NCBI RefSeq assembly: GCF_014202975.1
Contig: NZ_JACHHZ010000004.1
Location: forward strand, 124,001 to 188,000
From: Povalibacter uvarum
Lineage (GTDB): Bacteria > Pseudomonadota > Gammaproteobacteria > Steroidobacterales > Steroidobacteraceae
Direction of reading: 5' to 3'
DNA length: 64,000 nt
Below the pieces are notes generated by a model. It ran no database searches. It was not told the origin of the DNA and saw only the letters and a list, made by a program, of their open reading frames with translations. How positions within the stretch are numbered: the first letter of the stretch is position 1; the number at the start of each line of letters is the position of its first letter. The translations under genes and the position numbers were made by a program. Positions 1-64,000 of this stretch are shown here, one piece after another.

Positions 1-1
1 G

Positions 2-154
2 ACGAACATGACCTCACGCGAGAATCCTTGCTGCACGGAGTATCGCGTCATCGACACGCCGGCAGGCCCGGCGCTGGAGTCCAGCACCGACAACTGGCTG
101 CCGATGGTGCCGTCGATGGGGGTGCTGTGGCGATACGGGAAGGAGAAAGAGTAA
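2..154 (+). CDS. 3' end of an unidentified gene (partial)
   Basis: The reading frame that begins at base 2 is open from the window edge to a TAA at 152-154 and gives the last 50 residues of a protein. It ends with a Trp-rich stretch (NWLPMVPSMGVLWRYGKEKE). I do not recognise the family and the N-terminal part is outside the window. It is convergent with yceH, and a short palindromic repeat lies in the gap. Another frame here is also open, so the assignment rests on the natural amino-acid composition of this one. Confidence 0.55.
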   Translation, partial: TNMTSRENPCCTEYRVIDTPAGPALESSTDNWLPMVPSMGVLWRYGKEKE

Positions 155-167
155 GAGGTAAGAGTAA

Positions 168-198
168 GAATCTCCCCGTGTGCCCCGTGGAGATTCTT
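168..198. repeat. CCCCGTG-type dispersed repeat, copy 1
   Basis: The segment carries GAATCTCC and its exact inverse GGAGATTC around two 9-bp units, CCCCGTGTG and CCCCGTGGA. The right side matches the element at 8275-8306 at about 25 of 27 positions. It sits between two convergent genes, so it could act as a bidirectional hairpin. Confidence 0.7.
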
Positions 199-215
199 CG
201 TCTTGCTTCTTCCTC

Positions 216-869
216 TCACTCCAGCTTCGCCTTCAACTCATCCAGTTCGCGGCGCAGTTCCGCGACGATTTCTTCCAGTTTCTCGATTCGCTCTGCTTGT
301 GGCTGGGGGCGAGGGATCTGCACCATCGATTCGGTCGCGGAGGCTTCGGGAATCTCGACATCGCCGCTGAACAGATGCGCATAGCGTGAATCGCGGCGAC
401 CGGCTTCGCGCGGCAGCTGCACAACGAAAGGTCCGTCTTCACGCTTGGCGAGATTGAGAAGCGCGGACTCGACTTCGGAAACGTCGTTCACCTCCGCCAT
501 GCGCGCGGCACGCGTCTTGAGTTCGCCAGGCGTCTGAGGGCCACGGACCAGGAGTTCGCAAAGGATGCCGGTTTCGAGCGGCGTGAAAGTGAGCGAGCCG
601 AAGCCGGTGTTGCAGAACCGATGCTGGTACTTCTGTACGCGGCTGCCGAAGCCGGACTTCTCCAGGACGAAGTGCTTGCGGACGAGGGAGTCCAGCGTCT
701 GCTGCACCGTGCGCTCGTCCAGATCCATGATCGGGTCGCGGTTGCTCTTCTGATTGCACGCGGCAGTCAGGGAGTTCAGGGACAGCGGATACTGGTCCGG
801 TGTCGTGATTGCCTTCTCGATCAGGCAGCCGATCACGCGGGCTTCGAGGGCCGTCAGCTCGATGTTCAC
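216..869 (-). CDS. yceH: YceH family protein (DUF480/UPF0502)
   Basis: The 217-residue product matches the YceH family in length (about 215 residues in E. coli) and in its opening, where [16 protein letters not shown] is followed by [13 protein letters not shown] and NQKSNRDP. The family consists of two winged-helix-like domains and its biochemical role is not settled. The last 30 residues form a Glu/Lys/Leu-rich predicted coiled coil ([20 protein letters not shown]). The start is the ATG at 869; the gene diverges from the large oxidoreductase that begins near 1026. Nothing in the sequence looks broken. Confidence 0.93.
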
Positions 870-958
870 CCTGAGGGTCCTTATTCGATTTGGTTACGAG
901 AATATAAGCAAAGAACGCCCGCGTTGCCGCAGTTGTGTGGATTTCGGCCTGCACCTCA

Positions 959-989
959 TTGGACCGTCCGCACCGGCGACCACTACAAT
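959..989 (+). promoter_or_regulatory. possible sigma-70 promoter for the FAD/Fe-S oxidoreductase
   Basis: TTGGAC at 959-964 and TACAAT at 984-989 are separated by 19 bp, a little longer than ideal. The pair lies about 40 bp before the likely start of the downstream gene, in the divergent gap with yceH. This is a pattern match only. Confidence 0.3.
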
Positions 990-1025
990 TCGTCGCCCCA
1001 GATCGCCACCGCTAGCGAGTCAGCC

Positions 1026-4000
1026 TTGCTGAACCTGTCCCTGCCGCTCGATCCCGTCGAGGCGGAACGCATTCCCGTCCCCGAAGCTCCCGCGCGCCTG
1101 CGCGAGATTCCCTACAACTACACCTCGTTCTCGGACCGGGAGATCGTCATTCGGCTGCTCGGCGAGCCGGTCTGGCAGGTGCTGGACGAGCTGCGGACTG
1201 AGCGCCGGACTGGCCGTTCGGCGCGGATGCTGTACGAAGTGCTCGGCGACATCTGGGTCGTTCAGCGCAACCCCTATCTCCAGGACGACCTGATCGACAA
1301 TCCGAAGCGTCGCCGCCTGCTGATCGACGCCCTGCACCATCGCTTGAACGAGGTCGAGCGTCGCCGCGAGCCTGCGGACGCGGATCGCAATGCAAAGGTC
1401 GGCCAGTTGCTCGAAGCGGCCCGCAAGGCGGTCGAGTCGTTCGCGAGCGAATTCGACCGGGTCGCTACGCTGCGAAAGCGGGCGCGCAAGCTCTTCGCGC
1501 GCTACACCCGTGAAGATTGCATCCGGTTCGACGCCTTCGCACGCGTGTCGCACGTCACTGATGCCACTGACTGGCGAATCGAATATCCGTTCGTCGTGCT
1601 GTCGCCGGATGCCGAGAAGGAAATCCCGGCGCTCGTTCGCGCTTGCATCGAGCTCGGACTCACAGTGATTCCCCGCGGCGGTGGTACTGGCTACACCGGC
1701 GGCGCGATCCCGCTGACCAGCATGTCGGCCGTCATCAATACCGAGAAGCTCGAGCGCCTCGATGCCGTGGAGCTGGGCGAGCTGCAGGGAGTCGAGGGCA
1801 AGGTCCCGACGATCTACAGCGAAGCCGGCGTCGTGACTCGCCGCGTGTCGGATGCCGCCGAGCGTGCGGGTTACGTCTTCGCGGTCGATCCCACATCAGC
1901 GGACGCGTCGTGCATCGGCGGCAACATCGCGATGAACGCGGGCGGCAAGAAGGCGGTTCTCTGGGGCACCGCGGTCGACAATCTCGCGTGGTGGCGAATG
2001 GTCGATCCGGAAGGCAACTGGCTCGAGGTCACTCGCGTCGGCCACAACCGCGGCAAGATTCATGAAGTCGACGTCGCCCGGTTCGACGTCGTGTGGAAAG
2101 ACGGACGTGAAGCACCCGATCGGGCGCGCGTCATCAATACCGCGCGGATCGATATCGAAGGCCGCAAGTTCCGCAAGGTCGGTCTCGGCAAGGACGTCAC
2201 AGACAAATTCCTCGGCGGCCTGCCGGGCGTGCAGAAAGAAGGTTGCGACGGCCTGATCACGTCGGCGCGCTGGGTGCTGCATCGCATGCCGAAGCACATC
2301 CGCACGGTGTGCATGGAGTTCTTCGGTCACGCGCGTTATGCGATTCCATCGATCGTCGAGATCAAGAATTTTCTCGACAGCGAGGCGCGCACGAGCGGTG
2401 TGCAGCTCGCCGGTCTAGAGCATCTGGACGAGCGTTATCTGCGCGCCGTCGGTTACGCAACGAAGTCGAAGCGCGGTGCATTGCCGAAGATGGTGCTGAT
2501 CGGCGATATCGTGGGCGATGACGATGACGCCGTGGCGCGTGCCACCTCCGAAGTCGTGCGGCTGGCGAACGCCAGATCCGGCGAAGGCTTCGTCGCCGTC
2601 AATCCGGATGCGCGCAAGAAGTTCTGGCTCGATCGTTCGCGGACGGCGGCGATCGCGCGCCATACCAACGCATTCAAGATCAACGAAGACGTCGTCATCC
2701 CCCTCGACCGGATGGGCGACTACACGGATGCGATCGAGCGCATCAACATCGAGCTGTCCTTCAAGAACAAGCTGGTGATGCTGTCCGAGCTCGGGCGCTT
2801 CTTCGCCGGTGAGCTCCAGCTCGGCAAGGTCGACGATCCCGACATGGAGCGGGCTTCGCGACAGGAACTGATCGGCGATCGCCAGCAACAGGCGCGGCAG
2901 GTGATCGCTACGGCGCACGCGCGCTGGGCGTATCTATATGAGAACCTCGATACGCCGCTGCGCGACGCCCTCTCGCAGTTGTCGATGCTGGGCTTCGAAC
3001 CGGTGCGGGGCGATTTCGAAACGCGGCTGGAAAAGGAGCCCGACGTCCGCCTGTTCGACCTGATCCAGGACCGGACGATCCGTACGTCCTGGAAGACAGA
3101 AGTCCGCGCGCACCTGCGCAGGCTCTTTGTGGGCGGCGCCTTCATTCCGGTTCTGCAAGCGGCGGAGGAGATTCACAAGCGCGTGCTGCGCGGTCGCGTA
3201 TGGGTCGCTTTGCACATGCACGCCGGCGACGGCAATGTGCATACGAACATCCCCGTCAACTCCGACGACTACGAGATGCTTCAGGAAGCCTATCGCGCGG
3301 TCGAGCGGATCATGCAGATCGCGCGCGGGCTGAATGGTGTGATCTCGGGCGAGCACGGCATCGGCATCACCAAGCTCGAGTTCCTGTCGGACGATGAGAC
3401 CGCGGAATTTCGTCGCTACAAGGATCGCGTCGATCCGGACGGTCGCTTCAACCGGGGCAAGCTCCTGCCGGGCGCCGACCTGCGCAACGCCTGGACGCCG
3501 AGCTTCAACCTGATGGGTCATGAGTCGCTCATCATGCAGCACTCGGACATCAACTCGATCTCCGATGCGATCAAGGACTGCCTGCGCTGCGGCAAGTGCA
3601 AACCGGTCTGCGCGACGCATGTGCCGAGAGCGAACCTGCTCTATTCGCCGCGCAACAAGATTCTTGCCACATCGCTGCTCATCGAGGCCTTCCTCTACGA
3701 AGAGCAGACGCGCCGTGGCATCTCGATCCGGCATTTCGATGAGTTCTCCGACGTGGCCGATCACTGCACCGTGTGCCACAAGTGCGTAACGCCGTGTCCT
3801 GTGAACATCGATTTCGGCGATGTGTCGATGGCGATGCGCGACCTGCTGCGGCGCATGGGCAAGAAGCGCTTCAATCCAGGAACCGCCGCTTCGATGCTGT
3901 TCCTGAATGCGACGAACCCTGAAACCATCAAGCTCACGCGCAAAGCGATGATCGACTGGGGCTTCAAGGCGCAGCGCTTCGCCAATCGGGCGCTCGGTGC

Positions 4001-4991
4001 CTTCGCATCGGGCCAGACCAGGCGGCCGCCGGCAACGACCGGCAAGCCGGCGCTCAAGGAGCAGGTCCTGCACTTCGTGAACAAGAAGATGCCGGGCGGT
4101 CTGCCGAAGAAGACGGCGCGCGCGCTGCTCGATATCGAGGATCGTCACTACGTGCCGATCATTCGCGATCCGCAGCGCACGAGCAGCGACTCGGAGGCGG
4201 TGTTCTATTTCCCCGGGTGCGGTTCGGAGCGGCTGTTCTCGCAAGTGGGGCTCGCGACGCAGGCGATGCTGTGGCACGTCGGCGTCCAGACCGTGCTGCC
4301 GCCGGGCTATCTGTGCTGCGGCTACCCGCAGCGAGGCTCGGGCGACTTCGAGAAGGCGGAGAAGATGATCACGGACAACCGGGTCCTGTTCCACCGCGTC
4401 GCGAACACGCTCAACTATCTCGATATCAAGACGGTCGTCGTGAGTTGCGGCACCTGCTACGACCAGCTGCAGGGCTACAAATTCGAAGAGATCTTCCCGG
4501 GCTGCCGCATCATCGATATTCACGAGTACCTGATGGAGCGGGGCGTGAGGCTCGAAGGGGTCACCGGCGTGCGCTACATGTACCACGACCCGTGCCACAC
4601 GCCGATCAAGCAGCACGATCCGCTGAAGGTCGTGAATGCCCTCATGAACTCGCAGGCGAACGGCAAGATCGAGAAGAACGACCGCTGCTGCGGCGAGTCG
4701 GGAACGTTCGCGGTGACGCGTCCGGACGTGGCTACGCAGGTCCGCTTCCGCAAGGAGCAGGAGATGCGTGCAGGTGCGGACAAGTTGCGCGCCGATGGCT
4801 TCAAGGGCGAGGTAAAGATCCTCACTTCGTGCCCGTCCTGCCTGCAGGGACTGAAGCGCTACAACGACGATGCTTCGACCGAAGCCGACTACATCGTCGT
4901 CGAGATCGCGCGTCATGTGCTGGGCGAGGAGTGGATGCCTGCTTATGTGAAAGCCGCGAACAACGGCGGGATCGAGCGGGTGCTGGTCTAG
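1026..4991 (+). CDS. giant FAD-binding oxidoreductase with DUF3683, 4Fe-4S and CCG domains
   Basis: The product is about 1321 residues. An N-terminal DUF3683-like region ([20 protein letters not shown]) is followed by a PCMH-type FAD domain with [15 protein letters not shown] near residues 215-230, then a GlcD-type C-terminal FAD domain with [12 protein letters not shown] near 731. Two 4Fe-4S motifs follow ([11 protein letters not shown] near 852, [12 protein letters not shown] near 914). Two HdrB-like CCG modules close the protein (FPGC, CCGYP, SCGTC, then HDPCH, CCGES, SCPSC). The family fuses GlcD-, GlcF- and Hdr-like parts and probably oxidises a 2-hydroxyacid, passing electrons to the respiratory chain; the substrate is not known. 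No ATG precedes the conserved start, so TTG at 1026 is my best choice. The frame is open further upstream, but that part overlaps yceH. Confidence 0.85.
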
Positions 4992-5090
4992 TCGGCGGCT
5001 GGCGACAACGGTTTTCCCTTACCGCCCGCGTCAACCGTTCGCGGACCCGCACGTTTATGCTCCGTTGTGTTCTCAACGGGAGATCCCGCC

Positions 5091-6950
5091 ATGCGCGTTC
5101 CGGTCCTGGTGCGGTTTGCTGCGGGCGCCATTGGTGCCTTGATGCTGGCGGGGTGCGGTAGCGGCGGCGGAGACGCGGCGACCCAGCAGCCACCCGGACC
5201 CGTGTATTCAGGATGCGTTACGCCCGCGGACTGCGGCAACGTGATCATCGCGATGACGGATGCCGACGGTGATTTCCTGAGCTACACCGTCGACGTCCAG
5301 TCCCTGACCCTCAAGCGGGCGAACGGCGATACCGTCGAAACGCTACCCCTGACGACGCGGATCGATTTCGCGCAGGTCGTCGATCTCAGCGAATTCCTGA
5401 CCTCCGCCACGGTACCCAACGGCGCCTATGTCGAAGGGTCGCTGCGGCTCGACTACTCGAACGCAGCGGTGACGGTCGAATCGAATGGTCAGCCGGTCGA
5501 GGCGCGAGTGGTCGGTGCCGACGGCAGTCCTCTCGGCATCGTCGACGTGCGCGTCGTGCTCGACAATCGCAATCACCTGACGGTGTCACCAGGTCGGCCA
5601 TCGTTGCTGACGCTGGACTTCGATCTCGCCGCGTCCAATACCGTCGATCTCACGACATCGCCGGCTACGGTGACTGCCACACCTTCGCTCGTCGCGTCGC
5701 TCGAGCCCGTGGACGAAAAGGATCTGAGACTGCGTGGTCCACTCGTCAGCGTCGACGCGGCGTCTTCGAGCTACGTCGTGGATGTCCGGCCGTTCGGTCA
5801 CCGCAGCGGAAAGTTCGGCCAGGTAACCGTGTACACGAACGCATCGACCGCGTTCGAAGTGAACGGCACTGCGTCGACGGGCGCTGCGGGTTTGCAGGCA
5901 TTGGCCACGGCCGGAGCGGGCACGCAGACTCTGGCGGTGGGGACTTTGTCGCGGGGCGATCGTCGATTCGACGCGCAGACGGTCTATGCAGGCACGAGCG
6001 TGCCGGGCGCTGGCGTCGATGCTGTGCTGGGCAATGTGCTGTCGAGAGTCGGTGACGAACTCATCGTGCGCGGAGGCACGCTCGATCGCAGTGACGACGG
6101 CAGCTCCCGCTTCATTCGCGACCCGATCGTTGTCCGAGTCAGTTCCACGACGAAGGTGCTGAGGGTAGGCGCGCCATCGTCGAGCGCATTCGACAGTCAG
6201 GATGTTTCCGTCGGCCAGCGCGTTCTCGCCTTCGGTTCGATCGAAGACGAGGCGGGAGCCGCGGTGCTGGATGCCACGCAGGGTCGTGTGCGCATGCTGC
6301 CCACGCACTTGTCCGGAACCGTGCATGACGTGAGCGCCGGCAATCTCGAGTTGCAGCTGGAATCGATCGACGGACGCGCGGTCGGTGCCTTCGACTTCGC
6401 GGGAACTGGCGCCAGCGCGGATCAGGATGCGGACCCGGACAGCTACGAGGTCTCCACCGGCTTCCTCGGTGGGAATCTGCGCGAGGGACGCTCCGTCCGG
6501 GTGCTTGGTTTCGCGACGACCTTCGGTGCCGCGCCCCCGGACTTCGAGGCTCGCACTGTCGTCGACATGCGCGATTCGCGTTCGTCCCTGACCGTCACCT
6601 GGGGCATGGACGGAACCGATGCACCGTTCTCGACCGCCGACGATTCGGGCCTGATCGTCGATCTGCAGAATCCCGATCTCGGGAGGCTGCACGTCCTCCG
6701 GACGGGCTGGCGTGTCCGCGATCTGCTGGACCTGCCCGCTTCGCCCCAGCTCGTGCCCACCGGGGATCGCGCCGCCTTTGTCGTAGCTTCACGCGGTTCG
6801 TGCCGGTCGTTCCATGAATTCGCCGACTTCCTTGCGGAGATCCAACGGCAGCTCACCGCTGGCGGCGCCGCCAGATCGCTGACCGCCCACGGCGTGTACG
6901 ACGAGAACGCCAACGTGCTGAGGGCCAAGTCGATCGTGGTCATTCTTTGA
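5091..6950 (+). CDS. DUF5666-type repeat lipoprotein
   Basis: The 619-residue product begins with a lipoprotein signal: basic start, hydrophobic core and lipobox LAGC followed by GSGGGD. The body is a string of beta-rich modules such as RLRGPLVSVDAASSSYVV and GTVHDVSAGNLELQLESIDG, which resemble the OB-like DUF5666 domain and the preceding DUF4382-like region. The ATG at 5091 is preceded by GGGAGA at 5078-5083; a longer frame starts at 5067 but lacks a signal peptide at its front. It is likely anchored in the inner or outer membrane facing the periplasm. Function is unknown. Confidence 0.75.
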   Translation: MRVPVLVRFAAGAIGALMLAGCGSGGGDAATQQPPGPVYSGCVTPADCGNVIIAMTDADGDFLSYTVDVQSLTLKRANGDTVETLPLTTRIDFAQVVDLSEFLTSATVPNGAYVEGSLRLDYSNAAVTVESNGQPVEARVVGADGSPLGIVDVRVVLDNRNHLTVSPGRPSLLTLDFDLAASNTVDLTTSPATVTATPSLVASLEPVDEKDLRLRGPLVSVDAASSSYVVDVRPFGHRSGKFGQVTVYTNASTAFEVNGTASTGAAGLQALATAGAGTQTLAVGTLSRGDRRFDAQTVYAGTSVPGAGVDAVLGNVLSRVGDELIVRGGTLDRSDDGSSRFIRDPIVVRVSSTTKVLRVGAPSSSAFDSQDVSVGQRVLAFGSIEDEAGAAVLDATQGRVRMLPTHLSGTVHDVSAGNLELQLESIDGRAVGAFDFAGTGASADQDADPDSYEVSTGFLGGNLREGRSVRVLGFATTFGAAPPDFEARTVVDMRDSRSSLTVTWGMDGTDAPFSTADDSGLIVDLQNPDLGRLHVLRTGWRVRDLLDLPASPQLVPTGDRAAFVVASRGSCRSFHEFADFLAEIQRQLTAGGAARSLTAHGVYDENANVLRAKSIVVIL

Positions 6951-7026
6951 GGAAGCGTTCCATTTCGGATCGTCGCGACCTCGGGCTATCCTTGCAGTGT
7001 CGAGGAGTTCCCACCCGAGGTTCGCG

Positions 7027-8130
7027 ATGCCGACTGCAGCCCGCTGGTTGATGATTTTTGCCTTGGCCTGGGCCTGCGCTCCGGTCTCGGCTGCTCAGAA
7101 GGTCGACGACGCGATCATCGAGCGCTACCACCTGGAGCAGGCCGAAAAGCCGGTGAGCGACCGCGCCGGCTGGCGCAAGCCGAAGCGCATCGTCGTCGGC
7201 GGTTTCGTCAGCCAGATGATCGGCGATCTTCGCAAGGACTTTCCCGATGTCGAGTTCGTCGCCGCGACGCCGGGACAGATCGCCCAACAGGCCGCGAATG
7301 CGGACGCATTGTTCGGCGTGTGCAACGCGGAGGCGCTCGCCGCGGGCAAATCGATCCAGTGGATTCATTTCGTGACTGCCGGCGTCGAGAACTGCGTGTC
7401 GGTCCCCGGCGTGCGCGAACGCAACATCCTCGTCACGAACATGCAGCGCATCGGCGGCCCGATCATCGCCGAACACGTCATGGCCATGACGCTTGCGTTC
7501 ACGCGCGGGCTCGATCTCTACATCCCGCAGCAAGCCAAACACGAATGGAAGCGTGTGACGCCGCCGGGACGCATGGCCGTCGTGAAAGGAAAGACGATGC
7601 TCGTCGTGGGCCTCGGCGGCATCGGCAGTGAAGTGGCGAAGCGGGCGCACGCGATGGAAATGAAAGTCATCGCCACGCGCGCGAGCGGCCGAAGCGGACC
7701 TGACTATGTGAGCTACGTGGGATTGCCCGACGAATTGCCGAAGCTCGCTGCGGAGGCGGATTTCGTCGTCAATACGGCGCCGCTGACGCCGGAGACGAAA
7801 GGTATCTTCAATGCGGCCTTCTTCAGCAAGATGAAACCCAGCGCGTACTTCATCAACGTGGCACGCGGCGGCAGCGCGGACACCGACGCACTGGTTGCGG
7901 CTCTCAAGAACAAGCAGATCGCAGGTGCGGGACTCGACGTCACGGACCCGGAGCCTCTGCCGTCCACCCATCCACTCTGGGATGCGCCGAACGTGATCAT
8001 CACACCTCACGTCGCGAACGATTCCGACCTGGGCTTCGACGCGCAGATCGCGGTGACGAGAGAGAATCTTCGGCGGTATATCGCAGGGGAGCGGATGCTC
8101 TCGGTCGTGGATGTGGCGCGGGGGTACTGA
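7027..8130 (+). CDS. exported D-isomer-specific 2-hydroxyacid dehydrogenase homologue
   Basis: The 367-residue product has the NAD-binding signature GLGGIGSEVAKRA and the family's catalytic pattern: Arg in NVARGG, Glu in DPEPLP and His in ITPHVAND. These support an NAD(P)-dependent 2-hydroxyacid dehydrogenase. The N-terminus MPTAARWLMIFALAWACAPV ending in SAAQ reads as a cleavable signal peptide, which is odd for a dinucleotide enzyme because free NAD is scarce in the periplasm. The ATG at 7027 has CGAGG 6 bp upstream; a GTG at 6997 is an alternative. Substrate not deducible. Confidence 0.85.
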   Translation: MPTAARWLMIFALAWACAPVSAAQKVDDAIIERYHLEQAEKPVSDRAGWRKPKRIVVGGFVSQMIGDLRKDFPDVEFVAATPGQIAQQAANADALFGVCNAEALAAGKSIQWIHFVTAGVENCVSVPGVRERNILVTNMQRIGGPIIAEHVMAMTLAFTRGLDLYIPQQAKHEWKRVTPPGRMAVVKGKTMLVVGLGGIGSEVAKRAHAMEMKVIATRASGRSGPDYVSYVGLPDELPKLAAEADFVVNTAPLTPETKGIFNAAFFSKMKPSAYFINVARGGSADTDALVAALKNKQIAGAGLDVTDPEPLPSTHPLWDAPNVIITPHVANDSDLGFDAQIAVTRENLRRYIAGERMLSVVDVARGY

Positions 8131-8150
8131 GGATCAGAATGAAGAGTGAA

Positions 8151-8182
8151 GATCTCCACGGGGTACACGGGGATCACGGGGG
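8151..8182. repeat. CCCCGTG-type dispersed repeat, copy 2 (inverted)
   Basis: This is the reverse complement, at 31 of 32 positions, of the segment at 8275-8306. Read on the minus strand it is three 9-bp units, CCCCGTGAT, CCCCGTGTA and CCCCGTGGA. Together with copy 3 it could form a long hairpin with a loop of about 92 bp. Confidence 0.85.
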
Positions 8183-8240
8183 AGGAAGTAAACGCGAACG
8201 AAGTTTTTGCAGGATTTTCGGCGCACAACGGGCCGCGGCG

Positions 8241-8267
8241 TCAGATGAGGCGGTCCCGTACATCTGA
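8241..8267. repeat. short inverted repeat inside the loop of the large one
   Basis: TCAGATG at 8241-8247 pairs with CATCTGA at 8261-8267 around a 13-bp spacer. It lies between the two long CCCCGTG arms. Confidence 0.4.
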
Positions 8268-8274
8268 ATTCGTT

Positions 8275-8306
8275 CCCCCGTGATCCCCGTGTACCCCGTG
8301 GAGATT
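8275..8306. repeat. CCCCGTG-type dispersed repeat, copy 3
   Basis: Three 9-bp units CCCCGTGNN run into GGAGATTCTT, the same right end as copy 1 at 168-198. It ends about 58 bp before the start of the phospholipase D-like gene. Confidence 0.85.
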
Positions 8307-8364
8307 CTTTCTCTGGTCCCTGCCTCTGAGGAACCCGGCCGCTACGAGCGGCGTTTTCCCGACA

Positions 8365-10659
8365 ATGGCAGCGGGAATCCCTTTACCGAAGCATCGTACT
8401 GAACCGGCACCGGCCAGGCTCTTCGAGCCGGGCCGCAATTGCTGGCGCGTCGAGCATGCGACACGTGCGGCGTACATCGTTGATGCTGACGCCTATTTCA
8501 AGGCGTTCGTCGAGGCTGCGCGCAAGGCGCAACGCTCGCTCCTGATCACGGGCTGGGATTTCCACAGCCGCACGCGGCTTCTGTGCCAGGGCGACGGCAC
8601 TGACTGCGATCTCGAACTCGGCGAGTTTCTCAACAGCCTGGCGCGCGAGCGCCGCGATCTCCAGATACACATCCTCATCTGGGACTACCCGATGATCTTC
8701 GGGATGGATCGCGAATGGGCGCCGATCTATGGGCTCGGCTGGAAGCCGCACCGTCGTGTGCATTTCCGCTACGACAATACGCATCCAACCGGCGGTTCGC
8801 ACCACCAGAAGATCGTCGTGGTCGACGATCTGCTGGCGTTCAATGGCGGAATCGATCTCACCTGTCGCCGCTGGGACACGTGTGCGCACGCTGCAGACGA
8901 TTCGCACCGCGTAAGCGAGGGCTCGGCCTATCCGCCGTTCCACGACATGATGATGGCAGTCGAGGGGGATGCGGCACGCGCGCTCGGCGATCTCGTTCGG
9001 GAGCGCTGGCGCATTGCCACCGGTGAAACGCTGCGAGCGCCCACGACTCCGCGGAAGATGGATTGGGTGAGACATCGAAAGGGACTGCGTCGTTCCGTTC
9101 AGCTGACGGAATCGCATTGGCCGCAGGTGCTCAACGTCAACGTGAGCGATGTTCCTGTCGCGATTTCGCGGACCGCGCCTTCCGCCAACGGTCATAGCGA
9201 GGCACGCGAGGTCGAAGCGCTCTACGTCGATATGATCGCGGCGGCGCGCCACAGCATCTACCTCGAGAATCAGTACTTCACGGCACAGCGCATCGGCGAC
9301 GCGCTGGAAGCGCGTCTTCAGGAAGCCGACGGTCCGGAAGTGATCATCGTGCTGCGCAAGCTGAGTCACGGCTGGCTCGAGGAAATGACGATGGAGGCGC
9401 TGCGCACCCGCATGATCGCTCGCCTCGAGGCGGCCGATCAGTACCAGCGTCTTCGTGTAGTGTATCCCTACATCGAAGGATTGAAGGAGGGCACCTGCAT
9501 CGACGTGCACTCCAAGATGATCATCGTGGACGATGACATCGTACGTATCGGCTCGGCAAACGTGGCGAATCGATCCATGGGCCTCGATACCGAGTGCGAT
9601 CTCACGATCGCCGCGGACGGTCGTGAGGACGTGCGGCAATCGATTCGCGAACTGCGCGCCGTATTGCTGGGAGAGCACCTCGGTCGGGATCCCGAGGTCG
9701 TGCATCGGATGATTGATCGGACGGGCTCCCTCGGTGCGACGATCACGGAGCTGCAGCAGGAACACAGGACATTGCGCGACCTCGAGGGCGGCGCCGAGAC
9801 ATCGGATGGCCTCTTGAACGTGTTGAGCGTTGCCGATCCCGAGAAGCCCGTCGGCCTCAGTGAGCTGGCGAAGATCTTCAGTGCCGACGATGCTGTCGAA
9901 ACCGCTCGTCCCTCGACGGGTCCGGCCTGGGGCAAGATCGCAGCGATCGCGTTCGTGCTGGTTGGGCTCACTGCGCTGTGGCAATTGACGCCACTCTCCG
10001 AGCTCATGGACGCCCGACGCATCGTCGCCTGGGCGCAGGAGTTCGGCGGCAACTGGTGGGCACCGATCGTGACGATCCTTGCGTATACGCCGGCGTGCAT
10101 CGTGATGTTTCCGCGCTCTCCGATCACGCTGTTCGCTGTCGTAGCGTTCGGGCCGTGGCTCGGATTCGCATACGCGATGATCGGCCTGGAGTTCGCGGCC
10201 TGGATGACCTACTTCGCAGGCCAACAGTTCGATCGGGACACCGTGCGGCGAATGGCCGGCCGCAAGCTCAACGACATCATCCAGGTTCTGCGGCGACGCG
10301 GCCTCATCGCGATCACTGCGCTGCGTCTCGTGCCGCTCGCGCCTTTCAGCGTCGAAGGCATCGTGGCCGGTGCGGTCGGGATCAAGCTGTGGCACTTCAT
10401 GGTGGGATCGGCGATCGGCATGCTGCCGGGCACGCTGCTCGCCACCGTCTTCGGCGACCAGTTGAAGGCGGCGCTGGACGATACGGGCAGCGTCAATTAC
10501 TGGCTGCTCGCGGCGGCCGTGCTGCTGATTGCGATCGCGACGTGGTGGGTGCGGCGCTGGCTGCTCGCTTCCGCTGCGCAACTGCGGTCGGACGACAGCA
10601 CGGCGAAAAGCAGCCGCGAGTCCAGGAATCATGGCGTCGGTCGAACCCGCACGGCCTGA
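8365..10659 (+). CDS. phospholipase D-like protein fused to a DedA/VTT membrane domain
   Basis: The 764-residue product has two HKD phosphodiesterase motifs: HHQKIVVVDD near residue 146 and HSKMIIVDDD near 382, the second followed by GSANVANRSMG. This is the pattern of cardiolipin synthase and phospholipase D enzymes. From about residue 525 to 750 it becomes a polytopic membrane domain with the SNARE-associated/VTT pattern (FPRSPITLFAVVAFGPWLG, then RLVPLAPFSVEGIVAGAVG). The likely role is phospholipid synthesis or turnover at the inner membrane. The ATG at 8365 has no strong Shine-Dalgarno. The next gene overlaps its last 29 bp, which suggests coupled translation. Confidence 0.88.
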   Translation: MAAGIPLPKHRTEPAPARLFEPGRNCWRVEHATRAAYIVDADAYFKAFVEAARKAQRSLLITGWDFHSRTRLLCQGDGTDCDLELGEFLNSLARERRDLQIHILIWDYPMIFGMDREWAPIYGLGWKPHRRVHFRYDNTHPTGGSHHQKIVVVDDLLAFNGGIDLTCRRWDTCAHAADDSHRVSEGSAYPPFHDMMMAVEGDAARALGDLVRERWRIATGETLRAPTTPRKMDWVRHRKGLRRSVQLTESHWPQVLNVNVSDVPVAISRTAPSANGHSEAREVEALYVDMIAAARHSIYLENQYFTAQRIGDALEARLQEADGPEVIIVLRKLSHGWLEEMTMEALRTRMIARLEAADQYQRLRVVYPYIEGLKEGTCIDVHSKMIIVDDDIVRIGSANVANRSMGLDTECDLTIAADGREDVRQSIRELRAVLLGEHLGRDPEVVHRMIDRTGSLGATITELQQEHRTLRDLEGGAETSDGLLNVLSVADPEKPVGLSELAKIFSADDAVETARPSTGPAWGKIAAIAFVLVGLTALWQLTPLSELMDARRIVAWAQEFGGNWWAPIVTILAYTPACIVMFPRSPITLFAVVAFGPWLGFAYAMIGLEFAAWMTYFAGQQFDRDTVRRMAGRKLNDIIQVLRRRGLIAITALRLVPLAPFSVEGIVAGAVGIKLWHFMVGSAIGMLPGTLLATVFGDQLKAALDDTGSVNYWLLAAAVLLIAIATWWVRRWLLASAAQLRSDDSTAKSSRESRNHGVGRTRTA

Positions 10660-11443
10660 GGTGCCGGAGTCGCACGGGGGAGCGAACGGAACACTCGCCA
10701 TCGCCTCCTACAATATCCACAGCGGCGTGGGTCTCGATCGACGCTGCAGCGCCCGTCGCATCGTGAGCGTGCTCAAGGAACTCGACTGCGACATCTATGC
10801 GCTGCAGGAAGTCGACAATCAGCCCGGCGAACATGAAGAGTCGATGCAGCTCGAGCGCTTCGCGCGCGACATGAACATGGAGGCGATCCCGGGGCTGCGC
10901 ATCGTGCGGCGAACGGGCGAATACGGAAACGCGGTGCTTACGCGACTACCGGTGTTGAGCGTTCGTCGCCACGATCTCAGTCATTCGTGGTTCGAGCCTC
11001 GCGGCGCCCTTGATGTGCAGCTCGATATGGGAGGTCGACCGCTGCGGGTCATCGCGACTCACCTCGGTCTCGCTCGGTCGGAGCGGCGAACTCAATGGCG
11101 CGCGTTGATGGAGGCGCTCGCCGAGCATCCGCTCGACATGCCTACGATCCTGCTGGGTGACATGAATGAGTGGTATCGCGGCGCGGTCACGCTGAAGGAA
11201 GCGCATCGGGCCTTCGGTGAACCGCCGGCACCCGCGGGTTTTCCTTCCTTCGCACCGTGTCTCGCACTGACGCGAATCTGGGTGCGCCCGCGCGCCGCAC
11301 TGCGCAGCGTCGAAGTTCATCGCAGCGAACTCTCACGCAAGGCATCGGATCACCTGCCTGTGAAGGCGGTGATCGATACGGCCGCGCTCATCGGTGCGCC
11401 GCGAGAATCCTCGCCTTGCTCGCCTCGTAGTCCTGCTCCGTGA
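10631..11443 (+). CDS. endonuclease/exonuclease/phosphatase family protein
   Basis: The 270-residue product has the EEP fold landmarks: ASYNIHSGVG at the first strand, LQEVD with the metal-binding Glu, GDMNEW and SDHLPV. The fold covers DNases, inositol phosphatases and sphingomyelinases. In many proteobacteria this type is encoded beside cardiolipin synthase-like genes, which points to a lipid or phosphodiester substrate; that is an inference. The ATG at 10631 lies inside the 3' end of the PLD gene, with AGGA just upstream. The last 56 bp overlap the convergent gene on the other strand. Confidence 0.83.
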   Translation: MASVEPARPEVPESHGGANGTLAIASYNIHSGVGLDRRCSARRIVSVLKELDCDIYALQEVDNQPGEHEESMQLERFARDMNMEAIPGLRIVRRTGEYGNAVLTRLPVLSVRRHDLSHSWFEPRGALDVQLDMGGRPLRVIATHLGLARSERRTQWRALMEALAEHPLDMPTILLGDMNEWYRGAVTLKEAHRAFGEPPAPAGFPSFAPCLALTRIWVRPRAALRSVEVHRSELSRKASDHLPVKAVIDTAALIGAPRESSPCSPRSPAP

Positions 11444-12107
11444 TCGCGTTCGCCTCTCGCAGGCGATGATGCTCGCGCATCTCATCACGCAGGAAATGGG
11501 GCAATGGTTGGGGGCGAGCCTGTTTCGCCGCGTTGATGTTCTTGATCAGGTCGACGAGGAAGGCCTTGCCTGCTTTCGCGGCACCGATACCGCCGATGAT
11601 GCTGATCAACGTAGCACCACCGTGAACACTCTTGAATTGCAGCGCTTCCGTCGTTCGCCGCAGGAACAGCGTGAACGCGCCCGCTGTCACCAGCAATGCA
11701 CCGACCGCACCAAAGAATCCAGGATGGGCCCACAGGACCTCGGCCTGCGAGTAGGCCCAGAGGAATGCGCCCACGGACGTCAGCAGAAACGCGATCGTGA
11801 GCCCGAGGCACACCCACGCAATGTTCCGGACGCGCACCGGCCGCGCGTTCACGAAGCGCAGGTCGACGACATACTTTATGGGCTGTTCGGTACCGCTCGC
11901 CTGGCGCACGGACAGATAGTGATCCTGAAGGATCGACAGTTCGGTGGAGATGCGGCGCAGCTTGCTGGCGAGCGTGAACTTGGAGAGCGTGCGCCGATGC
12001 GGCTGGCGCTGCGGCGTTGCTATGTCCGGTGTCGACTCGATGGAGATGTGTTCGGCGCGTGCACGCGGCGGCGCGGCAGACTCTACGTTGTGTGCGTGCG
12101 CATTCAC
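11388..12107 (-). CDS. membrane protein with C-terminal SHOCT-like motif
   Basis: The 239-residue product has a charged N-terminus, two predicted membrane helices (around VCLGLTIAFLLTSVGAFLW and FFGAVGALLVTAGAFTLFL), a Gly/Ala-rich stretch, and a C-terminal segment (LREANAITEQDYEASKARIL) that resembles the short SHOCT module. That module often serves as an oligomerisation tail. No enzymatic motif is visible and I cannot name a function. The ATG at 12107 follows GGGAAAG. The 3' end overlaps the convergent EEP gene. Confidence 0.7.
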   Translation of the reverse strand: MNAHAHNVESAAPPRARAEHISIESTPDIATPQRQPHRRTLSKFTLASKLRRISTELSILQDHYLSVRQASGTEQPIKYVVDLRFVNARPVRVRNIAWVCLGLTIAFLLTSVGAFLWAYSQAEVLWAHPGFFGAVGALLVTAGAFTLFLRRTTEALQFKSVHGGATLISIIGGIGAAKAGKAFLVDLIKNINAAKQARPQPLPHFLRDEMREHHRLREANAITEQDYEASKARILAAHR

Positions 12108-12412
12108 TTTCCCGATGCTCCGGATCCCAGGCTCGATTCAGTCCGTGGGATCGATGCTAGGGCGGAAGTGAATTTGACTACGAGACGTGGATCACACGGA
12201 GACAACGGCGGCGTTGACAAGGAACGTGCGTCTAAGGAAGTCCCTGATGGGGAGGGGTGGGAAGTGGGACAACTGTTAAATGGGAGGGCGGCTAGCCAAC
12301 CAGCCGGAGAGGAAGCGCTGCCGTCACTCCCGCGCACGTGGGATTGTTCCCGATGGATTCCCGCTTTCGCGGGAATGACTTGCTCTCGCTCGCTAGCTAG
12401 CCGGCTTCGTCC
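12108..12412. other. intergenic region, 305 bp
   Basis: This stretch lies between the end of folE and the start of the SHOCT-like gene, both on the minus strand. Apart from the TCATTCCCGCG-type repeat at 12322-12379 I see no gene or clear promoter. Confidence 0.6.
12322..12379. repeat. TCATTCCCGCG-type palindromic repeat, copy 1
   Basis: A degenerate arm (GTCACTCCCGCGCACGTGGGA) is followed by a good hairpin, ATTCCCGCTTTCGCGGGAAT, ending in GAC. This is the dispersed extragenic palindrome common in beta- and gammaproteobacteria. Confidence 0.8.
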
Positions 12413-13030
12413 TCATCCCGCTCCATCGATCTCGATGAACCGCAAGAATTCCGCTCTCGTTCGCGCGTCGTCGCGGAAAGCGCCGAGCATCTTGCTGGTG
12501 ACCATCGAAACGCCGCGCTTGTGGACGCCGCGGGTGGTCATGCACTGATGCGACGCGTCGATCACGACACCGACGCCGCGCGGTTTCAGCACTTCATCGA
12601 TGCAGCGCGCGATCTGCGCCGTCATTTTTTCCTGCACCTGGAACCGGCGGCCGTAGCCATCGACGACGCGTGCAAGCTTGCTGATGCCGACGACTTTGTT
12701 GGTGGGCAGGTAGCCCACGTGAGCGCGGCCGATGATCGGCGCCATGTGGTGCTCACAGTGGGATTCGAACTCGATCCCGCGCAGCACGATCATCTCGTCG
12801 TAACCCTCCACTTCTTCGAACGTGCGGCGCAGATAGTCCGCCGGATCGCTCAGATAGCCGGAAAACCAGTCGCGATACGCACGGACCACGCGCGTCGGTG
12901 TATCGCGCAGCCCTTCGCGATCGGGGTCGTCGCCGGCCCAGCGAAGCAGCAGTCGAACCGCTTCCTGTGCCTGGGCTTCGGTCACCGGTTCGGGGGCAGG
13001 CGCAGATCGTTTCGCGCGGGTTTTTTTCAT
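12413..13030 (-). CDS. folE: GTP cyclohydrolase I
   Basis: FolE converts GTP to 7,8-dihydroneopterin triphosphate, the first step to folate (and queuosine precursors), in the cytosol. The 205-residue product carries the family blocks in order: [22 protein letters not shown] with Zn-binding Cys and His, [31 protein letters not shown], and [11 protein letters not shown] with the second Zn-binding Cys. The length fits the family. The ATG at 13030 follows a Lys/Arg-rich start and a weak Shine-Dalgarno. Extragenic palindromes lie on both sides. Confidence 0.96.
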
Positions 13031-13071
13031 GAGGCACCAGTCGTAGTCACAAGCAGCGAAGCATCGATTCT

Positions 13072-13140
13072 GTCATTCCCGCGCACGCGGGAATCCATTG
13101 CGGTCTACCAGATGGACTGCCGCTTGCGCGGGAGTGACGG
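13072..13140. repeat. TCATTCCCGCG-type palindromic repeat, copy 2
   Basis: Two hairpin arms, ATTCCCGCGCACGCGGGAAT and CCGCTTGCGCGGG, are joined by a spacer that reads CATTGCGGTCTACCAGATGG. The element fills most of the gap between folE and the hydrolase gene. Confidence 0.85.
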
Positions 13141-13149
13141 CAAACTCAG

Positions 13150-13869
13150 TCAGCGCAGCACTTCCTCAAAAAAGTTCAACAGCGACGTCCAAGACCGCCG
13201 GTCCGCATCCGCGCTGTATTGCAGGCCCATCGACGGGATGTTCGCGCGCGGATCGCTGAACGCATGTTGAGTGCGGCCATAAGCGTGAACCTGCCAGTCC
13301 GCGCCAGCGGCGGTGAGTTCCTTCTCGAGAGCAACGACATCTTCGACCGGCACCATCGGATCATCGTGTCCGTGCAGGACGAGAACCTTCGCAGTGATCT
13401 TCGACGGGGCAGGGCCAGGAGGCGGCTTGAGCGCACCGTGCAGGCTGACGACGCCGCGAATGTTGGCGCCGCTTCGGGCCAGGTCCAGGACACAAAGGCC
13501 GCCGAAGCAGTAGCCCATCGCGGCGATTCGACGCGCATCGATCTGAGGTTGCGCGCTGGCTGCGGTGAGCGCAGCGTTGAGTCGTCGCAGGAGCATCGGC
13601 CGATCGGTGACGAACGGTTGCATCAGCGCGGAACATTCCGGCGGTGCGGTGGCAGTCTTGCCTTCGCCGTACACATCGATAGCGAAGCCGGCATAGCCGA
13701 GGCGCGCGAGGTCACGAGCCTTTTGTTCGAAAGGTTCCTGGCGTCCACCCCAGGCATGGCTGATCAGCACGCCGGGCAACGGACCCGGGCGCGAATCGTC
13801 GTAAGCGAGGAAGCCCTTGCACGTGACGCTGCCGTCCTTGTACTCGACTACTTGTTCCTTGATCGCCAT
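13150..13869 (-). CDS. dienelactone hydrolase family protein
   Basis: The 239-residue product has the dienelactone hydrolase triad: Cys in AMGYCFGGLC, Asp in HGHDDPMVP and His in GRTQHAFSD, plus the early ISHAWGGRQEPFEQKARDLA block. It is a cytosolic alpha/beta hydrolase that would cleave lactone or ester bonds; the natural substrate cannot be read from sequence. The ATG at 13869 has GGGGAA just upstream. The frame stays open far beyond this start, but the extension is rich in shadow-like sequence and overlaps the divergent SRPBCC gene. Confidence 0.9.
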   Translation of the reverse strand: MAIKEQVVEYKDGSVTCKGFLAYDDSRPGPLPGVLISHAWGGRQEPFEQKARDLARLGYAGFAIDVYGEGKTATAPPECSALMQPFVTDRPMLLRRLNAALTAASAQPQIDARRIAAMGYCFGGLCVLDLARSGANIRGVVSLHGALKPPPGPAPSKITAKVLVLHGHDDPMVPVEDVVALEKELTAAGADWQVHAYGRTQHAFSDPRANIPSMGLQYSADADRRSWTSLLNFFEEVLR

Positions 13870-14076
13870 GAATCGGTTCCCCGAGTTTTCTCCGCCGAGG
13901 CATCGGCAGGGCGGCAAGGCTACCCCAGTTTGACGGTTCGTGGCTCGATCGGCGGCGACTGCATACCGTTCCACGGGATATCGCGCCCGGATTGCGCCCG
14001 AACGCCAGTGTCTCCACCGGGTCACCAGCGTATTGGTATCCTCCGGCGTCGGGATCACGACCTCTGGGAGGAGACC

Positions 14077-14637
14077 ATGATTCGTTCCGGCCATTGGCGG
14101 GCACTGCTCGCCTGCATTGCGGTGAGTGCGGTGTTCGCGCCCGCAGCGAACGCGGAGATCGTCAGCGCCGCACCGGGTGGTTTCAGCATTCGCCATGTCG
14201 TCGATGCGGCGGGCGTCCCTCCGCCGACCGTGTGGGCGGCGCTCTCCGACATCGGCAAGTGGTGGGACAGCGAGCACACGTATTCCGGTGACTCGCGCAA
14301 TCTCAGCCTCGATCCGGTGCCGCGCGGCTGCTTCTGCGAGAAGCTCAGCCTCTACGCAGGTATCGAACATGCCCACGTCGTTTACGCGCAGCCCGCGAAA
14401 ACCCTCCGCCTCGTCGGTGCGCTCGGACCGCTGCAGGAGTTCGGTGTCAGCGGTGCGCTCACCTGGCAAATCGAAGCAGCCGGCGGGGGCTCCAAGATCA
14501 CTGTGACCTACAACGTGGGCGGATTCGCCGACCGGCCGCTGGCTGATTGGGCGCCCATCGTCGACGAAGTCGTCGGCGGGCAGGTGAAGCGGCTGGCGCG
14601 CTTCGTCGTGACCGGGAATCCGGCGGAGCAGAAGTAG
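14077..14637 (+). CDS. exported SRPBCC family protein
   Basis: The 186-residue product starts with a signal peptide (LLACIAVSAVFAPAANAE) and continues as an SRPBCC (START/Bet v 1-like) ligand-binding fold: PPPTVWAALSDIGKWWDSEHTY near the first helix, and a long C-terminal helix ending in KRLARFVVTG. Members bind hydrophobic ligands, but an exported one of this type has no assigned role. The ATG at 14077 has GGGAGGAGA 3-6 bp upstream, the strongest ribosome-binding site in this part. The stop codon abuts a tandem ATCCGCY repeat. Confidence 0.8.
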   Translation: MIRSGHWRALLACIAVSAVFAPAANAEIVSAAPGGFSIRHVVDAAGVPPPTVWAALSDIGKWWDSEHTYSGDSRNLSLDPVPRGCFCEKLSLYAGIEHAHVVYAQPAKTLRLVGALGPLQEFGVSGALTWQIEAAGGGSKITVTYNVGGFADRPLADWAPIVDEVVGGQVKRLARFVVTGNPAEQK

Positions 14638-14690
14638 ATAGCGGATAGCGGATAGCGGATAGCGGATGGCGGATGGCGGATGGCGGATAG
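14638..14690. repeat. tandem 7-bp repeat (GATAGCG/GATGGCG)
   Basis: About seven and a half copies of GAT(A/G)GCG follow directly after the SRPBCC stop codon. It is the inverse of the unit at 14818-14844. Confidence 0.9.
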
Positions 14691-14817
14691 GGGGCTGTCG
14701 CGCTCTCGAGCCGAAGCATCCATGAGTCTCGTCCCAAGGAACCGTCACAGGTACAAAAGCGTCCTACAGTCATTCAGTCGGTGGAGTTCGGCAGCTCGAA
14801 GAGCCCGCGAAGCGGCC

Positions 14818-14844
14818 TATCCGCCATCCGCTATCCGCCATCCA
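14818..14844. repeat. ATCCGCY 7-bp repeat, inverted partner
   Basis: Nearly four units of (C/G)(C/T)ATCCG precede AACTTCC and the start of the M48 gene. With 14638-14690 it forms an inverted pair around about 127 bp. Confidence 0.85.
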
Positions 14845-14855
14845 ACTTCCAACAT

Positions 14856-15662
14856 ATGCGCTCATTCCACAAAGTGCTGATTGCCGGTATCGCGGTGCTC
14901 GCGGCCGGATGCCAGACAGTCCAGACGACGCAGCCTGGCGCGATCGGCGTCGAGCGAAAACAGCACATGCTCGTGTCGGAGGCGGACGTCGAGAAGGGCG
15001 CGCAGGTCGCCTACCAGCAGGAGCTGGACAAGGCGAAGCAGAAGGGCGCGCTCAATGCGGACAAGAACACGTACGACCGTGTGCAGACGATTTCGCGACG
15101 CTTGATCCCTCAGACGACCGTGTTTCGTCCCGATGCCGCGGACTGGAAATGGGAAGTGAACGTCCAGACCACGGACGACGTGAACGCCTACTGCATGCCC
15201 GGCGGCAAGATCATGGTCTACACCGGGCTCATCGAACAATTGCACGCGACGGACGCGGAGCTCGCTGCGGTGATCGGACACGAAATCGCGCATGCATTGC
15301 GCGAACATTCCCGCGAACGATTGTCGCGCGCATACGCGCAACAGCTCGCCCTGACAGGGATCGCATTGGCAACCGGTGCTGGCGACATGACGATGGAGCT
15401 CGCGAATCAGGTCGCCGCCGTTACGTTCACCTTGCCTCACAGCCGCGAGCAGGAGGCAGAAGCCGATCGCGTCGGCCTCGAACTGATGGCCCGCGCCGGC
15501 TACGACCCGAACGCATCGATCACGCTATGGCAGAAGATGGGAAAACTGGGCGGCAGCAAGTCCGAATTCTTCAGCACCCATCCCTCGAGCGATTCGCGGA
15601 TCAAGGATCTGCAGGCGAATGTGCCGAAGGTGGCGGGGTTGTATGAGGCGGCGAGGCGGTAG
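14856..15662 (+). CDS. M48 family zinc metalloprotease lipoprotein
   Basis: The 268-residue product has a lipoprotein signal with lipobox LAAGC (MRSFHKVLIAGIAVLAAGC) and the M48 zinc site HEIAH in AAVIGHEIAHALREHSRE, with the third ligand in EQEAEADRVGLE. It resembles the LoiP/BepA-type periplasmic proteases that act in outer membrane quality control. The ATG at 14856 lacks a clear Shine-Dalgarno; the frame extends to 14781 through the upstream repeat. A C-terminal FFSTHPSSDSRIKDLQ block is typical of the family. Confidence 0.9.
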   Translation: MRSFHKVLIAGIAVLAAGCQTVQTTQPGAIGVERKQHMLVSEADVEKGAQVAYQQELDKAKQKGALNADKNTYDRVQTISRRLIPQTTVFRPDAADWKWEVNVQTTDDVNAYCMPGGKIMVYTGLIEQLHATDAELAAVIGHEIAHALREHSRERLSRAYAQQLALTGIALATGAGDMTMELANQVAAVTFTLPHSREQEAEADRVGLELMARAGYDPNASITLWQKMGKLGGSKSEFFSTHPSSDSRIKDLQANVPKVAGLYEAARR

Positions 15663-15670
15663 GGGGCGGC

Positions 15671-15694
15671 AAGCTCATCGCTCATCGCTCATCT
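15671..15694. repeat. short GCTCATC tandem repeat
   Basis: Three 7-bp units close to GCTCATC lie between the convergent M48 gene and the small membrane protein gene. It resembles the other dispersed 7-bp repeats of the window. Confidence 0.6.
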
Positions 15695-15997
15695 CACCAT
15701 CCCAATCACCGCCATCACGATCGCCACGCTCGTCGCGGCCCCCAGCCATATCGCCCTGCGATACAGCACCGTGACTGCCTTGGTCAGTTGCGCAATCTGC
15801 TCCGCCATCTGGCCGATGAGCTCCGCCTGACGGCGTTCGTTCTCCTCGAGTCTCGCGATGCGTGCTGCCGAGGCTTCGTTCAGATCTTCGGGATTGACCG
15901 GCGGCGGGGGCAGGCTGCGGGACTTGCGCAGCAGTTCGCGCGACACGTCCAGGATGGACGGCACGAGTTGCACGATCTGTAGCCAGGGTACGGGCAT
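15689..15997 (-). CDS. small protein with coiled coil and C-terminal membrane helix
   Basis: The 102-residue product has an amphipathic N-terminus, a Pro-rich bend (RSLPPPPVNPEDL), a predicted coiled coil (ARLEENERRQAELIGQMAEQ) and one C-terminal membrane helix (WLGAATSVAIVMAVIGMV). I do not recognise a family. The ATG at 15997 is preceded by GGAGAGG. It ends 26 bp from the convergent M48 gene. Confidence 0.65.
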   Translation of the reverse strand: MPVPWLQIVQLVPSILDVSRELLRKSRSLPPPPVNPEDLNEASAARIARLEENERRQAELIGQMAEQIAQLTKAVTVLYRRAIWLGAATSVAIVMAVIGMVR

Positions 15998-16090
15998 GGG
16001 CCTCTCCGTTGCTTACCTTGCGACCGCTGTGAGCGATCTGCCCGGTCATTGGGCCGCAGCCGCGTTCCGCAAGCAAGTCGCGCAAGCAAA

Positions 16091-16120
16091 GGCCCCGGAA
16101 CTTGCGGTCGTTCCGGGGCC
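16091..16120 (-). terminator. hairpin terminator downstream of the EF-hand gene
   Basis: An 11-bp perfect stem (GGCCCCGGAAC with GTTCCGGGGCC) encloses an 8-base loop. Read on the minus strand it is followed by TTTGCTT, a weak U tract, and it starts 26 bp after the EF-hand stop codon. Confidence 0.55.
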
Positions 16121-16145
16121 CGCCAGTCATCGCGATCGTCCGTCT

Positions 16146-16385
16146 TTAGGACTTCGTCTTCATCTTGGCCGCGAATTCGGACTTGCTCAGATAGCCGTCG
16201 CCGTTCACGTCCATCGCGGCGAAGCTCTCCGACAGGTGTTTGTCGCCGGCAGCTTCGGTCTTGCTGATCTGCTGATCCGCGTTCTTGTCGAGCGAATCGA
16301 ACGTCGCAGCATGGGTCTTGTCGTCGCCAGCCATCGCGGCGGCCGACAGCAACGTTGCAGTTACAACAGTGAGAAGTGCTTTCAT
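16146..16385 (-). CDS. exported EF-hand calcium-binding protein
   Basis: The 79-residue product has a signal peptide (MKALLTVVTATLLSAAAMA) and two EF-hand loops, DKNADQQISKTE and DVNGDGYLSKSE. The second has all the usual ligand positions; the first has Gln where the Gly-Tyr turn is usual and may bind less tightly. It is likely a small periplasmic calcium sensor or buffer. The ATG at 16385 has GGAG 7 bp upstream; a longer frame to 16448 lacks these signals. It is divergent from the two-component operon. Confidence 0.85.
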   Translation of the reverse strand: MKALLTVVTATLLSAAAMAGDDKTHAATFDSLDKNADQQISKTEAAGDKHLSESFAAMDVNGDGYLSKSEFAAKMKTKS

Positions 16386-16793
16386 GTGTGTCTCCGGTTG
16401 TCGTTGTGACCGTGCGCCGGCGCGCAGCGTGTCAGCGAGGCGATGCATCCGTGCCCAGGACTTTGCGTGACAGCCTTCTTCGGCGCCTTCGTCGGATCGA
16501 TCGATGCCGGTCGATGCCGCACGAAGTTTTCTGCGAAGTCGTGGATTCGAACGCCTCGTGAATGAGAGCGGTTCCCCGCAATGGCCGTGCAGCGAAAAGC
16601 TGTCGGCGCTGATCTACAAGCCTTTTGTGCACCGCGAGCCGGCAAACGCCGGGCGCCGCAAATACCTATGGACTTGACGATTCTTGGCGCCCGGGGCCGC
16701 GCAGACGGGAAAAGTTCCCGGGCGTTCGGGCGGCGGGTCCGGCATCATGCAGCGCAGTCGACAACCCCTTGATGTTTGCGGATTGATGGCGCC
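16386..16793. promoter_or_regulatory. divergent control region, 408 bp, with palindromes
   Basis: This region separates the EF-hand gene from the response regulator gene. It holds CGGGCGCC at 16650-16657 with its inverse GGCGCCCG at 16686-16693, and CGGGAA-AAG-TTCCCG at 16707-16721. These could be operator sites, for instance for the adjacent response regulator. I find no convincing gene here, although short frames are open. Confidence 0.35.
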
Positions 16794-17522
16794 ATGACAG
16801 TTCCCGCTTCCCTGCTGATCGTCGACGACGATCGTGAACTGGGCCAGATGCTCACCGAATACCTGACCGCCGAAGGCTTTCAGGTTTCGCTGGTCCGTGA
16901 CGGCGCCGACGCGCTGGCGCGCCTGACGGGCCAGTCGGTGCCCTACGATCTCGTGATCCTCGATGTGATGCTGCCGTCGCTCAGTGGCTTCGAAGTGCTG
17001 CGGCGCCTGCGGCATTCGCTGTCCGTGCCCGTCGTAATGCTGACCGCGCACGGCGCCGACGTCGATCGCATCGTCGGGCTCGAGCTCGGTGCCGACGACT
17101 ATCTGGCGAAGCCGTTCAATCCGCGCGAACTCGTCGCGCGTGTGCGTGCGGTACTGCGCCGTTTCTCCCGGCGCGAAACGGATACGCCGAATCATCCAGT
17201 GAGTGTCGGGCCGATCCGGCTCGATCCGGCCACCTTCGACGTCACGCTTTCCGGCCAGTCGATTCGCCTGACCGGCACGGAGCTGCGATTGCTCGAAGTG
17301 CTGATGCGCGCCGTCGGCCAGGTCCAATCGCGTGAATCGCTGACGGAGCGCGTGCTCGGACGGCGCCTCACGCCGTACGATCGCAGCATCGATACTCACG
17401 TCAGCAACCTGCGTCGCAAGCTCGGCCTCGGTGAGAACGGACTGCCCGAGATCCGCAGCATCCGCGGCGCCGGCTACGTCCTGATCGCCTCCTCCGAAGC
17501 GCGCACCGAGCCGGCTTCGTGA
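16794..17522 (+). CDS. OmpR/PhoB family response regulator, CpxR-like
   Basis: The 242-residue product has a receiver domain with acidic pair DDDRE, phosphoacceptor Asp in VILDVMLPS, Thr in MLTAHG and Lys in LAKPFNP. A winged-helix DNA-binding domain follows, ending in the RSIRGAGYVL block. It would be phosphorylated by the kinase encoded next. The ATG at 16794 is preferred to a TTG at 16776. The stop overlaps the kinase GTG by 4 bp, so the two are translationally coupled. Target genes are unknown; the divergent EF-hand gene is one candidate. Confidence 0.92.
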   Translation: MTVPASLLIVDDDRELGQMLTEYLTAEGFQVSLVRDGADALARLTGQSVPYDLVILDVMLPSLSGFEVLRRLRHSLSVPVVMLTAHGADVDRIVGLELGADDYLAKPFNPRELVARVRAVLRRFSRRETDTPNHPVSVGPIRLDPATFDVTLSGQSIRLTGTELRLLEVLMRAVGQVQSRESLTERVLGRRLTPYDRSIDTHVSNLRRKLGLGENGLPEIRSIRGAGYVLIASSEARTEPAS

Positions 17523-18868
17523 GAACCCTGTTTCTCCGGATCTTCCTGTCCTTCTGGGCAGCGATGCTGCTCGTGCTGCTGTCGACCGCGGGAGTCGCGT
17601 GGTATCGCCTGAGCCAGGTGCAGAGCGTGACGATCCGTCAGCTCGGCGAGGAGGCGGAGGCCGCTCTCTACTCGGGCGGTGTGCCGGCGATGCGAACGTG
17701 GCTTGCGGAGACGCAGCGCAAGTACCCGGGCCGGCCAATCTATGTCGTCGGGCAGACGGGAGAAGACATTCTCGACCGGCCGCTGCCGCAGGCGCTGCGC
17801 AGCTACGCCAGGCGCATGAGAGAGGCCGGATTCTTCGGCGTCGGCGTCCTGCCGAGCCGGCGCAACGATCCCTTGCTGCTGACGCCGCTGTTCACGGATC
17901 GCGATGGTTCCGTCTATACCGTGATGATCGACACCGCCGGCTGGCCGCTGTCGGCGTTGCGCGATACCGACGTTCGTCTGCTGCTGCTTGCCTTCGCACT
18001 CGTGGTCAGCGGACTCGTTTGCTGGCTGCTCGCTCGCTACGTCAGCAAGCCTGTCGTCCATCTGCAGGCCAGCGCACGCTCGCTGGCAGCCGGGAATCTC
18101 GACACGCACGTCGCCGAAGATTTCTCGCGCCGCAAGGACGAGCTGGGCGTGCTCGCCCGCGACTTCGACACGATGGCTGATCACGTCCGCAACCTGATCG
18201 CATCGAAGGAAACGCTGCTGCGGGCGATGTCGCACGAACTGCGTTCTCCGCTCGCCCGCTTGCGTGTGGCGCTGGGCCTTGCGCGACGCGAAGGAGCGGA
18301 TCTCACGCGCCAGCTGGATCGCATCGAGCTGGAAGCGGAGCGACTGGACGAAATCATCGGCCAGATGCTGCAGCTGTCGCAGCTGCGCGTCGTCGAGCAT
18401 CAGTTGCCGCGCGAGCCGCTCGATCTCACGATCCTGTTGAGTGAAGTAGTGGACGACGCGCGGCTCGAAGCGACCGCGGTCAACAAACAGGTCGAATGGA
18501 AAGCCGGGCCGCCCGTGCCGTTCGATGGCGATCACGCGCTTCTGCGCAGTGCCATCGAGAACGTGCTGCGCAACGCCGTTCGATTCACGACTCAGAACAC
18601 TGCGGTCATGGTCTCGCTGATCGCGGAAGGCCGTGACATCCGCATCGTGATCGAAGATCACGGTCCCGGTATTCCCGAGGCCGAGCTCGAGCGCGTGTTC
18701 GAGCCGTTCTATCGTGTCGCCGAATCGCGCGATCGCGATTCAGGCGGCACAGGGCTCGGGCTCGCGATCACGGCGCGAATCATCCATCTCTACAGCGGCA
18801 CGGTTCGCGCGTTCAATCGCGGCGGAGAAGGACTCAAGGTCGAGATCACGCTCCCGGCGCTGGCCTGA
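17519..18868 (+). CDS. sensor histidine kinase, CpxA-like
   Basis: The 449-residue inner-membrane kinase has a membrane helix at residues 7-27, a periplasmic loop of about 130 residues, and a second helix near 156-176 (LLLAFALVVSGLVCWLLARY). A HAMP segment follows, then the H-box MSHELRSPLARLRVAL with the phosphorylated His near 239. The ATPase domain has NVLRNAVRFT, DHGPGIPEAE and GGTGLGLAI. It starts at a GTG that overlaps the regulator stop codon. The signal it senses cannot be read from sequence. Confidence 0.93.
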   Translation: MRTLFLRIFLSFWAAMLLVLLSTAGVAWYRLSQVQSVTIRQLGEEAEAALYSGGVPAMRTWLAETQRKYPGRPIYVVGQTGEDILDRPLPQALRSYARRMREAGFFGVGVLPSRRNDPLLLTPLFTDRDGSVYTVMIDTAGWPLSALRDTDVRLLLLAFALVVSGLVCWLLARYVSKPVVHLQASARSLAAGNLDTHVAEDFSRRKDELGVLARDFDTMADHVRNLIASKETLLRAMSHELRSPLARLRVALGLARREGADLTRQLDRIELEAERLDEIIGQMLQLSQLRVVEHQLPREPLDLTILLSEVVDDARLEATAVNKQVEWKAGPPVPFDGDHALLRSAIENVLRNAVRFTTQNTAVMVSLIAEGRDIRIVIEDHGPGIPEAELERVFEPFYRVAESRDRDSGGTGLGLAITARIIHLYSGTVRAFNRGGEGLKVEITLPALA

Positions 18869-18873
18869 GGCAG

Positions 18874-19332
18874 CTAATCGCCGTGGCCCTGCGATGTCTT
18901 GCGCGTGAGTGCGAGGCTGCGCAGTAGCTGAGCCCGATTGGTGACAGCAGCGATTTCTTCCGGCGACAGACCTTCGCCACCCGCCGTCAGCGCTCCCTGC
19001 AGATTGAACGTAAGCGCAGCGTCCTTCGCGCCATCGATCGTCGGACCTTTGTATTCGAGAAGACGCGCTCCCTTGAATGTGTAAGCGCCTGCGAGTTCGC
19101 GTGCATCGGGAGTGCGCGTTTCGATGATGCTCGTCAGTGCGCCTTCCTTGTCGAAGCGCGCTTCGTATCGCGTCGCGATGCCGCCGATTTCCGCATGTGC
19201 CTTCACGACTTCACCTGTCTGCAGCGACCAGTCGTCAGTCCGCTGCGGCGCGGGTTTCGAGCATCCCGCGAAGGTCGCGAGTGCGATCAGCAACGCAATG
19301 AAAGTCGGTGCGTGGCGACAGAGGCTGAACAT
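18874..19332 (-). CDS. hypothetical lipoprotein
   Basis: The 152-residue product has a lipoprotein signal with lipobox FAGC (LLIALATFAGCSKPAPQ). The mature part contains short beta-like stretches (GGIATRYEARFDKEGALTSI) and no motif I recognise. It is convergent with the histidine kinase, with only 5 bp between them. Localisation to the periplasmic face of a membrane is inferred from the signal. Confidence 0.75.
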   Translation of the reverse strand: MFSLCRHAPTFIALLIALATFAGCSKPAPQRTDDWSLQTGEVVKAHAEIGGIATRYEARFDKEGALTSIIETRTPDARELAGAYTFKGARLLEYKGPTIDGAKDAALTFNLQGALTAGGEGLSPEEIAAVTNRAQLLRSLALTRKTSQGHGD

Positions 19333-19491
19333 AATGGGTCGGATTCCGGGCGAACTCAGTGCACTCGAATCAACATGCCACAGGAAGCGCGGCGAAGACC
19401 AGTGCGAACGTGACTCAGCTCACGCGGCGAGGGATGCCGATCCTCTAGGCTGCCCGACGTCCACTCAAGTTTCACCCGGAGATTTCCGTCG

Positions 19492-19740
19492 ATGAGCGCC
19501 AGTCCCTCGCAGGTTCGTCATGCCGCAGCCGCCGCTGCGCGAGCACCCGCCCAGCCTGCTGCGCGTGCCGCCGCCCGCTCGGCACCGATGTACTCCTTCG
19601 TCTCGTCGGAAGTGGATGAGGAGTTCAAGCTCCATCTCAACGACATTCCGCGCCAGCAGGAAACGCTCGACGTCGAAGGCCTCAAGCCTTCGCTCCTCAG
19701 CCGTCTGCTCGATCTCGTCGCGCCGATCAACAAGGGCTGA
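19492..19740 (+). CDS. small protein of unknown function
   Basis: The 82-residue product has an Ala/Pro-rich, basic first third and a better-ordered second part (SSEVDEEFKLHLNDIPRQQE, then LDVEGLKPSLLSRLLDLVAP). It has no signal peptide. GGAG stands about 12 bp upstream of the ATG at 19492. I recognise no family. A strong hairpin follows at 19751-19777, which is consistent with a separate transcript. Confidence 0.55.
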   Translation: MSASPSQVRHAAAAAARAPAQPAARAAARSAPMYSFVSSEVDEEFKLHLNDIPRQQETLDVEGLKPSLLSRLLDLVAPINKG

Positions 19741-19750
19741 TCCGCTCTTT

Positions 19751-19777
19751 GTCGGGCAGGCAGGGCGCCTGCCCGAC
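19751..19777. terminator. GC-rich hairpin after the small gene
   Basis: GTCGGGCAGGC and GCCTGCCCGAC form an 11-bp stem with a 5-base loop 10 bp after the stop codon. There is no T tract, so it may instead be a copy of an extragenic palindrome; a related GGCAGGC/GCCTGCC pair occurs at 23121-23141 inside the second M48 gene. Confidence 0.4.
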
Positions 19778-19824
19778 GATCCCGGCGCTTGCATGCGCCA
19801 GGGATTCGAAGGCATCGTAACCGG

Positions 19825-21090
19825 ATGCCTCGCTTCTTCCTGATTCCATTCATCGCACTCTGCGCGCTGAGCCTGCCGGCTCGCGCGGACGAGGTGCACT
19901 TCGACGATCCTGCCGCCGACGTCGCAGCTGTCTTCGATCTCATCGAGCAGCGTCTCGCGCTGATGCCCGCCGTCGCGTCGTGGAAGTACGCGAAGTCGCT
20001 TCCAGTCGTCGATGCGGATCGCGAGCAGGTTGTCCTCGATGCCACAGTCGCGCGTGCCGAGAAGCTGGGAATCGAGCCGGGAAGCGCCCGCACGCTGTTC
20101 GCGCTGCAGATCGAGATCGCGCGTCGCATTCAGGCGGAGAAGATCGATGCCTGGCGATCCGGGCGCGAACAGCCTCCACCGGTGCGTGATCTCGCTCGAG
20201 AGTTGCGTCCCGCGCTTGACGACATCGGCGATCGACTGCTCCGTGCAATCTATCTCGCGCTCCCTGAACTGCAGCGGCCCGGGTTTGCCAACAGCCCGGC
20301 AGCACTGCAGTGGCAGAAGAGGTTCGGCGCCGATGCCGCGAAGCTGGTCGGCGCACTGGCCGCGCTTCGCGATACGCCTGTTCCGGCGCTGGCGCGCATC
20401 AAGGCGAGCGCCGTGCTGCGAATCGGGACGACTGGCGACTACGCGCCCTTCAGCAGCGATGCCGGCGGAATACTCCGCGGTGCCGACATCGATGCGGCCG
20501 TGCAGCTCGCGAAGGCACTCGGCGTGGAGCCCCATTTCGTTCGCACGAGCTGGCCGACGTTGATGGGCGACTATCGCGGCGGGCGATTCGACATCGCGAT
20601 GAGCGGCATCAGCATCACGGCCGAGCGAGCCGCGGAGGCTGCGTTCTCTGCTTCCTATCACCGCGGCGGCAAGACACCGATCGTCCGATGCGGCCGGGAG
20701 ACATCCCTCGATACGCTCGAAGAGATCGACCAGCCCGGGACGCGTGTCGTCGTGAATCCGGGCGGCACCAATGAGCGGTTCGTTCGCGAGCACATCGCGC
20801 GGGCGAAGGTGAGCCTGCATCCGGACAACCGCACGATCTTCGACGAGATCCGTCTCGGTCGCGCCGACGTCATGATCACTGACGACGTGGAAGTGGAGCT
20901 GCAGGTGCGCGGCAAACCCGGATTGTGCCGTGCGACCCCCGCCACGTTCACGCAAGGCGACAAGGCGATCCTGATGCTTCGCGACGGCGAGCTGCTGAAG
21001 GCCGTCGATGGATGGCTGGCGAACGAGCAACGAAGCGGTGCAGTCACACGACGGCTGGAATCCGCGCTGGCGACAGCGCCGGTCCATTAG
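19825..21090 (+). CDS. periplasmic chorismate mutase (AroQ-gamma) fused to cyclohexadienyl dehydratase
   Basis: The 421-residue product begins with a signal peptide (FFLIPFIALCALSLPARADE). Residues about 30-185 look like a secreted AroQ-type chorismate mutase (DLIEQRLALMPAVASWKYAK, ALQIEIARRIQAEKI). Residues about 190-420 are a periplasmic solute-binding fold of the PheC type (LRIGTTGDYAPFS, FDIAMSGISITAERA, NPGGTNERFV). Together they would convert chorismate to prephenate and then to phenylpyruvate or arogenate products outside the cytoplasm. Both activities are known as separate exported enzymes. The ATG at 19825 is chosen because the signal peptide begins there. Confidence 0.82.
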   Translation: MPRFFLIPFIALCALSLPARADEVHFDDPAADVAAVFDLIEQRLALMPAVASWKYAKSLPVVDADREQVVLDATVARAEKLGIEPGSARTLFALQIEIARRIQAEKIDAWRSGREQPPPVRDLARELRPALDDIGDRLLRAIYLALPELQRPGFANSPAALQWQKRFGADAAKLVGALAALRDTPVPALARIKASAVLRIGTTGDYAPFSSDAGGILRGADIDAAVQLAKALGVEPHFVRTSWPTLMGDYRGGRFDIAMSGISITAERAAEAAFSASYHRGGKTPIVRCGRETSLDTLEEIDQPGTRVVVNPGGTNERFVREHIARAKVSLHPDNRTIFDEIRLGRADVMITDDVEVELQVRGKPGLCRATPATFTQGDKAILMLRDGELLKAVDGWLANEQRSGAVTRRLESALATAPVH

Positions 21091-21232
21091 CTGCGCAACC
21101 CGACCGGTCCCACGGCGGCATTGACCGGTGGGGCGGGCGTTTTTGGCCGGCAAGGGCTGTCCTGTCCCCTGCGCTTGGGTATGCTCGGATAGCTTGGGGT
21201 CAATCGCCAACGTTCTGGGAGGTTTCACGAAC

Positions 21233-21817
21233 ATGGGCTGGATCATTCTGGGTGTCGTGGTCCTGGTGGTGTTCTTCTTCATCTCGATCTACAACCGGCT
21301 GGTCGGTGCGCGCAACGCTTACAAGAACGCTTTCGCACAGATCGATGTGCAGCTCACGCGCCGCTATGACCTGATCCCGAATCTCGTCGAAACGGCCAAG
21401 GGCTACATGAAGCACGAGCGCGAAACGCTCGAGGCCGTAATCGCAGCCCGCAACGCTGCGGTGAGTGGATTGAAGAGCGCTTCCAGCAATCCGGGGAATC
21501 CCGCCGCGGTCCAGCAACTGGCCGGCGCGGAGAACGCCCTGACCGGCGCGCTGGGTCGTCTGTTCGCGGTGGCCGAGGCCTATCCGGATCTCAAGGCCAA
21601 CCAGAACATGATGCAGCTTTCCGAAGAGCTCACGAGCACGGAGAACAAGGTCGCGTTCGCGCGCCAGGCGTTCAACGATGCAGTGATGGGCTACAACAAC
21701 ACGCGCGAGATGTTCCCCAACACCATCATCGCGGGCATGTTCGCTTTCTGGCCGGCACAGCTCCTCGAGATCGAATCTCCCGAGAAGCGCGTGGCGCCGA
21801 AAGTGAGCTTCGGCTGA
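21233..21817 (+). CDS. LemA family membrane protein
   Basis: The 194-residue product has an N-terminal membrane helix (ILGVVVLVVFFFISIYNRLV) followed by the LemA helical repeat pattern NAYKNAFAQIDVQLTRRYDL and IPNLVETAKGYMKHE, and a C-terminal AFARQAFNDAVMGYNN block. LemA proteins project helices outside the cytoplasm and are commonly encoded beside an M48 protease, as here. The ATG at 21233 has GGGAGG about 10 bp upstream. An intercistronic hairpin separates it from the next gene. Confidence 0.92.
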   Translation: MGWIILGVVVLVVFFFISIYNRLVGARNAYKNAFAQIDVQLTRRYDLIPNLVETAKGYMKHERETLEAVIAARNAAVSGLKSASSNPGNPAAVQQLAGAENALTGALGRLFAVAEAYPDLKANQNMMQLSEELTSTENKVAFARQAFNDAVMGYNNTREMFPNTIIAGMFAFWPAQLLEIESPEKRVAPKVSFG

Positions 21818-21854
21818 AGCGGCGAGCAAGTAGCAGCGAGCTGTGAGCAAGAGG

Positions 21855-21880
21855 GCGGAGGATGCGGTCGCATCCTCCGC
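21855..21880 (+). terminator. intercistronic hairpin between lemA-like and M48 genes
   Basis: GCGGAGGATGCG pairs perfectly with CGCATCCTCCGC with a minimal loop. No T tract follows and the next ATG is only 22 bp away. It may attenuate or stabilise the transcript rather than end it. A degenerate copy of the GCGAGC-type repeat precedes it at about 21823-21850. Confidence 0.5.
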
Positions 21881-21902
21881 ACACTCCCGGACGCCTCATG
21901 CC

Positions 21903-23834
21903 ATGAATTTCTTCCAGCGCCAGACCGAAACGCGTCGACTGTCGCGACAGCTCGTCGTGCTGTTCGTCGTCGCGGTGATCTGCGTCATCATCGGCGTCGA
22001 CCTCGTGTTGTTCACCGTGCTTGCGTCGGTGCAGCCGGGCGCCGAGGGGCTCACGCTGCCGAACTGGGCGTGGCTGAGTGCGCATCCCGGGATTGTCTTC
22101 GTCACGACGCTGAGCGTCGTCGGGGTCATCGGGCTGTCGAGCCTGTACAAGACGATCGCGTTGAACGGCGGCGGTGGCGTCGTCGCGCGATCGCTGGGCG
22201 GCGTGCGTGTTTCGCCCGATACGACCGATCCGCAGCAGCGGCGGTTGCTCAATGTCGTCGAAGAAATGTCGATCGCGTCGGGCGTGCCGATGCCCGAGGT
22301 CTACCTGCTGGAGCAGGAGGGCGGTATCAACGCATTCGCCGCGGGACACAATCCTGCGAATGCAGCGATCGCTGTGACGCGCGGCGCGCTGACCACACTG
22401 AACCGAGCCGAACTGCAGGGCGTGATCGCCCATGAGTTCAGCCACATCCTGAATGGCGACATGCGCCTGAACGTGCGGCTCATGGGCCTCCTGTTCGGCT
22501 TGCTCGTGATTGCGCTCATCGCACGCACCGTGCTGCGCTTCGCTCCGCGCGGGGGCAGCAACAAGAAGGGTGGAGGCGCCGTTGCCGCGATTCTCGTCGC
22601 GGCGTTCGTCGTGCTCATCGTTGGTTACGTCGGTCTCTTTTTCGGCCGGCTCATCCAGGCGGCTGTCTCGCGAAATCGCGAATCGCTCGCGGACGCGTCG
22701 GCTGTCCAGTTCACCCGCGATCCCGGCGGATTGCGCGGCGCGCTGGTGAAGATCGGTGCGAACACTACAGGCTCGCGCATCGGCAATCCCGAAGCGGAAG
22801 AAGTCGCGCACATGCTCTTCGCGCCGGGGATCAAGCGGTTCTTCGCGACGCATCCTGAACTCGAAGATCGACTGAAAGCGATCGATCCGCGTTTCAACAA
22901 GAACGAGTTCGCGCAGATGCGCGAGCGACTTGCGAGACAGGAGGTCGAAGCGCCCGCACCCGTACCGAGTCCGGAACCGACGGCTCACAGGCTCGAATCC
23001 ATCATCGCGTTGCCCACGACTGCGGGCGCCGTTGGCCAGCTCGTCGGAAATCCCGCCACGCTTCACATGGAGGTGGCGCGAGAGATTCGATTGTCCCTGC
23101 CCGAAGTGCTGAGCGTTGCAGGCAGGCACCCGTCGCCTGCCCGGGCGCTGCTGTTGTCACTTGCGCTCGATCCGCAGCCCGAGGCGCGTCAGCGTCAGCG
23201 GAATTTCATCGACCGCCAGCTCGGCGCCGATATCGCCACCGAAGTTGCGGGCTTGTTGCCGGCAGTCGATGCGCTGGAACCTCAGCAACGCATGCCGTTG
23301 CTGACGCATGCGTTCCCGGCGTTACGGCAGCTCACGCGCGACGAGCGAGTCCAGTTGATGGCGTGCCTCAACGGAATGTTGCAGCGGGAAGGGTCGCTTT
23401 CGCTGCCGTCCTACGTATTGCGCAAGCTTGCTCAGGTGCATCTGCGCGACGATCTCGATCCGCGAGGCCGGCGCGGCAAGCTGTCGCTCGACGCAGTGAC
23501 GTCCGATCTCCAGACATTGCTTTCAGTGCTCGCTCATCACGGTCACCAGCAGGAGCAAGACGCGCGGCGCGCTTATGAAGCGGGAATGCATCATCTCCTG
23601 CCGCGACAGCGCCCCGGGTATCTGTTCGCGTCGAACTGGCCCATGCAGCTCGACGTGGCGCTGAGCCGGCTCGATCAGCTCATGCCGGTCGGCAAGGAGC
23701 AGCTGATCGAGGCGCTCGTGAAGACGGTAGGGCATGACAATCGCCTCACGATCGGCGAGGCCGAACTGCTGCGCGCTGTGTGCGCGGCGCTGCATTGCCC
23801 GTTGCCCCCGCTGGTCGCCGAAGCCAGCGTCTGA
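21903..23834 (+). CDS. M48 family membrane metalloprotease with long C-terminal extension
   Basis: The 643-residue product has two N-terminal membrane helices (LVVLFVVAVICVIIGVDLVL; IVFVTTLSVVGVIGLSSLY), the zinc site HEFSHILNGD near residue 197, further hydrophobic segments at about 215-260, and the third ligand in RNRESLADASAVQF. It is HtpX-like but about 300 residues longer; the extension after the protease domain is helical and shows no motif I know. It pairs with the LemA gene upstream. The ATG at 21903 lacks a strong ribosome-binding site; a GTG at 21843 would place the hairpin inside the coding region. Confidence 0.85.
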   Translation: MNFFQRQTETRRLSRQLVVLFVVAVICVIIGVDLVLFTVLASVQPGAEGLTLPNWAWLSAHPGIVFVTTLSVVGVIGLSSLYKTIALNGGGGVVARSLGGVRVSPDTTDPQQRRLLNVVEEMSIASGVPMPEVYLLEQEGGINAFAAGHNPANAAIAVTRGALTTLNRAELQGVIAHEFSHILNGDMRLNVRLMGLLFGLLVIALIARTVLRFAPRGGSNKKGGGAVAAILVAAFVVLIVGYVGLFFGRLIQAAVSRNRESLADASAVQFTRDPGGLRGALVKIGANTTGSRIGNPEAEEVAHMLFAPGIKRFFATHPELEDRLKAIDPRFNKNEFAQMRERLARQEVEAPAPVPSPEPTAHRLESIIALPTTAGAVGQLVGNPATLHMEVAREIRLSLPEVLSVAGRHPSPARALLLSLALDPQPEARQRQRNFIDRQLGADIATEVAGLLPAVDALEPQQRMPLLTHAFPALRQLTRDERVQLMACLNGMLQREGSLSLPSYVLRKLAQVHLRDDLDPRGRRGKLSLDAVTSDLQTLLSVLAHHGHQQEQDARRAYEAGMHHLLPRQRPGYLFASNWPMQLDVALSRLDQLMPVGKEQLIEALVKTVGHDNRLTIGEAELLRAVCAALHCPLPPLVAEASV

Positions 23835-23997
23835 CTTCCGCCTGATCCCTGCCAGCCCCTGACAGGGTTTCGCGGTTCAATGTTGCCAGGCCGGCCTTGA
23901 AACTTGACAGCTGGCTTACAATCTTTGAGCAGCGCCGGCTTCCGTCGGCGATTCCCCGATCCCGATCGAACTCCAGCGGCGCAAGCCTGCAGGCACC

Positions 23998-26900
23998 ATG
24001 TCCCATTCCATCGTCATCCACGGCGCCCGGCAGAACAATCTCAAGAACCTCGACGTCGAATTGCCGACGAACGAGCTGATCGTCGTCACCGGCGTGTCCG
24101 GCTCGGGCAAGTCCTCGCTCGTGTTCGACACGCTCTATGCGGAAGGCCAGCGCCGCTACGTCGAGACGTTCTCGCCCTACGCGCGGCAATTCCTCGATCG
24201 GATGGACAAGCCGCAGGTCGATCGCATCGAAGGCATTCCGCCGGCCATCGCCATCGATCAGACCAACCCGGTGCGCACATCGCGTTCGACTGTCGGCACG
24301 ATGACGGAACTCAACGATCACCTGAAGCTGCTGTACTCGCGTGCCGCGCAGTTGTTCTGTCGTTGCTGTGGCGCGCCGGTGAAGCGCGATACGCCCGACA
24401 GCATCGGTGAGGAAATCAGCAGGCGGCTCGCCTCACGACCGGATGCACGGCTGATCGTCACGTTTCCAGTCTCCGTCCCGCACAACTTCAGTGAGCAGGA
24501 AGTGCTGCAGCTTCTCGAGAAGCAGGGCTACACGCGCGTATTCGCGCGCCACGAATCCGAAGTGCCAGCCGAGCAGGCGCCAGCGAAAGCCAAGAAGCGC
24601 GCCCGCGTGCCGCGAAAGCAGATCGTGCTTGAAATGATCCAGGATCGGCTGCGCTTCGACGCGAGCGATCGATCGCGGCTTGCCGAGGCAGTCGAATCAG
24701 CGCTGCGAGTTGGGCGTGGCAAGGTCAGCGTGCACGTGATCACTGACGAGCGATCCGATTCCGGGGATCGTTCTGAGCCATCCGCTATCCGTTATCCGCT
24801 ATCTACTTCCTGGCGTTTCTCTTCTGATCTGCATTGCGCCGACTGCGACATCCACTACCAGGATCCGGTGCCGAGTCTCTTCTCCTTCAACTCGCCGCTC
24901 GGCGCCTGCGACAGTTGTCGCGGCTTCGGCCGCATCATCGGCATCGACTTCGGGCTCATCGTTCCGGATGAATCGAAGACGCTGCAGGGCGGCGCCGTGC
25001 GTCCATGGCAGACCGAGTCGTACAAGGAATGCCAGGACGATCTCATCAAGTTCGCCCGCAAGCGCGGAATTCCGATCGACAAACCGTGGCGTTCGATGAC
25101 GCAGGCGCAGCGCGACTGGGTTCTCGAAGGCGAGGGCGAATGGGCGAAGGACGTCTGGTACGGCGTGCGCCGCTTCTTCAAGTGGCTCGAGACCAAGGCG
25201 TACAAGATGCACATTCGCGTGCTGCTGTCGAAGTATCGCGCGTACACGCCCTGCGAAGCCTGCAACGGCGCGCGTCTGAAGACTGATGCACTGATGTGGC
25301 GACTGGGTACGCAGATGGGCGACGTTCGCAAGGGCGCTCCCGCGTTCCGGCCGAACGGCGTGCAATGGAACGATGAGGTCCTCACCCGTCTTCCGGGGCT
25401 CGGCATCCACGAACTGATGCTGCTGCCCATCGATCGCTGCCACCAGTTCTTCGATGCACTGCGGCTGGCGCCGCCGATGGATGAAGCTGCGGATCTCGTC
25501 CTGCGCGAAGTGCGCGGTCGTCTTCGTTACCTGATGGACGTCGGTCTCGGCTATCTCACACTCGACCGACAGTCGCGCACGCTGTCGGGCGGCGAAGTGC
25601 AGCGGATCAATCTCACGACCGCGCTGGGCACTTCGCTCGTGAATACGCTGTTCGTGCTCGATGAACCCTCGATCGGCCTGCATCCGCGCGACATGGGACG
25701 CGTGATCGGTGTGATGCAGCGATTGAAAGAGGCGGGTAACTCGCTGGTCGTCGTCGAGCACGATCCGCAAGTGATGCAAGCCGCGGATCGCCTGCTGGAT
25801 GTCGGCCCCGGCCCGGGCGAGCGCGGCGGCGAGATCGTTTTCTACGACACACCGGATCGCCTGTCTTCCGCGAAGCGCTCACTCACAGCGGACTATCTTC
25901 TGGGTCGCCGGCACGTCACCGCCTCTGGCCCATCGCTCGCAGCTCACGGCTCGCAGCCAGCAATCCGGATTCGCGGCGCAAGTCAGCACAACCTCAAGCA
26001 CATCGACGTCGACATTCCCCTGCGGCGTCTAGTCGCCATCACTGGCGTCTCGGGCTCGGGGAAGTCGACGCTGATCCAGGACATTCTCCATCCGGCGTTG
26101 CGCAAGCATTTCGGCAAGCCGACGGAATCCCCCGGCAGTGTCGATGCGATCGAAGGAGCCGATCAGATCGGCGCCGTCGTCATGGTCGATCAATCGCCCA
26201 TCGGGCGGACGACGCGATCGAATCCCGCGAGCTATGTCGGCGCGTTCGATGCGATTCGCAAGCTGTTCGCCGCGCAGACGCAGGCGAAGGAGCGCGGCTA
26301 CACGATCGGCACCTTCAGCTTCAACTCCGGCAATGGTCGATGCCCGACGTGCGGCGGCAACGGCTTCGAGCACGTCGAGATGCAGTTCCTCTCCGACGTC
26401 TATCTGCGTTGCCCGGACTGCGATGGTCGGCGATATCGCAACGAGATCCTGGAGATCAGGCTGCGCAGGAAGGGTGCCGCGCCGAGCATCGCAGAGGTCC
26501 TGGAAATGACCGTGCACGAGGCGGTCGCATTCTTCGCCGACGAACCGGAGGTGCTGCACAAGCTGCAGCCGCTCGCCGAAGTCGGTCTCGACTACCTGAA
26601 GCTGGGACAGCCGGTGCCGACCCTGTCGGGTGGCGAAGCGCAGCGACTAAAGCTGGCGGGGCATCTCGCTGAGAGCGCAGACGCACAGAAGGCCCCGGCC
26701 AATGGCACGCGCGGCACGCTCTTCCTCTTCGACGAGCCGACCACCGGTCTGCACTTCGACGACATTGCGAAGCTCCTGCGCGCCTTCCGGCGCCTGATCG
26801 AAGCGGGGCACTCAGTGCTCGTGATCGAACACAATCTCGACGTCATCGCTGGCTCGGACTGGCTGATCGATCTCGGCCCCGAAGGCGGCGAAGCAGGTGG

Positions 26901-29736
26901 CGAAGTCGTCGTGACCGGAACCCCGGCTCAGGTCATGCAGCACGGGACCTCGCATACGGGAAAAGCGCTGCGCGAGTACGAGTCGACGACAGCTGATTGG
27001 TTGGCAGCCGCCACGAGGGCGAACGCCGTGGCCGATCGATCCGTGGTCGACACTTACTCCGGTTCATCGCTCGCCGCTCGCAGCTCACCGCCTCAGGTCG
27101 ACTCCTCGATCCGCATCCACGGCGCCCGCGAACACAACCTGAAGAACATCGACGTCACTCTCCCCCGCGACCGCTTCACAGTCGTGACCGGTGTCTCGGG
27201 TTCCGGCAAGTCGACGCTCGCATTCGACATCGTGTTCGGTGAAGGACAGCGCCGTTATCTCGAATCGCTGAACGCCTACGCACGGCAGTTCGTCCAGCCC
27301 TCATCGCGTCCGGATGTCGATGCGATCTTCGGCATTCCGCCGACAGTGGCCATCGAGCAGCGCACCAGTCGCGGCGGACGCAAGAGCACCGTCGCGACGC
27401 TGACTGAGATCTATCACTTCCTGCGTCTGCTCTACGTGAAGCTCGGAACCCAGTACTGCCCCACTTGCGATGTGCCGATCGAGCCGCAGAGCTTCGATGC
27501 GATCGTCGCGAAGCTGCTGAAGGACTACAGAGGCAAGAGCGTCACGCTGCTCGCGCCGCTCGTCACCGCGCGCAAGGGTATCTACAAGGATCTCGCCGCA
27601 TGGGCGGCCAAGAAGGGATTCGTGCAGCTGCGCGTCGACGGCGAACTGCTCTCGACCGCAAAGTGGCCGAAGCTCGATCGCTTCAAGGAGCATTCGATCG
27701 AGTTGCCGGTGAAGACACTCACTGTCGCAGCGAAGACGGAGCGCGAATTGCGCGAAGCACTGACGGTGGCCCTCGAGCATGGCAAGGGAACCGTGGCCGT
27801 CGCTCCTGACCATGCTCAGCGATCGCGTGGAAAAGCGTCGCCGCTCGCGTTGTTCTCGACTCGTCGCGCATGCCCGTCCTGCAATACGAGCTTCGCGGAG
27901 CTCGATCCGCGTCTGTTTTCCTTCAACTCGAAGCTGGGCTGGTGCGAAGGCTGTTTCGGCACGGGTCTGGCGATTTCCGGCTTCGACGAACAGCAGAGCG
28001 GCGAAGAAGGTATGTGGAACGAAGGCGACGAGTCGCATACGTGCGAGGAGTGCAATGGCGAACGGCTCAACGCCGTTGCGCGCCACGTGCTCTTCCAGAA
28101 TCAATCGATCACTGCAGCTACCGCCCAGTCCGTCGCGGAGCTTCGCAAGCAGTTCTCGCGATTGAAGCTGCAGGGTCGTGAGCAGGAGATTGCGCGCGAC
28201 TGCCTGACCGAAATCCACTCGCGACTCGCGTTCCTGGAAGACGTCGGGCTCGGCTACCTGCAGCTTTCGCGATCAGCGCCGACGCTGTCGGGCGGCGAGG
28301 CGCAGCGAATCCGCTTGGCGGCGCAGCTGGGCTCGAATCTTCAGGGCGTCTGCTACATCCTCGATGAGCCGACGATCGGTCTGCATCCACGCGACAACGG
28401 CATCCTGCTCGACACGCTCGAGCGGCTCGCGGCCAAGGGCAATTCGCTGCTCGTCGTCGAGCATGATGAGGAGACGATCCGTCGCGCCGACTATGTGGTG
28501 GACCTCGGTCCCGGTGCCGGCTCGCGAGGTGGTCGCGTAGTAGCCGCAGGGACCGCGGAGGAACTCGAACGCTCCAGCGATTCGCTTACCGGCCGTTTCC
28601 TGCTCAATCCGCTGCGGCATCCGCTCGCGGCTCGCCGCCCGGTGAGCACGCGGACGCCCTCGCTGATCGTGAAGGACACCGAGCTCCACAATCTGCGCCG
28701 TCAGTCGGTTCGCGTACCGCTGGGCCGCCTGGTCGTCGTGACGGGCGTTTCCGGTTCAGGCAAATCGACGCTCGCCCGCGATGTGTTGCATGACAACCTG
28801 CGTGACGCGCTGAGTCAGCGGCGCCGCTCGCCGCAATGGCACGGCTGTCGTGAGATCGCGGGATGGGAAGCTGTCGAGCGCATTCTCGAGGTGGACCAGA
28901 CGCCGGTCGGCAAGACGCCGCGCTCGTGTCCGGCCACGTACGTCGGATTCTGGGATGCTATCCGACGCTTGTTTGCCGACACGACAGAGGCGCGCATGCG
29001 CGGCTATGAGCCGACGCGGTTCTCGTTCAACACCGCAGGCGGTCGCTGCGAAGCGTGCGAAGGCCAGGGCATGCAGCGCATCGAGATGAGCTTCCTGCCG
29101 GATGTGAAAGTGAGCTGCGACTCCTGCCGGGGCCGCCGCTTCAATCAGGAAACGCTGGCCATCCAGTTCAAGGGCAAGAGCATCGGCGACGTGCTGATGA
29201 TGAGCGTCGATGAAGCAGTCGAATTCTTCGCGGCGCATCCGCGCATCCATCATGCGTTGCGCCTGCTGCAGGACGTTGGGCTCGGCTATCTCACGCTCGG
29301 GCAGCAAAGTCCCACGCTGTCCGGCGGCGAGGCGCAACGAATCAAGCTAGTCACCGAACTTGCGAAGGTTCGCACGGACGCCGCGCGGGCGTTCTCGGAC
29401 AGAGACGCGACGGCAGGCACGCTCTACGTGCTCGACGAGCCGACTGTCGGACTGCACATGGCCGATGTCGAGAAACTCATCCACGTGCTGCACCGGCTCG
29501 TCGATGCGGGGAACTCGGTTGTCGTCATCGAACACAATCTCGATGTCATGGCCGAGGCGGACTGGCTCATCGATCTGGGGCCGGAGGGCGGCGAAGGCGG
29601 CGGCATGGTCGTCGCCCAGGGTTCGCCGGAGGATGTGACCCGCGGCAGGAGCAAGTCGCACACAGCCCGCATCCTGAAGGATTTCCTGCAGGAACGTCGC
29701 AATGAGGAAGCGCCGCTGGCGCGGGCGGTCGGGTAG
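23998..29736 (+). CDS. tandem double-length UvrA (excinuclease ABC subunit A paralogue)
   Basis: The 1912-residue product is two complete UvrA units in one chain, with four ATPase modules. Walker A motifs (GVSGSGKS) lie near residues 33, 683, 1065 and 1583, each paired with a TLSGGEVQR- or TLSGGEAQR-type signature and a [11 protein letters not shown]-type Walker B. Each half also has both zinc modules, for example CADC with CDSC and CPTC with CPDC in the first. A normal UvrA has about 940 residues and is the DNA damage sensor of nucleotide excision repair. Such fusions occur in some bacteria, but their role is not settled. Repeat-derived segments occur at residues about 261, 645, 1023 and 1541. 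No LexA box is evident upstream. Confidence 0.93.
24777..24810. repeat. ATCCGCY repeat inside the UvrA gene
   Basis: CATCCGCTATCCGTTATCCG and the following CTATCTACTTCC are the same 7-bp units and trailing ACTTCC found before the M48 gene (14818-14850). Here they are read in frame as SAIRYPLST near residue 261, just before the first zinc module. Confidence 0.85.
25931..25960. repeat. CGCTCGCAGCTCACGG repeat at UvrA junction 1
   Basis: The segment begins CATCGCTCGCAGCTCACGGC and is read as PSLAAHGSQ near residue 645, between the first and second ATPase modules. It matches repeats found outside genes near 58681 and 21823. Confidence 0.75.
27065..27096. repeat. CGCTCGCAGCTCACGG repeat at UvrA junction 2
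   Basis: The segment begins CATCGCTCGCCGCTCGCAGC and is read as [10 protein letters not shown] near residue 1023, exactly between the two UvrA halves. Confidence 0.75.
28618..28647. repeat. degenerate CGCTCGCGGCTCGCC repeat at UvrA junction 3
   Basis: The segment begins CATCCGCTCGCGGCTCGCCG and is read as HPLAARRPV near residue 1541, between the third and fourth ATPase modules. It is the most diverged of the set. Confidence 0.5.
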
Positions 29737-29741
29737 CAGAG

Positions 29742-29762
29742 TCGACAGCAATCAACTGTCGA
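29742..29762. terminator. possible bidirectional hairpin between uvrA-like and nmrA-like genes
   Basis: TCGACAG and CTGTCGA form a 7-bp stem with a 7-base loop in the 15-bp gap between two convergent stop codons, overlapping the end of the second gene. There is no T tract. Confidence 0.35.
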
Positions 29763-30660
29763 GCGCGTGCTGCATCGCTGTCGTGTTCGAGCGCAGCCAC
29801 CGATCGAAGCTGCGGATTTCCGGGAAGAGCTCGCGCGATTTCGCGAGATCGGCGCGGCGATTCGGCACGTAGAGCCGGTTGAACTCGAACATGTTCGCGA
29901 GATCAGGCGCGGCCGGGAACGGCAGCGCCGCGAAGGAAGCATGGTCGATGTAGTGGTACTCGACCTTGCGATGCAGAGTCTGCGTCATCACCTCCGCGTA
30001 CTCGTCCGCTCGCAGATCGTCGCCGACGGCACCGACCAGCTTGTCGCGATACCAGAATGATTCAGCGAGGATCGCAACGACGAGCCCCCCGATGTCCGAC
30101 GCCGCAATGGCAGCGAGCGGCGTCGTGCCTTGCGGGAAGCCGAAAACATACGTGCCGTCCGGCTGTCTTCGCGGCGGAAAATAATTCAGGAAGTTCTCGT
30201 AGTAGAACGCGACGTGCAGATACGTCGCCGGCAGCTCCATCTCGCGCGCGTACTCTTCGATGCGTGCCTTGGTGTCGAAGTGCGGGACTTCGAGCCGGCC
30301 GCCCGACAGCAGTTTCGTGTGCGGCAGCGTGCTGAGGATGGTGTGCTGGACGTCGCTGTGACGGATGGCGTCCACGAGATTGCGGCCCTGCACGTACTCC
30401 CGTTCCCCGTGCTCCCAGTAGTTCGTCACGCCGAAGACGGCGTCGCAGTCGCGCAAGAGCGCCCGCAATGCCGGCGGATCTTCGAGATCCCCCTGGACGA
30501 TTTCGGCGCCTGCCTGCCGCAGTGCCATCGCCGAGCTCGAATCGGGATGACGCGTCAGGCACCGCACTTTGTATCGGCCCGTGCCCAGCAAATGCCTGGC
30601 CACGGACCCGCCCTGAGCGCCGGTGGCGCCCACGACCAGGACTCGGATGTTGTTGCTCAC
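29752..30660 (-). CDS. NmrA family NAD(P)-binding protein
   Basis: The 302-residue product has an N-terminal Rossmann motif VLVVGATGAQGGSVARHLL and the NmrA-type landmarks GDLEDPPALRALL and VFGVTNYWEHGEREYVQGRN. It belongs to the atypical short-chain reductases that bind NADP and act as redox sensors or as quinone or isoflavone-type reductases. The tyrosine-lysine catalytic pair of classical members is not obvious, which favours a regulatory or binding role. The start is a GTG at 30660. It ends 15 bp from the convergent UvrA gene. Confidence 0.85.
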   Translation of the reverse strand: MSNNIRVLVVGATGAQGGSVARHLLGTGRYKVRCLTRHPDSSSAMALRQAGAEIVQGDLEDPPALRALLRDCDAVFGVTNYWEHGEREYVQGRNLVDAIRHSDVQHTILSTLPHTKLLSGGRLEVPHFDTKARIEEYAREMELPATYLHVAFYYENFLNYFPPRRQPDGTYVFGFPQGTTPLAAIAASDIGGLVVAILAESFWYRDKLVGAVGDDLRADEYAEVMTQTLHRKVEYHYIDHASFAALPFPAAPDLANMFEFNRLYVPNRRADLAKSRELFPEIRSFDRWLRSNTTAMQHALDS

Positions 30661-30763
30661 AGCGCTGCTTCTTGAGATGCGCTACGCCGCCCGGCGAGCT
30701 CAAGCCGAGGATGGGCGGTCCGGGCGCGGTTGCCTATCGGGGTATTGCGAAGCGCATGTCGGC

Positions 30764-31669
30764 TCAGCTGCGGAAGCCGATCTCCATGCGCCGGAAGTCG
30801 ATGGCAAAAATATCAACGCGGCCAATGACATCCATTCCCAGAATGATCGCCGGCCGGTCGTCCAGATCCCAGATGTCGAAGACATGGAAATCGCCGAAGG
30901 CGACGTGCGTGTTGTTGATGCGCACTTCGCCCATCCGGATCGTCTGCACGGCCGACAGGTCACCCGTGCTCACATCCAGCGTCGTACCGAAAACCGTTAC
31001 ATCGGTGATCGGCCGTCCTGCCTTCTTCAGAGCCGTCTGCAGTGAGCGATTCCCCAGCGTGCGCTCGGCCCCGGTATCGATGACCGCCAGCGCCCGCACC
31101 CGCCCAACCATCGCGGGAGCGACGAGCAGACCCGACGGCAGGCGCTTCGCCTTCACCGTGATGAAGTAGGGCGGAAGCTTCTGGGAATAGCCGAGCGTGA
31201 CCCGGTTGTAGCGGAAGTCGACGATGAGCTGTTTGTCGGTGAGCGCCGCGACGCCGAGGATGCCGTCGGCGTTGGCCATCACGTTGGATTCGATGACGGG
31301 CACACGCTGGTTGGTCAGCACCAGCGCGCCTGCCTGGAGCCGATCGATCGATGCGGCGGGCATCAAGGCTCGGCCCGTGACGCCATTCACGATGATCTGG
31401 GAATCGGCGCTATAGGCAAGCCCAAGGCGCCGCGCGAGCGCGCCCGACACCGTTGTGCTGTTGGCGCCCGTGTCCACGAGCAGATTGAAAGGCCCCTGGC
31501 CGTTGATCATCACCGGCGCAACGATCCGGCCGACCCGGTCCCGTTCGGTCGGCGCGGCAAACAGAGGGCGCGCGTCGTCGGGTGGAGGGTCTGAAACCGT
31601 CTCTCCCGGCTCACAAATGCCCGTGGAGCACGCGAGGAGAGACGCCGCGAATAGGGCCTGGCGCAGCAT
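30764..31669 (-). CDS. exported protein with two retropepsin-like aspartic protease domains
   Basis: The 301-residue product has a likely export signal with a lipobox-like LLAC (LFAASLLACSTG). Two aspartic protease motifs follow: LLVDTGANST near residue 65 and AVIDTGAERT near 196, each followed by a hydrophobic partner segment (DGILGVAALT; PAIILGMDVIG). A single-chain double domain could form one active site from two Asp residues, as in pepsin, where retroviral enzymes need a dimer. It is likely periplasmic. It is divergent from the first TonB receptor, across 421 bp. Substrate unknown. Confidence 0.85.
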   Translation of the reverse strand: MLRQALFAASLLACSTGICEPGETVSDPPPDDARPLFAAPTERDRVGRIVAPVMINGQGPFNLLVDTGANSTTVSGALARRLGLAYSADSQIIVNGVTGRALMPAASIDRLQAGALVLTNQRVPVIESNVMANADGILGVAALTDKQLIVDFRYNRVTLGYSQKLPPYFITVKAKRLPSGLLVAPAMVGRVRALAVIDTGAERTLGNRSLQTALKKAGRPITDVTVFGTTLDVSTGDLSAVQTIRMGEVRINNTHVAFGDFHVFDIWDLDDRPAIILGMDVIGRVDIFAIDFRRMEIGFRS

Positions 31670-32090
31670 GTTGGCCGATTATCCGGACATGCTCTGCGCG
31701 GCGGCAATCACGAACGGCCAGTCTGACGGCAGGATGCGCCAGAACGTGGGTCGGCAAGGGTCCTGCCCGCTTGAGGCCGTTGGCTGAAATTGCTTTGGGT
31801 GGAATCCTGCGGATTCCCGGCTGTGGCTCGGATGCTACGGTATACAACGATTGTTGCCTCCGAAGCACCGCGTTCACATTGAAAATCAGTGCTTTTGTTG
31901 TCACCAGACACGCGATCTGACTACCAATTGCTAATCCTTCGGTTGTATGCTCGGCGCCACGCATGGGGCAGAAGGGCGCGGGTGTTGCTATTCGCACGTC
32001 CGTAAAGATCGCTCCTAGCTTGGGACCGCGGGCAGTTTTCGGACGGCCCACAACACACAAATCAATTCCCTCTCGCAGGAGGAGACTTAG
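31670..32090. promoter_or_regulatory. divergent upstream region of TonB receptor 1, 421 bp
   Basis: The stretch from about 31840 to 31960 is the most AT-rich part of this neighbourhood and probably holds the receptor promoter, but I could not fix a -35/-10 pair with good spacing. AGGAGGAG at 32078-32085 is a near-perfect Shine-Dalgarno 5 bp before the receptor ATG. I see no gene in this gap. Confidence 0.5.
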
Positions 32091-35000
32091 ATGTCGATGA
32101 ATAACTCAGTACAGCGCGCTGTACGCTTCGCGTTGTGCGGCGGTGCTGCCGTCGCAGCCGCAGCGACACTTCCGGCAAACGCAGCAGACACGCCTATCCA
32201 GGAAGTCGTCGTTACCGGTTCACGCATTTCGCAGCCGAACCTCACCACCACCAGCCCGATCACCCAGGTCACCGCGGAAGACGTGGCCGTCCAGGGTGTC
32301 GCCAAGATCGAAGACCTCGTCAACTCGTTGCCGCAGGCATTCGCCGCTCAGAACGCGACGGTTGCCAACGGCTCGACCGGTACCGCAACGGTCAACCTGC
32401 GCGGCCTCGGCTCGCAGCGCACTCTCGTCCTCATCGACGGCCGTCGCATGCCGTACGGTGGTGTGACGAACTCCGCTGCTGACTTGAACCAGATCCCGAC
32501 CGCGATGGTCGAGCGCGTCGAAGTGCTGACCGGCGGTGCATCCGCTGTGTACGGCTCGGACGCGATCGGCGGCGTCGTCAACTTCATCATGAAGAAGGAC
32601 TTCGAAGGCATCCAGATCGACCTTCAGGGCAACGTCTACCAGCACAACAACGACTTCGGCGGCCCTGGCCAGGTCAAGCTGCGCGATGTGATCGAAGGCC
32701 GTGCGGCCACGAACCCGTCGCAGTTCGCCCTCCCGGACGACAACGTGACGGACGGCGAAGGCTATCAGGCGAACATCCTGATGGGCGTCGGCACTGACGA
32801 CGGCCGCGGCAACATCACTGCTTACGTGTCCTACCAGGACAACAAGCAGATCCTCCAGCGCGACCGTGACTTCTCGGCGTGCTCGCTGGGTGCCAACCCG
32901 ACGGTGTCGTTCGCTTGCGGCGGCTCGGGCACTGCATTCCCCGGCCAGTTCACGGACTTCAATTCCAACTTCAACGGCCGCGTCGGTCCGGACGGTCTGC
33001 CGAACACGGCGGACGACACGGTTGCGGACACCAATCCGCTGCCGTCGTACAACCTGTCGATCGATCAGGGAACGGGCGACTTCCGTAACTTCACGGCAGC
33101 GCTTGACCAGTACAACTTCGGTCCGGTCAACCACTTCCTGCGTCCCGACACCCGTTACAGCCTCGGCGCGATGGGTCACTACGAGATCAGCGAACACGCG
33201 GACGTCTACAGCCAGCTGATGTTCACCGACGTCCGGTCGGTGGCACAGATCGCTCCCGGCGGCGCGTTCTTCGATACGGCCACGATCAACTGCGACAACC
33301 CGTTCCTGTCGACGCAGCAGGCGACGCGGATTGGTTGCGGTGCTCTGGCGGACCTGGCGGCAAACACGATCGATCCGTCCACGATCACGCCGGAAAACCC
33401 GACGGGCAGCCCGTTCCTGGCCGATCCCAACATCGTTCCGCTGTACATCGGTCGTCGTAACGTCGAAGGCGGTGGTCGTCAGCAGGACTTCCACAACACG
33501 TCGTTCCGCACCCTCGTTGGTGTTCGCGGCTCGATCGCTGATGGCTGGGACTACGACGCAAGCGTGCAGTACTCCCGCACCACGGCTGACCAGCTCACGA
33601 AGAACTACTTCGCGATCGCCCGTCTGCAGCGCGCTATGAACGTCGTCATGGTGAACGGCGTGGAGACCTGCCAGTCCGTGGTCGACGGCAGCGATCCTCT
33701 GTGCGTGCCGTACAACGTGTTCGATCCGAGCGGTGTGACGCCGGAAGCGCTGAACTACCTGCAGGCTCCTGGCCTCCAGCAGGGCGTGATCGACCAGAGC
33801 GTCGCTCAGTTGGTCGTCACGGGTGACCTCGGCACGATCGGCTTCAAGCTCCCGACGGCAAGCGATTCCGTCAAGTTCGCGTTCGGCGTCGAAAGCCGCC
33901 ATGACAAGCTGGAAAACGTCACCGACGATCTGCTCACGACCTCGGGCCTCTCCGGCACGGGCGGTGCGACCATCGGTATCGCGGGTTCCACGAACGTCAA
34001 CGACATCTTCACGGAAATCAACGTTCCGCTGGTGCAGGACAAGGCCTTCGCCCAGCAGCTCGGCCTCGAGCTCGCGTATCGTTATTCGGACTACGGCGAC
34101 AGCGTGTCGACGGATACGTACAAGATCGGCGCCGACTGGGCACCGGTTGAAGACATCCGCTTCCGCGCAAGCTTCCAGCGTGCGGTCCGCGCGGCGAACA
34201 TCGTCGAGCTGTTCACGGCTCAGGGCTTCAACCTGTTCGACATGGACGGCGATCCTTGCGGCTTTGCTCTGCGCAACGCAGCGAATGCCCCGTCGGAAGA
34301 AGCGTGCGAAGCCACCGGTGTGGATCCGTCCCAGTACCAGTCTCCGGTGCTGGACAGCCCGGCAGGTCAGTACAACTTCACGCAGGGCGGCAACCGGAAC
34401 CTGGTTCCGGAAGAGTCGGACACGATGTCGTACGGCTTCGTGTTCACCCCGGGCTTTGCTCCGGGCCTGAGCGTGTCGGTGGACTACTTCGACATCGAAG
34501 TGACCCAGCTCGTCTCGACCTACGGTGCCGAGAACACGCTGAACTCCTGCTACCAGCTGAACGACCAGGTCGCGTGTGATCGCATCATCCGCAACCCGGA
34601 AAACGGCACGCTGTGGGTGGGTGAAGGCAACGTGCTCGACCTGAACACCAACATCGGTGGTCTGGAAACCTCGGGCGTCGACCTGAACATCGGCTATGCC
34701 TCGCTGCAGATGGGCAACATGGGCAGCCTGAACCTCAACCTGACGGCGACGTACCTGATCGATCTGATCACGGACCTCGGCACGCCGGGTGCGGAACCGT
34801 TCGATTGCACAGGGTACTTCGTGGGCGCCTGCGTCAGCTCGCTGACCACGGCGGTCAACCCTGAGCTGCGCACGCGTACACGCATTGGTTGGGCGACCCC
34901 GTGGAACGTCGACCTGGCACTCACGCACCGCTACATCAGCGCTGTGGAGATGTACCAGGCTCCTGCGAACCGTATCGATCGCAAGCTCGAAGCCGAACAC

Positions 35001-35189
35001 TATTTCGATATCTTCGGCAGCTGGCAGGCGCTCGAGAACACCACGATCCGCATGGGTATCAACAACGTTCTCGACAACGATCCGTCGCTCAACGCCAGCG
35101 TTGGTACGACCGGTAACGGCAACACCTATCCGCAGGTGTATGACGCTCTCGGTCGCTACGTCTTCGCCGGCCTGACTGTTACGTTCTAA
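32091..35189 (+). CDS. TonB-dependent outer membrane receptor 1
   Basis: The 1032-residue product has a signal peptide (VRFALCGGAAVAAAATLPAN), then a TonB box-like EVVVTGSRI, a plug domain with NLRGLGSQRTLVLIDGRRMP and the GASAVYGSDAIGGVVNFI block, and a long beta-barrel ending in the aromatic residue of LTVTF. It takes up a substrate across the outer membrane with energy from TonB/ExbBD. The substrate is not evident; large receptors of this type often import glycans or peptides. Very strong ribosome-binding site and terminator suggest high expression. A sulfotransferase gene follows on the same strand. Confidence 0.95.
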   Translation: MSMNNSVQRAVRFALCGGAAVAAAATLPANAADTPIQEVVVTGSRISQPNLTTTSPITQVTAEDVAVQGVAKIEDLVNSLPQAFAAQNATVANGSTGTATVNLRGLGSQRTLVLIDGRRMPYGGVTNSAADLNQIPTAMVERVEVLTGGASAVYGSDAIGGVVNFIMKKDFEGIQIDLQGNVYQHNNDFGGPGQVKLRDVIEGRAATNPSQFALPDDNVTDGEGYQANILMGVGTDDGRGNITAYVSYQDNKQILQRDRDFSACSLGANPTVSFACGGSGTAFPGQFTDFNSNFNGRVGPDGLPNTADDTVADTNPLPSYNLSIDQGTGDFRNFTAALDQYNFGPVNHFLRPDTRYSLGAMGHYEISEHADVYSQLMFTDVRSVAQIAPGGAFFDTATINCDNPFLSTQQATRIGCGALADLAANTIDPSTITPENPTGSPFLADPNIVPLYIGRRNVEGGGRQQDFHNTSFRTLVGVRGSIADGWDYDASVQYSRTTADQLTKNYFAIARLQRAMNVVMVNGVETCQSVVDGSDPLCVPYNVFDPSGVTPEALNYLQAPGLQQGVIDQSVAQLVVTGDLGTIGFKLPTASDSVKFAFGVESRHDKLENVTDDLLTTSGLSGTGGATIGIAGSTNVNDIFTEINVPLVQDKAFAQQLGLELAYRYSDYGDSVSTDTYKIGADWAPVEDIRFRASFQRAVRAANIVELFTAQGFNLFDMDGDPCGFALRNAANAPSEEACEATGVDPSQYQSPVLDSPAGQYNFTQGGNRNLVPEESDTMSYGFVFTPGFAPGLSVSVDYFDIEVTQLVSTYGAENTLNSCYQLNDQVACDRIIRNPENGTLWVGEGNVLDLNTNIGGLETSGVDLNIGYASLQMGNMGSLNLNLTATYLIDLITDLGTPGAEPFDCTGYFVGACVSSLTTAVNPELRTRTRIGWATPWNVDLALTHRYISAVEMYQAPANRIDRKLEAEHYFDIFGSWQALENTTIRMGINNVLDNDPSLNASVGTTGNGNTYPQVYDALGRYVFAGLTVTF

Positions 35190-35212
35190 CAGTCTTTCGG
35201 TAGACGATTGAA

Positions 35213-35247
35213 GGCGGCGGTCCCGTAAGGGGCCGCCGCTTTTTTTT
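35213..35247 (+). terminator. rho-independent terminator of receptor 1
   Basis: GCGGCGGTCCC pairs with GGGGCCGCCGC (one G-T pair) around a GTAA loop and is followed by eight T residues at 35240-35247. It begins 24 bp after the receptor stop codon. Confidence 0.93.
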
Positions 35248-35307
35248 GGGCTACGATCGCGGGACCCAAGGCTTCCCGAAGCCCGTGAACCATTGCCGAG
35301 ATCCCAC

Positions 35308-36376
35308 ATGCCAGCCGCTCCTCAATCCGGCGCTCTCTCGCAAGAACTGCTGGCCCGCCTGCCGCAGTCGCCGGATGTCCTCGTTCACAAGCTCGACCTG
35401 TCGCGAAACGCAGCGCTGCTGGTCGAGTTCAGCCGTGGCGCGTACGACCGCGCCAGCTTCCTGGATGACCGGATACTGGGGGCGGCGACTAAGGGTGGCT
35501 GGGTCATGCTCCCGCGTCTTCACGAGGCAGCCAGGACGCTGGGCGTGAGGCCGGTCCACTTCATCTTTCACACCGGCCATGTCGGATCGACGCTGCTGAG
35601 TCGATTGCTGGAGAGCACGGGGCGGGTGCTGTCGTTGAGGGAGCCGCTCGCCTTGCGCGATCTGGCCGATGCTGCCGATAGCGTCGGCAGCATCGATTCA
35701 TTGTTGAGCAACACGCAGTTCGGGGAGCTGCAGTCGTCCATGCTGACGCTCTGGGGCCGAAGCTACGAAGCGACACAGAGTGTCGTCGTGAAGGCCACGA
35801 GCAGCGCCTCGCGGCTCGCTCCGTCGATTCTCGCCGCCGCTCAGCAGAGTAGGGCGATCTACATGAACCTTCGCGCCGAGCCGTATCTTGCGACACTGCT
35901 CGGTGGGCAGAACTCGTCCATCGATCTGCGCGGTCATGGTCCGGGAAGGATTCGCCGCTTGCAGGCACACCTGTCGACGCAGCTGCAACCCTCTGCATGC
36001 GCTGAGTCTGGGAGAGCTGGCGGCTATGAGCTGGCTGGTCGAAACGTGGACGCAGCTCGATCTCATCGCACGGTTCGGCGATCGCGTGATGGCTCTGAAC
36101 TTCGACGAGTTCCTGCTCGACGTGACGTCGGCGATGCGGCGTGTGCTGGCCCAGCTCAATCTGCCGCTCGATGAGGGGTACCTTGCCGGTGTTGCCAGCA
36201 GTCCCGTTCTCAGCCAGTACTCGAAAGCGGCGGAGTTTGCCTACTCTCCGCAGGTGCGCGCGGATGTGTTGAGCGAATCACGGCAGCGCAACGCCGACGA
36301 GATCGGTCGCGGAATGCGCTGGCTGGAGGCGCTGGCCGCGAAGGAGGCGGGCGTGGCCCGGATACTCGGCGCCTGA
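35308..36376 (+). pseudogene. sulfotransferase family gene with a frameshift
   Basis: The first frame (from ATG 35308) gives an N-terminal half with a P-loop-like PAPS-binding segment, FIFHTGHVGSTLLSRLLEST. Near 35960-35995 the sensible protein jumps to the next frame, where ALSLGELAAMSWLVETWTQL and RVMALNFDEFLLD continue a sulfotransferase-like fold to the TGA at 36374-36376. One extra base (or two missing) explains it. It may be a true inactivating mutation or a sequencing error. Intact, it would be about 355 residues and transfer sulfate to a hydroxyl or amine. It follows the receptor 1 terminator. Confidence 0.8.
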
Positions 36377-36403
36377 CGGGCTGAGACGGCCGTCCCGCCG
36401 CGC

Positions 36404-37069
36404 TCAGGTCGTCGACCACATGCGCATGAGATTCTGGCGTACGACGTCGAGCCGGACGCGGTTCTCCCATCGCATGGTCGTGCCTTCCATCGCCGCGATG
36501 TCGTTGAGCTCGTAGACCTGCATGCGCTGATGCTGGTCGACGATCAGGCTCTCGATGAACGTGATCGAAACCAGTCGCTGGCCTGAGCGCACGGGAATGA
36601 CTTCGTGCAGCGTCGTCGACGGGTAGACGATGGCCTCGCCGGGCGCGCCCTTGAACGGGATTCTCTGGTTGCCGATGTTGATGGCGAGCTCGCCGCCCTC
36701 GTAGCTCGAGGGATCGCTGATGAAGACCGTGCAGGACAGGTCCGAGCGCAGCCGCGCATTCCCCAGCGGGATCAGCGCGGCATCGGCGTGCGCACCGTAC
36801 TTCATGCCCGGCTCGTAGCGGCTGAGGAGCGGCGGCGCGACCCGCTTCGGCATCGCAAAGTCCATGAATTCGCGCGAGCGCGCGAACGCCGCGTTGACGA
36901 TCTGCACGGACTCCGCGTACTTCGGATCGGCGGGATCCGCCTGCTGGTTGAGCTTGGTCTGGTTGGCCGGATTCGTTGCCCGGCCATCGACGAATTTGAG
37001 GTCGCGGCTGATTTCGTCGAGCCGGGCGACCTCGGCGGCAGTGAGGAGCTGCTTGATCTTCAGAAACAC
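36404..37069 (-). CDS. PiuC/YbiX-type Fe(II)/2-oxoglutarate dioxygenase (PKHD hydroxylase)
   Basis: The 221-residue product begins FLKIKQLLTAAEVARLDEI, which is how PiuC/YbiX proteins start. It has the iron site His and Asp in KYGAHADAAL, the second His in STTLHEVIPV, and an Arg in GQRLVSITF that would bind 2-oxoglutarate. In many proteobacteria this family sits beside siderophore-type TonB receptors, and its substrate is not established. The GTG at 37069 with GGGGA 8 bp upstream fits the family start better than a TTG at 37099. It ends 27 bp from the convergent sulfotransferase gene. Confidence 0.9.
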   Translation of the reverse strand: MFLKIKQLLTAAEVARLDEISRDLKFVDGRATNPANQTKLNQQADPADPKYAESVQIVNAAFARSREFMDFAMPKRVAPPLLSRYEPGMKYGAHADAALIPLGNARLRSDLSCTVFISDPSSYEGGELAINIGNQRIPFKGAPGEAIVYPSTTLHEVIPVRSGQRLVSITFIESLIVDQHQRMQVYELNDIAAMEGTTMRWENRVRLDVVRQNLMRMWSTT

Positions 37070-37134
37070 GGAAAAGTCCCCGCGGTACGCGATGCGCAAT
37101 GCTGCGGCGATGCCGGGGCCGATGCAAGTCGCGG

Positions 37135-38313
37135 TCAGATCCTGCCGTCGGGAGAGACCCCGTTGAAGGCATCCGTCGCGGCGATGACCTTGTCGATCGC
37201 CGTGCGCTCTTCGGGCGAGAGGCGCGGATTCCAGACGTCGCAGATGAAGATGATGCGGATCTGGTCGCTGTCGTTCCAGGCCTCGTGCTCGATGGTGTCG
37301 TCAAAGACCCAGGCCTGCCCGACGCGCCACTCCCGCGTTTCTCCGCCGACACGGAAGCCGCAATGCGCCGGAACGATCAGCGGCAAGTGGACGACGAGCC
37401 TGAAATTCGCCACGCCCGTGTGCGCCGGAATGCGTGTCTTCGGCTGCAGGACGGAGAACATGGCTGCGGGCGATCGCATGCGCACCTGAGGCTGCGGGAG
37501 CTTCGCCAGCGTCTGCATGATCGCGGGCGCACGTGCGCAGTGATCTTCGATCGGCTTGCCCCGGTCGAAGAAATGGAACGCGCTCCAGCGCGGTGAATGA
37601 TTCAGCTCGCGCCACTGGTCGAGCGGCAGGTGATCGTCGTAGTGGATGTAGGGGGCGAAGCCCGCCTGGTCTTCCCGCACGATCGCATCGAGCTCGCGCT
37701 GGAATGCGGGTGTCTGCGCCTCGAACTCCTCGATCCAGGGAAATTCCTCGCGATCGTAGAACTCGATCGAGGGCAGGCCGGGATAAAGGTAGTCGGAAGG
37801 GTTCTGGTGATAGCGCTTGCGAACGCGCAGTGTCGTGTCGATGAATGCATCGATGCGGCGCTGCTCGCTGCCGGAGCACTGGCCACGCGCATCCGTCACA
37901 TGATCACGAATGTACTCGCTGAGCTTTTCGGTATGCCGGCCGCTGATCTCACGGGCATGGGCAGCGGCTTGAAGGGTGGGGGCATCGAGATATTTCTCGT
38001 CGGGCGCATTGGCCAGCGCGGCGGCGTACCAGGTTGCCGCCTGTTTCACGTCGCCGTCGCGCTCGAGCAGCGTGCCGAGCATGAGCAAAGCATGGAAATG
38101 GCGCGGCTCGATCCGCAGCGCTTCCCGCAGCGCGGCGTATGTCCCGCTAGTGTCGTTCAGCTGACGCGCTGCCGTAGCGAGGCCCAGCCACGCTTGCAGG
38201 TTCTGCCGGTCCGACTGGACCAGCTGCGCGAGGAGGTCCCGCGCACGCGCAAAGTCGCCGACAGACATCGCCTGCCGAGCCGCCTGATTCAGGCTGACCG
38301 CATTGTTCGTCAT
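37135..38313 (-). CDS. TPR-aspartyl/asparaginyl beta-hydroxylase (paralogue A)
   Basis: The 392-residue product has TPR-like helical repeats at residues about 1-130 (ARQAMSVGDFARARDLLAQL; ALREALRIEPRHFHALLMLG) and a C-terminal aspartyl/asparaginyl beta-hydroxylase domain. The latter has RLVVHLPLIVP, GGETREWRVGQAWVFDDTIE and HEAWNDSDQIRIIF, with the family's two iron-binding His residues (in VVHLPL and IEHEAW) and no third acidic ligand, as usual for this family. It would hydroxylate Asp or Asn side chains or a small substrate. It lies 65 bp upstream of the PiuC-type gene and is likely cotranscribed with it. Confidence 0.9.
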   Translation of the reverse strand: MTNNAVSLNQAARQAMSVGDFARARDLLAQLVQSDRQNLQAWLGLATAARQLNDTSGTYAALREALRIEPRHFHALLMLGTLLERDGDVKQAATWYAAALANAPDEKYLDAPTLQAAAHAREISGRHTEKLSEYIRDHVTDARGQCSGSEQRRIDAFIDTTLRVRKRYHQNPSDYLYPGLPSIEFYDREEFPWIEEFEAQTPAFQRELDAIVREDQAGFAPYIHYDDHLPLDQWRELNHSPRWSAFHFFDRGKPIEDHCARAPAIMQTLAKLPQPQVRMRSPAAMFSVLQPKTRIPAHTGVANFRLVVHLPLIVPAHCGFRVGGETREWRVGQAWVFDDTIEHEAWNDSDQIRIIFICDVWNPRLSPEERTAIDKVIAATDAFNGVSPDGRI

Positions 38314-38502
38314 ATCCCGCTACACCGACGCGAAAAGCACTTCTGCCTGCCGATGCATATCCGGGGCCAGCCGGACATCGGCTGGATGCCGAGCGTTCTT
38401 ATTGCCTGCGACTATAGCGCCGGGGCGACTGCAGGTCACTGCACCGTTCGCTATGAGCCATAATCCTTTCTTCTGCCTGAAGCCGGAGCCGCGCGTCTCT
38501 GT

Positions 38503-39672
38503 ATGTATTCCATCGACGAAAGTCTGCGGGCCGCAACCGACGCATTGCGCAGCGGCGATCCGCTGCGGGCCCGGGACCTTTTCGCGAAATCGCTCGGTGC
38601 CGGCGCCAATCAGGCTGCAGCCCTGCTCGGGCTTGCGCGTGCCTGCGCTGCCCTGAAGGACGAAGCCGGACAGACTGCCGCCGTGGATCGTCTGCTCTCT
38701 GTCGATCCACGCAACGTCCTGGGTCTGATCATGAAGGCCGATCAGCTTGCGGGCGCGGGTGACTCGCGATCCGCGACCTCCTTCTACCTGGCCGCGCTGA
38801 GGAACGCGCCGGCGCGCGAACAGCTGACGCCCGAAGTGGTGACGGAGCTGCGTCGAGCCAAGCAGATCTGCGACGGGTACGCGGCCCACTACCAGAATTA
38901 CGTCGTGCAGCAGCTCTCGGATCGCGGTTTCGATCCGGCGACTTCCAGTCAGCGTTTTGCCCAGTCGGTGGACATCATCCTCGGCAAGCGGAAGATCTTC
39001 GTTCAGGAACCGAAGTACTACTACTTCCCCGGCCTGCCGCAGATCCAGTTCTATGGTCGCGAGCAGTTCCCCTGGCTGTCGGCGGTAGAGCAGGCGACGG
39101 CGGACATCCGCGACGAGTTGCTGAGCGTGATGAACGAGCCCTCCGCATTCGCGCCGTACGTCCAGGGAGACGCGAATCGGCCGCGCAAGGACCAGGCGGG
39201 AATGCTGAACAATCCCGCGTGGAGCGCTTTCTATCTCTGGAAGAACGGCGAGGCGGTCGCGGAAAATGCGGCGCGTTGCCCGAAGACGCTGCGTGCATTG
39301 CAGGATGTGCCGTTCTCACGGACGCCGAACAGATCGCCGTCGATCCTCTTCTCGCTCCTGAAGCCGGGCGCGCACATTCCGGCGCACCACGGGCTCGTGA
39401 ATACCAGGCTCATCTGTCACCTGCCGCTCATCGTGCCGCCCAACTGCAGGTTCCGGGTCGGCAATGAGACGCGGCATTGGGAGCAGGGCAAGGCCTGGCT
39501 GTTCGACGACACGATCGAGCACGAAGCATGGAACGATAGCGATCAGACGAGGGTCATACTGCTCTTCGACGTCTGGCGGCCTGAACTCACGACGGAGGAG
39601 CGCGACCTCGTCACCGCGCTCTTCGCGGCCATCGATGCGCACAGCGGCCAGAAGCCTGAGTGGTCGATCTAA
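38503..39672 (+). CDS. TPR-aspartyl/asparaginyl beta-hydroxylase (paralogue B)
   Basis: The 389-residue product shares the architecture of paralogue A: TPR-like N-terminus (DALRSGDPLRARDLFAKSLG) and a beta-hydroxylase domain with RLICHLPLIVP and LFDDTIEHEAWNDSDQTRVI. The two C-terminal domains are clearly similar, while the N-terminal parts differ more. It is divergent from paralogue A with 189 bp between the starts, so the two may share control. Two more genes follow on its strand at short distance (18 and 38 bp). The ATG at 38503 has GGAG-like sequence upstream. Confidence 0.9.
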   Translation: MYSIDESLRAATDALRSGDPLRARDLFAKSLGAGANQAAALLGLARACAALKDEAGQTAAVDRLLSVDPRNVLGLIMKADQLAGAGDSRSATSFYLAALRNAPAREQLTPEVVTELRRAKQICDGYAAHYQNYVVQQLSDRGFDPATSSQRFAQSVDIILGKRKIFVQEPKYYYFPGLPQIQFYGREQFPWLSAVEQATADIRDELLSVMNEPSAFAPYVQGDANRPRKDQAGMLNNPAWSAFYLWKNGEAVAENAARCPKTLRALQDVPFSRTPNRSPSILFSLLKPGAHIPAHHGLVNTRLICHLPLIVPPNCRFRVGNETRHWEQGKAWLFDDTIEHEAWNDSDQTRVILLFDVWRPELTTEERDLVTALFAAIDAHSGQKPEWSI

Positions 39673-39690
39673 TTAGCGGAGCTGAAGACT

Positions 39691-40215
39691 GTGATTCGAA
39701 CGATCGTGTTTGCCGGGGCTCTAGCAGCCATGTACTCGCCGGGCCTCCTGGCTTCGGATGCCGACACCGTTGCCGCGATGCGCGGCTGTGCGGGCGAGAG
39801 GGACGACGCCAGGCGACTCGCGTGCTACGACGCGAAGATCAACGCTGCCGCTCCCAACGCAAGCGCGTCATCGGCGCCTGCCGCAGCCGCTGTTGGCGCC
39901 GCCGCCGCTGCCGCACCGAGCGCGGAACAGAATTTCGGATATCGGGGGAGCGTCGCTCGCGAACAGATCGACCGCGAGGAGGCGGCGAAGCCCAAGATCG
40001 AGCAGCTGACGGCACAGGTGAAGGGCGTGACGATGAGGCCTCATGGCGAATTCGTCGTTACCCTGGACAATGAGCAGGTCTGGGCGCAGAAGCGTCCGGA
40101 TTCCAAAGTCCGGCCGCAGGTTGGCGACTCCGTGACGATCAAACCGGGATCGTTGGGCTCGTTCCATCTCGTCACGTCCGGTGGACGCTCGACGCAGGTG
40201 TCACGCGTCCAGTAG
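39691..40215 (+). CDS. small exported protein with a CYD-type motif
   Basis: The 174-residue product has a signal peptide (IRTIVFAGALAAMYSPGLLA), then MRGCAGERDDARRLACYDAK, an Ala-rich linker, and a C-terminal block with VVTLDNEQVWAQ and GDSVTIKPGSLGSFHL. The Cys-x(n)-RLACYD pattern plus LDN-QVW and LGSF blocks recur in uncharacterised exported proteobacterial proteins. The two Cys residues could form a disulfide. The GTG start at 39691 has GGAG upstream. It sits 18 bp after paralogue B and 38 bp before the TPR-oxygenase, so it is probably in that operon. Confidence 0.75.
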   Translation: MIRTIVFAGALAAMYSPGLLASDADTVAAMRGCAGERDDARRLACYDAKINAAAPNASASSAPAAAAVGAAAAAAPSAEQNFGYRGSVAREQIDREEAAKPKIEQLTAQVKGVTMRPHGEFVVTLDNEQVWAQKRPDSKVRPQVGDSVTIKPGSLGSFHLVTSGGRSTQVSRVQ

Positions 40216-40253
40216 GCCGCTGGCGCCATGCTCCCGGCACATGAGTAAGGGAC

Positions 40254-42074
40254 ATGAGTGCGCCGGACAATCATTCTCATGCGTTGCGGGCAGCTGCCAA
40301 GCTGCTCGAGTCGGGTCGCGCGCACGAAGCGGCCGAGCTGTGTCGACGCGTCGCGACTGACGCACCTGCCTTCGCTGATGCGCACCAGATGCTGGGCGTC
40401 GCACTACGGCGGCTGGGCGAGCTGGACGCTGCCGATCGCGCGATGCTCCGTAGCATCGAGCTTGCGCCTGACAGGGCGGATTTCCTGACGAATCGAGCGA
40501 ATCTGCTGCGTGCGCTCGCGAGGCACGCGGAGGCTGAAGAAAACTATCGCGCCGCAATTCATCGCGACACGCAATTCCGCCCGGCCCGCTCGGGCTTGCT
40601 GCGGTTGTTGAACGACAAGGAAGATCCGCGGGCGGAAACCGAAGCGGTTGCGATGCTGGCCGTCGATCCGTCGGATGCGGATCTCTGGCATGAACTCGGC
40701 GTTGCACTCCGGATTCGCGGGCGACTCGCCGAGGCTGAAGCCGCGTATCGTCGTGCGATCGAGATGCGACCCGCCTACGCGGTGGCATGGCACAACCTCG
40801 GTGCGCTGCTCTCCCAGCAGCGCCGACCGGAGGAAGCGCTTGCTGCCTTCGATCGCGCAAGAGCGCTCGGCGCGAAAGGCGCGGCCTTGCACTACAACCG
40901 CGCTCGCGCGTTGCACGACCTGGATCGATTCGATGAGTGCGAAGCCGAGCTGCTCGATGCAATCTCTTCGGCACCGGGGCACACGGATTCGCTCGTCATG
41001 CTCGCGCGCGTGCGATTTGCACGCGGCGACGCTCAGTACGCCCGTTCGTTCGAGATCGCGATCGCGGCGGATCCCGCCAATGCATCGTTGCGAACGGCGT
41101 TTGCAGCTGTGCTGCGTGATGCCGGAGATTCAGATCGGGCTCGCGTGGTCATCGAAGAAGGGCTGCGGCGTGATGATTCAGATGCCTCGCTGCGGATTGC
41201 TTTGGCTGCTACGTTGCAGGAAAGCGGTGACGGCGATGCCGCCTCACGGATGCTGGAACAGGTCGAGCAAAGACAGCGAAGCCGCATCAGCTATCAGCAT
41301 CTCGCCATATCGACATTGCTGAGCGCCAGTCGACCCCAGGAGGCGCTGGCGCTGGCAAGGCATCGGCGCAGCCAGGCGCCATTCGATCAGATCGCGATCG
41401 CTCACGAAGCCGTCGCCGCTCGCGTACTCGGAGACGCGGCGTATGAAGTGCTCTACGACTACGACAGCTTCGTCCAGGTGTTCGATCTGCCGTCGCCACC
41501 GGGCTGGACGTCGATCGAACAGTTCAACGAGCAGTTGCACGACGCGCTGACGGATCTGCATCGGCTGCAAGCTCATCCGCTTGGGCAGAGCCTGCGCAAC
41601 GGGACGCAGACGACGCGGAGCCTGTTGGCGCAATCGCATCCGGTCATTCGTGCCTTCCTCGATTCGCTGCCAGCTCCCATCGCGCAGTATCGCGAAAGGT
41701 TGCCGCGCCGAATCGAGGCGCATCCGCTGCTCGCGCGAAACATCGGTACAGCGAGTCTCGTCGGCTGCTGGTCCGTTCGCCTCGCTCGCGGCGGCTTCCA
41801 TGTCAATCACGTCCATCCGGAAGGCTGGCTGAGTTCCGCGTACTACGTGACGGTGCCGGCCGAATCTATCGACACCAGCAAGCGGGCCGGCTGGTTGAAG
41901 TTCGGCGAGCCGCGCTTCGCCGTGCCGGGAATCACCGCGGAGCGATTCGTTCAGCCGAAAAGTGGTCGGCTGGTCCTGTTTCCCTCTTACATGTGGCACG
42001 GAACGACGCCGCTGGAAGCGGACGAGGTTCGTCTTTCGATCGCATTCGACCTGATCACGACGCTTGATCGGTGA
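40254..42074 (+). CDS. TPR protein with C-terminal Fe(II)/2-oxoglutarate oxygenase domain
   Basis: The 606-residue product has about ten TPR-like repeats over residues 1-370 (for example DLWHELGVALRIRGRLAEAE and VAWHNLGALLSQQRRPEEAL). The C-terminal 150 residues match the putative 2OG-Fe(II) oxygenase family: VNHVHPEGWLSSAYYVTVP, GWLKFGEPRFAV, KSGRLVLFPSYMWHGTTPL and a final VRLSIAFDL, giving His, Glu or Asp, and His for iron and Arg for 2-oxoglutarate. The TPR part would hold a protein partner. Third gene of a likely three-gene operon starting at 38503. Confidence 0.88.
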   Translation: MSAPDNHSHALRAAAKLLESGRAHEAAELCRRVATDAPAFADAHQMLGVALRRLGELDAADRAMLRSIELAPDRADFLTNRANLLRALARHAEAEENYRAAIHRDTQFRPARSGLLRLLNDKEDPRAETEAVAMLAVDPSDADLWHELGVALRIRGRLAEAEAAYRRAIEMRPAYAVAWHNLGALLSQQRRPEEALAAFDRARALGAKGAALHYNRARALHDLDRFDECEAELLDAISSAPGHTDSLVMLARVRFARGDAQYARSFEIAIAADPANASLRTAFAAVLRDAGDSDRARVVIEEGLRRDDSDASLRIALAATLQESGDGDAASRMLEQVEQRQRSRISYQHLAISTLLSASRPQEALALARHRRSQAPFDQIAIAHEAVAARVLGDAAYEVLYDYDSFVQVFDLPSPPGWTSIEQFNEQLHDALTDLHRLQAHPLGQSLRNGTQTTRSLLAQSHPVIRAFLDSLPAPIAQYRERLPRRIEAHPLLARNIGTASLVGCWSVRLARGGFHVNHVHPEGWLSSAYYVTVPAESIDTSKRAGWLKFGEPRFAVPGITAERFVQPKSGRLVLFPSYMWHGTTPLEADEVRLSIAFDLITTLDR

Positions 42075-42090
42075 TGCGGCATCGCGCGCC

Positions 42091-43323
42091 TCAGATCTGT
42101 TCGCGGAAACTCATGCGGTAGCGAACCGATCGGGTTTCGACCGGCGCACCGTTCTCGAACCGGGGTCGATAGATCCAATCCGCGAGTGCCTTCAGTGCCG
42201 CTCGCTTATTCGGCTCGCTCGTGTCCGCCTCGACGACGCGCGGACCGGCAACGTAGCCCTGCGGCGTGACGTCGAACTCGATGACCACGAAAGTCACACG
42301 GATCTCGTTTTCGGGCAGCGCACGGTGCTTCGCTGCGGCTGGCGGGAAGCTCATGTAGACAGGGACGGGGAGCTGCAGCGATTCGCGAGGTGTCATCGGG
42401 TCCGTCGCTTTCAGCTCGAACGTTCTGCGGTAGTACGGCAGTGCGTTTGCGGGCTGTCGCGCTAGTTGCAGCCAGTCGCCGGTTTGCAGTAGCACGGTCC
42501 GATGGATGGCTGGATCAATCTGTGCCGGATTGTTGTCCGCGATCTGCAGCGCGCGTTGCAGGTAACGAAGCCCTGAGGGATGCAGCTTGCGCCAACTGCC
42601 GTAGTTGTCCGCTCCGACCGATAGCAACTGCCGGCGCGTCTGCACTGCCATGTCGTTCGTTCGGCTCGCGTCGTAATCGGTATCGCCCGTTGCTTCGCGG
42701 CGATAGACGTCGGCCAATCCCGCAAGCGGTTCGACGAGTGCGATCGAGTCCGGCCCGGCCTGGCTCTCGATGATCTGCAGCGCTTGCCGGTAGCGTTGTC
42801 TCGCATCCAGGAAGTCGCCGGTCGCAGCGTGCCACTGTGCGACGTCCGCCATCGCGAGCGCGGTGCGCTGATCGCTCGGCCCGTAGAGACGCTCGTGAAC
42901 TCTCACTACGTACTCGAGCGCGCCCAGAGCGCGCGCGAAGTCTCCATCGATCGAGTACAGAGTGGCGCTGCCACGAAGAGCGTCGATCTGATCTTCGTTG
43001 AACAGGCCGGAGCTGCGTCGGCTGATCGAGATCGCTCGTTCGAATGCCGACTGTGCGGAAGCAGAGTCGATGGGCGAGAGCGCTCGGCCGAGTGAGGTCA
43101 GCGGTGCGACAAGGGCAGTGCTGTTCGATCCGCTGCGAGCTTCGAGGAGCGAGACCGCACTCGCATAGCTCGTCGCGGCGCCTCGTGCATCGCCTGCACG
43201 CAGTTGTTCGTCGCCGAGTTGCAGGTATGCGGACGCTGTTTCAGCAGGCGCGATTGCCGCGTCGCCCGGCGCGCCTTGCGCGCTGAGCACCGATCCAATC
43301 ACAGCCAGGATCAGCGCACGCAT
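42091..43323 (-). CDS. exported TPR protein with TonB-like C-terminal domain
   Basis: The 410-residue product has a short signal peptide (MRALILAVIGSVLSAQGAP), TPR-like repeats (YLQLGDEQLRAGDARGAATS; DFLDARQRYRQALQIIESQA), and at the end a TonB C-terminal-like domain: VVIEFDVTPQGYVAGPRVVE, then ALKALADWIYRPRFENGAPV and SVRYRMSF. Canonical TonB keeps an uncleaved membrane anchor and a Pro-rich spacer; here the anchor may be cleaved and the spacer is replaced by TPRs. It is divergent from receptor 2 and may bind that receptor's TonB box. Its energising role is unproven. Confidence 0.82.
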   Translation of the reverse strand: MRALILAVIGSVLSAQGAPGDAAIAPAETASAYLQLGDEQLRAGDARGAATSYASAVSLLEARSGSNSTALVAPLTSLGRALSPIDSASAQSAFERAISISRRSSGLFNEDQIDALRGSATLYSIDGDFARALGALEYVVRVHERLYGPSDQRTALAMADVAQWHAATGDFLDARQRYRQALQIIESQAGPDSIALVEPLAGLADVYRREATGDTDYDASRTNDMAVQTRRQLLSVGADNYGSWRKLHPSGLRYLQRALQIADNNPAQIDPAIHRTVLLQTGDWLQLARQPANALPYYRRTFELKATDPMTPRESLQLPVPVYMSFPPAAAKHRALPENEIRVTFVVIEFDVTPQGYVAGPRVVEADTSEPNKRAALKALADWIYRPRFENGAPVETRSVRYRMSFREQI

Positions 43324-43640
43324 CGCCTTCGAGCTTAGCAGCAATTCGGCAGGAAACCCGTTCTGCACATCTGTGCGACTCGCGTTGGTCGCGAACAACG
43401 ATACGAGTCAATCGACGACAATGAATTTTTCGCAAGATTCCCTGCGAAACGATGCACTCGTTGCGCACTTGCAGGGCAATCGGGCAACAGCAGCATGTGT
43501 CGCGGTGTCGCGGCGTTATGGTCCGGCCACATCGCTGTGTTGCTAACCGCACACAGCGTGATCAACCAACGGAACGGTCCTGCGTCATCGATTGCGATGG
43601 CCGCCATTGGTTCCACTCTTGTCGCAGCGAGGAATCAACC
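43324..43640. promoter_or_regulatory. divergent upstream region of TonB receptor 2, 317 bp
   Basis: This region separates the TPR-TonB gene from receptor 2. It holds the inverted repeat TTCGCA-N8-TGCGAA at 43429-43448 in a locally AT-rich segment, a possible operator. GAGGA stands 7 bp before the receptor ATG. No gene is convincing here. Confidence 0.45.
43429..43448. promoter_or_regulatory. inverted repeat, possible operator
   Basis: TTCGCA and TGCGAA flank AGATTCCC. It lies between divergent starts, about 105 bp from the TPR-TonB start and 190 bp from receptor 2. Confidence 0.3.
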
Positions 43641-46589
43641 ATGTACTGCAAGAACCACGATCGGGTGCGCAATCTGCGCACTGCCATTCATCTAGCGTTG
43701 CTCAGCAGCGCAATCGGCGCGATCGCCCCCGCACAGGCTCAGGAGACGTCGGGCACTCCTGAAACTGTCGAGGAAATCGTCGTCACCGGATCGCGTATCG
43801 CACGCCCTGATTACACGGCCGCCAGCCCTGTCGTGTCGGTCGGCGCGGATGTTTTCAATCGGGTCGCCGCGGCGACACCGGAGCAGGTGCTCAACACCCT
43901 GCCGCAGTTCGTCCCGAACATCACGTCGAACAGCAACAACCCTGGGAACGGGCAATCGAACATCGATCTGCGTGGTCTCGGCACGAATCGCAACCTCGTG
44001 CTCCTCAACAATCGCCGGCTGCCAGCATCCAACGCCGATGGCACTGTCGACATCAACATCATCCCGACCGCACTCATCAAGGATGTGCAGATTCTCACGG
44101 GAGGTGCATCGGCGGTGTATGGCTCCGACGCGATCGCCGGTGTCACCAACTTCATCCTGCGCGACGACTTCGAAGGCGTGGAGCTCAACAGCACCTTTGG
44201 CCTGACCGATGAGAGCGACGGCCAGGAGTGGACTGCCAACATCACGATGGGCGGCAACTTCGCCGACGATCGCGGCAACGCAGTGGTGCACGTCGGCTAC
44301 ACCGAGCGCGAACTGGTACGGCAGGGCGCGCGCGAATTCTCTTTCCTGGATCTCGACGTCCGCCGCCAGGGCAATACGCCCGGCGGTTCGGCGACGATCG
44401 AGCAGGGACGCATCCTGTCCAGCTCGGCGAATCTCGCCAACCAGGGAATCATCGACTCGGTGTTCTCGCAGTATCAGGGCTACGTCCCCGGCTCGGTGAC
44501 GCCATCGCGCGCACTGGGTACGAATCCGGACGGCACGCTGTTCTCACAGGGCAACGGCACGCCGAACAGCGTCGTCAATTACACCGGCGAGCGGGATGCA
44601 TCGTTCAATCCGGACGCGTACTCGTACAACTTCGCGCCGCCGAACCTGCTGCAGTTGCCGATCGAGCGCTGGAACCTGACGGCGTTCATGAACTATGACC
44701 TGACCGACAACGTCAACGCGTATTTCTCGGCGCTCTATACGACGTATGGCGCCGATACGAATCTCGCGCCCACACCGGCAACCGGACTCACCGTGCCCGT
44801 GACGAATCCGTACATCCCGGCGGACCTGGCGACGATCCTCGCATCACGGCCGGATGCCGACGCGGATTTCGGCTTCTCGCGCCGCATGTCCGAAGTCGGA
44901 CCGCGTACTGATGTGTTCGACGTCGACGTCTGGCAGTACACCGCGGGCCTGAAGGGAACTGTGGGAGACGGCTACAACTGGGACGTGTATGTGTCGGGTT
45001 CACGCGTGGAAGAGCGCAACACGCAGGGCGGTGATCTGTCGCTGCAGCGAATCCAGGAATTGCTGGAAGCGCCCGACGGCGGCGTTGCGATCTGCGGCGG
45101 TTTCAACGTCTTCGGCTCAGGCAATGTCAGCCCGGGATGCGCAGCGTATGTCACGACGTACTTCACGAACCTGACGACGGTGGAGCAGGTGTCCGCTGAA
45201 GCAACTTTCGGCGGCAGGATGTTCTCGATGCCGGCGGGCGATGCGCGGTTCTCCATCGGCGCGGCATATCGCGAAGACAGCTATGCGTTCGAACCGGACT
45301 CGAGTGTCGCCTCGGGCGATCTCGTCGGCTTCAACCAGCAGAGTCCGCTGACAGGCTCGATCAACGCGACAGAGTTGTTCGCCGAAGCGCTGTTCCCGCT
45401 GTTGCGTGACGCACCCGCGGCGCAACGCCTGGATGTGACGCTGGGCTATCGCTGGTCGGACTACAACCTGTCCGGCGCCGCGAACGCTTACAAGGCCGAA
45501 GTCGACTGGCAGGTGGTGGACGCGGTGCGATTGCGTTCGTCGTACCAGCGTGCCGTGCGGGCACCGAGCATCGACGAACTGTTCAGCCCGCCGAACCAGG
45601 GCTTCCCGCCTGTGATCGAGGATCCGTGCGACATCACCTCGACGGCCCGTACATCCGGCGCGAATGCGGATGCGGCGAACGGCGGCAGTGACGCGATCCG
45701 CCAGCTCTGTCTGCAGACAGGCGTGGGCGCCGATGTCATCGACGACTACTCCTATCCGTTTGCGCAGGTGGAAACCAATGCCGGCGGCAATCCGAATCTC
45801 CAGGAGGAAAGCGCCGACACGATCACCTTCGGCGTGGTGTTCGATTCGCCGTTCTCGGGCGCGGCGCTCGAGAATCTCCGCGCATCGATCGACTACTGGA
45901 TGATCGAGATCGACGATGCGATCGTGCAGACGCCGGGCGGCGAGATCTTGCTGCTCTGCTACGGCGCGAACGGCAACAACCAGAGCTTCGATCCGAACGA
46001 TCCGACGTGCCAGGTCGTCGACCGCTCCGTCTATGGCGACTCGACACCAGTCATCTCGGCCGGTATCACCAGCAATGCCTCCAAGCTGGAGACGGCGGGT
46101 ATCGACGTGCAGATCGACTGGGGTCTCGATTTCGGCGGCGGTGGCCGGCTCGCGACGAACTTCGTCTACACGTATCTCGAGAAATACGACCTGTCGATTC
46201 GCGAGGGTCTGCCTGTGCTCGATCGCGTAGGGCAGGTGAGCGATACGCCGGGAGAAACGTTGCCCGAATGGAAGATGCTCCTGAACATGGACTACTACTT
46301 CCTGAACGACATGTTCCGCATCGGCGCCCGCTATCGCTACATGCCGTCGATGGACAACAAGTACAAGAGCTACGACGACATCACTACCGTGGGAACGCCG
46401 AGCATCGACTACCTGGATCTCAATGCATCCTGGTACCTGACGAGCGCGGCGGAGCTTTCGCTTGGTGTGACGAACGTGACCAACCAGGAACCGCCGCTGT
46501 ACACGGCGTCGATCGAGATGAACACCGACCCGAGCACGTTCGATGTACTGGGACGGCGTTATTTTGCCCGATTGAATTACAAGTTCTGA
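43641..46589 (+). CDS. TonB-dependent outer membrane receptor 2
   Basis: The 982-residue product has a signal peptide (IHLALLSSAIGAIAPAQAQE), a TonB box-like EEIVVTGSRIARPDY, a plug with DLRGLGTNRNLVLLNNRRLP and GASAVYGSDAIAGVTNFI, and a barrel ending in FARLNYKF. It is of the same subfamily as receptor 1 but is clearly not a recent copy. A low-copy substrate cannot be named. The ATG at 43641 has GAGGA 7 bp upstream; the frame is open to 43452 but without signals. It ends at a strong terminator, convergent with a 2OG oxygenase gene. Confidence 0.95.
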   Translation: MYCKNHDRVRNLRTAIHLALLSSAIGAIAPAQAQETSGTPETVEEIVVTGSRIARPDYTAASPVVSVGADVFNRVAAATPEQVLNTLPQFVPNITSNSNNPGNGQSNIDLRGLGTNRNLVLLNNRRLPASNADGTVDINIIPTALIKDVQILTGGASAVYGSDAIAGVTNFILRDDFEGVELNSTFGLTDESDGQEWTANITMGGNFADDRGNAVVHVGYTERELVRQGAREFSFLDLDVRRQGNTPGGSATIEQGRILSSSANLANQGIIDSVFSQYQGYVPGSVTPSRALGTNPDGTLFSQGNGTPNSVVNYTGERDASFNPDAYSYNFAPPNLLQLPIERWNLTAFMNYDLTDNVNAYFSALYTTYGADTNLAPTPATGLTVPVTNPYIPADLATILASRPDADADFGFSRRMSEVGPRTDVFDVDVWQYTAGLKGTVGDGYNWDVYVSGSRVEERNTQGGDLSLQRIQELLEAPDGGVAICGGFNVFGSGNVSPGCAAYVTTYFTNLTTVEQVSAEATFGGRMFSMPAGDARFSIGAAYREDSYAFEPDSSVASGDLVGFNQQSPLTGSINATELFAEALFPLLRDAPAAQRLDVTLGYRWSDYNLSGAANAYKAEVDWQVVDAVRLRSSYQRAVRAPSIDELFSPPNQGFPPVIEDPCDITSTARTSGANADAANGGSDAIRQLCLQTGVGADVIDDYSYPFAQVETNAGGNPNLQEESADTITFGVVFDSPFSGAALENLRASIDYWMIEIDDAIVQTPGGEILLLCYGANGNNQSFDPNDPTCQVVDRSVYGDSTPVISAGITSNASKLETAGIDVQIDWGLDFGGGGRLATNFVYTYLEKYDLSIREGLPVLDRVGQVSDTPGETLPEWKMLLNMDYYFLNDMFRIGARYRYMPSMDNKYKSYDDITTVGTPSIDYLDLNASWYLTSAAELSLGVTNVTNQEPPLYTASIEMNTDPSTFDVLGRRYFARLNYKF

Positions 46590-46605
46590 ACAGGTCGGTC
46601 TGAAT

Positions 46606-46640
46606 GAGGGCCGTCGCGCGTGCGGCGGCCCTCTCTTTTT
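46606..46640 (+). terminator. rho-independent terminator of receptor 2
   Basis: GAGGGCCGTCGC pairs with GCGGCGGCCCTC in a 12-bp stem with one G-T pair, followed by TCTTTTT. It starts 17 bp after the receptor stop codon and could also serve the convergent gene. Confidence 0.9.
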
Positions 46641-46649
46641 GGGCGAGCG

Positions 46650-47354
46650 TCAGCTGGCCCGGAACCAGCCTGTGATGCTGTAGCGTCCCGCTGCCGCGAA
46701 CGTGGCCACCTGCGTGACCGTGTGCACCATCGGCACGCGCATGAGGTTCACTGCATTGAACGCGGGAGTGAACGCTTCGTGCAGATGGCCATAAGCATCC
46801 GGAAAGGCCAGCAACCCGCCCCACTCGACGCGCCAGAGCGGCGTGAAATTGAAGACGTAAGCGACGCGGCGGTTCTTGCCCTTCACATCATCATCGTGAC
46901 AGGTCAGGAAATCGCCGGGGTTGTAGAGCGTCGCCTGCGCGTCGGCGAAGGTAATGTCATCGAATCCCGTGGCGACCCGGGCGAACTGCAGCAGCGGCGG
47001 TGAGTTCAGGAATTCGTGGAATCGTCGCAGGATCAGCGGCACGGCCCGGGCGTCTTCGGCTGTATCGATCCTGCAGTTGCTGAAGCGATACGCAAATCCC
47101 CGGGCTGCGGCACGATCGACCCGTCGCGACAGTTCCGCTCGCAGCGATGGTTCGATCTGCTCGAAGCTGCGCGCCGGAATATCGCGAGGTCCCTGATCGT
47201 CGTGGATCGAGAGCTGCCAGGGCGTCTGCTCGGCAAGACAGGAGAAAACCGCTTTCGCGGCATCTGCCTTCAGGATGCCGGCGATGTGCACGCGGCCGGA
47301 TCGATCGAAGAAACGACGCACGAGCGCTGCGTCCGCGGAGGCATCGAGTTCCAT
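46650..47354 (-). CDS. 2OG-Fe(II) oxygenase family protein
   Basis: The 234-residue product has a prolyl-hydroxylase-like double-stranded beta-helix: iron-binding His and Asp in FLTCHDDDVKGKNRRVAYVF, distal His in VPMVHTVTQVA and Arg in GRYSITGWF for 2-oxoglutarate. The substrate is unknown. It is convergent with receptor 2, sharing a terminator region, which repeats the receptor-next-to-oxygenase theme. The ATG at 47354 is chosen because the longer frame (to 47441) runs into the terminator hairpin of the OmpA gene. Confidence 0.87.
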   Translation of the reverse strand: MELDASADAALVRRFFDRSGRVHIAGILKADAAKAVFSCLAEQTPWQLSIHDDQGPRDIPARSFEQIEPSLRAELSRRVDRAAARGFAYRFSNCRIDTAEDARAVPLILRRFHEFLNSPPLLQFARVATGFDDITFADAQATLYNPGDFLTCHDDDVKGKNRRVAYVFNFTPLWRVEWGGLLAFPDAYGHLHEAFTPAFNAVNLMRVPMVHTVTQVATFAAAGRYSITGWFRAS

Positions 47355-47385
47355 GGTGCGATGAGTATAGAGGCAACCCTTCGCC

Positions 47386-47421
47386 CAAAAGAAAGCGGCG
47401 GATGTTGTGCACATCCGCCGC
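47386..47421 (-). terminator. rho-independent terminator of the OmpA-like gene
   Basis: On the minus strand GCGGCGGATGT pairs with ACATCCGCCGC (11 bp, 5-base loop) and is followed by TTTCTTTT. It lies 37 bp after the OmpA-like stop codon. Confidence 0.9.
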
Positions 47422-47457
47422 GAATCGAGTTGGTCGAGCAACTATTGAGACAACGGA

Positions 47458-48561
47458 TCAGAACGTCTTTTCCTCTCCCTTCACGTCGACGTCACCGGGA
47501 TTGTCGGTCACCGACATGACGACACGGCGATTTCCTGCGCGGCCTCCTGGCGAATCGTTGGTCGCGATCGGCTCTGTTTCGCCGTAGCCCTTCGCGATCA
47601 GATTCGCCGGGCTGACGCCCTGCGCGATCAGGTACTCGCGGACCGTCTCGGCACGCCGCTGGGAAAGGTTCAGGTTGTAGGCAGCGGCGCCGACGCTGTC
47701 CGTGTGACCTTGCAGTTCGACTTTCAGGCGCGGATGCGCTTTGAGATCGGCAGCGACTTCATCGAGGATCGGCCGCGATGTCTGCATCAGCTGGTCCGAG
47801 TTGTTCTCGAAGTTCACGCCGTGAAGCGTGACCGAGCCCTTGCGCGGACATCCGACTGCATCGACAGCAACACCGCGCGGTGTGCCGGGACACTGATCCT
47901 GCGGATCGAGCACACCGTCACCGTCGGTATCAGCAGGCGGCGGTGGAGGCGGTGGTGGAGGAGGTGGAGCCGGAGGTGCCGGAGGCGGCGCCTGGTAGGG
48001 CGCCGGACCGAAGTTGAATGCGAAACCGAGATTGACGATGTAGTCATGGAAGTCGTCGTGCTCGGGCGTATCAGCCCAGTCGTAGCGCATCTTTACTTCG
48101 GGCCGCAGCTGGAAGACGAACGTCTTCGCCGCGTTCTGGCCCACGTCGATCATGAGGCCCACGCCTGCCTGTGCGAGCGGCCCGCTCAGTTCGACGACGT
48201 CGAAGTCGTTGTTGATGTAACCGGCGCCGAACGTGATGTAGGGAGACACCGCGCGCTCACGCGCGAAGACGAGCAGTGCGTCGAGCGAATAAGCCTGCTG
48301 ATCGAGATCGACGACCGGTCCTTCGAATTCCCCGATGAGACCGTTGAGCTCGAGGCTCCAGTGCTTGCTGAGATGTTTGCCGATGCCGAGACCCCAGTGA
48401 TAGTCGTCGTCGACCCCCCGTGCATCGTCGGGCCACGTGTAACCGTATTGCGGATTGAAATACCACTTGCCCGTTTCATCGGCGGCATTTGCCGAACCTG
48501 ACGTAAGGCCCGCTGCAGACGCCAGCACAGAAAGCAACATCGCGCTCTTGCGAGTTCGCAT
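47458..48561 (-). CDS. OmpA family outer membrane protein with thrombospondin type 3 repeat
   Basis: The 367-residue product has a signal peptide (AMLLSVLASAAGLTSGSANA), an eight-strand barrel of about 170 residues (WYFNPQYGYTWPDD at its start, NLGFAFNFG at its end), a Pro-rich linker, a calcium-binding-type DTDGDGVLDPQDQCPGTP repeat, and an OmpA C-terminal peptidoglycan-binding domain (LQGHTDSVGAAAYNLNLSQR). It tethers the outer membrane to the cell wall. The ATG at 48561 has AAGGAGGA 8 bp upstream, and a strong terminator follows, so expression is likely high. Confidence 0.94.
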   Translation of the reverse strand: MRTRKSAMLLSVLASAAGLTSGSANAADETGKWYFNPQYGYTWPDDARGVDDDYHWGLGIGKHLSKHWSLELNGLIGEFEGPVVDLDQQAYSLDALLVFARERAVSPYITFGAGYINNDFDVVELSGPLAQAGVGLMIDVGQNAAKTFVFQLRPEVKMRYDWADTPEHDDFHDYIVNLGFAFNFGPAPYQAPPPAPPAPPPPPPPPPPPADTDGDGVLDPQDQCPGTPRGVAVDAVGCPRKGSVTLHGVNFENNSDQLMQTSRPILDEVAADLKAHPRLKVELQGHTDSVGAAAYNLNLSQRRAETVREYLIAQGVSPANLIAKGYGETEPIATNDSPGGRAGNRRVVMSVTDNPGDVDVKGEEKTF

Positions 48562-48727
48562 CACCCAGTCCTCCTTAAGAAAAAACGGCGTGCTCCGCCG
48601 TTGGCTCTCCACTACTCACCGCAAGTTAACGGCTGAGCGTAGAATTACCATCCGTGAAAAGGCTATGGGGTGTACGCAAACAACGCGCAACACGCCGGCC
48701 CGAGCGCGCTGCGCGAGACGCGCGGAG

Positions 48728-49225
48728 TTATCTCGGCAAAAAGGCGGGATGAATGATCTGGGCGCCAGCGCGAATCTGCAGCTTCGCTGCGACGCCGGCG
48801 TTGAGCTCGACGACACCGAGCACTGCTTGTCCTGACTCGATCGTGTCGAGGGACTGCGGCGTAGTGTTCGCGGTCACGCGAACCACCCGTCCGTCCGCTG
48901 CAACGAAGAGCATGTCGAGCGGAATGAACGTGTTCTTCATCCACATCGCGATCGACTGCGCCTGCGGATAGATGAAGAGCATTCCTGCATCGTCGTCCAT
49001 CTGCTTCACGAACATGAGGCCGCGCTGACGGCGAGACTCGCTGTCGGCAACCCACACACGGAACGTATGCAGCTTCGAATCCGCCGTGGCGATCTGCAGC
49101 GACGAGCGCCCGAATTCCTTGTCGAGTTCCGCTGTCGGTGACGGTTTCGAATCGGCAGCGACACTGGCTGCGCAGAGCAGGACCAGCAGGGGTGTCAGTC
49201 GTCGCAGCATTGCGATCGGCGTCAT
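48728..49225 (-). CDS. DUF192 family exported protein
   Basis: The 165-residue product has a signal peptide (LRRLTPLLVLLCAASVAADS) and the DUF192 pattern: RVWVADSESRRQRGLMFVKQ, MWMKNTFIPLDMLF and VLGVVELNAGVAAKLQI. The family is widespread and small, with no settled role. The ATG at 49225 overlaps the stop of the upstream gene as ATGA, and AGGAAA precedes it, so the two are translationally coupled. A start at 49210 (MLRRL) is an alternative. Confidence 0.88.
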   Translation of the reverse strand: MTPIAMLRRLTPLLVLLCAASVAADSKPSPTAELDKEFGRSSLQIATADSKLHTFRVWVADSESRRQRGLMFVKQMDDDAGMLFIYPQAQSIAMWMKNTFIPLDMLFVAADGRVVRVTANTTPQSLDTIESGQAVLGVVELNAGVAAKLQIRAGAQIIHPAFLPR

Positions 49226-49881
49226 GGATGCTTTCCTTTTTGAGATCCCGCCTGGAGTACGGCGTCGTCGGCGTCGTCTTCGACGTCGAAGTCGACGCGG
49301 CCCGCGAAATCGAATCGGGAGATGAAGATGGAGCCGTTACCTTTCAGGGCGCGGGCAGGCTCAGTGCAGAAGCCTCGCGCCACGATGCGATACACGCGTG
49401 AACGATGCGGGATGCCGACCAGCGGTGTCTGGCTCACCTGATCGAGCGTGCACTTGTCATCGCCCTGCGTTCCATAGAACTCGCCAGTACCTTCGCGCAT
49501 CACGGTGACGTTCACGGGCAAGGCCTTCGCGCTCGTGCCCTCGCGCAGGGCGGCGATGCCGAAGACGAGCACGAGCTGACCCTCGGATCCCGACTGCCGA
49601 GTGAAACGGACACGGATCCCGCCGTCCGTCGGTCGCACAGCGCCGGTGCAGCCGGTATCGGCATTGCCCCAATCCAGCTCCGCATCGATCGAGCCCTTGA
49701 GCCGTGCGCGCAGGTATCCCGTGCCGTCGGGCAGGCACTGTGTGCGTTCGGCCACGATCTCTGCGTCGGATGACGCAGGCGGTGCCTCCTGAGCATGGAC
49801 CTTGCAAGCCAGGAGGAACGCAGGCGCGCACAGCAGCGCGCTCCACCAGCACCGCCGGTCGATGATGCGCCGTGCGGTCAA
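49222..49881 (-). CDS. hypothetical exported protein, coupled to the DUF192 gene
   Basis: The product of about 219 residues has a hydrophobic signal (WWSALLCAPAFLLACKVHAQ) and a body with four Cys residues that could pair (RTQCLPDG, ADTGCTGAV, DKCTLDQ, ARGFCTEPA). I recognise no family. No ATG precedes the signal closely; TTG at 49881 is my choice, and an ATG at 50001 would add 40 residues that do not look like a signal. The stop overlaps the DUF192 start. Confidence 0.6.
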   Translation of the reverse strand: MTARRIIDRRCWWSALLCAPAFLLACKVHAQEAPPASSDAEIVAERTQCLPDGTGYLRARLKGSIDAELDWGNADTGCTGAVRPTDGGIRVRFTRQSGSEGQLVLVFGIAALREGTSAKALPVNVTVMREGTGEFYGTQGDDKCTLDQVSQTPLVGIPHRSRVYRIVARGFCTEPARALKGNGSIFISRFDFAGRVDFDVEDDADDAVLQAGSQKGKHP

Positions 49882-50160
49882 GGAGCTGACAGGATGACCG
49901 AGTGGGGTGAAGCCGCCGATCTCGTCAATCGGACTCTCGTCGAGGGGATCAGGGAAGAAGTTGAGCATTCGGACTACAGGCTCCGGAACGACGGGCAGCA
50001 TGCAACCGTGCTGACCGATGCGCCCGCAGATATTCCCGGCACAATGCCCAAGGCGCGGCGCACAGGCAAGCGCCGGATGAATCCCCGGATGACTCCAAAT
50101 GCGCGCTCGTCGGCTACCATGGGGGTCGTCGCACTGTCGCCCGATGCCGGAACCGATCTC

Positions 50161-51483
50161 ATGCCAGACGCAGCTACGCCAGCTCGTGTCCCCGTCCGCC
50201 AGAATCAGACGAGCCTCAAGATTTCCTCACGCCGCTATGTCAGCCGCATTACTCGCAATACGCTCGCCGTCATCATGGCGGGTGGCCGCGGCGAGCGGTT
50301 GAAACATCTCACGGACTTTCGCTGCAAGCCGGCGACGCCGTTCGGCGGCAAGTTCCGCATCGTCGACTTCGTGCTCTCCAACTGCGTCAACTCGGGCATC
50401 CGCCGCATTTCGGTACTCACGCAGTACAAGGCGCATTCGCTGATCCAGCACATCCAGCGCGGCTGGAGTTACCTGCGAGGCGAGTTCGGAGAGTTCGTGG
50501 AGATCATTCCCGCCCAGCAGCAGCTCGGCGAGATGTGGTATCGCGGCACCGCCGACGCGCTCTACCAGAACCTGCAGATCATCAAGCTCCATCATCCCCG
50601 GCACATCCTGGTGCTGGCCGGCGACCATATCTACAAGATGGATTACGGTCCGATGCTCGCTGCGCACGTGGAGAAGAAGGCCGACATAACGGTCGGCGTC
50701 GTCGAAGTGCCGCGCGATCAGGCGAGCAGCTTCGGCGTGATGACGGTCGATGAGAACATGCGCATCACGCGTTTCGCCGAGAAGCCCAAGGATCCCGAGG
50801 GCATTCCGGGGCGCGGAGACTATTCGCTCGGCTCGATGGGCATCTACGTATTCAAGGCGAGCCTGCTGTACCGGCTGCTCGAGGAGCAGGCGCAGAGGCC
50901 GGGCACCGCCCATGATTTCGGGCGCAACATCATTCCGGAAGCGCTCCAGCATCTGAAGGTGTTTGCGTACCCGTTCAAGGACACGCAGACCCGTGTTCAG
51001 CAGTACTGGCGCGATGTCGGCACGGTCGATGCGTTCTACGAGGCGAACATGGAGCTCGTCCATGTGAATCCGGAGCTCAATATCTACGACGAGCAATGGC
51101 CGATCTGGACGTATCAACGGCAGTATCCGCCCGCGAAGTTCGTGCTGGACGATGTCGGCCGCGTCGGCATGGCCGTCAATTCGATGGTGTCCGGCGGCTG
51201 CATCATCTCCGGTGCGCACGTGAACCAGTCGCTGCTCTTTTCCAACGTCAGGGTGGATGAGCGCAGCTACGTCGAGCGGTCGGTGCTGTTTCCGGACGTG
51301 CGGGTCGGCGCCAATTGCACGATCAAGCGCGCCATCATCGATACCGGCGGCATCGTGCCCGAGGGGACGCAGATCGGCGTCAATCCCGAGGACGACGCCC
51401 GTCGGTTCTACATGAGCGAGAAAGGCGTCGCGCTCGTGACGCGCGACATGCTGACGCGCTTGAGAAAGCAAGCGGAGGGATAG
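50161..51483 (+). CDS. glgC: glucose-1-phosphate adenylyltransferase
   Basis: GlgC makes ADP-glucose from ATP and glucose-1-phosphate, the committed step of glycogen synthesis. The 440-residue product has the nucleotidyltransferase start LAVIMAGGRGERLKHLTDFR, KPATPFGGKFRIVDFVLSNC, the LAGDHIYKMDYGPML catalytic block, FAEKPKDPEGIPGRGDYSLG, and a left-handed beta-helix end with MSEKGVALVTRDML. The ATG at 50161 is taken as start, with 50119 as alternative; neither has a strong ribosome-binding site. glgA lies 4.5 kb away on the other strand. Confidence 0.95.
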   Translation: MPDAATPARVPVRQNQTSLKISSRRYVSRITRNTLAVIMAGGRGERLKHLTDFRCKPATPFGGKFRIVDFVLSNCVNSGIRRISVLTQYKAHSLIQHIQRGWSYLRGEFGEFVEIIPAQQQLGEMWYRGTADALYQNLQIIKLHHPRHILVLAGDHIYKMDYGPMLAAHVEKKADITVGVVEVPRDQASSFGVMTVDENMRITRFAEKPKDPEGIPGRGDYSLGSMGIYVFKASLLYRLLEEQAQRPGTAHDFGRNIIPEALQHLKVFAYPFKDTQTRVQQYWRDVGTVDAFYEANMELVHVNPELNIYDEQWPIWTYQRQYPPAKFVLDDVGRVGMAVNSMVSGGCIISGAHVNQSLLFSNVRVDERSYVERSVLFPDVRVGANCTIKRAIIDTGGIVPEGTQIGVNPEDDARRFYMSEKGVALVTRDMLTRLRKQAEG

Positions 51484-51580
51484 CGCGGTCGCTCGGAATC
51501 GCGGGCAAGCGCACCGGGCGCTACGAATCGCCGTGCGCGGGCATACAATGTGCGGAGTTCTGTTACGGAAGCCGCTATCC

Positions 51581-52045
51581 ATGAAGATGCTCCGCAGCCT
51601 CTCGATCCTGCTCCTGCTCGCGGGCCTCAGCGCCTGCAGCAGCATGGCGCCGAAGCTGGAAACTCCGCGCCTGACGATCGTGAGCGTCGGAATGACGTCC
51701 GGCGACATGTTCAGCCAGAACTTCCTCGTGCGCCTGCACGTGCAGAATCCGAACGACCGGGAGCTCCCGATCAAAGGGATCGATTACAAGCTCTTCCTCC
51801 AGGGCGACTCGTTCGCCGAAGGCGTCAGCAGCCGCCCCTTCAAGGTGCCGGCCCAGGGCGAAACAGAGTTCGACATGACGGTGCGGACCAATTTCGTCAG
51901 CAGCCTCGGCCGGTTGCTGACGCGCCTGAACGGCAAGAAGAGGGTCGAATACATCTTCGAGGGCAAGGTCATGCTGGAGTCCGGCATGATCCGGAACATT
52001 CCCTTCCAGGAAAGCGGTTCGGTGGATCTGGCGACGAAGTTGTAG
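51581..52045 (+). CDS. LEA type 2 family lipoprotein
   Basis: The 154-residue product has a lipoprotein signal with lipobox LSAC (SLSILLLLAGLSACSSMAP) and a water stress/LEA14-like beta-sandwich (NFLVRLHVQNPNDRELPIKG, IDYKLFLQGDSFAEGVSS). Homologues are small periplasmic lipoproteins of unknown role. TACAAT at 51544-51549 could be a -10 element, but no clear -35 stands at the right place. The ATG at 51581 is in a good context. It ends 28 bp before the next gene. Confidence 0.85.
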   Translation: MKMLRSLSILLLLAGLSACSSMAPKLETPRLTIVSVGMTSGDMFSQNFLVRLHVQNPNDRELPIKGIDYKLFLQGDSFAEGVSSRPFKVPAQGETEFDMTVRTNFVSSLGRLLTRLNGKKRVEYIFEGKVMLESGMIRNIPFQESGSVDLATKL

Positions 52046-52073
52046 AACAACCCGCCGGGGCTGGTCGGCGTCG

Positions 52074-53039
52074 ATGAGTGACCCCGAAATCAAAGGATTG
52101 CTGGAACGAGTCCGTGCGGGCGACGTGGGCTCGCTCGTTGTGCTTGCCAAGCGGGTTCTCGTCGGTGAAGGAATCAAGCAGGCACCTCCCGACGCAATCG
52201 CCATGCTGGAGATGGCAGTCAAGCAAGGCGCACCGGAAGCAGCGCTGCAACTTTCTGTCTGCGCCGCATGGGGTGTAGGGCTGCCCCGCAATCCGCAGAA
52301 GGCGATCGAGTATCTGGTGATGGCGGCCGGGTTCGGTTCCACCGTCGCCAAGCGCGAGCTGGCTTTGCTCGGATGCGCGTCGGACGGCGCCCACGCGCAG
52401 GCAAAACAGCCTGTCGACCTGAGTGCTCTCACGACGGCTCACGGCGTGCGCATCGTTTCTGAACGGCCGCGAATCCTGGTCGTCGAACGCTTCGCCACGG
52501 AAGCAGAATGCGCCTGGCTCATCGAGCGTGGCCGGCCAGCGCTGACGCGTGCGCTGGTGTATCGAGGCAGCGCCGATGCGCAGGTGGCGCAGACGCGCAC
52601 GAACACTGAAATGGGCTTCACGATCTTTCACGCGGATGTGTTGCTGAGCCTGCTTCGTGACCGCATGGCAGCGGTCCTCCAGACTTCGACGCGCTTCTTC
52701 GAAGTCACGAAGTTGCTTCACTACGAGCCGGGCGAGCAGTTCGCGCTGCACGGCGACTTCCTGCAGACGAATACGCCCGAACTGGCGCAGGAGGTGGACC
52801 TGCGCGGGCAGCGATCGACGACGTTCCTCGTCTATCTCAACGACGGATTCGAAGGTGGCGAAACGGATTTCCCCCGGCTCGGGTTTCGCTACAAGGGCAA
52901 TCGCGGCGATGCGCTCGTGTTCAGTAATCTCCAGGCGGACGGATCACCGGACTACAGCACTGTTCACGCGGGTCTTGCGACTACCCGCGGGGAGAAGTGG
53001 TTGTTGTCGCAATGGGTCAGAACAAAGCCGGTGGGGTGA
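52074..53039 (+). CDS. Sel1-like repeat protein with prolyl 4-hydroxylase domain
   Basis: The 321-residue product has Sel1-like helical repeats over about 110 residues (AIAMLEMAVKQGAPEAALQL; GLPRNPQKAIEYLVMAAGFG) and a prolyl 4-hydroxylase-type domain: His and Asp in FALHGDFLQT, EGGETDFPRLG, distal His in DYSTVHAGLA and the 2-oxoglutarate-binding Lys in GEKWLLSQWV. It would hydroxylate Pro in a protein held by the repeats, but the target is unknown. It follows the LEA gene by 28 bp and is convergent with a TPR-sulfotransferase across an extragenic palindrome. Confidence 0.9.
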   Translation: MSDPEIKGLLERVRAGDVGSLVVLAKRVLVGEGIKQAPPDAIAMLEMAVKQGAPEAALQLSVCAAWGVGLPRNPQKAIEYLVMAAGFGSTVAKRELALLGCASDGAHAQAKQPVDLSALTTAHGVRIVSERPRILVVERFATEAECAWLIERGRPALTRALVYRGSADAQVAQTRTNTEMGFTIFHADVLLSLLRDRMAAVLQTSTRFFEVTKLLHYEPGEQFALHGDFLQTNTPELAQEVDLRGQRSTTFLVYLNDGFEGGETDFPRLGFRYKGNRGDALVFSNLQADGSPDYSTVHAGLATTRGEKWLLSQWVRTKPVG

Positions 53040-53047
53040 AGCCGCTG

Positions 53048-53073
53048 GTCATTCCCGCTTTCGCGGGAATGAC
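53048..53073. repeat. TCATTCCCGCG-type palindromic repeat, copy 3
   Basis: GTCATTCCCGCTTTCGCGGG continues to AATGAC as a perfect hairpin unit. It fills the gap between two convergent genes and may act as a bidirectional transcription end. Confidence 0.9.
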
Positions 53074-54557
53074 TACGTAGTATCGCCTGTGTCTACGCCC
53101 GCCTGCTCCAGATCCCTTCGCAGCGATTCCAGCTGCCGCTCATATCGACGCCATCGTCCCGACGACTCCCGGTAAACGGGTCGGCGAACCTGCCAGACGC
53201 TCGCGGTTTTGACTGCGGTCCGCGCCTGGTGAAACGAAAGAACCGCGTCCTCCCAAGGCAACTCGCAGAACGCCAGAAGCTCCCTCGTCGAGCCCGCCGG
53301 GTCGGCGACGAATGCGTCGTAATCGAAATTCAGGATGTCCGGGCCATGGAGCGATTGCCAGTGCGCCATGAGCCGGCGGTATTGCGCGTAGTAATGACCG
53401 ATGTCCGCCAGGTCCAGCGCATAGCTCATGCGATGGTCGAGATGGAGAAAGTAGATCGACAGACAGTTGTCCAGCGGCTGGCGCTGTGTGTGAATGATCC
53501 TTGCGTTCGGAAACAGCCGCTTGATCAGTCCGATGTAGAGGAAGTTGTCCGGCCTCTTGTCAGTTACATGCGAGGCACCCGGAAACAGCTTCGCCAGGCT
53601 GTCGAGGTACTGTTGCGCCAGTGACCGCAGTTGCGGTTCGGTAACGCTGCTCATCCTGTTCGGGAACGGCGTCAGCACCTGCGATGCGAGCGACGGTATG
53701 AAAGGCAGTTCGCCGCCGGAGCGGATCTGCGAATGGGCGGCGAGCACTTGCTCGGCCAGCGTCGATCCCGAGCGGAACATGCCGCAGATGAAGATCGGCT
53801 GCGGTTGCAGCGGCGTCGCCGGCGCCCGGGGGGCGGCGGGGAACTGCGCGATGATCGCGTCGATCAATCGTTCGTGTGCCGCACGGTCATAGCGAGGCGC
53901 ATTCGCAGGTGCCGCAGCCCGGCTGTCGCGATTGGCGGCGCTGCAAGCATCGAATGCTTCGTCGTAGGAACCGCAAGCATCCAGGACTTTGCCCAGAGCG
54001 AATCCGAGACTCGCTTTGTCGAGAACATTCGTCGCGGGGTCGCCGATCGCGAGACGGAGTCGGTTCACGATGGGCTCGTCGCGGTGTTTCGCCAGCGTGA
54101 GGCTCGCGTAGCGCGACAGCGCTTCGTAGTGATGCGGGTCGAGCGCGAGGATTCGTTCGTACAAGGCGATTGCGTCTGTGCGTCGCCCGTAATCCTCACG
54201 CAGGTTCGCGAGATTGAACAGCGCCGGCACATAGCGAGAGTTGATGCGCAGAGCTGCATCAAGTTCGCGCTCCGCGGCATCGTCCTGCCTCAGGCAGTCC
54301 GAGTAGATGACTCCGCGGTTGAGATGAACTTCTTCAGGCAGCGACACGCCGCGGTCGAGCGCTTGCTGATATGACGCAAGCGCTTCCGCGAACTTGCCCA
54401 TGCGTCGTTGCAGCAGCGCAAGGTTGTACCAGGTGTCGGTGAGCTCAGGCCAATGGCCGAGGATCTGAGTGTAGAGAGCTTCGGCTTCCGCGAGCCTGCC
54501 CGCCTGTTCCAGCAGCGTGGCCTGATGCGCGAGTGCTCTGGGATCGCTGCGGGTCAT
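53073..54557 (-). CDS. TPR-sulfotransferase
   Basis: The 494-residue product has TPR repeats at residues 1-160 (LYTQILGHWPELTDTWYNLA; ALYERILALDPHHYEALSRY) and a sulfotransferase domain with the PAPS-binding loop IFICGMFRSGSTLAEQVLAA, a conserved GGELPFI segment, DKRPDNFLYIGLIKRLFPNA and the 3'-phosphate-type binding stretch IIHTQRQPLDNCLSIYF. It would sulfate a hydroxyl or Tyr on a substrate bound by the TPRs, in the cytosol. It follows glgA by 12 bp, so it is likely in the same transcript. It is intact, unlike the sulfotransferase gene at 35308. Confidence 0.92.
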   Translation of the reverse strand: MTRSDPRALAHQATLLEQAGRLAEAEALYTQILGHWPELTDTWYNLALLQRRMGKFAEALASYQQALDRGVSLPEEVHLNRGVIYSDCLRQDDAAERELDAALRINSRYVPALFNLANLREDYGRRTDAIALYERILALDPHHYEALSRYASLTLAKHRDEPIVNRLRLAIGDPATNVLDKASLGFALGKVLDACGSYDEAFDACSAANRDSRAAAPANAPRYDRAAHERLIDAIIAQFPAAPRAPATPLQPQPIFICGMFRSGSTLAEQVLAAHSQIRSGGELPFIPSLASQVLTPFPNRMSSVTEPQLRSLAQQYLDSLAKLFPGASHVTDKRPDNFLYIGLIKRLFPNARIIHTQRQPLDNCLSIYFLHLDHRMSYALDLADIGHYYAQYRRLMAHWQSLHGPDILNFDYDAFVADPAGSTRELLAFCELPWEDAVLSFHQARTAVKTASVWQVRRPVYRESSGRWRRYERQLESLRRDLEQAGVDTGDTT

Positions 54558-54569
54558 GGCGGAGCGTGA

Positions 54570-56015
54570 CTAGCGAATCAACGATTCGTACAGGTTCTCG
54601 TACTCGCGCCCCTGCGCATCCCAGGAAAAATCCTGCGCCATGCCGTTGCGCATCATCTGCGTCCACGCGTCCCGATCCTTGAAGAGGTCGAGCGCGGTCT
54701 GCAATGCCCAGCGCATCGCGGGCACGTCGAAATCGTTGAAGACGATGCCGGTGCCCTGGCGCGAATCGCCATCCCACATCTGCACGGAGTCCGCGAGTCC
54801 GCCCGTCTTGCGCACGATCGGGACGGTGCCGTACTTCAGGCTGTACATCTGGTTCAGGCCGCACGGCTCGTACATCGAAGGCATGAGGAAAATGTCCGCC
54901 GCCGCTTCGATCAGATGGGCGATCTCTTCGCTGTAGCCGCGATGAAAGACGACCCGGTCGGGAAAGCGCTGCTGCAGTCCTTCGAAGAAGCGCTCGTAGC
55001 GTGCCTCCCCGTTGCCGACACCGACGAGGCAGCAGTCGCGACCCGCCAGCACTTCCGGCAGCGTGTCGAAGAGCAGATCGAAGCCCTTCTGCGGCGTGAG
55101 TCGCGACACGATGCCGAACATCGGCGTCTTCTCGGGCAGCGACAGGTTCATCCAGTCCAGGAAGGCGCGCTTGCCGGCGGCTTTCCCGGAGAGATCGTCC
55201 CGGGTGTAACGATGTTTGAGATAGCGATCGAGCGCGGGATTCCAGTCTGCGTAGTCGACGCCGTTCAGGATGCCGACGACTTCATCTCCCCGTTCGCGCA
55301 ACGTGCCATCGAGTCCGTGCCCGCCGATCGGTGTCTGTATTTCGCGGGCGTAGGTCGGACTCACGGTGCTCACACGATGCGCATGACGCAGGCCTTCGCG
55401 CAGCCAGTTGATCTGACCGGCGCCGAAATCAGAAGGCGAGAGGAGTCCGCGGATCTCTCCACCGACATCGTAAGCCGTGCCGGCGCCGAAGACGCCCTGG
55501 TAGCCGATGTTGTGGATCGACATGATCGTGCGCGACTGCTCGAAGAGCCGGTCCCAGGCATAGAGGGTCTTGAGCATCAGCGGCACGAGTCCCGTGTGCC
55601 AGTCGTTGCAATGAACGATCTGCGGCGCGAAGCCCATGCGCTGGCACGACTCCAGCACCGCGCGCTGGAGCACCAGGAAGCGCAGATGCTCGTCGGGCCC
55701 GTTCGTGTAGATCGTCGGTCGATCGAATGCCGCCGGGCAGTGCACGAGAAGGACAGGCGTCGTGGAGCCGGGCAAATGCGCCTGCAGCAGCGAGAAGCTG
55801 TAGCGATGCGGGCCCAGGCGCAGTTCGACGTCCTGCACGTTCGGGACGTGGTCCGCGTTCAGGGCACCTAGCCCGATGCTGGAATACAGCGGCATGAAGA
55901 GCCGCACGTCATGACCGCGACCATGCAGATATCGCGGCAAGGCGCCTGCCACGTCGGCCAACCCGCCAGTCTTCGCGAGCGGCGCGATCTCGGAGGCGAT
56001 GAAACAGATGCGCAT
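54570..56015 (-). CDS. glgA: glycogen synthase (ADP-glucose dependent)
   Basis: GlgA adds glucose from ADP-glucose to a growing alpha-1,4-glucan. The 481-residue product has the ADP-glucose site KTGGLADVAGALPRYL at its start, IVHCNDWHTGLVPLML, GIVSRLTPQKGFDLLFDTLP, and the EPCGLNQMYSLKYGTVPIVR block with the C-terminal catalytic region. Length is typical. The ATG at 56015 has no strong ribosome-binding site. phaR lies 68 bp upstream on the same strand and the TPR-sulfotransferase 12 bp downstream. Confidence 0.96.
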   Translation of the reverse strand: MRICFIASEIAPLAKTGGLADVAGALPRYLHGRGHDVRLFMPLYSSIGLGALNADHVPNVQDVELRLGPHRYSFSLLQAHLPGSTTPVLLVHCPAAFDRPTIYTNGPDEHLRFLVLQRAVLESCQRMGFAPQIVHCNDWHTGLVPLMLKTLYAWDRLFEQSRTIMSIHNIGYQGVFGAGTAYDVGGEIRGLLSPSDFGAGQINWLREGLRHAHRVSTVSPTYAREIQTPIGGHGLDGTLRERGDEVVGILNGVDYADWNPALDRYLKHRYTRDDLSGKAAGKRAFLDWMNLSLPEKTPMFGIVSRLTPQKGFDLLFDTLPEVLAGRDCCLVGVGNGEARYERFFEGLQQRFPDRVVFHRGYSEEIAHLIEAAADIFLMPSMYEPCGLNQMYSLKYGTVPIVRKTGGLADSVQMWDGDSRQGTGIVFNDFDVPAMRWALQTALDLFKDRDAWTQMMRNGMAQDFSWDAQGREYENLYESLIR

Positions 56016-56083
56016 GGAGTGCGTGGGGGCGTCGGGATGCGAGCGATCGGATGCCCGCGGTCAGGCGTCCACGCGCGGCACGG

Positions 56084-56602
56084 TCATCGCGTCGGGTCCG
56101 AGCCCGGCTTCTCGTTGCTGGCCGGCGTGTCGGCGCCGTTGCTCTTGGAATCGCGCGGCGGCGCGAATGCAGCCAGCATCGACTCCTGCATGCGGGCCCA
56201 GACTTCCAGGTTCTGGCGGGTGAGCTCCGACATGGCCGCCATCGGCGCATTCGTCATCATGCGGGTGAGCTGGGTCTGCACCGTTTCCTGCTGGCGCATG
56301 AAGGTCTCGACGCTCTTCTCGAGATACGCGCTGAGGAAGCCCTGCAGCGAGTTGCCGTAGAAGCGGATCAGCGACTCGAGCAGCGCGGTCGAGAGGATCG
56401 GTCGCCCGAACTGTTCCTGGTCGGCGATCACCTGCAGCAGGATCAGGCGGGTGATGTCCTCGTTGGTCTTGTCCTCGATGACCTTCACCTGTTCGCCGGC
56501 GACGACCATCGTGCGGATGTCGTCCAGCGTGATGTGCCGGCTTTGCGACGCGTCATACAGCCGACGATTCGCATACTTCTTGATCAGGCGTGGTTCGCTC
56601 AT
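56084..56602 (-). CDS. phaR: polyhydroxyalkanoate synthesis regulator PhaR
   Basis: The 172-residue product has the PHB/PHA accumulation regulator DNA-binding domain at its start (LIKKYANRRLYDASQSRHIT, LDDIRTMVVAGEQVKVIEDK) and the second domain (QEQFGRPILSTALLESLIRF, YGNSLQGFLSAYLEKSVETF). PhaR represses PHA granule genes and senses free polymer in other bacteria. The ATG at 56602 is preferred to 56665. It diverges from phaE and lies upstream of glgA, a placement that could let one regulator's transcript carry both storage pathways. Confidence 0.94.
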   Translation of the reverse strand: MSEPRLIKKYANRRLYDASQSRHITLDDIRTMVVAGEQVKVIEDKTNEDITRLILLQVIADQEQFGRPILSTALLESLIRFYGNSLQGFLSAYLEKSVETFMRQQETVQTQLTRMMTNAPMAAMSELTRQNLEVWARMQESMLAAFAPPRDSKSNGADTPASNEKPGSDPTR

Positions 56603-56785
56603 GCACGGTCCCGTGAATTCTTCGCTAGCAATAGCGTGCCGGCGCCCGGTGGTTTTCTGGGACAATGCCCCAACAAGGCGTTACGCACTGCGAGGCGGGC
56701 TACTGTAGCGACGCCGATTTGGCGCTGCAACAAGGGCGACAGAAGCTCTCTTGCGGCGCAGCGGGCGATGGAGGCGGCGGAATCG

Positions 56786-57601
56786 ATGGGCGATCAGGAC
56801 CCGAAGGCAAACGGCAGCCCCTGGGCGGCGGAATGGATCGAGCAACAGCGTGAATTGCTGCGGCAGCGCACGGCTGCGGGCGGCGCCGGCGGGACCGAGG
56901 AAGTCCGCGCGATCGGGGACAAATGGCTCGATCTGGGGCAGTCCTGGCTGCAGGGAATTGCCGATACCGCTTCGCAGGGCACCCAATCGTTCGCGGGCTT
57001 CCAGGTAGGCGAGGAACTCCTGGATGCGTGGAAGAGCGCTTGGACGGCTGCCGGGGTGACCCAGCAAAGCGCCGCGCGCGCATTCTCGGACATGCTCGGC
57101 CGTCTGCCGCCGGTCGGTCTGGCTCGCGAGCACACTGAAGCGTGGCGGGAGCTCGCTGCAGCCCAGGCTGAGTGTGCGCAGCTCGAACAGGAATTGCGGG
57201 GCGCATTGCTGGGAGTGCAACGGGACGCGCTGGATCTGCTCGAACAGCGCGTACGCGAGCGAAAAGAGCCGATCGGCGGTTATCGTGACCTGTACAACCT
57301 CTGGGTCGAGTGCGCGGAGCAGGTCTTCGCGAAAGTGGCCCACAGCGAGACCTACGGCAAGCTTCAGGCGGAGCTGGGGAATGCGAGCATGCGATTGCGC
57401 GCTCGTCAGCAGAAAGTCGTCGAGTACGGACTGCGGCAGTTCGACTTGCCGACACGCTCGGAGCTGAACTCCGTGCATCGCCAGATACGCGCGTTGAAAC
57501 AGCAGGTCGCGGACCTGTCGCAAGGGCGATCGAAGCCGAAGGCGAAGAAGGCGGTTCGTGCCGCGCCGAAGCGGCGTGCAGCGAAGGGCCGATCCCGATG
57601 A
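56786..57601 (+). CDS. phaE: class III PHA synthase subunit PhaE
   Basis: The 271-residue product is the accessory subunit of class III PHA synthase. It has the family's PhaE patterns WKSAWTAAGV, ERKEPIGGYRDLYNLWVECA and EQVFAKVAHSETYGKLQAEL, near-identical in spirit to those of purple sulfur bacteria, and ends with a basic Lys/Arg-Ala tail. The ATG at 56786 has GGAGG 10 bp upstream; an ATG at 56768 is an alternative. Its stop overlaps the phaC start as ATGA. Confidence 0.93.
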   Translation: MGDQDPKANGSPWAAEWIEQQRELLRQRTAAGGAGGTEEVRAIGDKWLDLGQSWLQGIADTASQGTQSFAGFQVGEELLDAWKSAWTAAGVTQQSAARAFSDMLGRLPPVGLAREHTEAWRELAAAQAECAQLEQELRGALLGVQRDALDLLEQRVRERKEPIGGYRDLYNLWVECAEQVFAKVAHSETYGKLQAELGNASMRLRARQQKVVEYGLRQFDLPTRSELNSVHRQIRALKQQVADLSQGRSKPKAKKAVRAAPKRRAAKGRSR

Positions 57602-58683
57602 CCGAAATCAAATTCGATCGTGAGCAGGTGAAGCAGGACACGGACGCTTTCGTGCAGCGGCTGACGCAGGGGCTTGCTGTGCTCGCACAAGCCGGCGACG
57701 TCACTATCGGCAGCGCTCCGAAAGACGCGGTGTATGAAGAGGACAAACTCGTCCTCTATCGCTATCGACCCGCTGCTGATGTCCCTGCAAAGAACCGCGT
57801 GCGCACGCCGCTTTTGATCTGCTACGCGCTCGTGAACCGCCCGTACATGATGGATCTGCAGCCGGATCGCTCGCTGATCCGCGGGCTGTTGCAGCGGGGT
57901 GTCGATGTCTACCTGATCGATTGGGGCTATCCCGACGGCGCCGATCGCTTCCTGACGATCGACGACTACGTTTCCGGTTACCTCGCACGGTGTGTCGACG
58001 TCGTTCGCGAAGCGAGCGGGCAGGACCGTATCAATCTCCTCGGCGTCTGCCAGGGCGGCACGCTCAGCCTGTGCTACGCGGCTCTTCACCGCGAGACGCT
58101 GCGCAATCTCGTGACGATGGTGACGCCGGTGGATTTCCAGACACCGCAGAACCTCCTGACCAAGTGGACGAAGCACGTCGATCTCGATCAGCTCGTTGCC
58201 ACGACCGGCAACGTCCCGGGCGAGATGCTCAACGCGCTGTTCCTCGGACTGCAGCCCTTCCGGCTGACGAGCCAGAAGTACGTCGATCTGCTCGATCACA
58301 TCGACGATCCCAAGGCGCTGGAGAATTTCCTGCGCATGGAGAAATGGATCTTCGACAGTCCCGACCAGCCCGGCGAGATGTTCCGCCAGTTCATGCAGTG
58401 GTTCGTGAAGGAGAACCGCCTCGTGAACGACGCGCTCGATCTCAACGGACGTCCGGTCCGCTTGAAGGACATCCGCACGCCTTTGTTGAACATCTACGCC
58501 ACGCAGGATCACCTCGTGCCGCCGAGTGCGAGCACACCGCTCGAACAGCGCGTCGGTTCGCGCGACTACTCGAGCTATGCGTTCCCCGGCGGTCACATCG
58601 GGATCTACGTGAGCGGCGCAGCGCAGCGGGAAGTGCCGACGCGGATCGCGCAGTGGTTGAAAGAGCGTGACGGAAAGCGGTGA
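57598..58683 (+). CDS. phaC: class III PHA synthase catalytic subunit PhaC
   Basis: PhaC polymerises hydroxyacyl-CoA into polyhydroxyalkanoate at the granule surface. The 361-residue product has the short class III length, the lipase-like box with catalytic Cys (LLGVCQGGTL), Asp in YATQDHLVPP and His in FPGGHIGIYV, and VYLIDWGYPDGADRF upstream. Translation is coupled to phaE by the ATGA overlap. A terminator-like structure follows at 58738-58790. Confidence 0.96.
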   Translation: MTEIKFDREQVKQDTDAFVQRLTQGLAVLAQAGDVTIGSAPKDAVYEEDKLVLYRYRPAADVPAKNRVRTPLLICYALVNRPYMMDLQPDRSLIRGLLQRGVDVYLIDWGYPDGADRFLTIDDYVSGYLARCVDVVREASGQDRINLLGVCQGGTLSLCYAALHRETLRNLVTMVTPVDFQTPQNLLTKWTKHVDLDQLVATTGNVPGEMLNALFLGLQPFRLTSQKYVDLLDHIDDPKALENFLRMEKWIFDSPDQPGEMFRQFMQWFVKENRLVNDALDLNGRPVRLKDIRTPLLNIYATQDHLVPPSASTPLEQRVGSRDYSSYAFPGGHIGIYVSGAAQREVPTRIAQWLKERDGKR

Positions 58684-58710
58684 GCCGCGAGCGACGAGTT
58701 GTGAGCCGGA
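58681..58710. repeat. GCGAGCGACGAG repeat after phaC
   Basis: TGAGCCGCGAGCGACGAGTT with the following GTGAGCC is the reverse of the CGCTCGC-type repeats found at the UvrA junctions. It directly follows the phaC stop codon. Confidence 0.55.
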
Positions 58711-58737
58711 CCGGGACCGGTCATCAGCTGATAACCT

Positions 58738-58790
58738 CGGGCAGTTGACGCCGTCGACGAACGGCGCGCACTCTCGTGCCCGGTTTTTTT
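58738..58790 (+). terminator. probable terminator of phaE-phaC
   Basis: CGGGCA and TGCCCG form an outer stem around an inner CGCCGT-CGACGA-ACGGCG hairpin, followed by seven T residues at 58784-58790. The branched form makes it less certain than the other terminators. Confidence 0.6.
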
Positions 58791-58850
58791 GTTCGCGGCC
58801 CGTTGCCCATTCGGACGTGTCGGCTTCCGTTGTCGTTTTCCGTTATCTGA

Positions 58851-58875
58851 ACTAACCGCCAACCGCTAACCGCGA
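58851..58875. repeat. AACCGCY 7-bp repeat upstream of cysK
   Basis: Three units, AACCGCC, AACCGCT and AACCGCG, precede the cysK ATG. The inverse appears just after cysK at 59835-59866, so the gene is flanked by inverted copies. Confidence 0.85.
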
Positions 58876-58888
58876 GTCACTACTTCTC

Positions 58889-59830
58889 ATGATTTACGAC
58901 AGCATTCTCGGCACCATCGGCCGCACTCCCATCGTCCGCATCAACCGGCTCGCGCCGGCCAACGTCACGATGTACGTGAAGTGCGAGTTCTTCAATCCGC
59001 TCTCATCGGTGAAGGACCGTCTCGCGATCGGCATCATCGAAGATGCCGAGCGGCGCGGTGCACTGAAGCCCGGACAGACGGTCATCGAAGCGACCTCCGG
59101 CAACACCGGCATCGCACTCGCAATGGTCTGCGCGGCGAAGGGCTATCCGTTCGTTGCGGTCATGGTCGAAACGTTCTCCGTCGAGCGGCGCAAGATCATG
59201 CGCATGCTCGGAGCCAAAGTGTTTCTCACACCCGCCGCGGAGCGCGGTTCGGGCATGGTGCGCAAGGCAGAGGAGCTGGCGAAGAAGCACGGCTGGTTCC
59301 TCGCCCGCCAGTTCGAAAACCAGGCGAATCCGGAGTATCACCGCAACACCACCGGCCCGGAGATCCTCAGCGACTTCGCCGGCAAGCGGCTCGATTTCTG
59401 GGTCACCGGCTGGGGCACGGGCGGCACGCTGACCGGCGCGGGCGAGATGATCAAGAAGGCACGGCCGGAGACGAAGATCGTCGTCACCGAGCCGGCGGGC
59501 GCATCGCTGCTGACCGGCGCCGAATTCAAGCCCCACAAGATCCAGGGCTGGACGCCGGATTTCGTGCCCGCCGTCCTGAATCGCGGCGTTCCTGATGAAA
59601 TTCTGCCCGTGACCGACGACGAGGCGCTTCAGGCCGCCCGGAACCTGGCGGCGAAGGAAGGCATCTTCTGCGGCATCTCGTCCGGCGGCACTTTCGCGGC
59701 TGCTCTCAAGGTCGCCAACAAGGCGCCCAACGGCTCGGTGATCCTCGCCATGCTGCCGGATACCGGTGAGCGTTATCTGAGCACTGTCCTCTTCGAGGGC
59801 ATTCAGGACGCTTCGGACTCCGAACCGTAA
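58889..59830 (+). CDS. cysK: cysteine synthase (O-acetylserine sulfhydrylase)
   Basis: The enzyme makes cysteine from O-acetylserine and sulfide with pyridoxal phosphate. The 313-residue product has the PLP Lys in NPLSSVKDRLA, the substrate loop EATSGNTGIALA, the phosphate cup GTGGTLTGAGEMI and the C-terminal SSGGTFAAALK. This is the CysK/CysM family; CysK is the better match in length and loop. Both sides carry inverted 7-bp repeats. The ATG at 58889 has only a weak ribosome-binding site. It would use sulfide from assimilation. Confidence 0.93.
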   Translation: MIYDSILGTIGRTPIVRINRLAPANVTMYVKCEFFNPLSSVKDRLAIGIIEDAERRGALKPGQTVIEATSGNTGIALAMVCAAKGYPFVAVMVETFSVERRKIMRMLGAKVFLTPAAERGSGMVRKAEELAKKHGWFLARQFENQANPEYHRNTTGPEILSDFAGKRLDFWVTGWGTGGTLTGAGEMIKKARPETKIVVTEPAGASLLTGAEFKPHKIQGWTPDFVPAVLNRGVPDEILPVTDDEALQAARNLAAKEGIFCGISSGGTFAAALKVANKAPNGSVILAMLPDTGERYLSTVLFEGIQDASDSEP

Positions 59831-59834
59831 AGAG

Positions 59835-59866
59835 AAGCGGTTGGCGGTTAGCGGTTGGCGGCTAGC
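59835..59866. repeat. AACCGCY 7-bp repeat downstream of cysK (inverted)
   Basis: GCGGTTGGCGGTTAGCGGTT and the following GGCGG are the inverse of the units at 58851-58875. Confidence 0.85.
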
Positions 59867-59884
59867 CGGATTAGCTCCGCCTGC

Positions 59885-59928
59885 GTCATTCCCGCGAAAG
59901 CGGGAATGACGGGCAGCGCGGAATGACG
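59885..59928. repeat. TCATTCCCGCG-type palindromic repeat, copy 4
   Basis: A perfect hairpin, ATTCCCGCGAAAGCGGGAAT, bounded by GTC and GAC, is followed by a half copy (GCGCGGAATGACG). Confidence 0.9.
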
Positions 59929-60228
59929 AACAGGGCCTGCCCGTACGGGCCCGAATCCGGCCCGGCCCGAATTTCCGCCTTTTTCATCTTTCCCCTCGGT
60001 GCGTGAACTGGATTCGCGCGGATATCATTGAATTTACGATTCTTTACAGCTTCCAAGGGATGCGGCGGCTACCGTTTCCTGAACTCGCGGGGGGCGGACG
60101 GGTCGGACGCTGACTCGTCAAAGAAAATCTCGAGGTCGATGACATCGACTCTGGCCTGCATGTCCCCCAGGCCAGTCCCGGGCCGTTTCACGGCGGGGCC
60201 GCGCGGGATCCGCTGTCTTAGGCTTTGC

Positions 60229-61362
60229 ATGGTCTCAAGTGTGCGCAACATAGTCGTCGGGGCGGCGCTTCTCGTCGCGGTCGCGGGAATCGGCTGGTAT
60301 GCCGTATCGAATGGCGATGCGCCGGCGGCCAAGCCGGCGGCAGGCGCACGACCGGGCTTCGGACCCGGCGGACCGGTCGGGGTTCTGGTAGCGACGGTCG
60401 GCTACGAGCCCTTCGCGCAGGGCATGGAGGCCATCGGCACGGCTCGCGCGAACGAAGCGGTCGATATCACTGCGAAGGTCTCCAACCGCGTCACCGCCAT
60501 CGCTTTCCGCGAAGGTCAGCAGGTCAGGACAGGCGACGTGCTCGTCGAGTTCGACAGCGAGCAGGCGCGGGCGAATCTCGCCGAAGCTGAAGCCGCGCTG
60601 CGCGACAGCCGCAGCCAGTTCAATCGCAGTCGCGAACTGTTCGCGACGAAAGCACTCTCCGAAGCACAGCTCGATCAGCTGCAGGCGACACTGAGCATGA
60701 ACGAGGCTCGCGTCGCGGGCGCGCGATCGCAGCTCAACGACACGATCATCCGCGCGCCGTTCGCGGGCCGCGTCGGCCTTCGCAACGTCAGCATCGGCAG
60801 CTTCGTCAGCCCCACCACCGTCATCACGACGCTCGACGACACGAGCGTGATCAAGCTCGATTTCTCGGTGCCGGAAGTGTTCCTCGCCGACGTTCGCGAA
60901 GGACTCGAGATCACTGGCCGCACGACGGCTTACAGCGACGAAGTCTTCAAGGGGAAGGTGACCAGCATCGACAGTCGTCTCGATCCTGTCAGCCGCGCGG
61001 TGACGGTACGTGCCCGCATCGACAATCGCGACGGACGCCTGAAGCCCGGCATGCTCATGACGGTCAACCTGCAGCGCGTCGATGCTCCGACGCTGCTGAT
61101 TCCCGAGCAGGCGCTGGTGCCCGAAGGCGATCGCAAGTTCGTCTTCACCGTCCGTGACGAGAAGGCCGTGCGCACGGAAGTCCACACTGGTCGCCGCCGT
61201 CCGGGTGAAGTCGAAGTGCTGAAGGGACTCATCGAAGGCGACGTGGTCGTGGTCGAAGGCACGCAGAAAGTCCGCGACGGCCTCGCTGTCAAACCGACGA
61301 CGTCGAGCGAGGCGGTGCAGGGCGCGGCCATCGAGCCGAAGCTGCGACGGGATCGCGCATGA
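60229..61362 (+). CDS. RND efflux periplasmic adaptor subunit
   Basis: The 377-residue product has an N-terminal membrane anchor or signal (NIVVGAALLVAVAGIGWYAV), a Gly/Pro/Ala-rich linker, and the adaptor (HlyD/AcrA) order: lipoyl half VTAIAFREGQQVRTGDVLVE, a helical hairpin, the returning TIIRAPFAGRVGLRNVSIG and the barrel part. It links the inner membrane pump to an outer membrane channel; no channel gene is in the window. The ATG at 60229 is chosen by the anchor. Its stop overlaps the pump start as ATGA. Confidence 0.93.
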   Translation: MVSSVRNIVVGAALLVAVAGIGWYAVSNGDAPAAKPAAGARPGFGPGGPVGVLVATVGYEPFAQGMEAIGTARANEAVDITAKVSNRVTAIAFREGQQVRTGDVLVEFDSEQARANLAEAEAALRDSRSQFNRSRELFATKALSEAQLDQLQATLSMNEARVAGARSQLNDTIIRAPFAGRVGLRNVSIGSFVSPTTVITTLDDTSVIKLDFSVPEVFLADVREGLEITGRTTAYSDEVFKGKVTSIDSRLDPVSRAVTVRARIDNRDGRLKPGMLMTVNLQRVDAPTLLIPEQALVPEGDRKFVFTVRDEKAVRTEVHTGRRRPGEVEVLKGLIEGDVVVVEGTQKVRDGLAVKPTTSSEAVQGAAIEPKLRRDRA

Positions 61363-64000
61363 TCCTTTCGGAGCTGTCCGTCCGGCGCCCGGTCTTTGCG
61401 ATGGTGGTGAGCCTGATGCTCACCATCATCGGACTGATGGCCGCGAATCGCCTGCCGGTGCGCGAGTATCCGGATATCAGCGCGCCGATCGTCAGCATCG
61501 ATACGCGCTACCGCGGCGCCACCGCCGAAGTCGTCGAATCCAAGATCACGCAGATCATCGAAGCCCAGGTCGCGGGCCTCGAAGGCGTGGAGAAGATCAC
61601 GTCGTCGAGCTCCGAAGAGCGCTCGCGCATCACCATCGAATTCGGCCTGGGGCGCGACATCGAATCCGCTGCGAACGATGTGCGCGATCGCGTCTCACGC
61701 GTGCAGGGCAGCCTCCCCGACGAATCCGATCCCCCCGACATCACCAAGGTCGATGCGAATTCCGATCCGGTGATGCACATGGACGTCTCGAGCGATCGTC
61801 GCTCGGTGCTCGAACTGAACGATTACGCCGATCGCTACCTGCTCGATCGCTTCTCGATCGTCGATGGCGTCGCGATGGCGCGCATCAACGGCGAACGCCG
61901 CTATGCGATGCGCATCTGGCTCGACCGGCAGGCGCTCGCCGGCCGCCAGCTCACCGTTCAGGACGTCGAGAGCGCATTGCGCCGGGAGAACCTGCAGCTG
62001 CCGGCGGGGCGGATCGAATCCGTGAACCGCGAGTTCGCGCTGCGCACGGATACCGGCTTCAGCACCGAGGAGGATTTTCGCCAGCTCGTCATCGGCCGCG
62101 GCGGCGACGGTTCGTTCGTGCGTCTCGGTGAAGTTGCCGAGGTGAAGCGCGATGCCGAGGATCTGCGTTCGCTCTCGCGCTCCGACGGCGTGACCGGCAT
62201 CAGCTTCGCGATCATTCCCACTTCGACCGCGAATGTGCTCGATGTGACTCGTGGCGTGCAGGAAGAGATGGAGCGCATACGTGCCACGCTGCCCGAAGAC
62301 ATTAGTCTCGAAGTGAACGTGGACAACTCATTGTTCGTCCATGCATCGATCTACGAAGTGATGCACGCGCTGGTCGTGGCGCTGATCCTGGTGCTGGTGG
62401 TGATCTACGCGTTCCTCGGAACGTGGCGCGCGACGCTGATTCCCGCGATCACCATTCCTGTTTCCATCATCGCCGCGGCCATCGTGATGGTGATGGCGGG
62501 CTTCTCGATCAACGTGCTCACGCTGCTGGGCGCGGTGCTCGCGATCGGCCTCGTCGTCGACGATGCGATCGTGGTGCTCGAGAACATCATGCGCAGGATC
62601 GAGGAGGGCGAAGCTCCGCTGCTCGCCGCAGTCGATGGCAGCCGCGAGATCGGCTTCGCCGTCATCGCGACGACGCTCGTGCTGATCGCGGTGTTCCTGC
62701 CGATCTCCTACCTGCCCGGTAATCTCGGTCGCCTGTTCGGCGAATTCGGAATCACGATCGCGGCGGCGGTTGCCTTCTCGGCACTCATCTCGCTGACGCT
62801 CGTGCCGATGATGACGTCGAAGTTTTTCGCGAACGGGGCGGTTCGCAGCCGCACGACGCTGGTCGTCGAGCGCTTTTTCCACTGGCTGTCCGCGAAGTAC
62901 GAAGAGTCGCTGCGCGCAGCGATCGCAAGACCCCTCGTGGGAGTGGGCGCGGCGGCTGGCGCGATTGCGCTCGGCGGGCTGCTCTATCTCGCGTTGCCTT
63001 CCGAGTACGCGCCCCAGGAAGACCGCGCGATGGTGCAGATCATCCTGACCGCGCCTGAAGGATCGAGCCTCGCTTACCTTGACCGTTACCTCAAGCAGGT
63101 CGAAGCGGTTGCCGTGGATGAAGTGAAGCGCGGCAATGCGCGTCGCGTCCTTACCCGCTCGGGCAACTTCGGCGGCGGCGGCGATGTGAACATCGGCCGT
63201 GTCGTGCTGCCTCTGACGCCATGGGATGAGCGAAGCGAGTCGGCCTCGCAGATCGTGCAGCGGCTGCGAACCAAGGTTGCGGATTTCCCGGGCGTTCGTG
63301 TCGTCGTAGTCCAGCCCGGCGGGCTCGGCGTTCGCGGTCCCGGTTCGCCGGTGCGCCTGGTACTCGGCGGTTCCAACTACGAAGAGCTCGCGAAGTGGCG
63401 CGATATCGTCATGGAGCGCACGGCTGAGAATCCCGGTCTGGTCAACGTCGACTCGGATTACTACGAGCGCAAGCCGCAGCTCGACGTCGCGATCGATCGC
63501 AATCGTGCCGCTGACCTCGGTGTATCGCTCGAGGCCGTCGGTCGCTCGCTCGAAACAATGATGGGTTCGCGCATCGTCACGACGTATCTCGAACGGGGCG
63601 AGGAATATCGCGTCATCCTGCAGGCGCGCGAAAGCGATCGCGCGACGCCCAATGACCTGGCGAATATCTACGTCCGCTCGATGACGACGAACGCGATGAT
63701 CCCGCTGTCGAACCTGGTGAAGCTCACCGAGACGGCCGGACCGATCGACTACAAGCGGTTCGACCGGCTGCGCGCGGTGACGATCTCCGCGGGCCTTGCT
63801 CCGGGCTACTCGCTCGGCGAGGCGATGGAATATCTCGAGAAGGTGGTCCGTGAGGATCTGCCGCCGGAAGCTCAGGTCAACTGGGACGGCGAGTCGCGCG
63901 AATTCCAGCGCTCGGGCTCGGCGATGTACGTGACCTTCCTGCTGTCGCTGATCATCGTGTTCCTGGTGCTGGCCGCCCAGTTCGAGAGCTTCCGCCATCC
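61359..64000 (+). CDS. RND efflux inner membrane permease, 3' truncated by window
   Basis: The visible 880 residues match HAE1-type drug pumps: start ILSELSVRRPVFAMVVSLML, REYPDISAPIVSIDTRY, the proton-relay pair Asp-Asp in AIGLVVDDAIVVLENI, porter loops with APQEDRAMVQIIL, and TVLISAGLAP-like segments. Members are about 1020-1050 residues, so roughly 150 residues lie beyond the window. It pumps out small molecules with the proton gradient; specificity is not deducible. Translation is coupled to the adaptor by a 4-bp overlap. Confidence 0.96.
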   Translation, partial: MILSELSVRRPVFAMVVSLMLTIIGLMAANRLPVREYPDISAPIVSIDTRYRGATAEVVESKITQIIEAQVAGLEGVEKITSSSSEERSRITIEFGLGRDIESAANDVRDRVSRVQGSLPDESDPPDITKVDANSDPVMHMDVSSDRRSVLELNDYADRYLLDRFSIVDGVAMARINGERRYAMRIWLDRQALAGRQLTVQDVESALRRENLQLPAGRIESVNREFALRTDTGFSTEEDFRQLVIGRGGDGSFVRLGEVAEVKRDAEDLRSLSRSDGVTGISFAIIPTSTANVLDVTRGVQEEMERIRATLPEDISLEVNVDNSLFVHASIYEVMHALVVALILVLVVIYAFLGTWRATLIPAITIPVSIIAAAIVMVMAGFSINVLTLLGAVLAIGLVVDDAIVVLENIMRRIEEGEAPLLAAVDGSREIGFAVIATTLVLIAVFLPISYLPGNLGRLFGEFGITIAAAVAFSALISLTLVPMMTSKFFANGAVRSRTTLVVERFFHWLSAKYEESLRAAIARPLVGVGAAAGAIALGGLLYLALPSEYAPQEDRAMVQIILTAPEGSSLAYLDRYLKQVEAVAVDEVKRGNARRVLTRSGNFGGGGDVNIGRVVLPLTPWDERSESASQIVQRLRTKVADFPGVRVVVVQPGGLGVRGPGSPVRLVLGGSNYEELAKWRDIVMERTAENPGLVNVDSDYYERKPQLDVAIDRNRAADLGVSLEAVGRSLETMMGSRIVTTYLERGEEYRVILQARESDRATPNDLANIYVRSMTTNAMIPLSNLVKLTETAGPIDYKRFDRLRAVTISAGLAPGYSLGEAMEYLEKVVREDLPPEAQVNWDGESREFQRSGSAMYVTFLLSLIIVFLVLAAQFESFRH

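Follow-up and report, generated by a model that had tools for sequence, protein, structure and literature searches.

Among the closest described systems are piuA-piuC, fiu-ybiX and cciT-cciO, in which a 2OG oxygenase gene adjoins a TonB receptor gene. PMC12004943 describes CciT-CciO pairs as neighbours in many bacteria and calls the activity of the oxygenase in the PiuA-PiuC and CciT-CciO pairs unknown. We analyzed a window of Povalibacter uvarum DNA (the whole stretch of 64,000 nucleotides) and found an island that resembles these pairs in this juxtaposition and in having a PiuC-family member. However, the described loci have one small oxygenase, whereas six oxygenases and two sulfotransferases (one of them broken), several of them with TPRs, are present here (Table 1). 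Receptor-PiuC pairing is already known; for the full set, no description was found in the open-licence literature, in agreement with the first-pass annotation, which knew of no described system of this kind.

Profile scans and comparison with relatives recovered all the gene types that had been named at 32091-46589, with the last oxygenase, OG4, just downstream, and confirmed that the grouping of these genes is real and above chance. The sulfotransferase-type gene reported after TBDR1 is present but frameshifted: the ORF at 35293-36174 has no Pfam match at E 0.01, and the SULF pieces, spread over two frames, match intact homologues, among them a single 314-aa protein of a relative (L035:8222-9166), which itself reaches 25.6 bits against PF13469, under the cut-off of 27. 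The TPR protein with a TonB-like end lies in the island as described and passes the PF03544 cut-off, but it scores 26 against NCBIfam tonB_Cterm (cut-off 27.1) and has a match in none of 47 related loci; it is outside the recurring set. The sole profile match of SECR in the Pfam scan was VasI, under the cut-off. Six close cysteine pairs were read in the TBDR1 sequence, and TBDR2 probably starts in fact at 43641, at the onset of a stretch that looks signal-like by eye. A hairpin with a T-run lies between TBDR1 and SULF, and another follows TBDR2; these argue against one transcript. Sel1-2OG and the TPR sulfotransferase (52.1-54.6 kb), SECR and AspProt had been overlooked in the first-pass annotation.

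Table 1. Genes of the island and its surroundings, in window coordinates, with the profile matches that identify them.
Feature	Coordinates	Strand	Description
AspProt	30764..31669	-	retropepsin-like aspartic protease; N-terminus signal-like (by eye); PF13650 89.6 bits (cut-off 24.3)
TBDR1	32091..35189	+	TonB-dependent receptor, 1032 aa; PF07715 and PF00593 above cut-off
SULF	35293..36376	+	sulfotransferase-like; frameshift near 35990, two frames
PiuC-type Fe(II)/2OG oxygenase	36404..37099	-	PiuC (PKHD-type hydroxylase) family model NF003974 200.4 bits (cut-off 143); PF13640 41.8 bits
AspH1	37135..38313	-	TPR + Asp_Arg_Hydrox; PF05118 146.6 bits, 7.2e-43 (cut-off 22.6); TPR_16 above cut-off
AspH2	38503..39672	+	TPR + Asp_Arg_Hydrox; PF05118 174.3 bits, 2.1e-51 (cut-off 22.6)
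SECR	39691..40215	+	small protein, signal-like N-terminus (by eye); candidate substrate or accessory
TPR-2OG5	40254..42074	+	TPR + 2OG-FeII_Oxy_5; PF13759 84.8 bits (cut-off 27); many TPR matches
TPR protein, TonB_C-like end	42091..43398	-	PF03544 28.1 bits (cut-off 24.6)
TBDR2	43452..46589	+	TonB-dependent receptor; PF07715 and PF00593 above cut-off
OG4	46650..47441	-	2OG oxygenase (2OG-FeII_Oxy_4); PF13661 70.0 bits (cut-off 27)
Sel1-2OG oxygenase	52074..53039	+	PF13640 38.3 bits (cut-off 27); Sel1 under cut-off
TPR sulfotransferase, TPST-like	53073..54557	-	PF13469 145.9 bits + TPR

The island PiuC-type protein matched the PiuC structure in PDB (9qn0) with an E value of 3.3e-28. The island differs from the piuA-piuC locus in that its receptors are under the cut-off of the siderophore-receptor model TIGR01783 (47 and 37.7 bits vs 223.5). 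No NCBIfam receptor model reached its cut-off among the matches listed for TBDR1 (the best 25 of 31) and TBDR2 (17 of 17).

Gene-neighbourhood comparison, which the first-pass annotation had put forward as a way to refute itself, found the enzymes together with receptors in relatives as well. A receptor was found at 32 of 47 related AspH loci, a count in which, as in the next two results, detection used this receptor subfamily and can miss others (it missed those at C1 in the host genome), the loci are not all independent (L035/L036 are adjoining stretches of one contig; L038/L039 and L069/L071 are near copies), and several of the 15 receptor-less loci end at contig edges (L034, L037, L040, L050, L055, L065 and L082). 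Of the 24 AspH clusters in 20 relatives, 16 are no more than 5 kb from a receptor, compared with 3.6 expected, and five no more than 150 bp, compared with 0.08 expected; related genomes are non-independent, and the expectation is a lower bound in four of the 20, which have at least 141 receptors each. In Rubrivivax, in Halieaceae, in two congeners and in two further genera of the family, AspH lies 60-103 bp downstream of a receptor in the same orientation. With thresholds that we chose for each query, a sulfotransferase was detected at 22/32 receptor-linked AspH loci vs 2/15 others, relatives of the TPR sulfotransferase at 20/32 vs 2/15, TPR-2OG5 at 11/32 vs 0/15, and AspProt relatives at 6/32 vs 0/15. 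OG4 occurs at four linked loci and one other, and also in L140; Sel1-2OG reached its threshold at one linked locus and in L034, with weaker relatives in L140, L147 and L149. At these thresholds, no sulfotransferase was seen at 10 of the 32 linked loci, including the four of Halieaceae and that of Rubrivivax, and no further oxygenase at 13. On the AspH tree, receptor linkage clusters only weakly (14 changes against a shuffled mean of 16.2; 45 of 500 shuffles gave as few), so the linkage does not stem from one old event.

The same association was observed outside the host family. Among 369 genomes sampled across the class, five of nine AspH loci from other families carry both a receptor and a sulfotransferase. 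The receptors were confirmed by Pfam in all five of these islands, and the receptor is the only non-enzyme family with relatives in all of them (TPR proteins apart; ORFs of at least 50 aa). In the host genome itself, a receptor and a TPR sulfotransferase lie 46 bp apart on the same strand (C1), and a receptor and a TPR-2OG gene lie 656 bp apart on the same strand (C8); one of three PF13469 matches and one of three PF13759 matches are remote, with 56 and 180 kb to the nearest receptor. The earlier claim that the enzymes belong with the receptors is therefore borne out by co-occurrence in relatives, but it does not extend to every lineage: AspH genes without a receptor were found in Caulobacterales, Maricaulis, Pseudoduganella, Cellvibrionaceae and others, and for full-length hydroxylase-sulfotransferase fusions outside the host family a receptor was found nearby in one of five and none was found in four.

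The AspH pair resembles human AspH in the order of TPR and oxygenase, in PF05118 and in a two-His iron site without carboxylate. The AF2 model of AspH2 (pLDDT 90.5) returned human AspH as its top 11 PDB matches, and the match spans both the TPR and the oxygenase parts (372 alignment columns). Whole-chain superposition was poor (TM 0.46, 13.4 A), so that the TPR part may be oriented differently. The PF05118 oxygenase lies behind a TPR domain, which in AspH2 is under the TPR_16 cut-off by sequence and is seen in the model. In the alignment, S284, H295, G297, H306, H340 and R350 of AspH2 are invariant in 23 rows and align with S668, H679, G681, H690, H725 and R735 of the human enzyme, so that Ser/His/His/Arg of the iron and 2OG site are retained. 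The iron/2OG residues are intact in both AspH1 and AspH2. By contrast, Lys666 and Arg688, which hold the substrate Asp in human AspH, are replaced by Leu282 and Ile304 in AspH2 and by Met and Val in AspH1. The bacterial host also differs in having no ER, and the consensus of EGF domains hydroxylated by human AspH was found in 0/37 linked receptors and in 0/34 of the profile-checked unlinked set. Variants of human AspH cause Traboulsi syndrome (PMC12816917). PF05118 also contains lipid and free amino-acid hydroxylases; a lipid A or ornithine-lipid hydroxylase was rejected for the AspH pair (OlsC, 87.6 and 113.2 bits vs 450; LpxO, 50.3 and 67.8 bits vs 500).

The TPR sulfotransferase has PF13469 above the cut-off and a TPST as its nearest solved relative, the two features of the TPST-like class; all seven PDB matches of its catalytic domain are protein-tyrosine sulfotransferases. 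We therefore describe it as TPST-like, with tyrosine as a putative acceptor. It shares the PF13469 family with TPST1/2 and differs from them in being bacterial, TPR-fused and without a visible signal-like stretch. For both AspH2 and this catalytic domain, the closest relatives of solved structure act on proteins, which supports a protein substrate. Orthologues of the TPR sulfotransferase (62%) and of Sel1-2OG (57%) lie within one AspH/PiuC/sulfotransferase block of a congener (L034), with no receptor in the 20 kb covered of its 26-kb contig. At eight related loci, PF05118 and PF13469 are fused in one polypeptide (confirmed by Pfam in two), and this fusion favours a single substrate that is both hydroxylated and sulfated. 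An AF2 model of the fused polypeptide (pLDDT 38.4, from three rows) was left out of all readings.

We tentatively favour the interpretation that a polypeptide hydroxylation-and-sulfation kit travels with one broad class of TonB receptor. TPR-docked cytoplasmic 2OG oxygenases (AspH1, AspH2 and TPR-2OG5), joined by PiuC, OG4 and Sel1-2OG, would add hydroxyl groups to residues of an exported polypeptide in its unfolded state, and the TPST-like sulfotransferases (the TPR sulfotransferase, and SULF, which is broken here) would sulfate it, partly on the new hydroxyls. The likeliest substrate would be the receptor of the locus before its export, and SECR would be the second candidate. 2OG and PAPS are cytoplasmic cofactors, and no signal-like stretch was seen in the enzymes; from this we infer cytoplasmic action, and we likewise infer that the enzymes share one polypeptide substrate and that this is the receptor. 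The first-pass annotation had already suggested a shared protein or peptide that is hydroxylated and sulfated; the fusion protein and the protein-acting nearest solved relatives support this, but the linked loci where no sulfotransferase was seen speak against it. A more specific version, which we consider doubtful, is that Gammaproteobacteria modify residues of their own TonB receptors ahead of export, first by hydroxylation and then by O-sulfation, through TPR-docked AspH-like and TPST-like enzymes, some of them fused, by either hydroxylation-dependent or elimination-activating sulfation. CurM-like sulfotransferases activate a hydroxyl for elimination by sulfation, and by analogy the sulfate may activate the new hydroxyl here. 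With AspH-like enzymes, TPST-like enzymes and a fused hydroxylase-sulfotransferase all tied to receptors, the question is reduced to a single idea open to testing, namely that oxygen and sulfate are both added to one and the same polypeptide. Should the receptor prove to be this target, it would represent a new type of modification for outer-membrane proteins, and the bacterial relatives of human AspH would acquire a role.

Sequence tests on the receptors were negative, giving nothing firm for the receptor as substrate; of the two substrates offered earlier, receptor or imported ligand, the receptor nevertheless remains the leading target. We compared 37 of 40 linked rows (L036_3, which is not a receptor, L074 and L041_17392 were dropped) with an unlinked set of 40 of the 99 Plug matches in the host genome, picked for long frames, with the longest frame per stretch; 34 of these 40 match the receptor profile. 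One member of this set (L099) is near a PF13759 gene and several others are near halogenases, so that 'unlinked' means without AspH only. Acidic-Tyr patterns are rarer in linked receptors (1.65 vs 3.45 per receptor), whereas cysteine (1.17 vs 0.68%), C-x-[DN] (32/37 vs 20/40 receptors) and asparagine (6.30 vs 5.72%) are commoner. The results hold with the 34 profile-matching unlinked receptors (acidic-Tyr, 1.65 vs 3.15; cysteine, 1.17 vs 0.68%). The cysteine content is a clade trait, as values of 1.51 and 1.75% in the two nearest unlinked receptors show. No receptor column is conserved in at least 19 of 21 linked rows, hand-picked from the TBDR1 clade, yet different in both unlinked receptors of the same clade.

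Alternatively, the enzymes may process an imported ligand (a peptide, siderophore or other small molecule) that is hydroxylated and sulfated, as proposed for the PiuC/PiuA ligand. The PiuC-family member in the island fits this view, as do the CciT-CciO neighbours and the proposal, cited in PMC12004943, that a siderophore conjugate taken up through PiuA is metabolised by PiuC. However, PiuC occurs at only 7/32 linked loci, and TPR docking and the TPST/AspH kinship point to polypeptides. Moreover, the enzymes need cytoplasmic cofactors, yet no inner-membrane importer was found among the island genes scanned. We regard this explanation as possible but rather unlikely.

A further reading, also unlikely, is that the enzymes act on some other exported polypeptide (SECR, or a peptide produced elsewhere) and that the receptor serves as its partner or importer. 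SECR relatives occur at 14/32 linked vs 2/15 other loci, and a possible SECR-like protein was seen by eye in the Halieaceae islands; tblastn, however, did not find SECR in the five islands outside the family. A fusion enzyme lies in a RiPP-like cluster in L142, with Asn_synthase, PqqD, an HPr-kinase-like protein and a Sulfotransfer_1 gene, and adjoins a beta-helix protein in L138. In the host, no room for a precursor was seen: the largest gap in 32.1-47.4 kb (189 bp, 38314-38502) has no ORF of at least 20 aa wholly inside, and a precursor peptide there was dropped, although a precursor gene might lie elsewhere or overlap its neighbours more extensively. Among the scanned window genes, Pfam gave no match for a RiPP-type precursor peptide, leader-binding domain or maturation protease; an aspartic protease is present.

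That unrelated receptor and oxygenase genes merely gather, without joint function, at a permissive site between uvrA and glycogen genes is improbable: uvrA or glg relatives do flank the islands of several congeners and receptors are numerous in the host genome (99 Plug matches), but the set is also found in further families and at different sites (L140, L147, L149) and in Rubrivivax and Halieaceae, AspH follows receptors at 60-103 bp on the same strand, and hydroxylase and sulfotransferase are fused.

Besides the proposed hydroxylation-sulfation kit, oxidative enzymes of another type adjoin TonB receptors in the same genome. All ten strong PF04820 (Trp-halogenase) matches, which we take to be flavin halogenases, lie at most 8.1 kb from a Plug match (two weak matches, in one gene, do not). 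They differ from the island in forming about four separate clusters and in being neither 2OG nor PAPS enzymes.

The window genome (6.32 Mb) holds 99 Plug matches, so that a random point would fall within 5 kb of one in 14% of cases. AspH2, a hydroxylase with TPR and PF05118 domains, had a match (E ≤ 0.001, weak and partial matches included) in 33 of 60 genomes, the window genome among them. In 20 relatives, a related TonB-dependent receptor lay within 5 kb of 16 of 24 AspH clusters (expected, 3.6) and within 150 bp of five (expected, 0.08); no receptor was found within 9 kb at six clusters (G008, at a contig end; G017 and G025, one each; G045; and G058, two). Of 51 AspH loci fetched, 47 were compared for gene content (L072 and L078 were removed as duplicates, L061 and L062 as lacking TPRs), and a receptor was present in 32. 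The first-pass annotation had named co-occurrence of the enzymes with the receptors in related genomes as a test of its reading, and such co-occurrence was observed: sulfotransferases occurred at 22 of 32 receptor-linked loci versus 2 of 15 others, and further oxygenases at 19 of 32 versus 2 of 15, the loci not being independent and several of the 15 being cut by contig ends. No sulfotransferase was found in ten linked loci (L042, L044, L046, L069, L074, L077, L079, L080, L081, and L083).

In the window (G000:C4:124001-188000), two receptors of 1032 and 1045 aa (TBDR1 and TBDR2) lie between uvrA-like and glgC-like genes. The enzyme types named in the first-pass annotation were all present between and around them; its gene list omitted SECR (a small protein with a signal-like N-terminus), an aspartic protease, a Sel1-2OG oxygenase, and a TPR sulfotransferase. 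The last two were counted as island members because their orthologues lie inside a block of the congener G006 (L034), ordered AspH2-AspH1-PiuC-TPR sulfotransferase-Sel1-2OG-SULF; no receptor was found in that stretch, which covers 20 of the contig's 26 kb. AspH1 and AspH2 are divergently oriented and separated by 189 bp. Homologues of the sulfotransferase-like SULF are intact in several relatives, and its frame split may reflect real decay or an assembly error. The TPR protein with a TonB_C-like end had zero relatives among the 47 related loci and seems to be a local arrival. The 1912-aa uvrA-like ORF looks like a tandem-fused UvrA, at about twice the normal length.

Coordinates of the island genes (window positions) and of Trp-halogenase clusters elsewhere in the genome
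Feature	Position	Strand	Remark
uvrA-like gene	23998-29736		island flank; recognised by eye
Aspartic protease	30764-31669		
TBDR1	32091-35189	+	
SULF, sulfotransferase-like	35293-36376		directly after TBDR1; two frames, split near 35990
PiuC-type oxygenase	36404-37099	-	
AspH1	37135-38313	-	
AspH2	38503-39672	+	
SECR	39691-40215		
TPR protein, TonB_C-like end	42091-43398		
TBDR2	43452-46589	+	
glgC-like gene	49795-51483		other island flank; recognised by eye
Sel1-2OG oxygenase	52074-53039		adjoins glycogen genes; toolkit gene
TPR sulfotransferase	53073-54557		adjoins glycogen genes; toolkit gene
Trp-halogenase clusters (G000)	C4 505-510 kb; C6 213-230 kb; C6 438-442 kb; C2 27-37 kb		

Carriers of receptor-linked AspH include Steroidobacteraceae, Halieaceae, and a Rubrivivax; in Halieaceae, AspH follows the receptor on the same strand after a gap of ~60 bp. 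The contig of L069 is filed as a Klebsiella pneumoniae MAG, a doubtful label, and its AspH genes hardly differ from the ones in L071, an island of an uncultured proteobacterium. Records from Caulobacterales, Maricaulis, Pseudoduganella, and Cellvibrionaceae contained solo AspH genes, for which the stretch showed no receptor and the neighbors appeared housekeeping-like by eye. Among 369 gammaproteobacterial genomes, TPR-AspH (E ≤ 1e-60) was found in 11, nine of them outside Steroidobacteraceae. A receptor and a sulfotransferase were present at five of these nine loci, in four families (L140, L146, L147, L148, and L149); the pairing was not found at L150-L153, of which L150 and L153 are contig-cut and L152 has a gene with an internal stop. 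Pfam confirmed the receptor in all five islands and the TPR sulfotransferase in L140, L146, L148, and L149; the L147 sulfotransferase is a SULF-type tblastn match only (92 bits), in a frame without a Pfam match. The kit is almost complete in L140, which carries two TPR sulfotransferases, a receptor, a 2OG5-type oxygenase, a hydroxylase-sulfotransferase fusion, AspH, a SULF-like gene, the 2OG oxygenase OG4, and Sel1-2OG. By eye, L140, L147, and L149 (two other families) seem to adjoin 2-oxoglutarate dehydrogenase operon-like genes.

The predicted structure of AspH2 (mean pLDDT 90.5) had human AspH as its top 11 PDB matches, 10 of which spanned both TPR and oxygenase. The whole chain superposed poorly (TM 0.46, 13.4 Å); the oxygenase alone superposed on 5apa (TMt 0.82, 3.4 Å). 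AspH2 agrees with human AspH in the iron and 2OG residues described in PMC6817910, and likewise lacks the carboxylate; PMC13168262 contrasts the AspH-type iron site with the usual triad. Unlike human AspH, AspH2 lacks the two residues that hold the substrate Asp, so that its target residue may be other than Asp or Asn. The TPR-sulfotransferase domain matched only protein-tyrosine sulfotransferases in the PDB (7/7), and the PiuC-type oxygenase scored over the family model's cut-off.

Eight loci from the family and close MAGs encode a single 604–643-aa polypeptide with matches to AspH as well as to the TPR sulfotransferase; L068 has a ninth, cut-off copy. Pfam confirmed PF05118 and PF13469 in L038 and L050. 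The hydroxylase part, closest in the PDB to L-proline cis-4-hydroxylase (4p7w, E 5.3e-8), retains His-x-Asp and a second His; the sulfotransferase part is nearest to CurM (4gbm) and weakly matches TPST1. A receptor was present in the fetched stretch for seven of the eight loci, the L050 stretch ending at a contig edge. Fusion matches were found in eight of the 369 class-sample genomes. Among five full-length ones, a receptor was found near L140 and none near L138, L139 (near a contig start), L141, or L142; among three N-terminal halves, receptors were found near L144 (by Pfam) and L145 and none near L143. G071 carries the fusion (C33) and an AspH-receptor island (C22) at separate sites, and the window genome had no fusion match at E ≤ 1e-40. 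In L142 (3072-12157), the fusion lies within a RiPP-like cluster with Asn_synthase, an HPr-kinase-like match (below cut-off), Sulfotransfer_1, PqqD, and a collar protein; we take a 51-aa ORF there (8760-8915, minus strand) to resemble a lasso-type precursor. In L138 (6342-13544), where no receptor was found, the fusion and a TPR sulfotransferase adjoin a large, exported-looking beta-helix protein.

The first-pass annotation had suggested a TPR-held protein or peptide, either the receptor before export or an imported ligand. We lean towards one shared polypeptide that is hydroxylated and sulfated; that the receptor is the enzymes' main target is a more tentative proposal. For the receptor, we counted that no other non-enzyme family had relatives in each of the five extra-family islands (ORFs of at least 50 aa, edge-cut TPR proteins apart), that the relatives of the enzymes are protein-type, that TPR docking parts are present, and that no inner-membrane importer was seen among the island genes scanned. 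Against it, we counted negative sequence tests, the solo AspH genes, the fusions with no receptor found nearby, the islands in which no sulfotransferase was found, and the hairpins with T-runs, one after TBDR1 and another after TBDR2. TBDR1 has one cysteine in its signal-like stretch and 12 in six close pairs, 8–16 residues apart; four pairs are invariant across 21 aligned linked receptors, and the pairs probably form disulfide-closed loops.

PMC12004943 describes the receptor CciT and the oxygenase CciO as reciprocal neighbors in many bacteria, calls CciO activity unknown, and cites PiuA-PiuC and fiu-ybiX. No description of the larger enzyme-receptor set was found in the literature searched for it, and we class the island as a variant of known receptor-oxygenase loci that is itself new. 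Hydroxylation and sulfation of the receptor, if shown, would make this a novel type of modification system.

Similar sets occur elsewhere in the window genome. In L085 (G000:C1:1178000-1197999), a TPR sulfotransferase (9388-11700, minus strand) lies 46 bp from a same-strand receptor of another subfamily (6963-9341), and on C8 (L086) a TPR-2OG gene lies 656 bp from a receptor on the same strand. As exceptions, a third PF13469 match lies 56 kb and one PF13759 match 180 kb from a receptor. Each of the ten strong Trp-halogenase matches, which form about four clusters, has a Plug match no more than 8.1 kb away.
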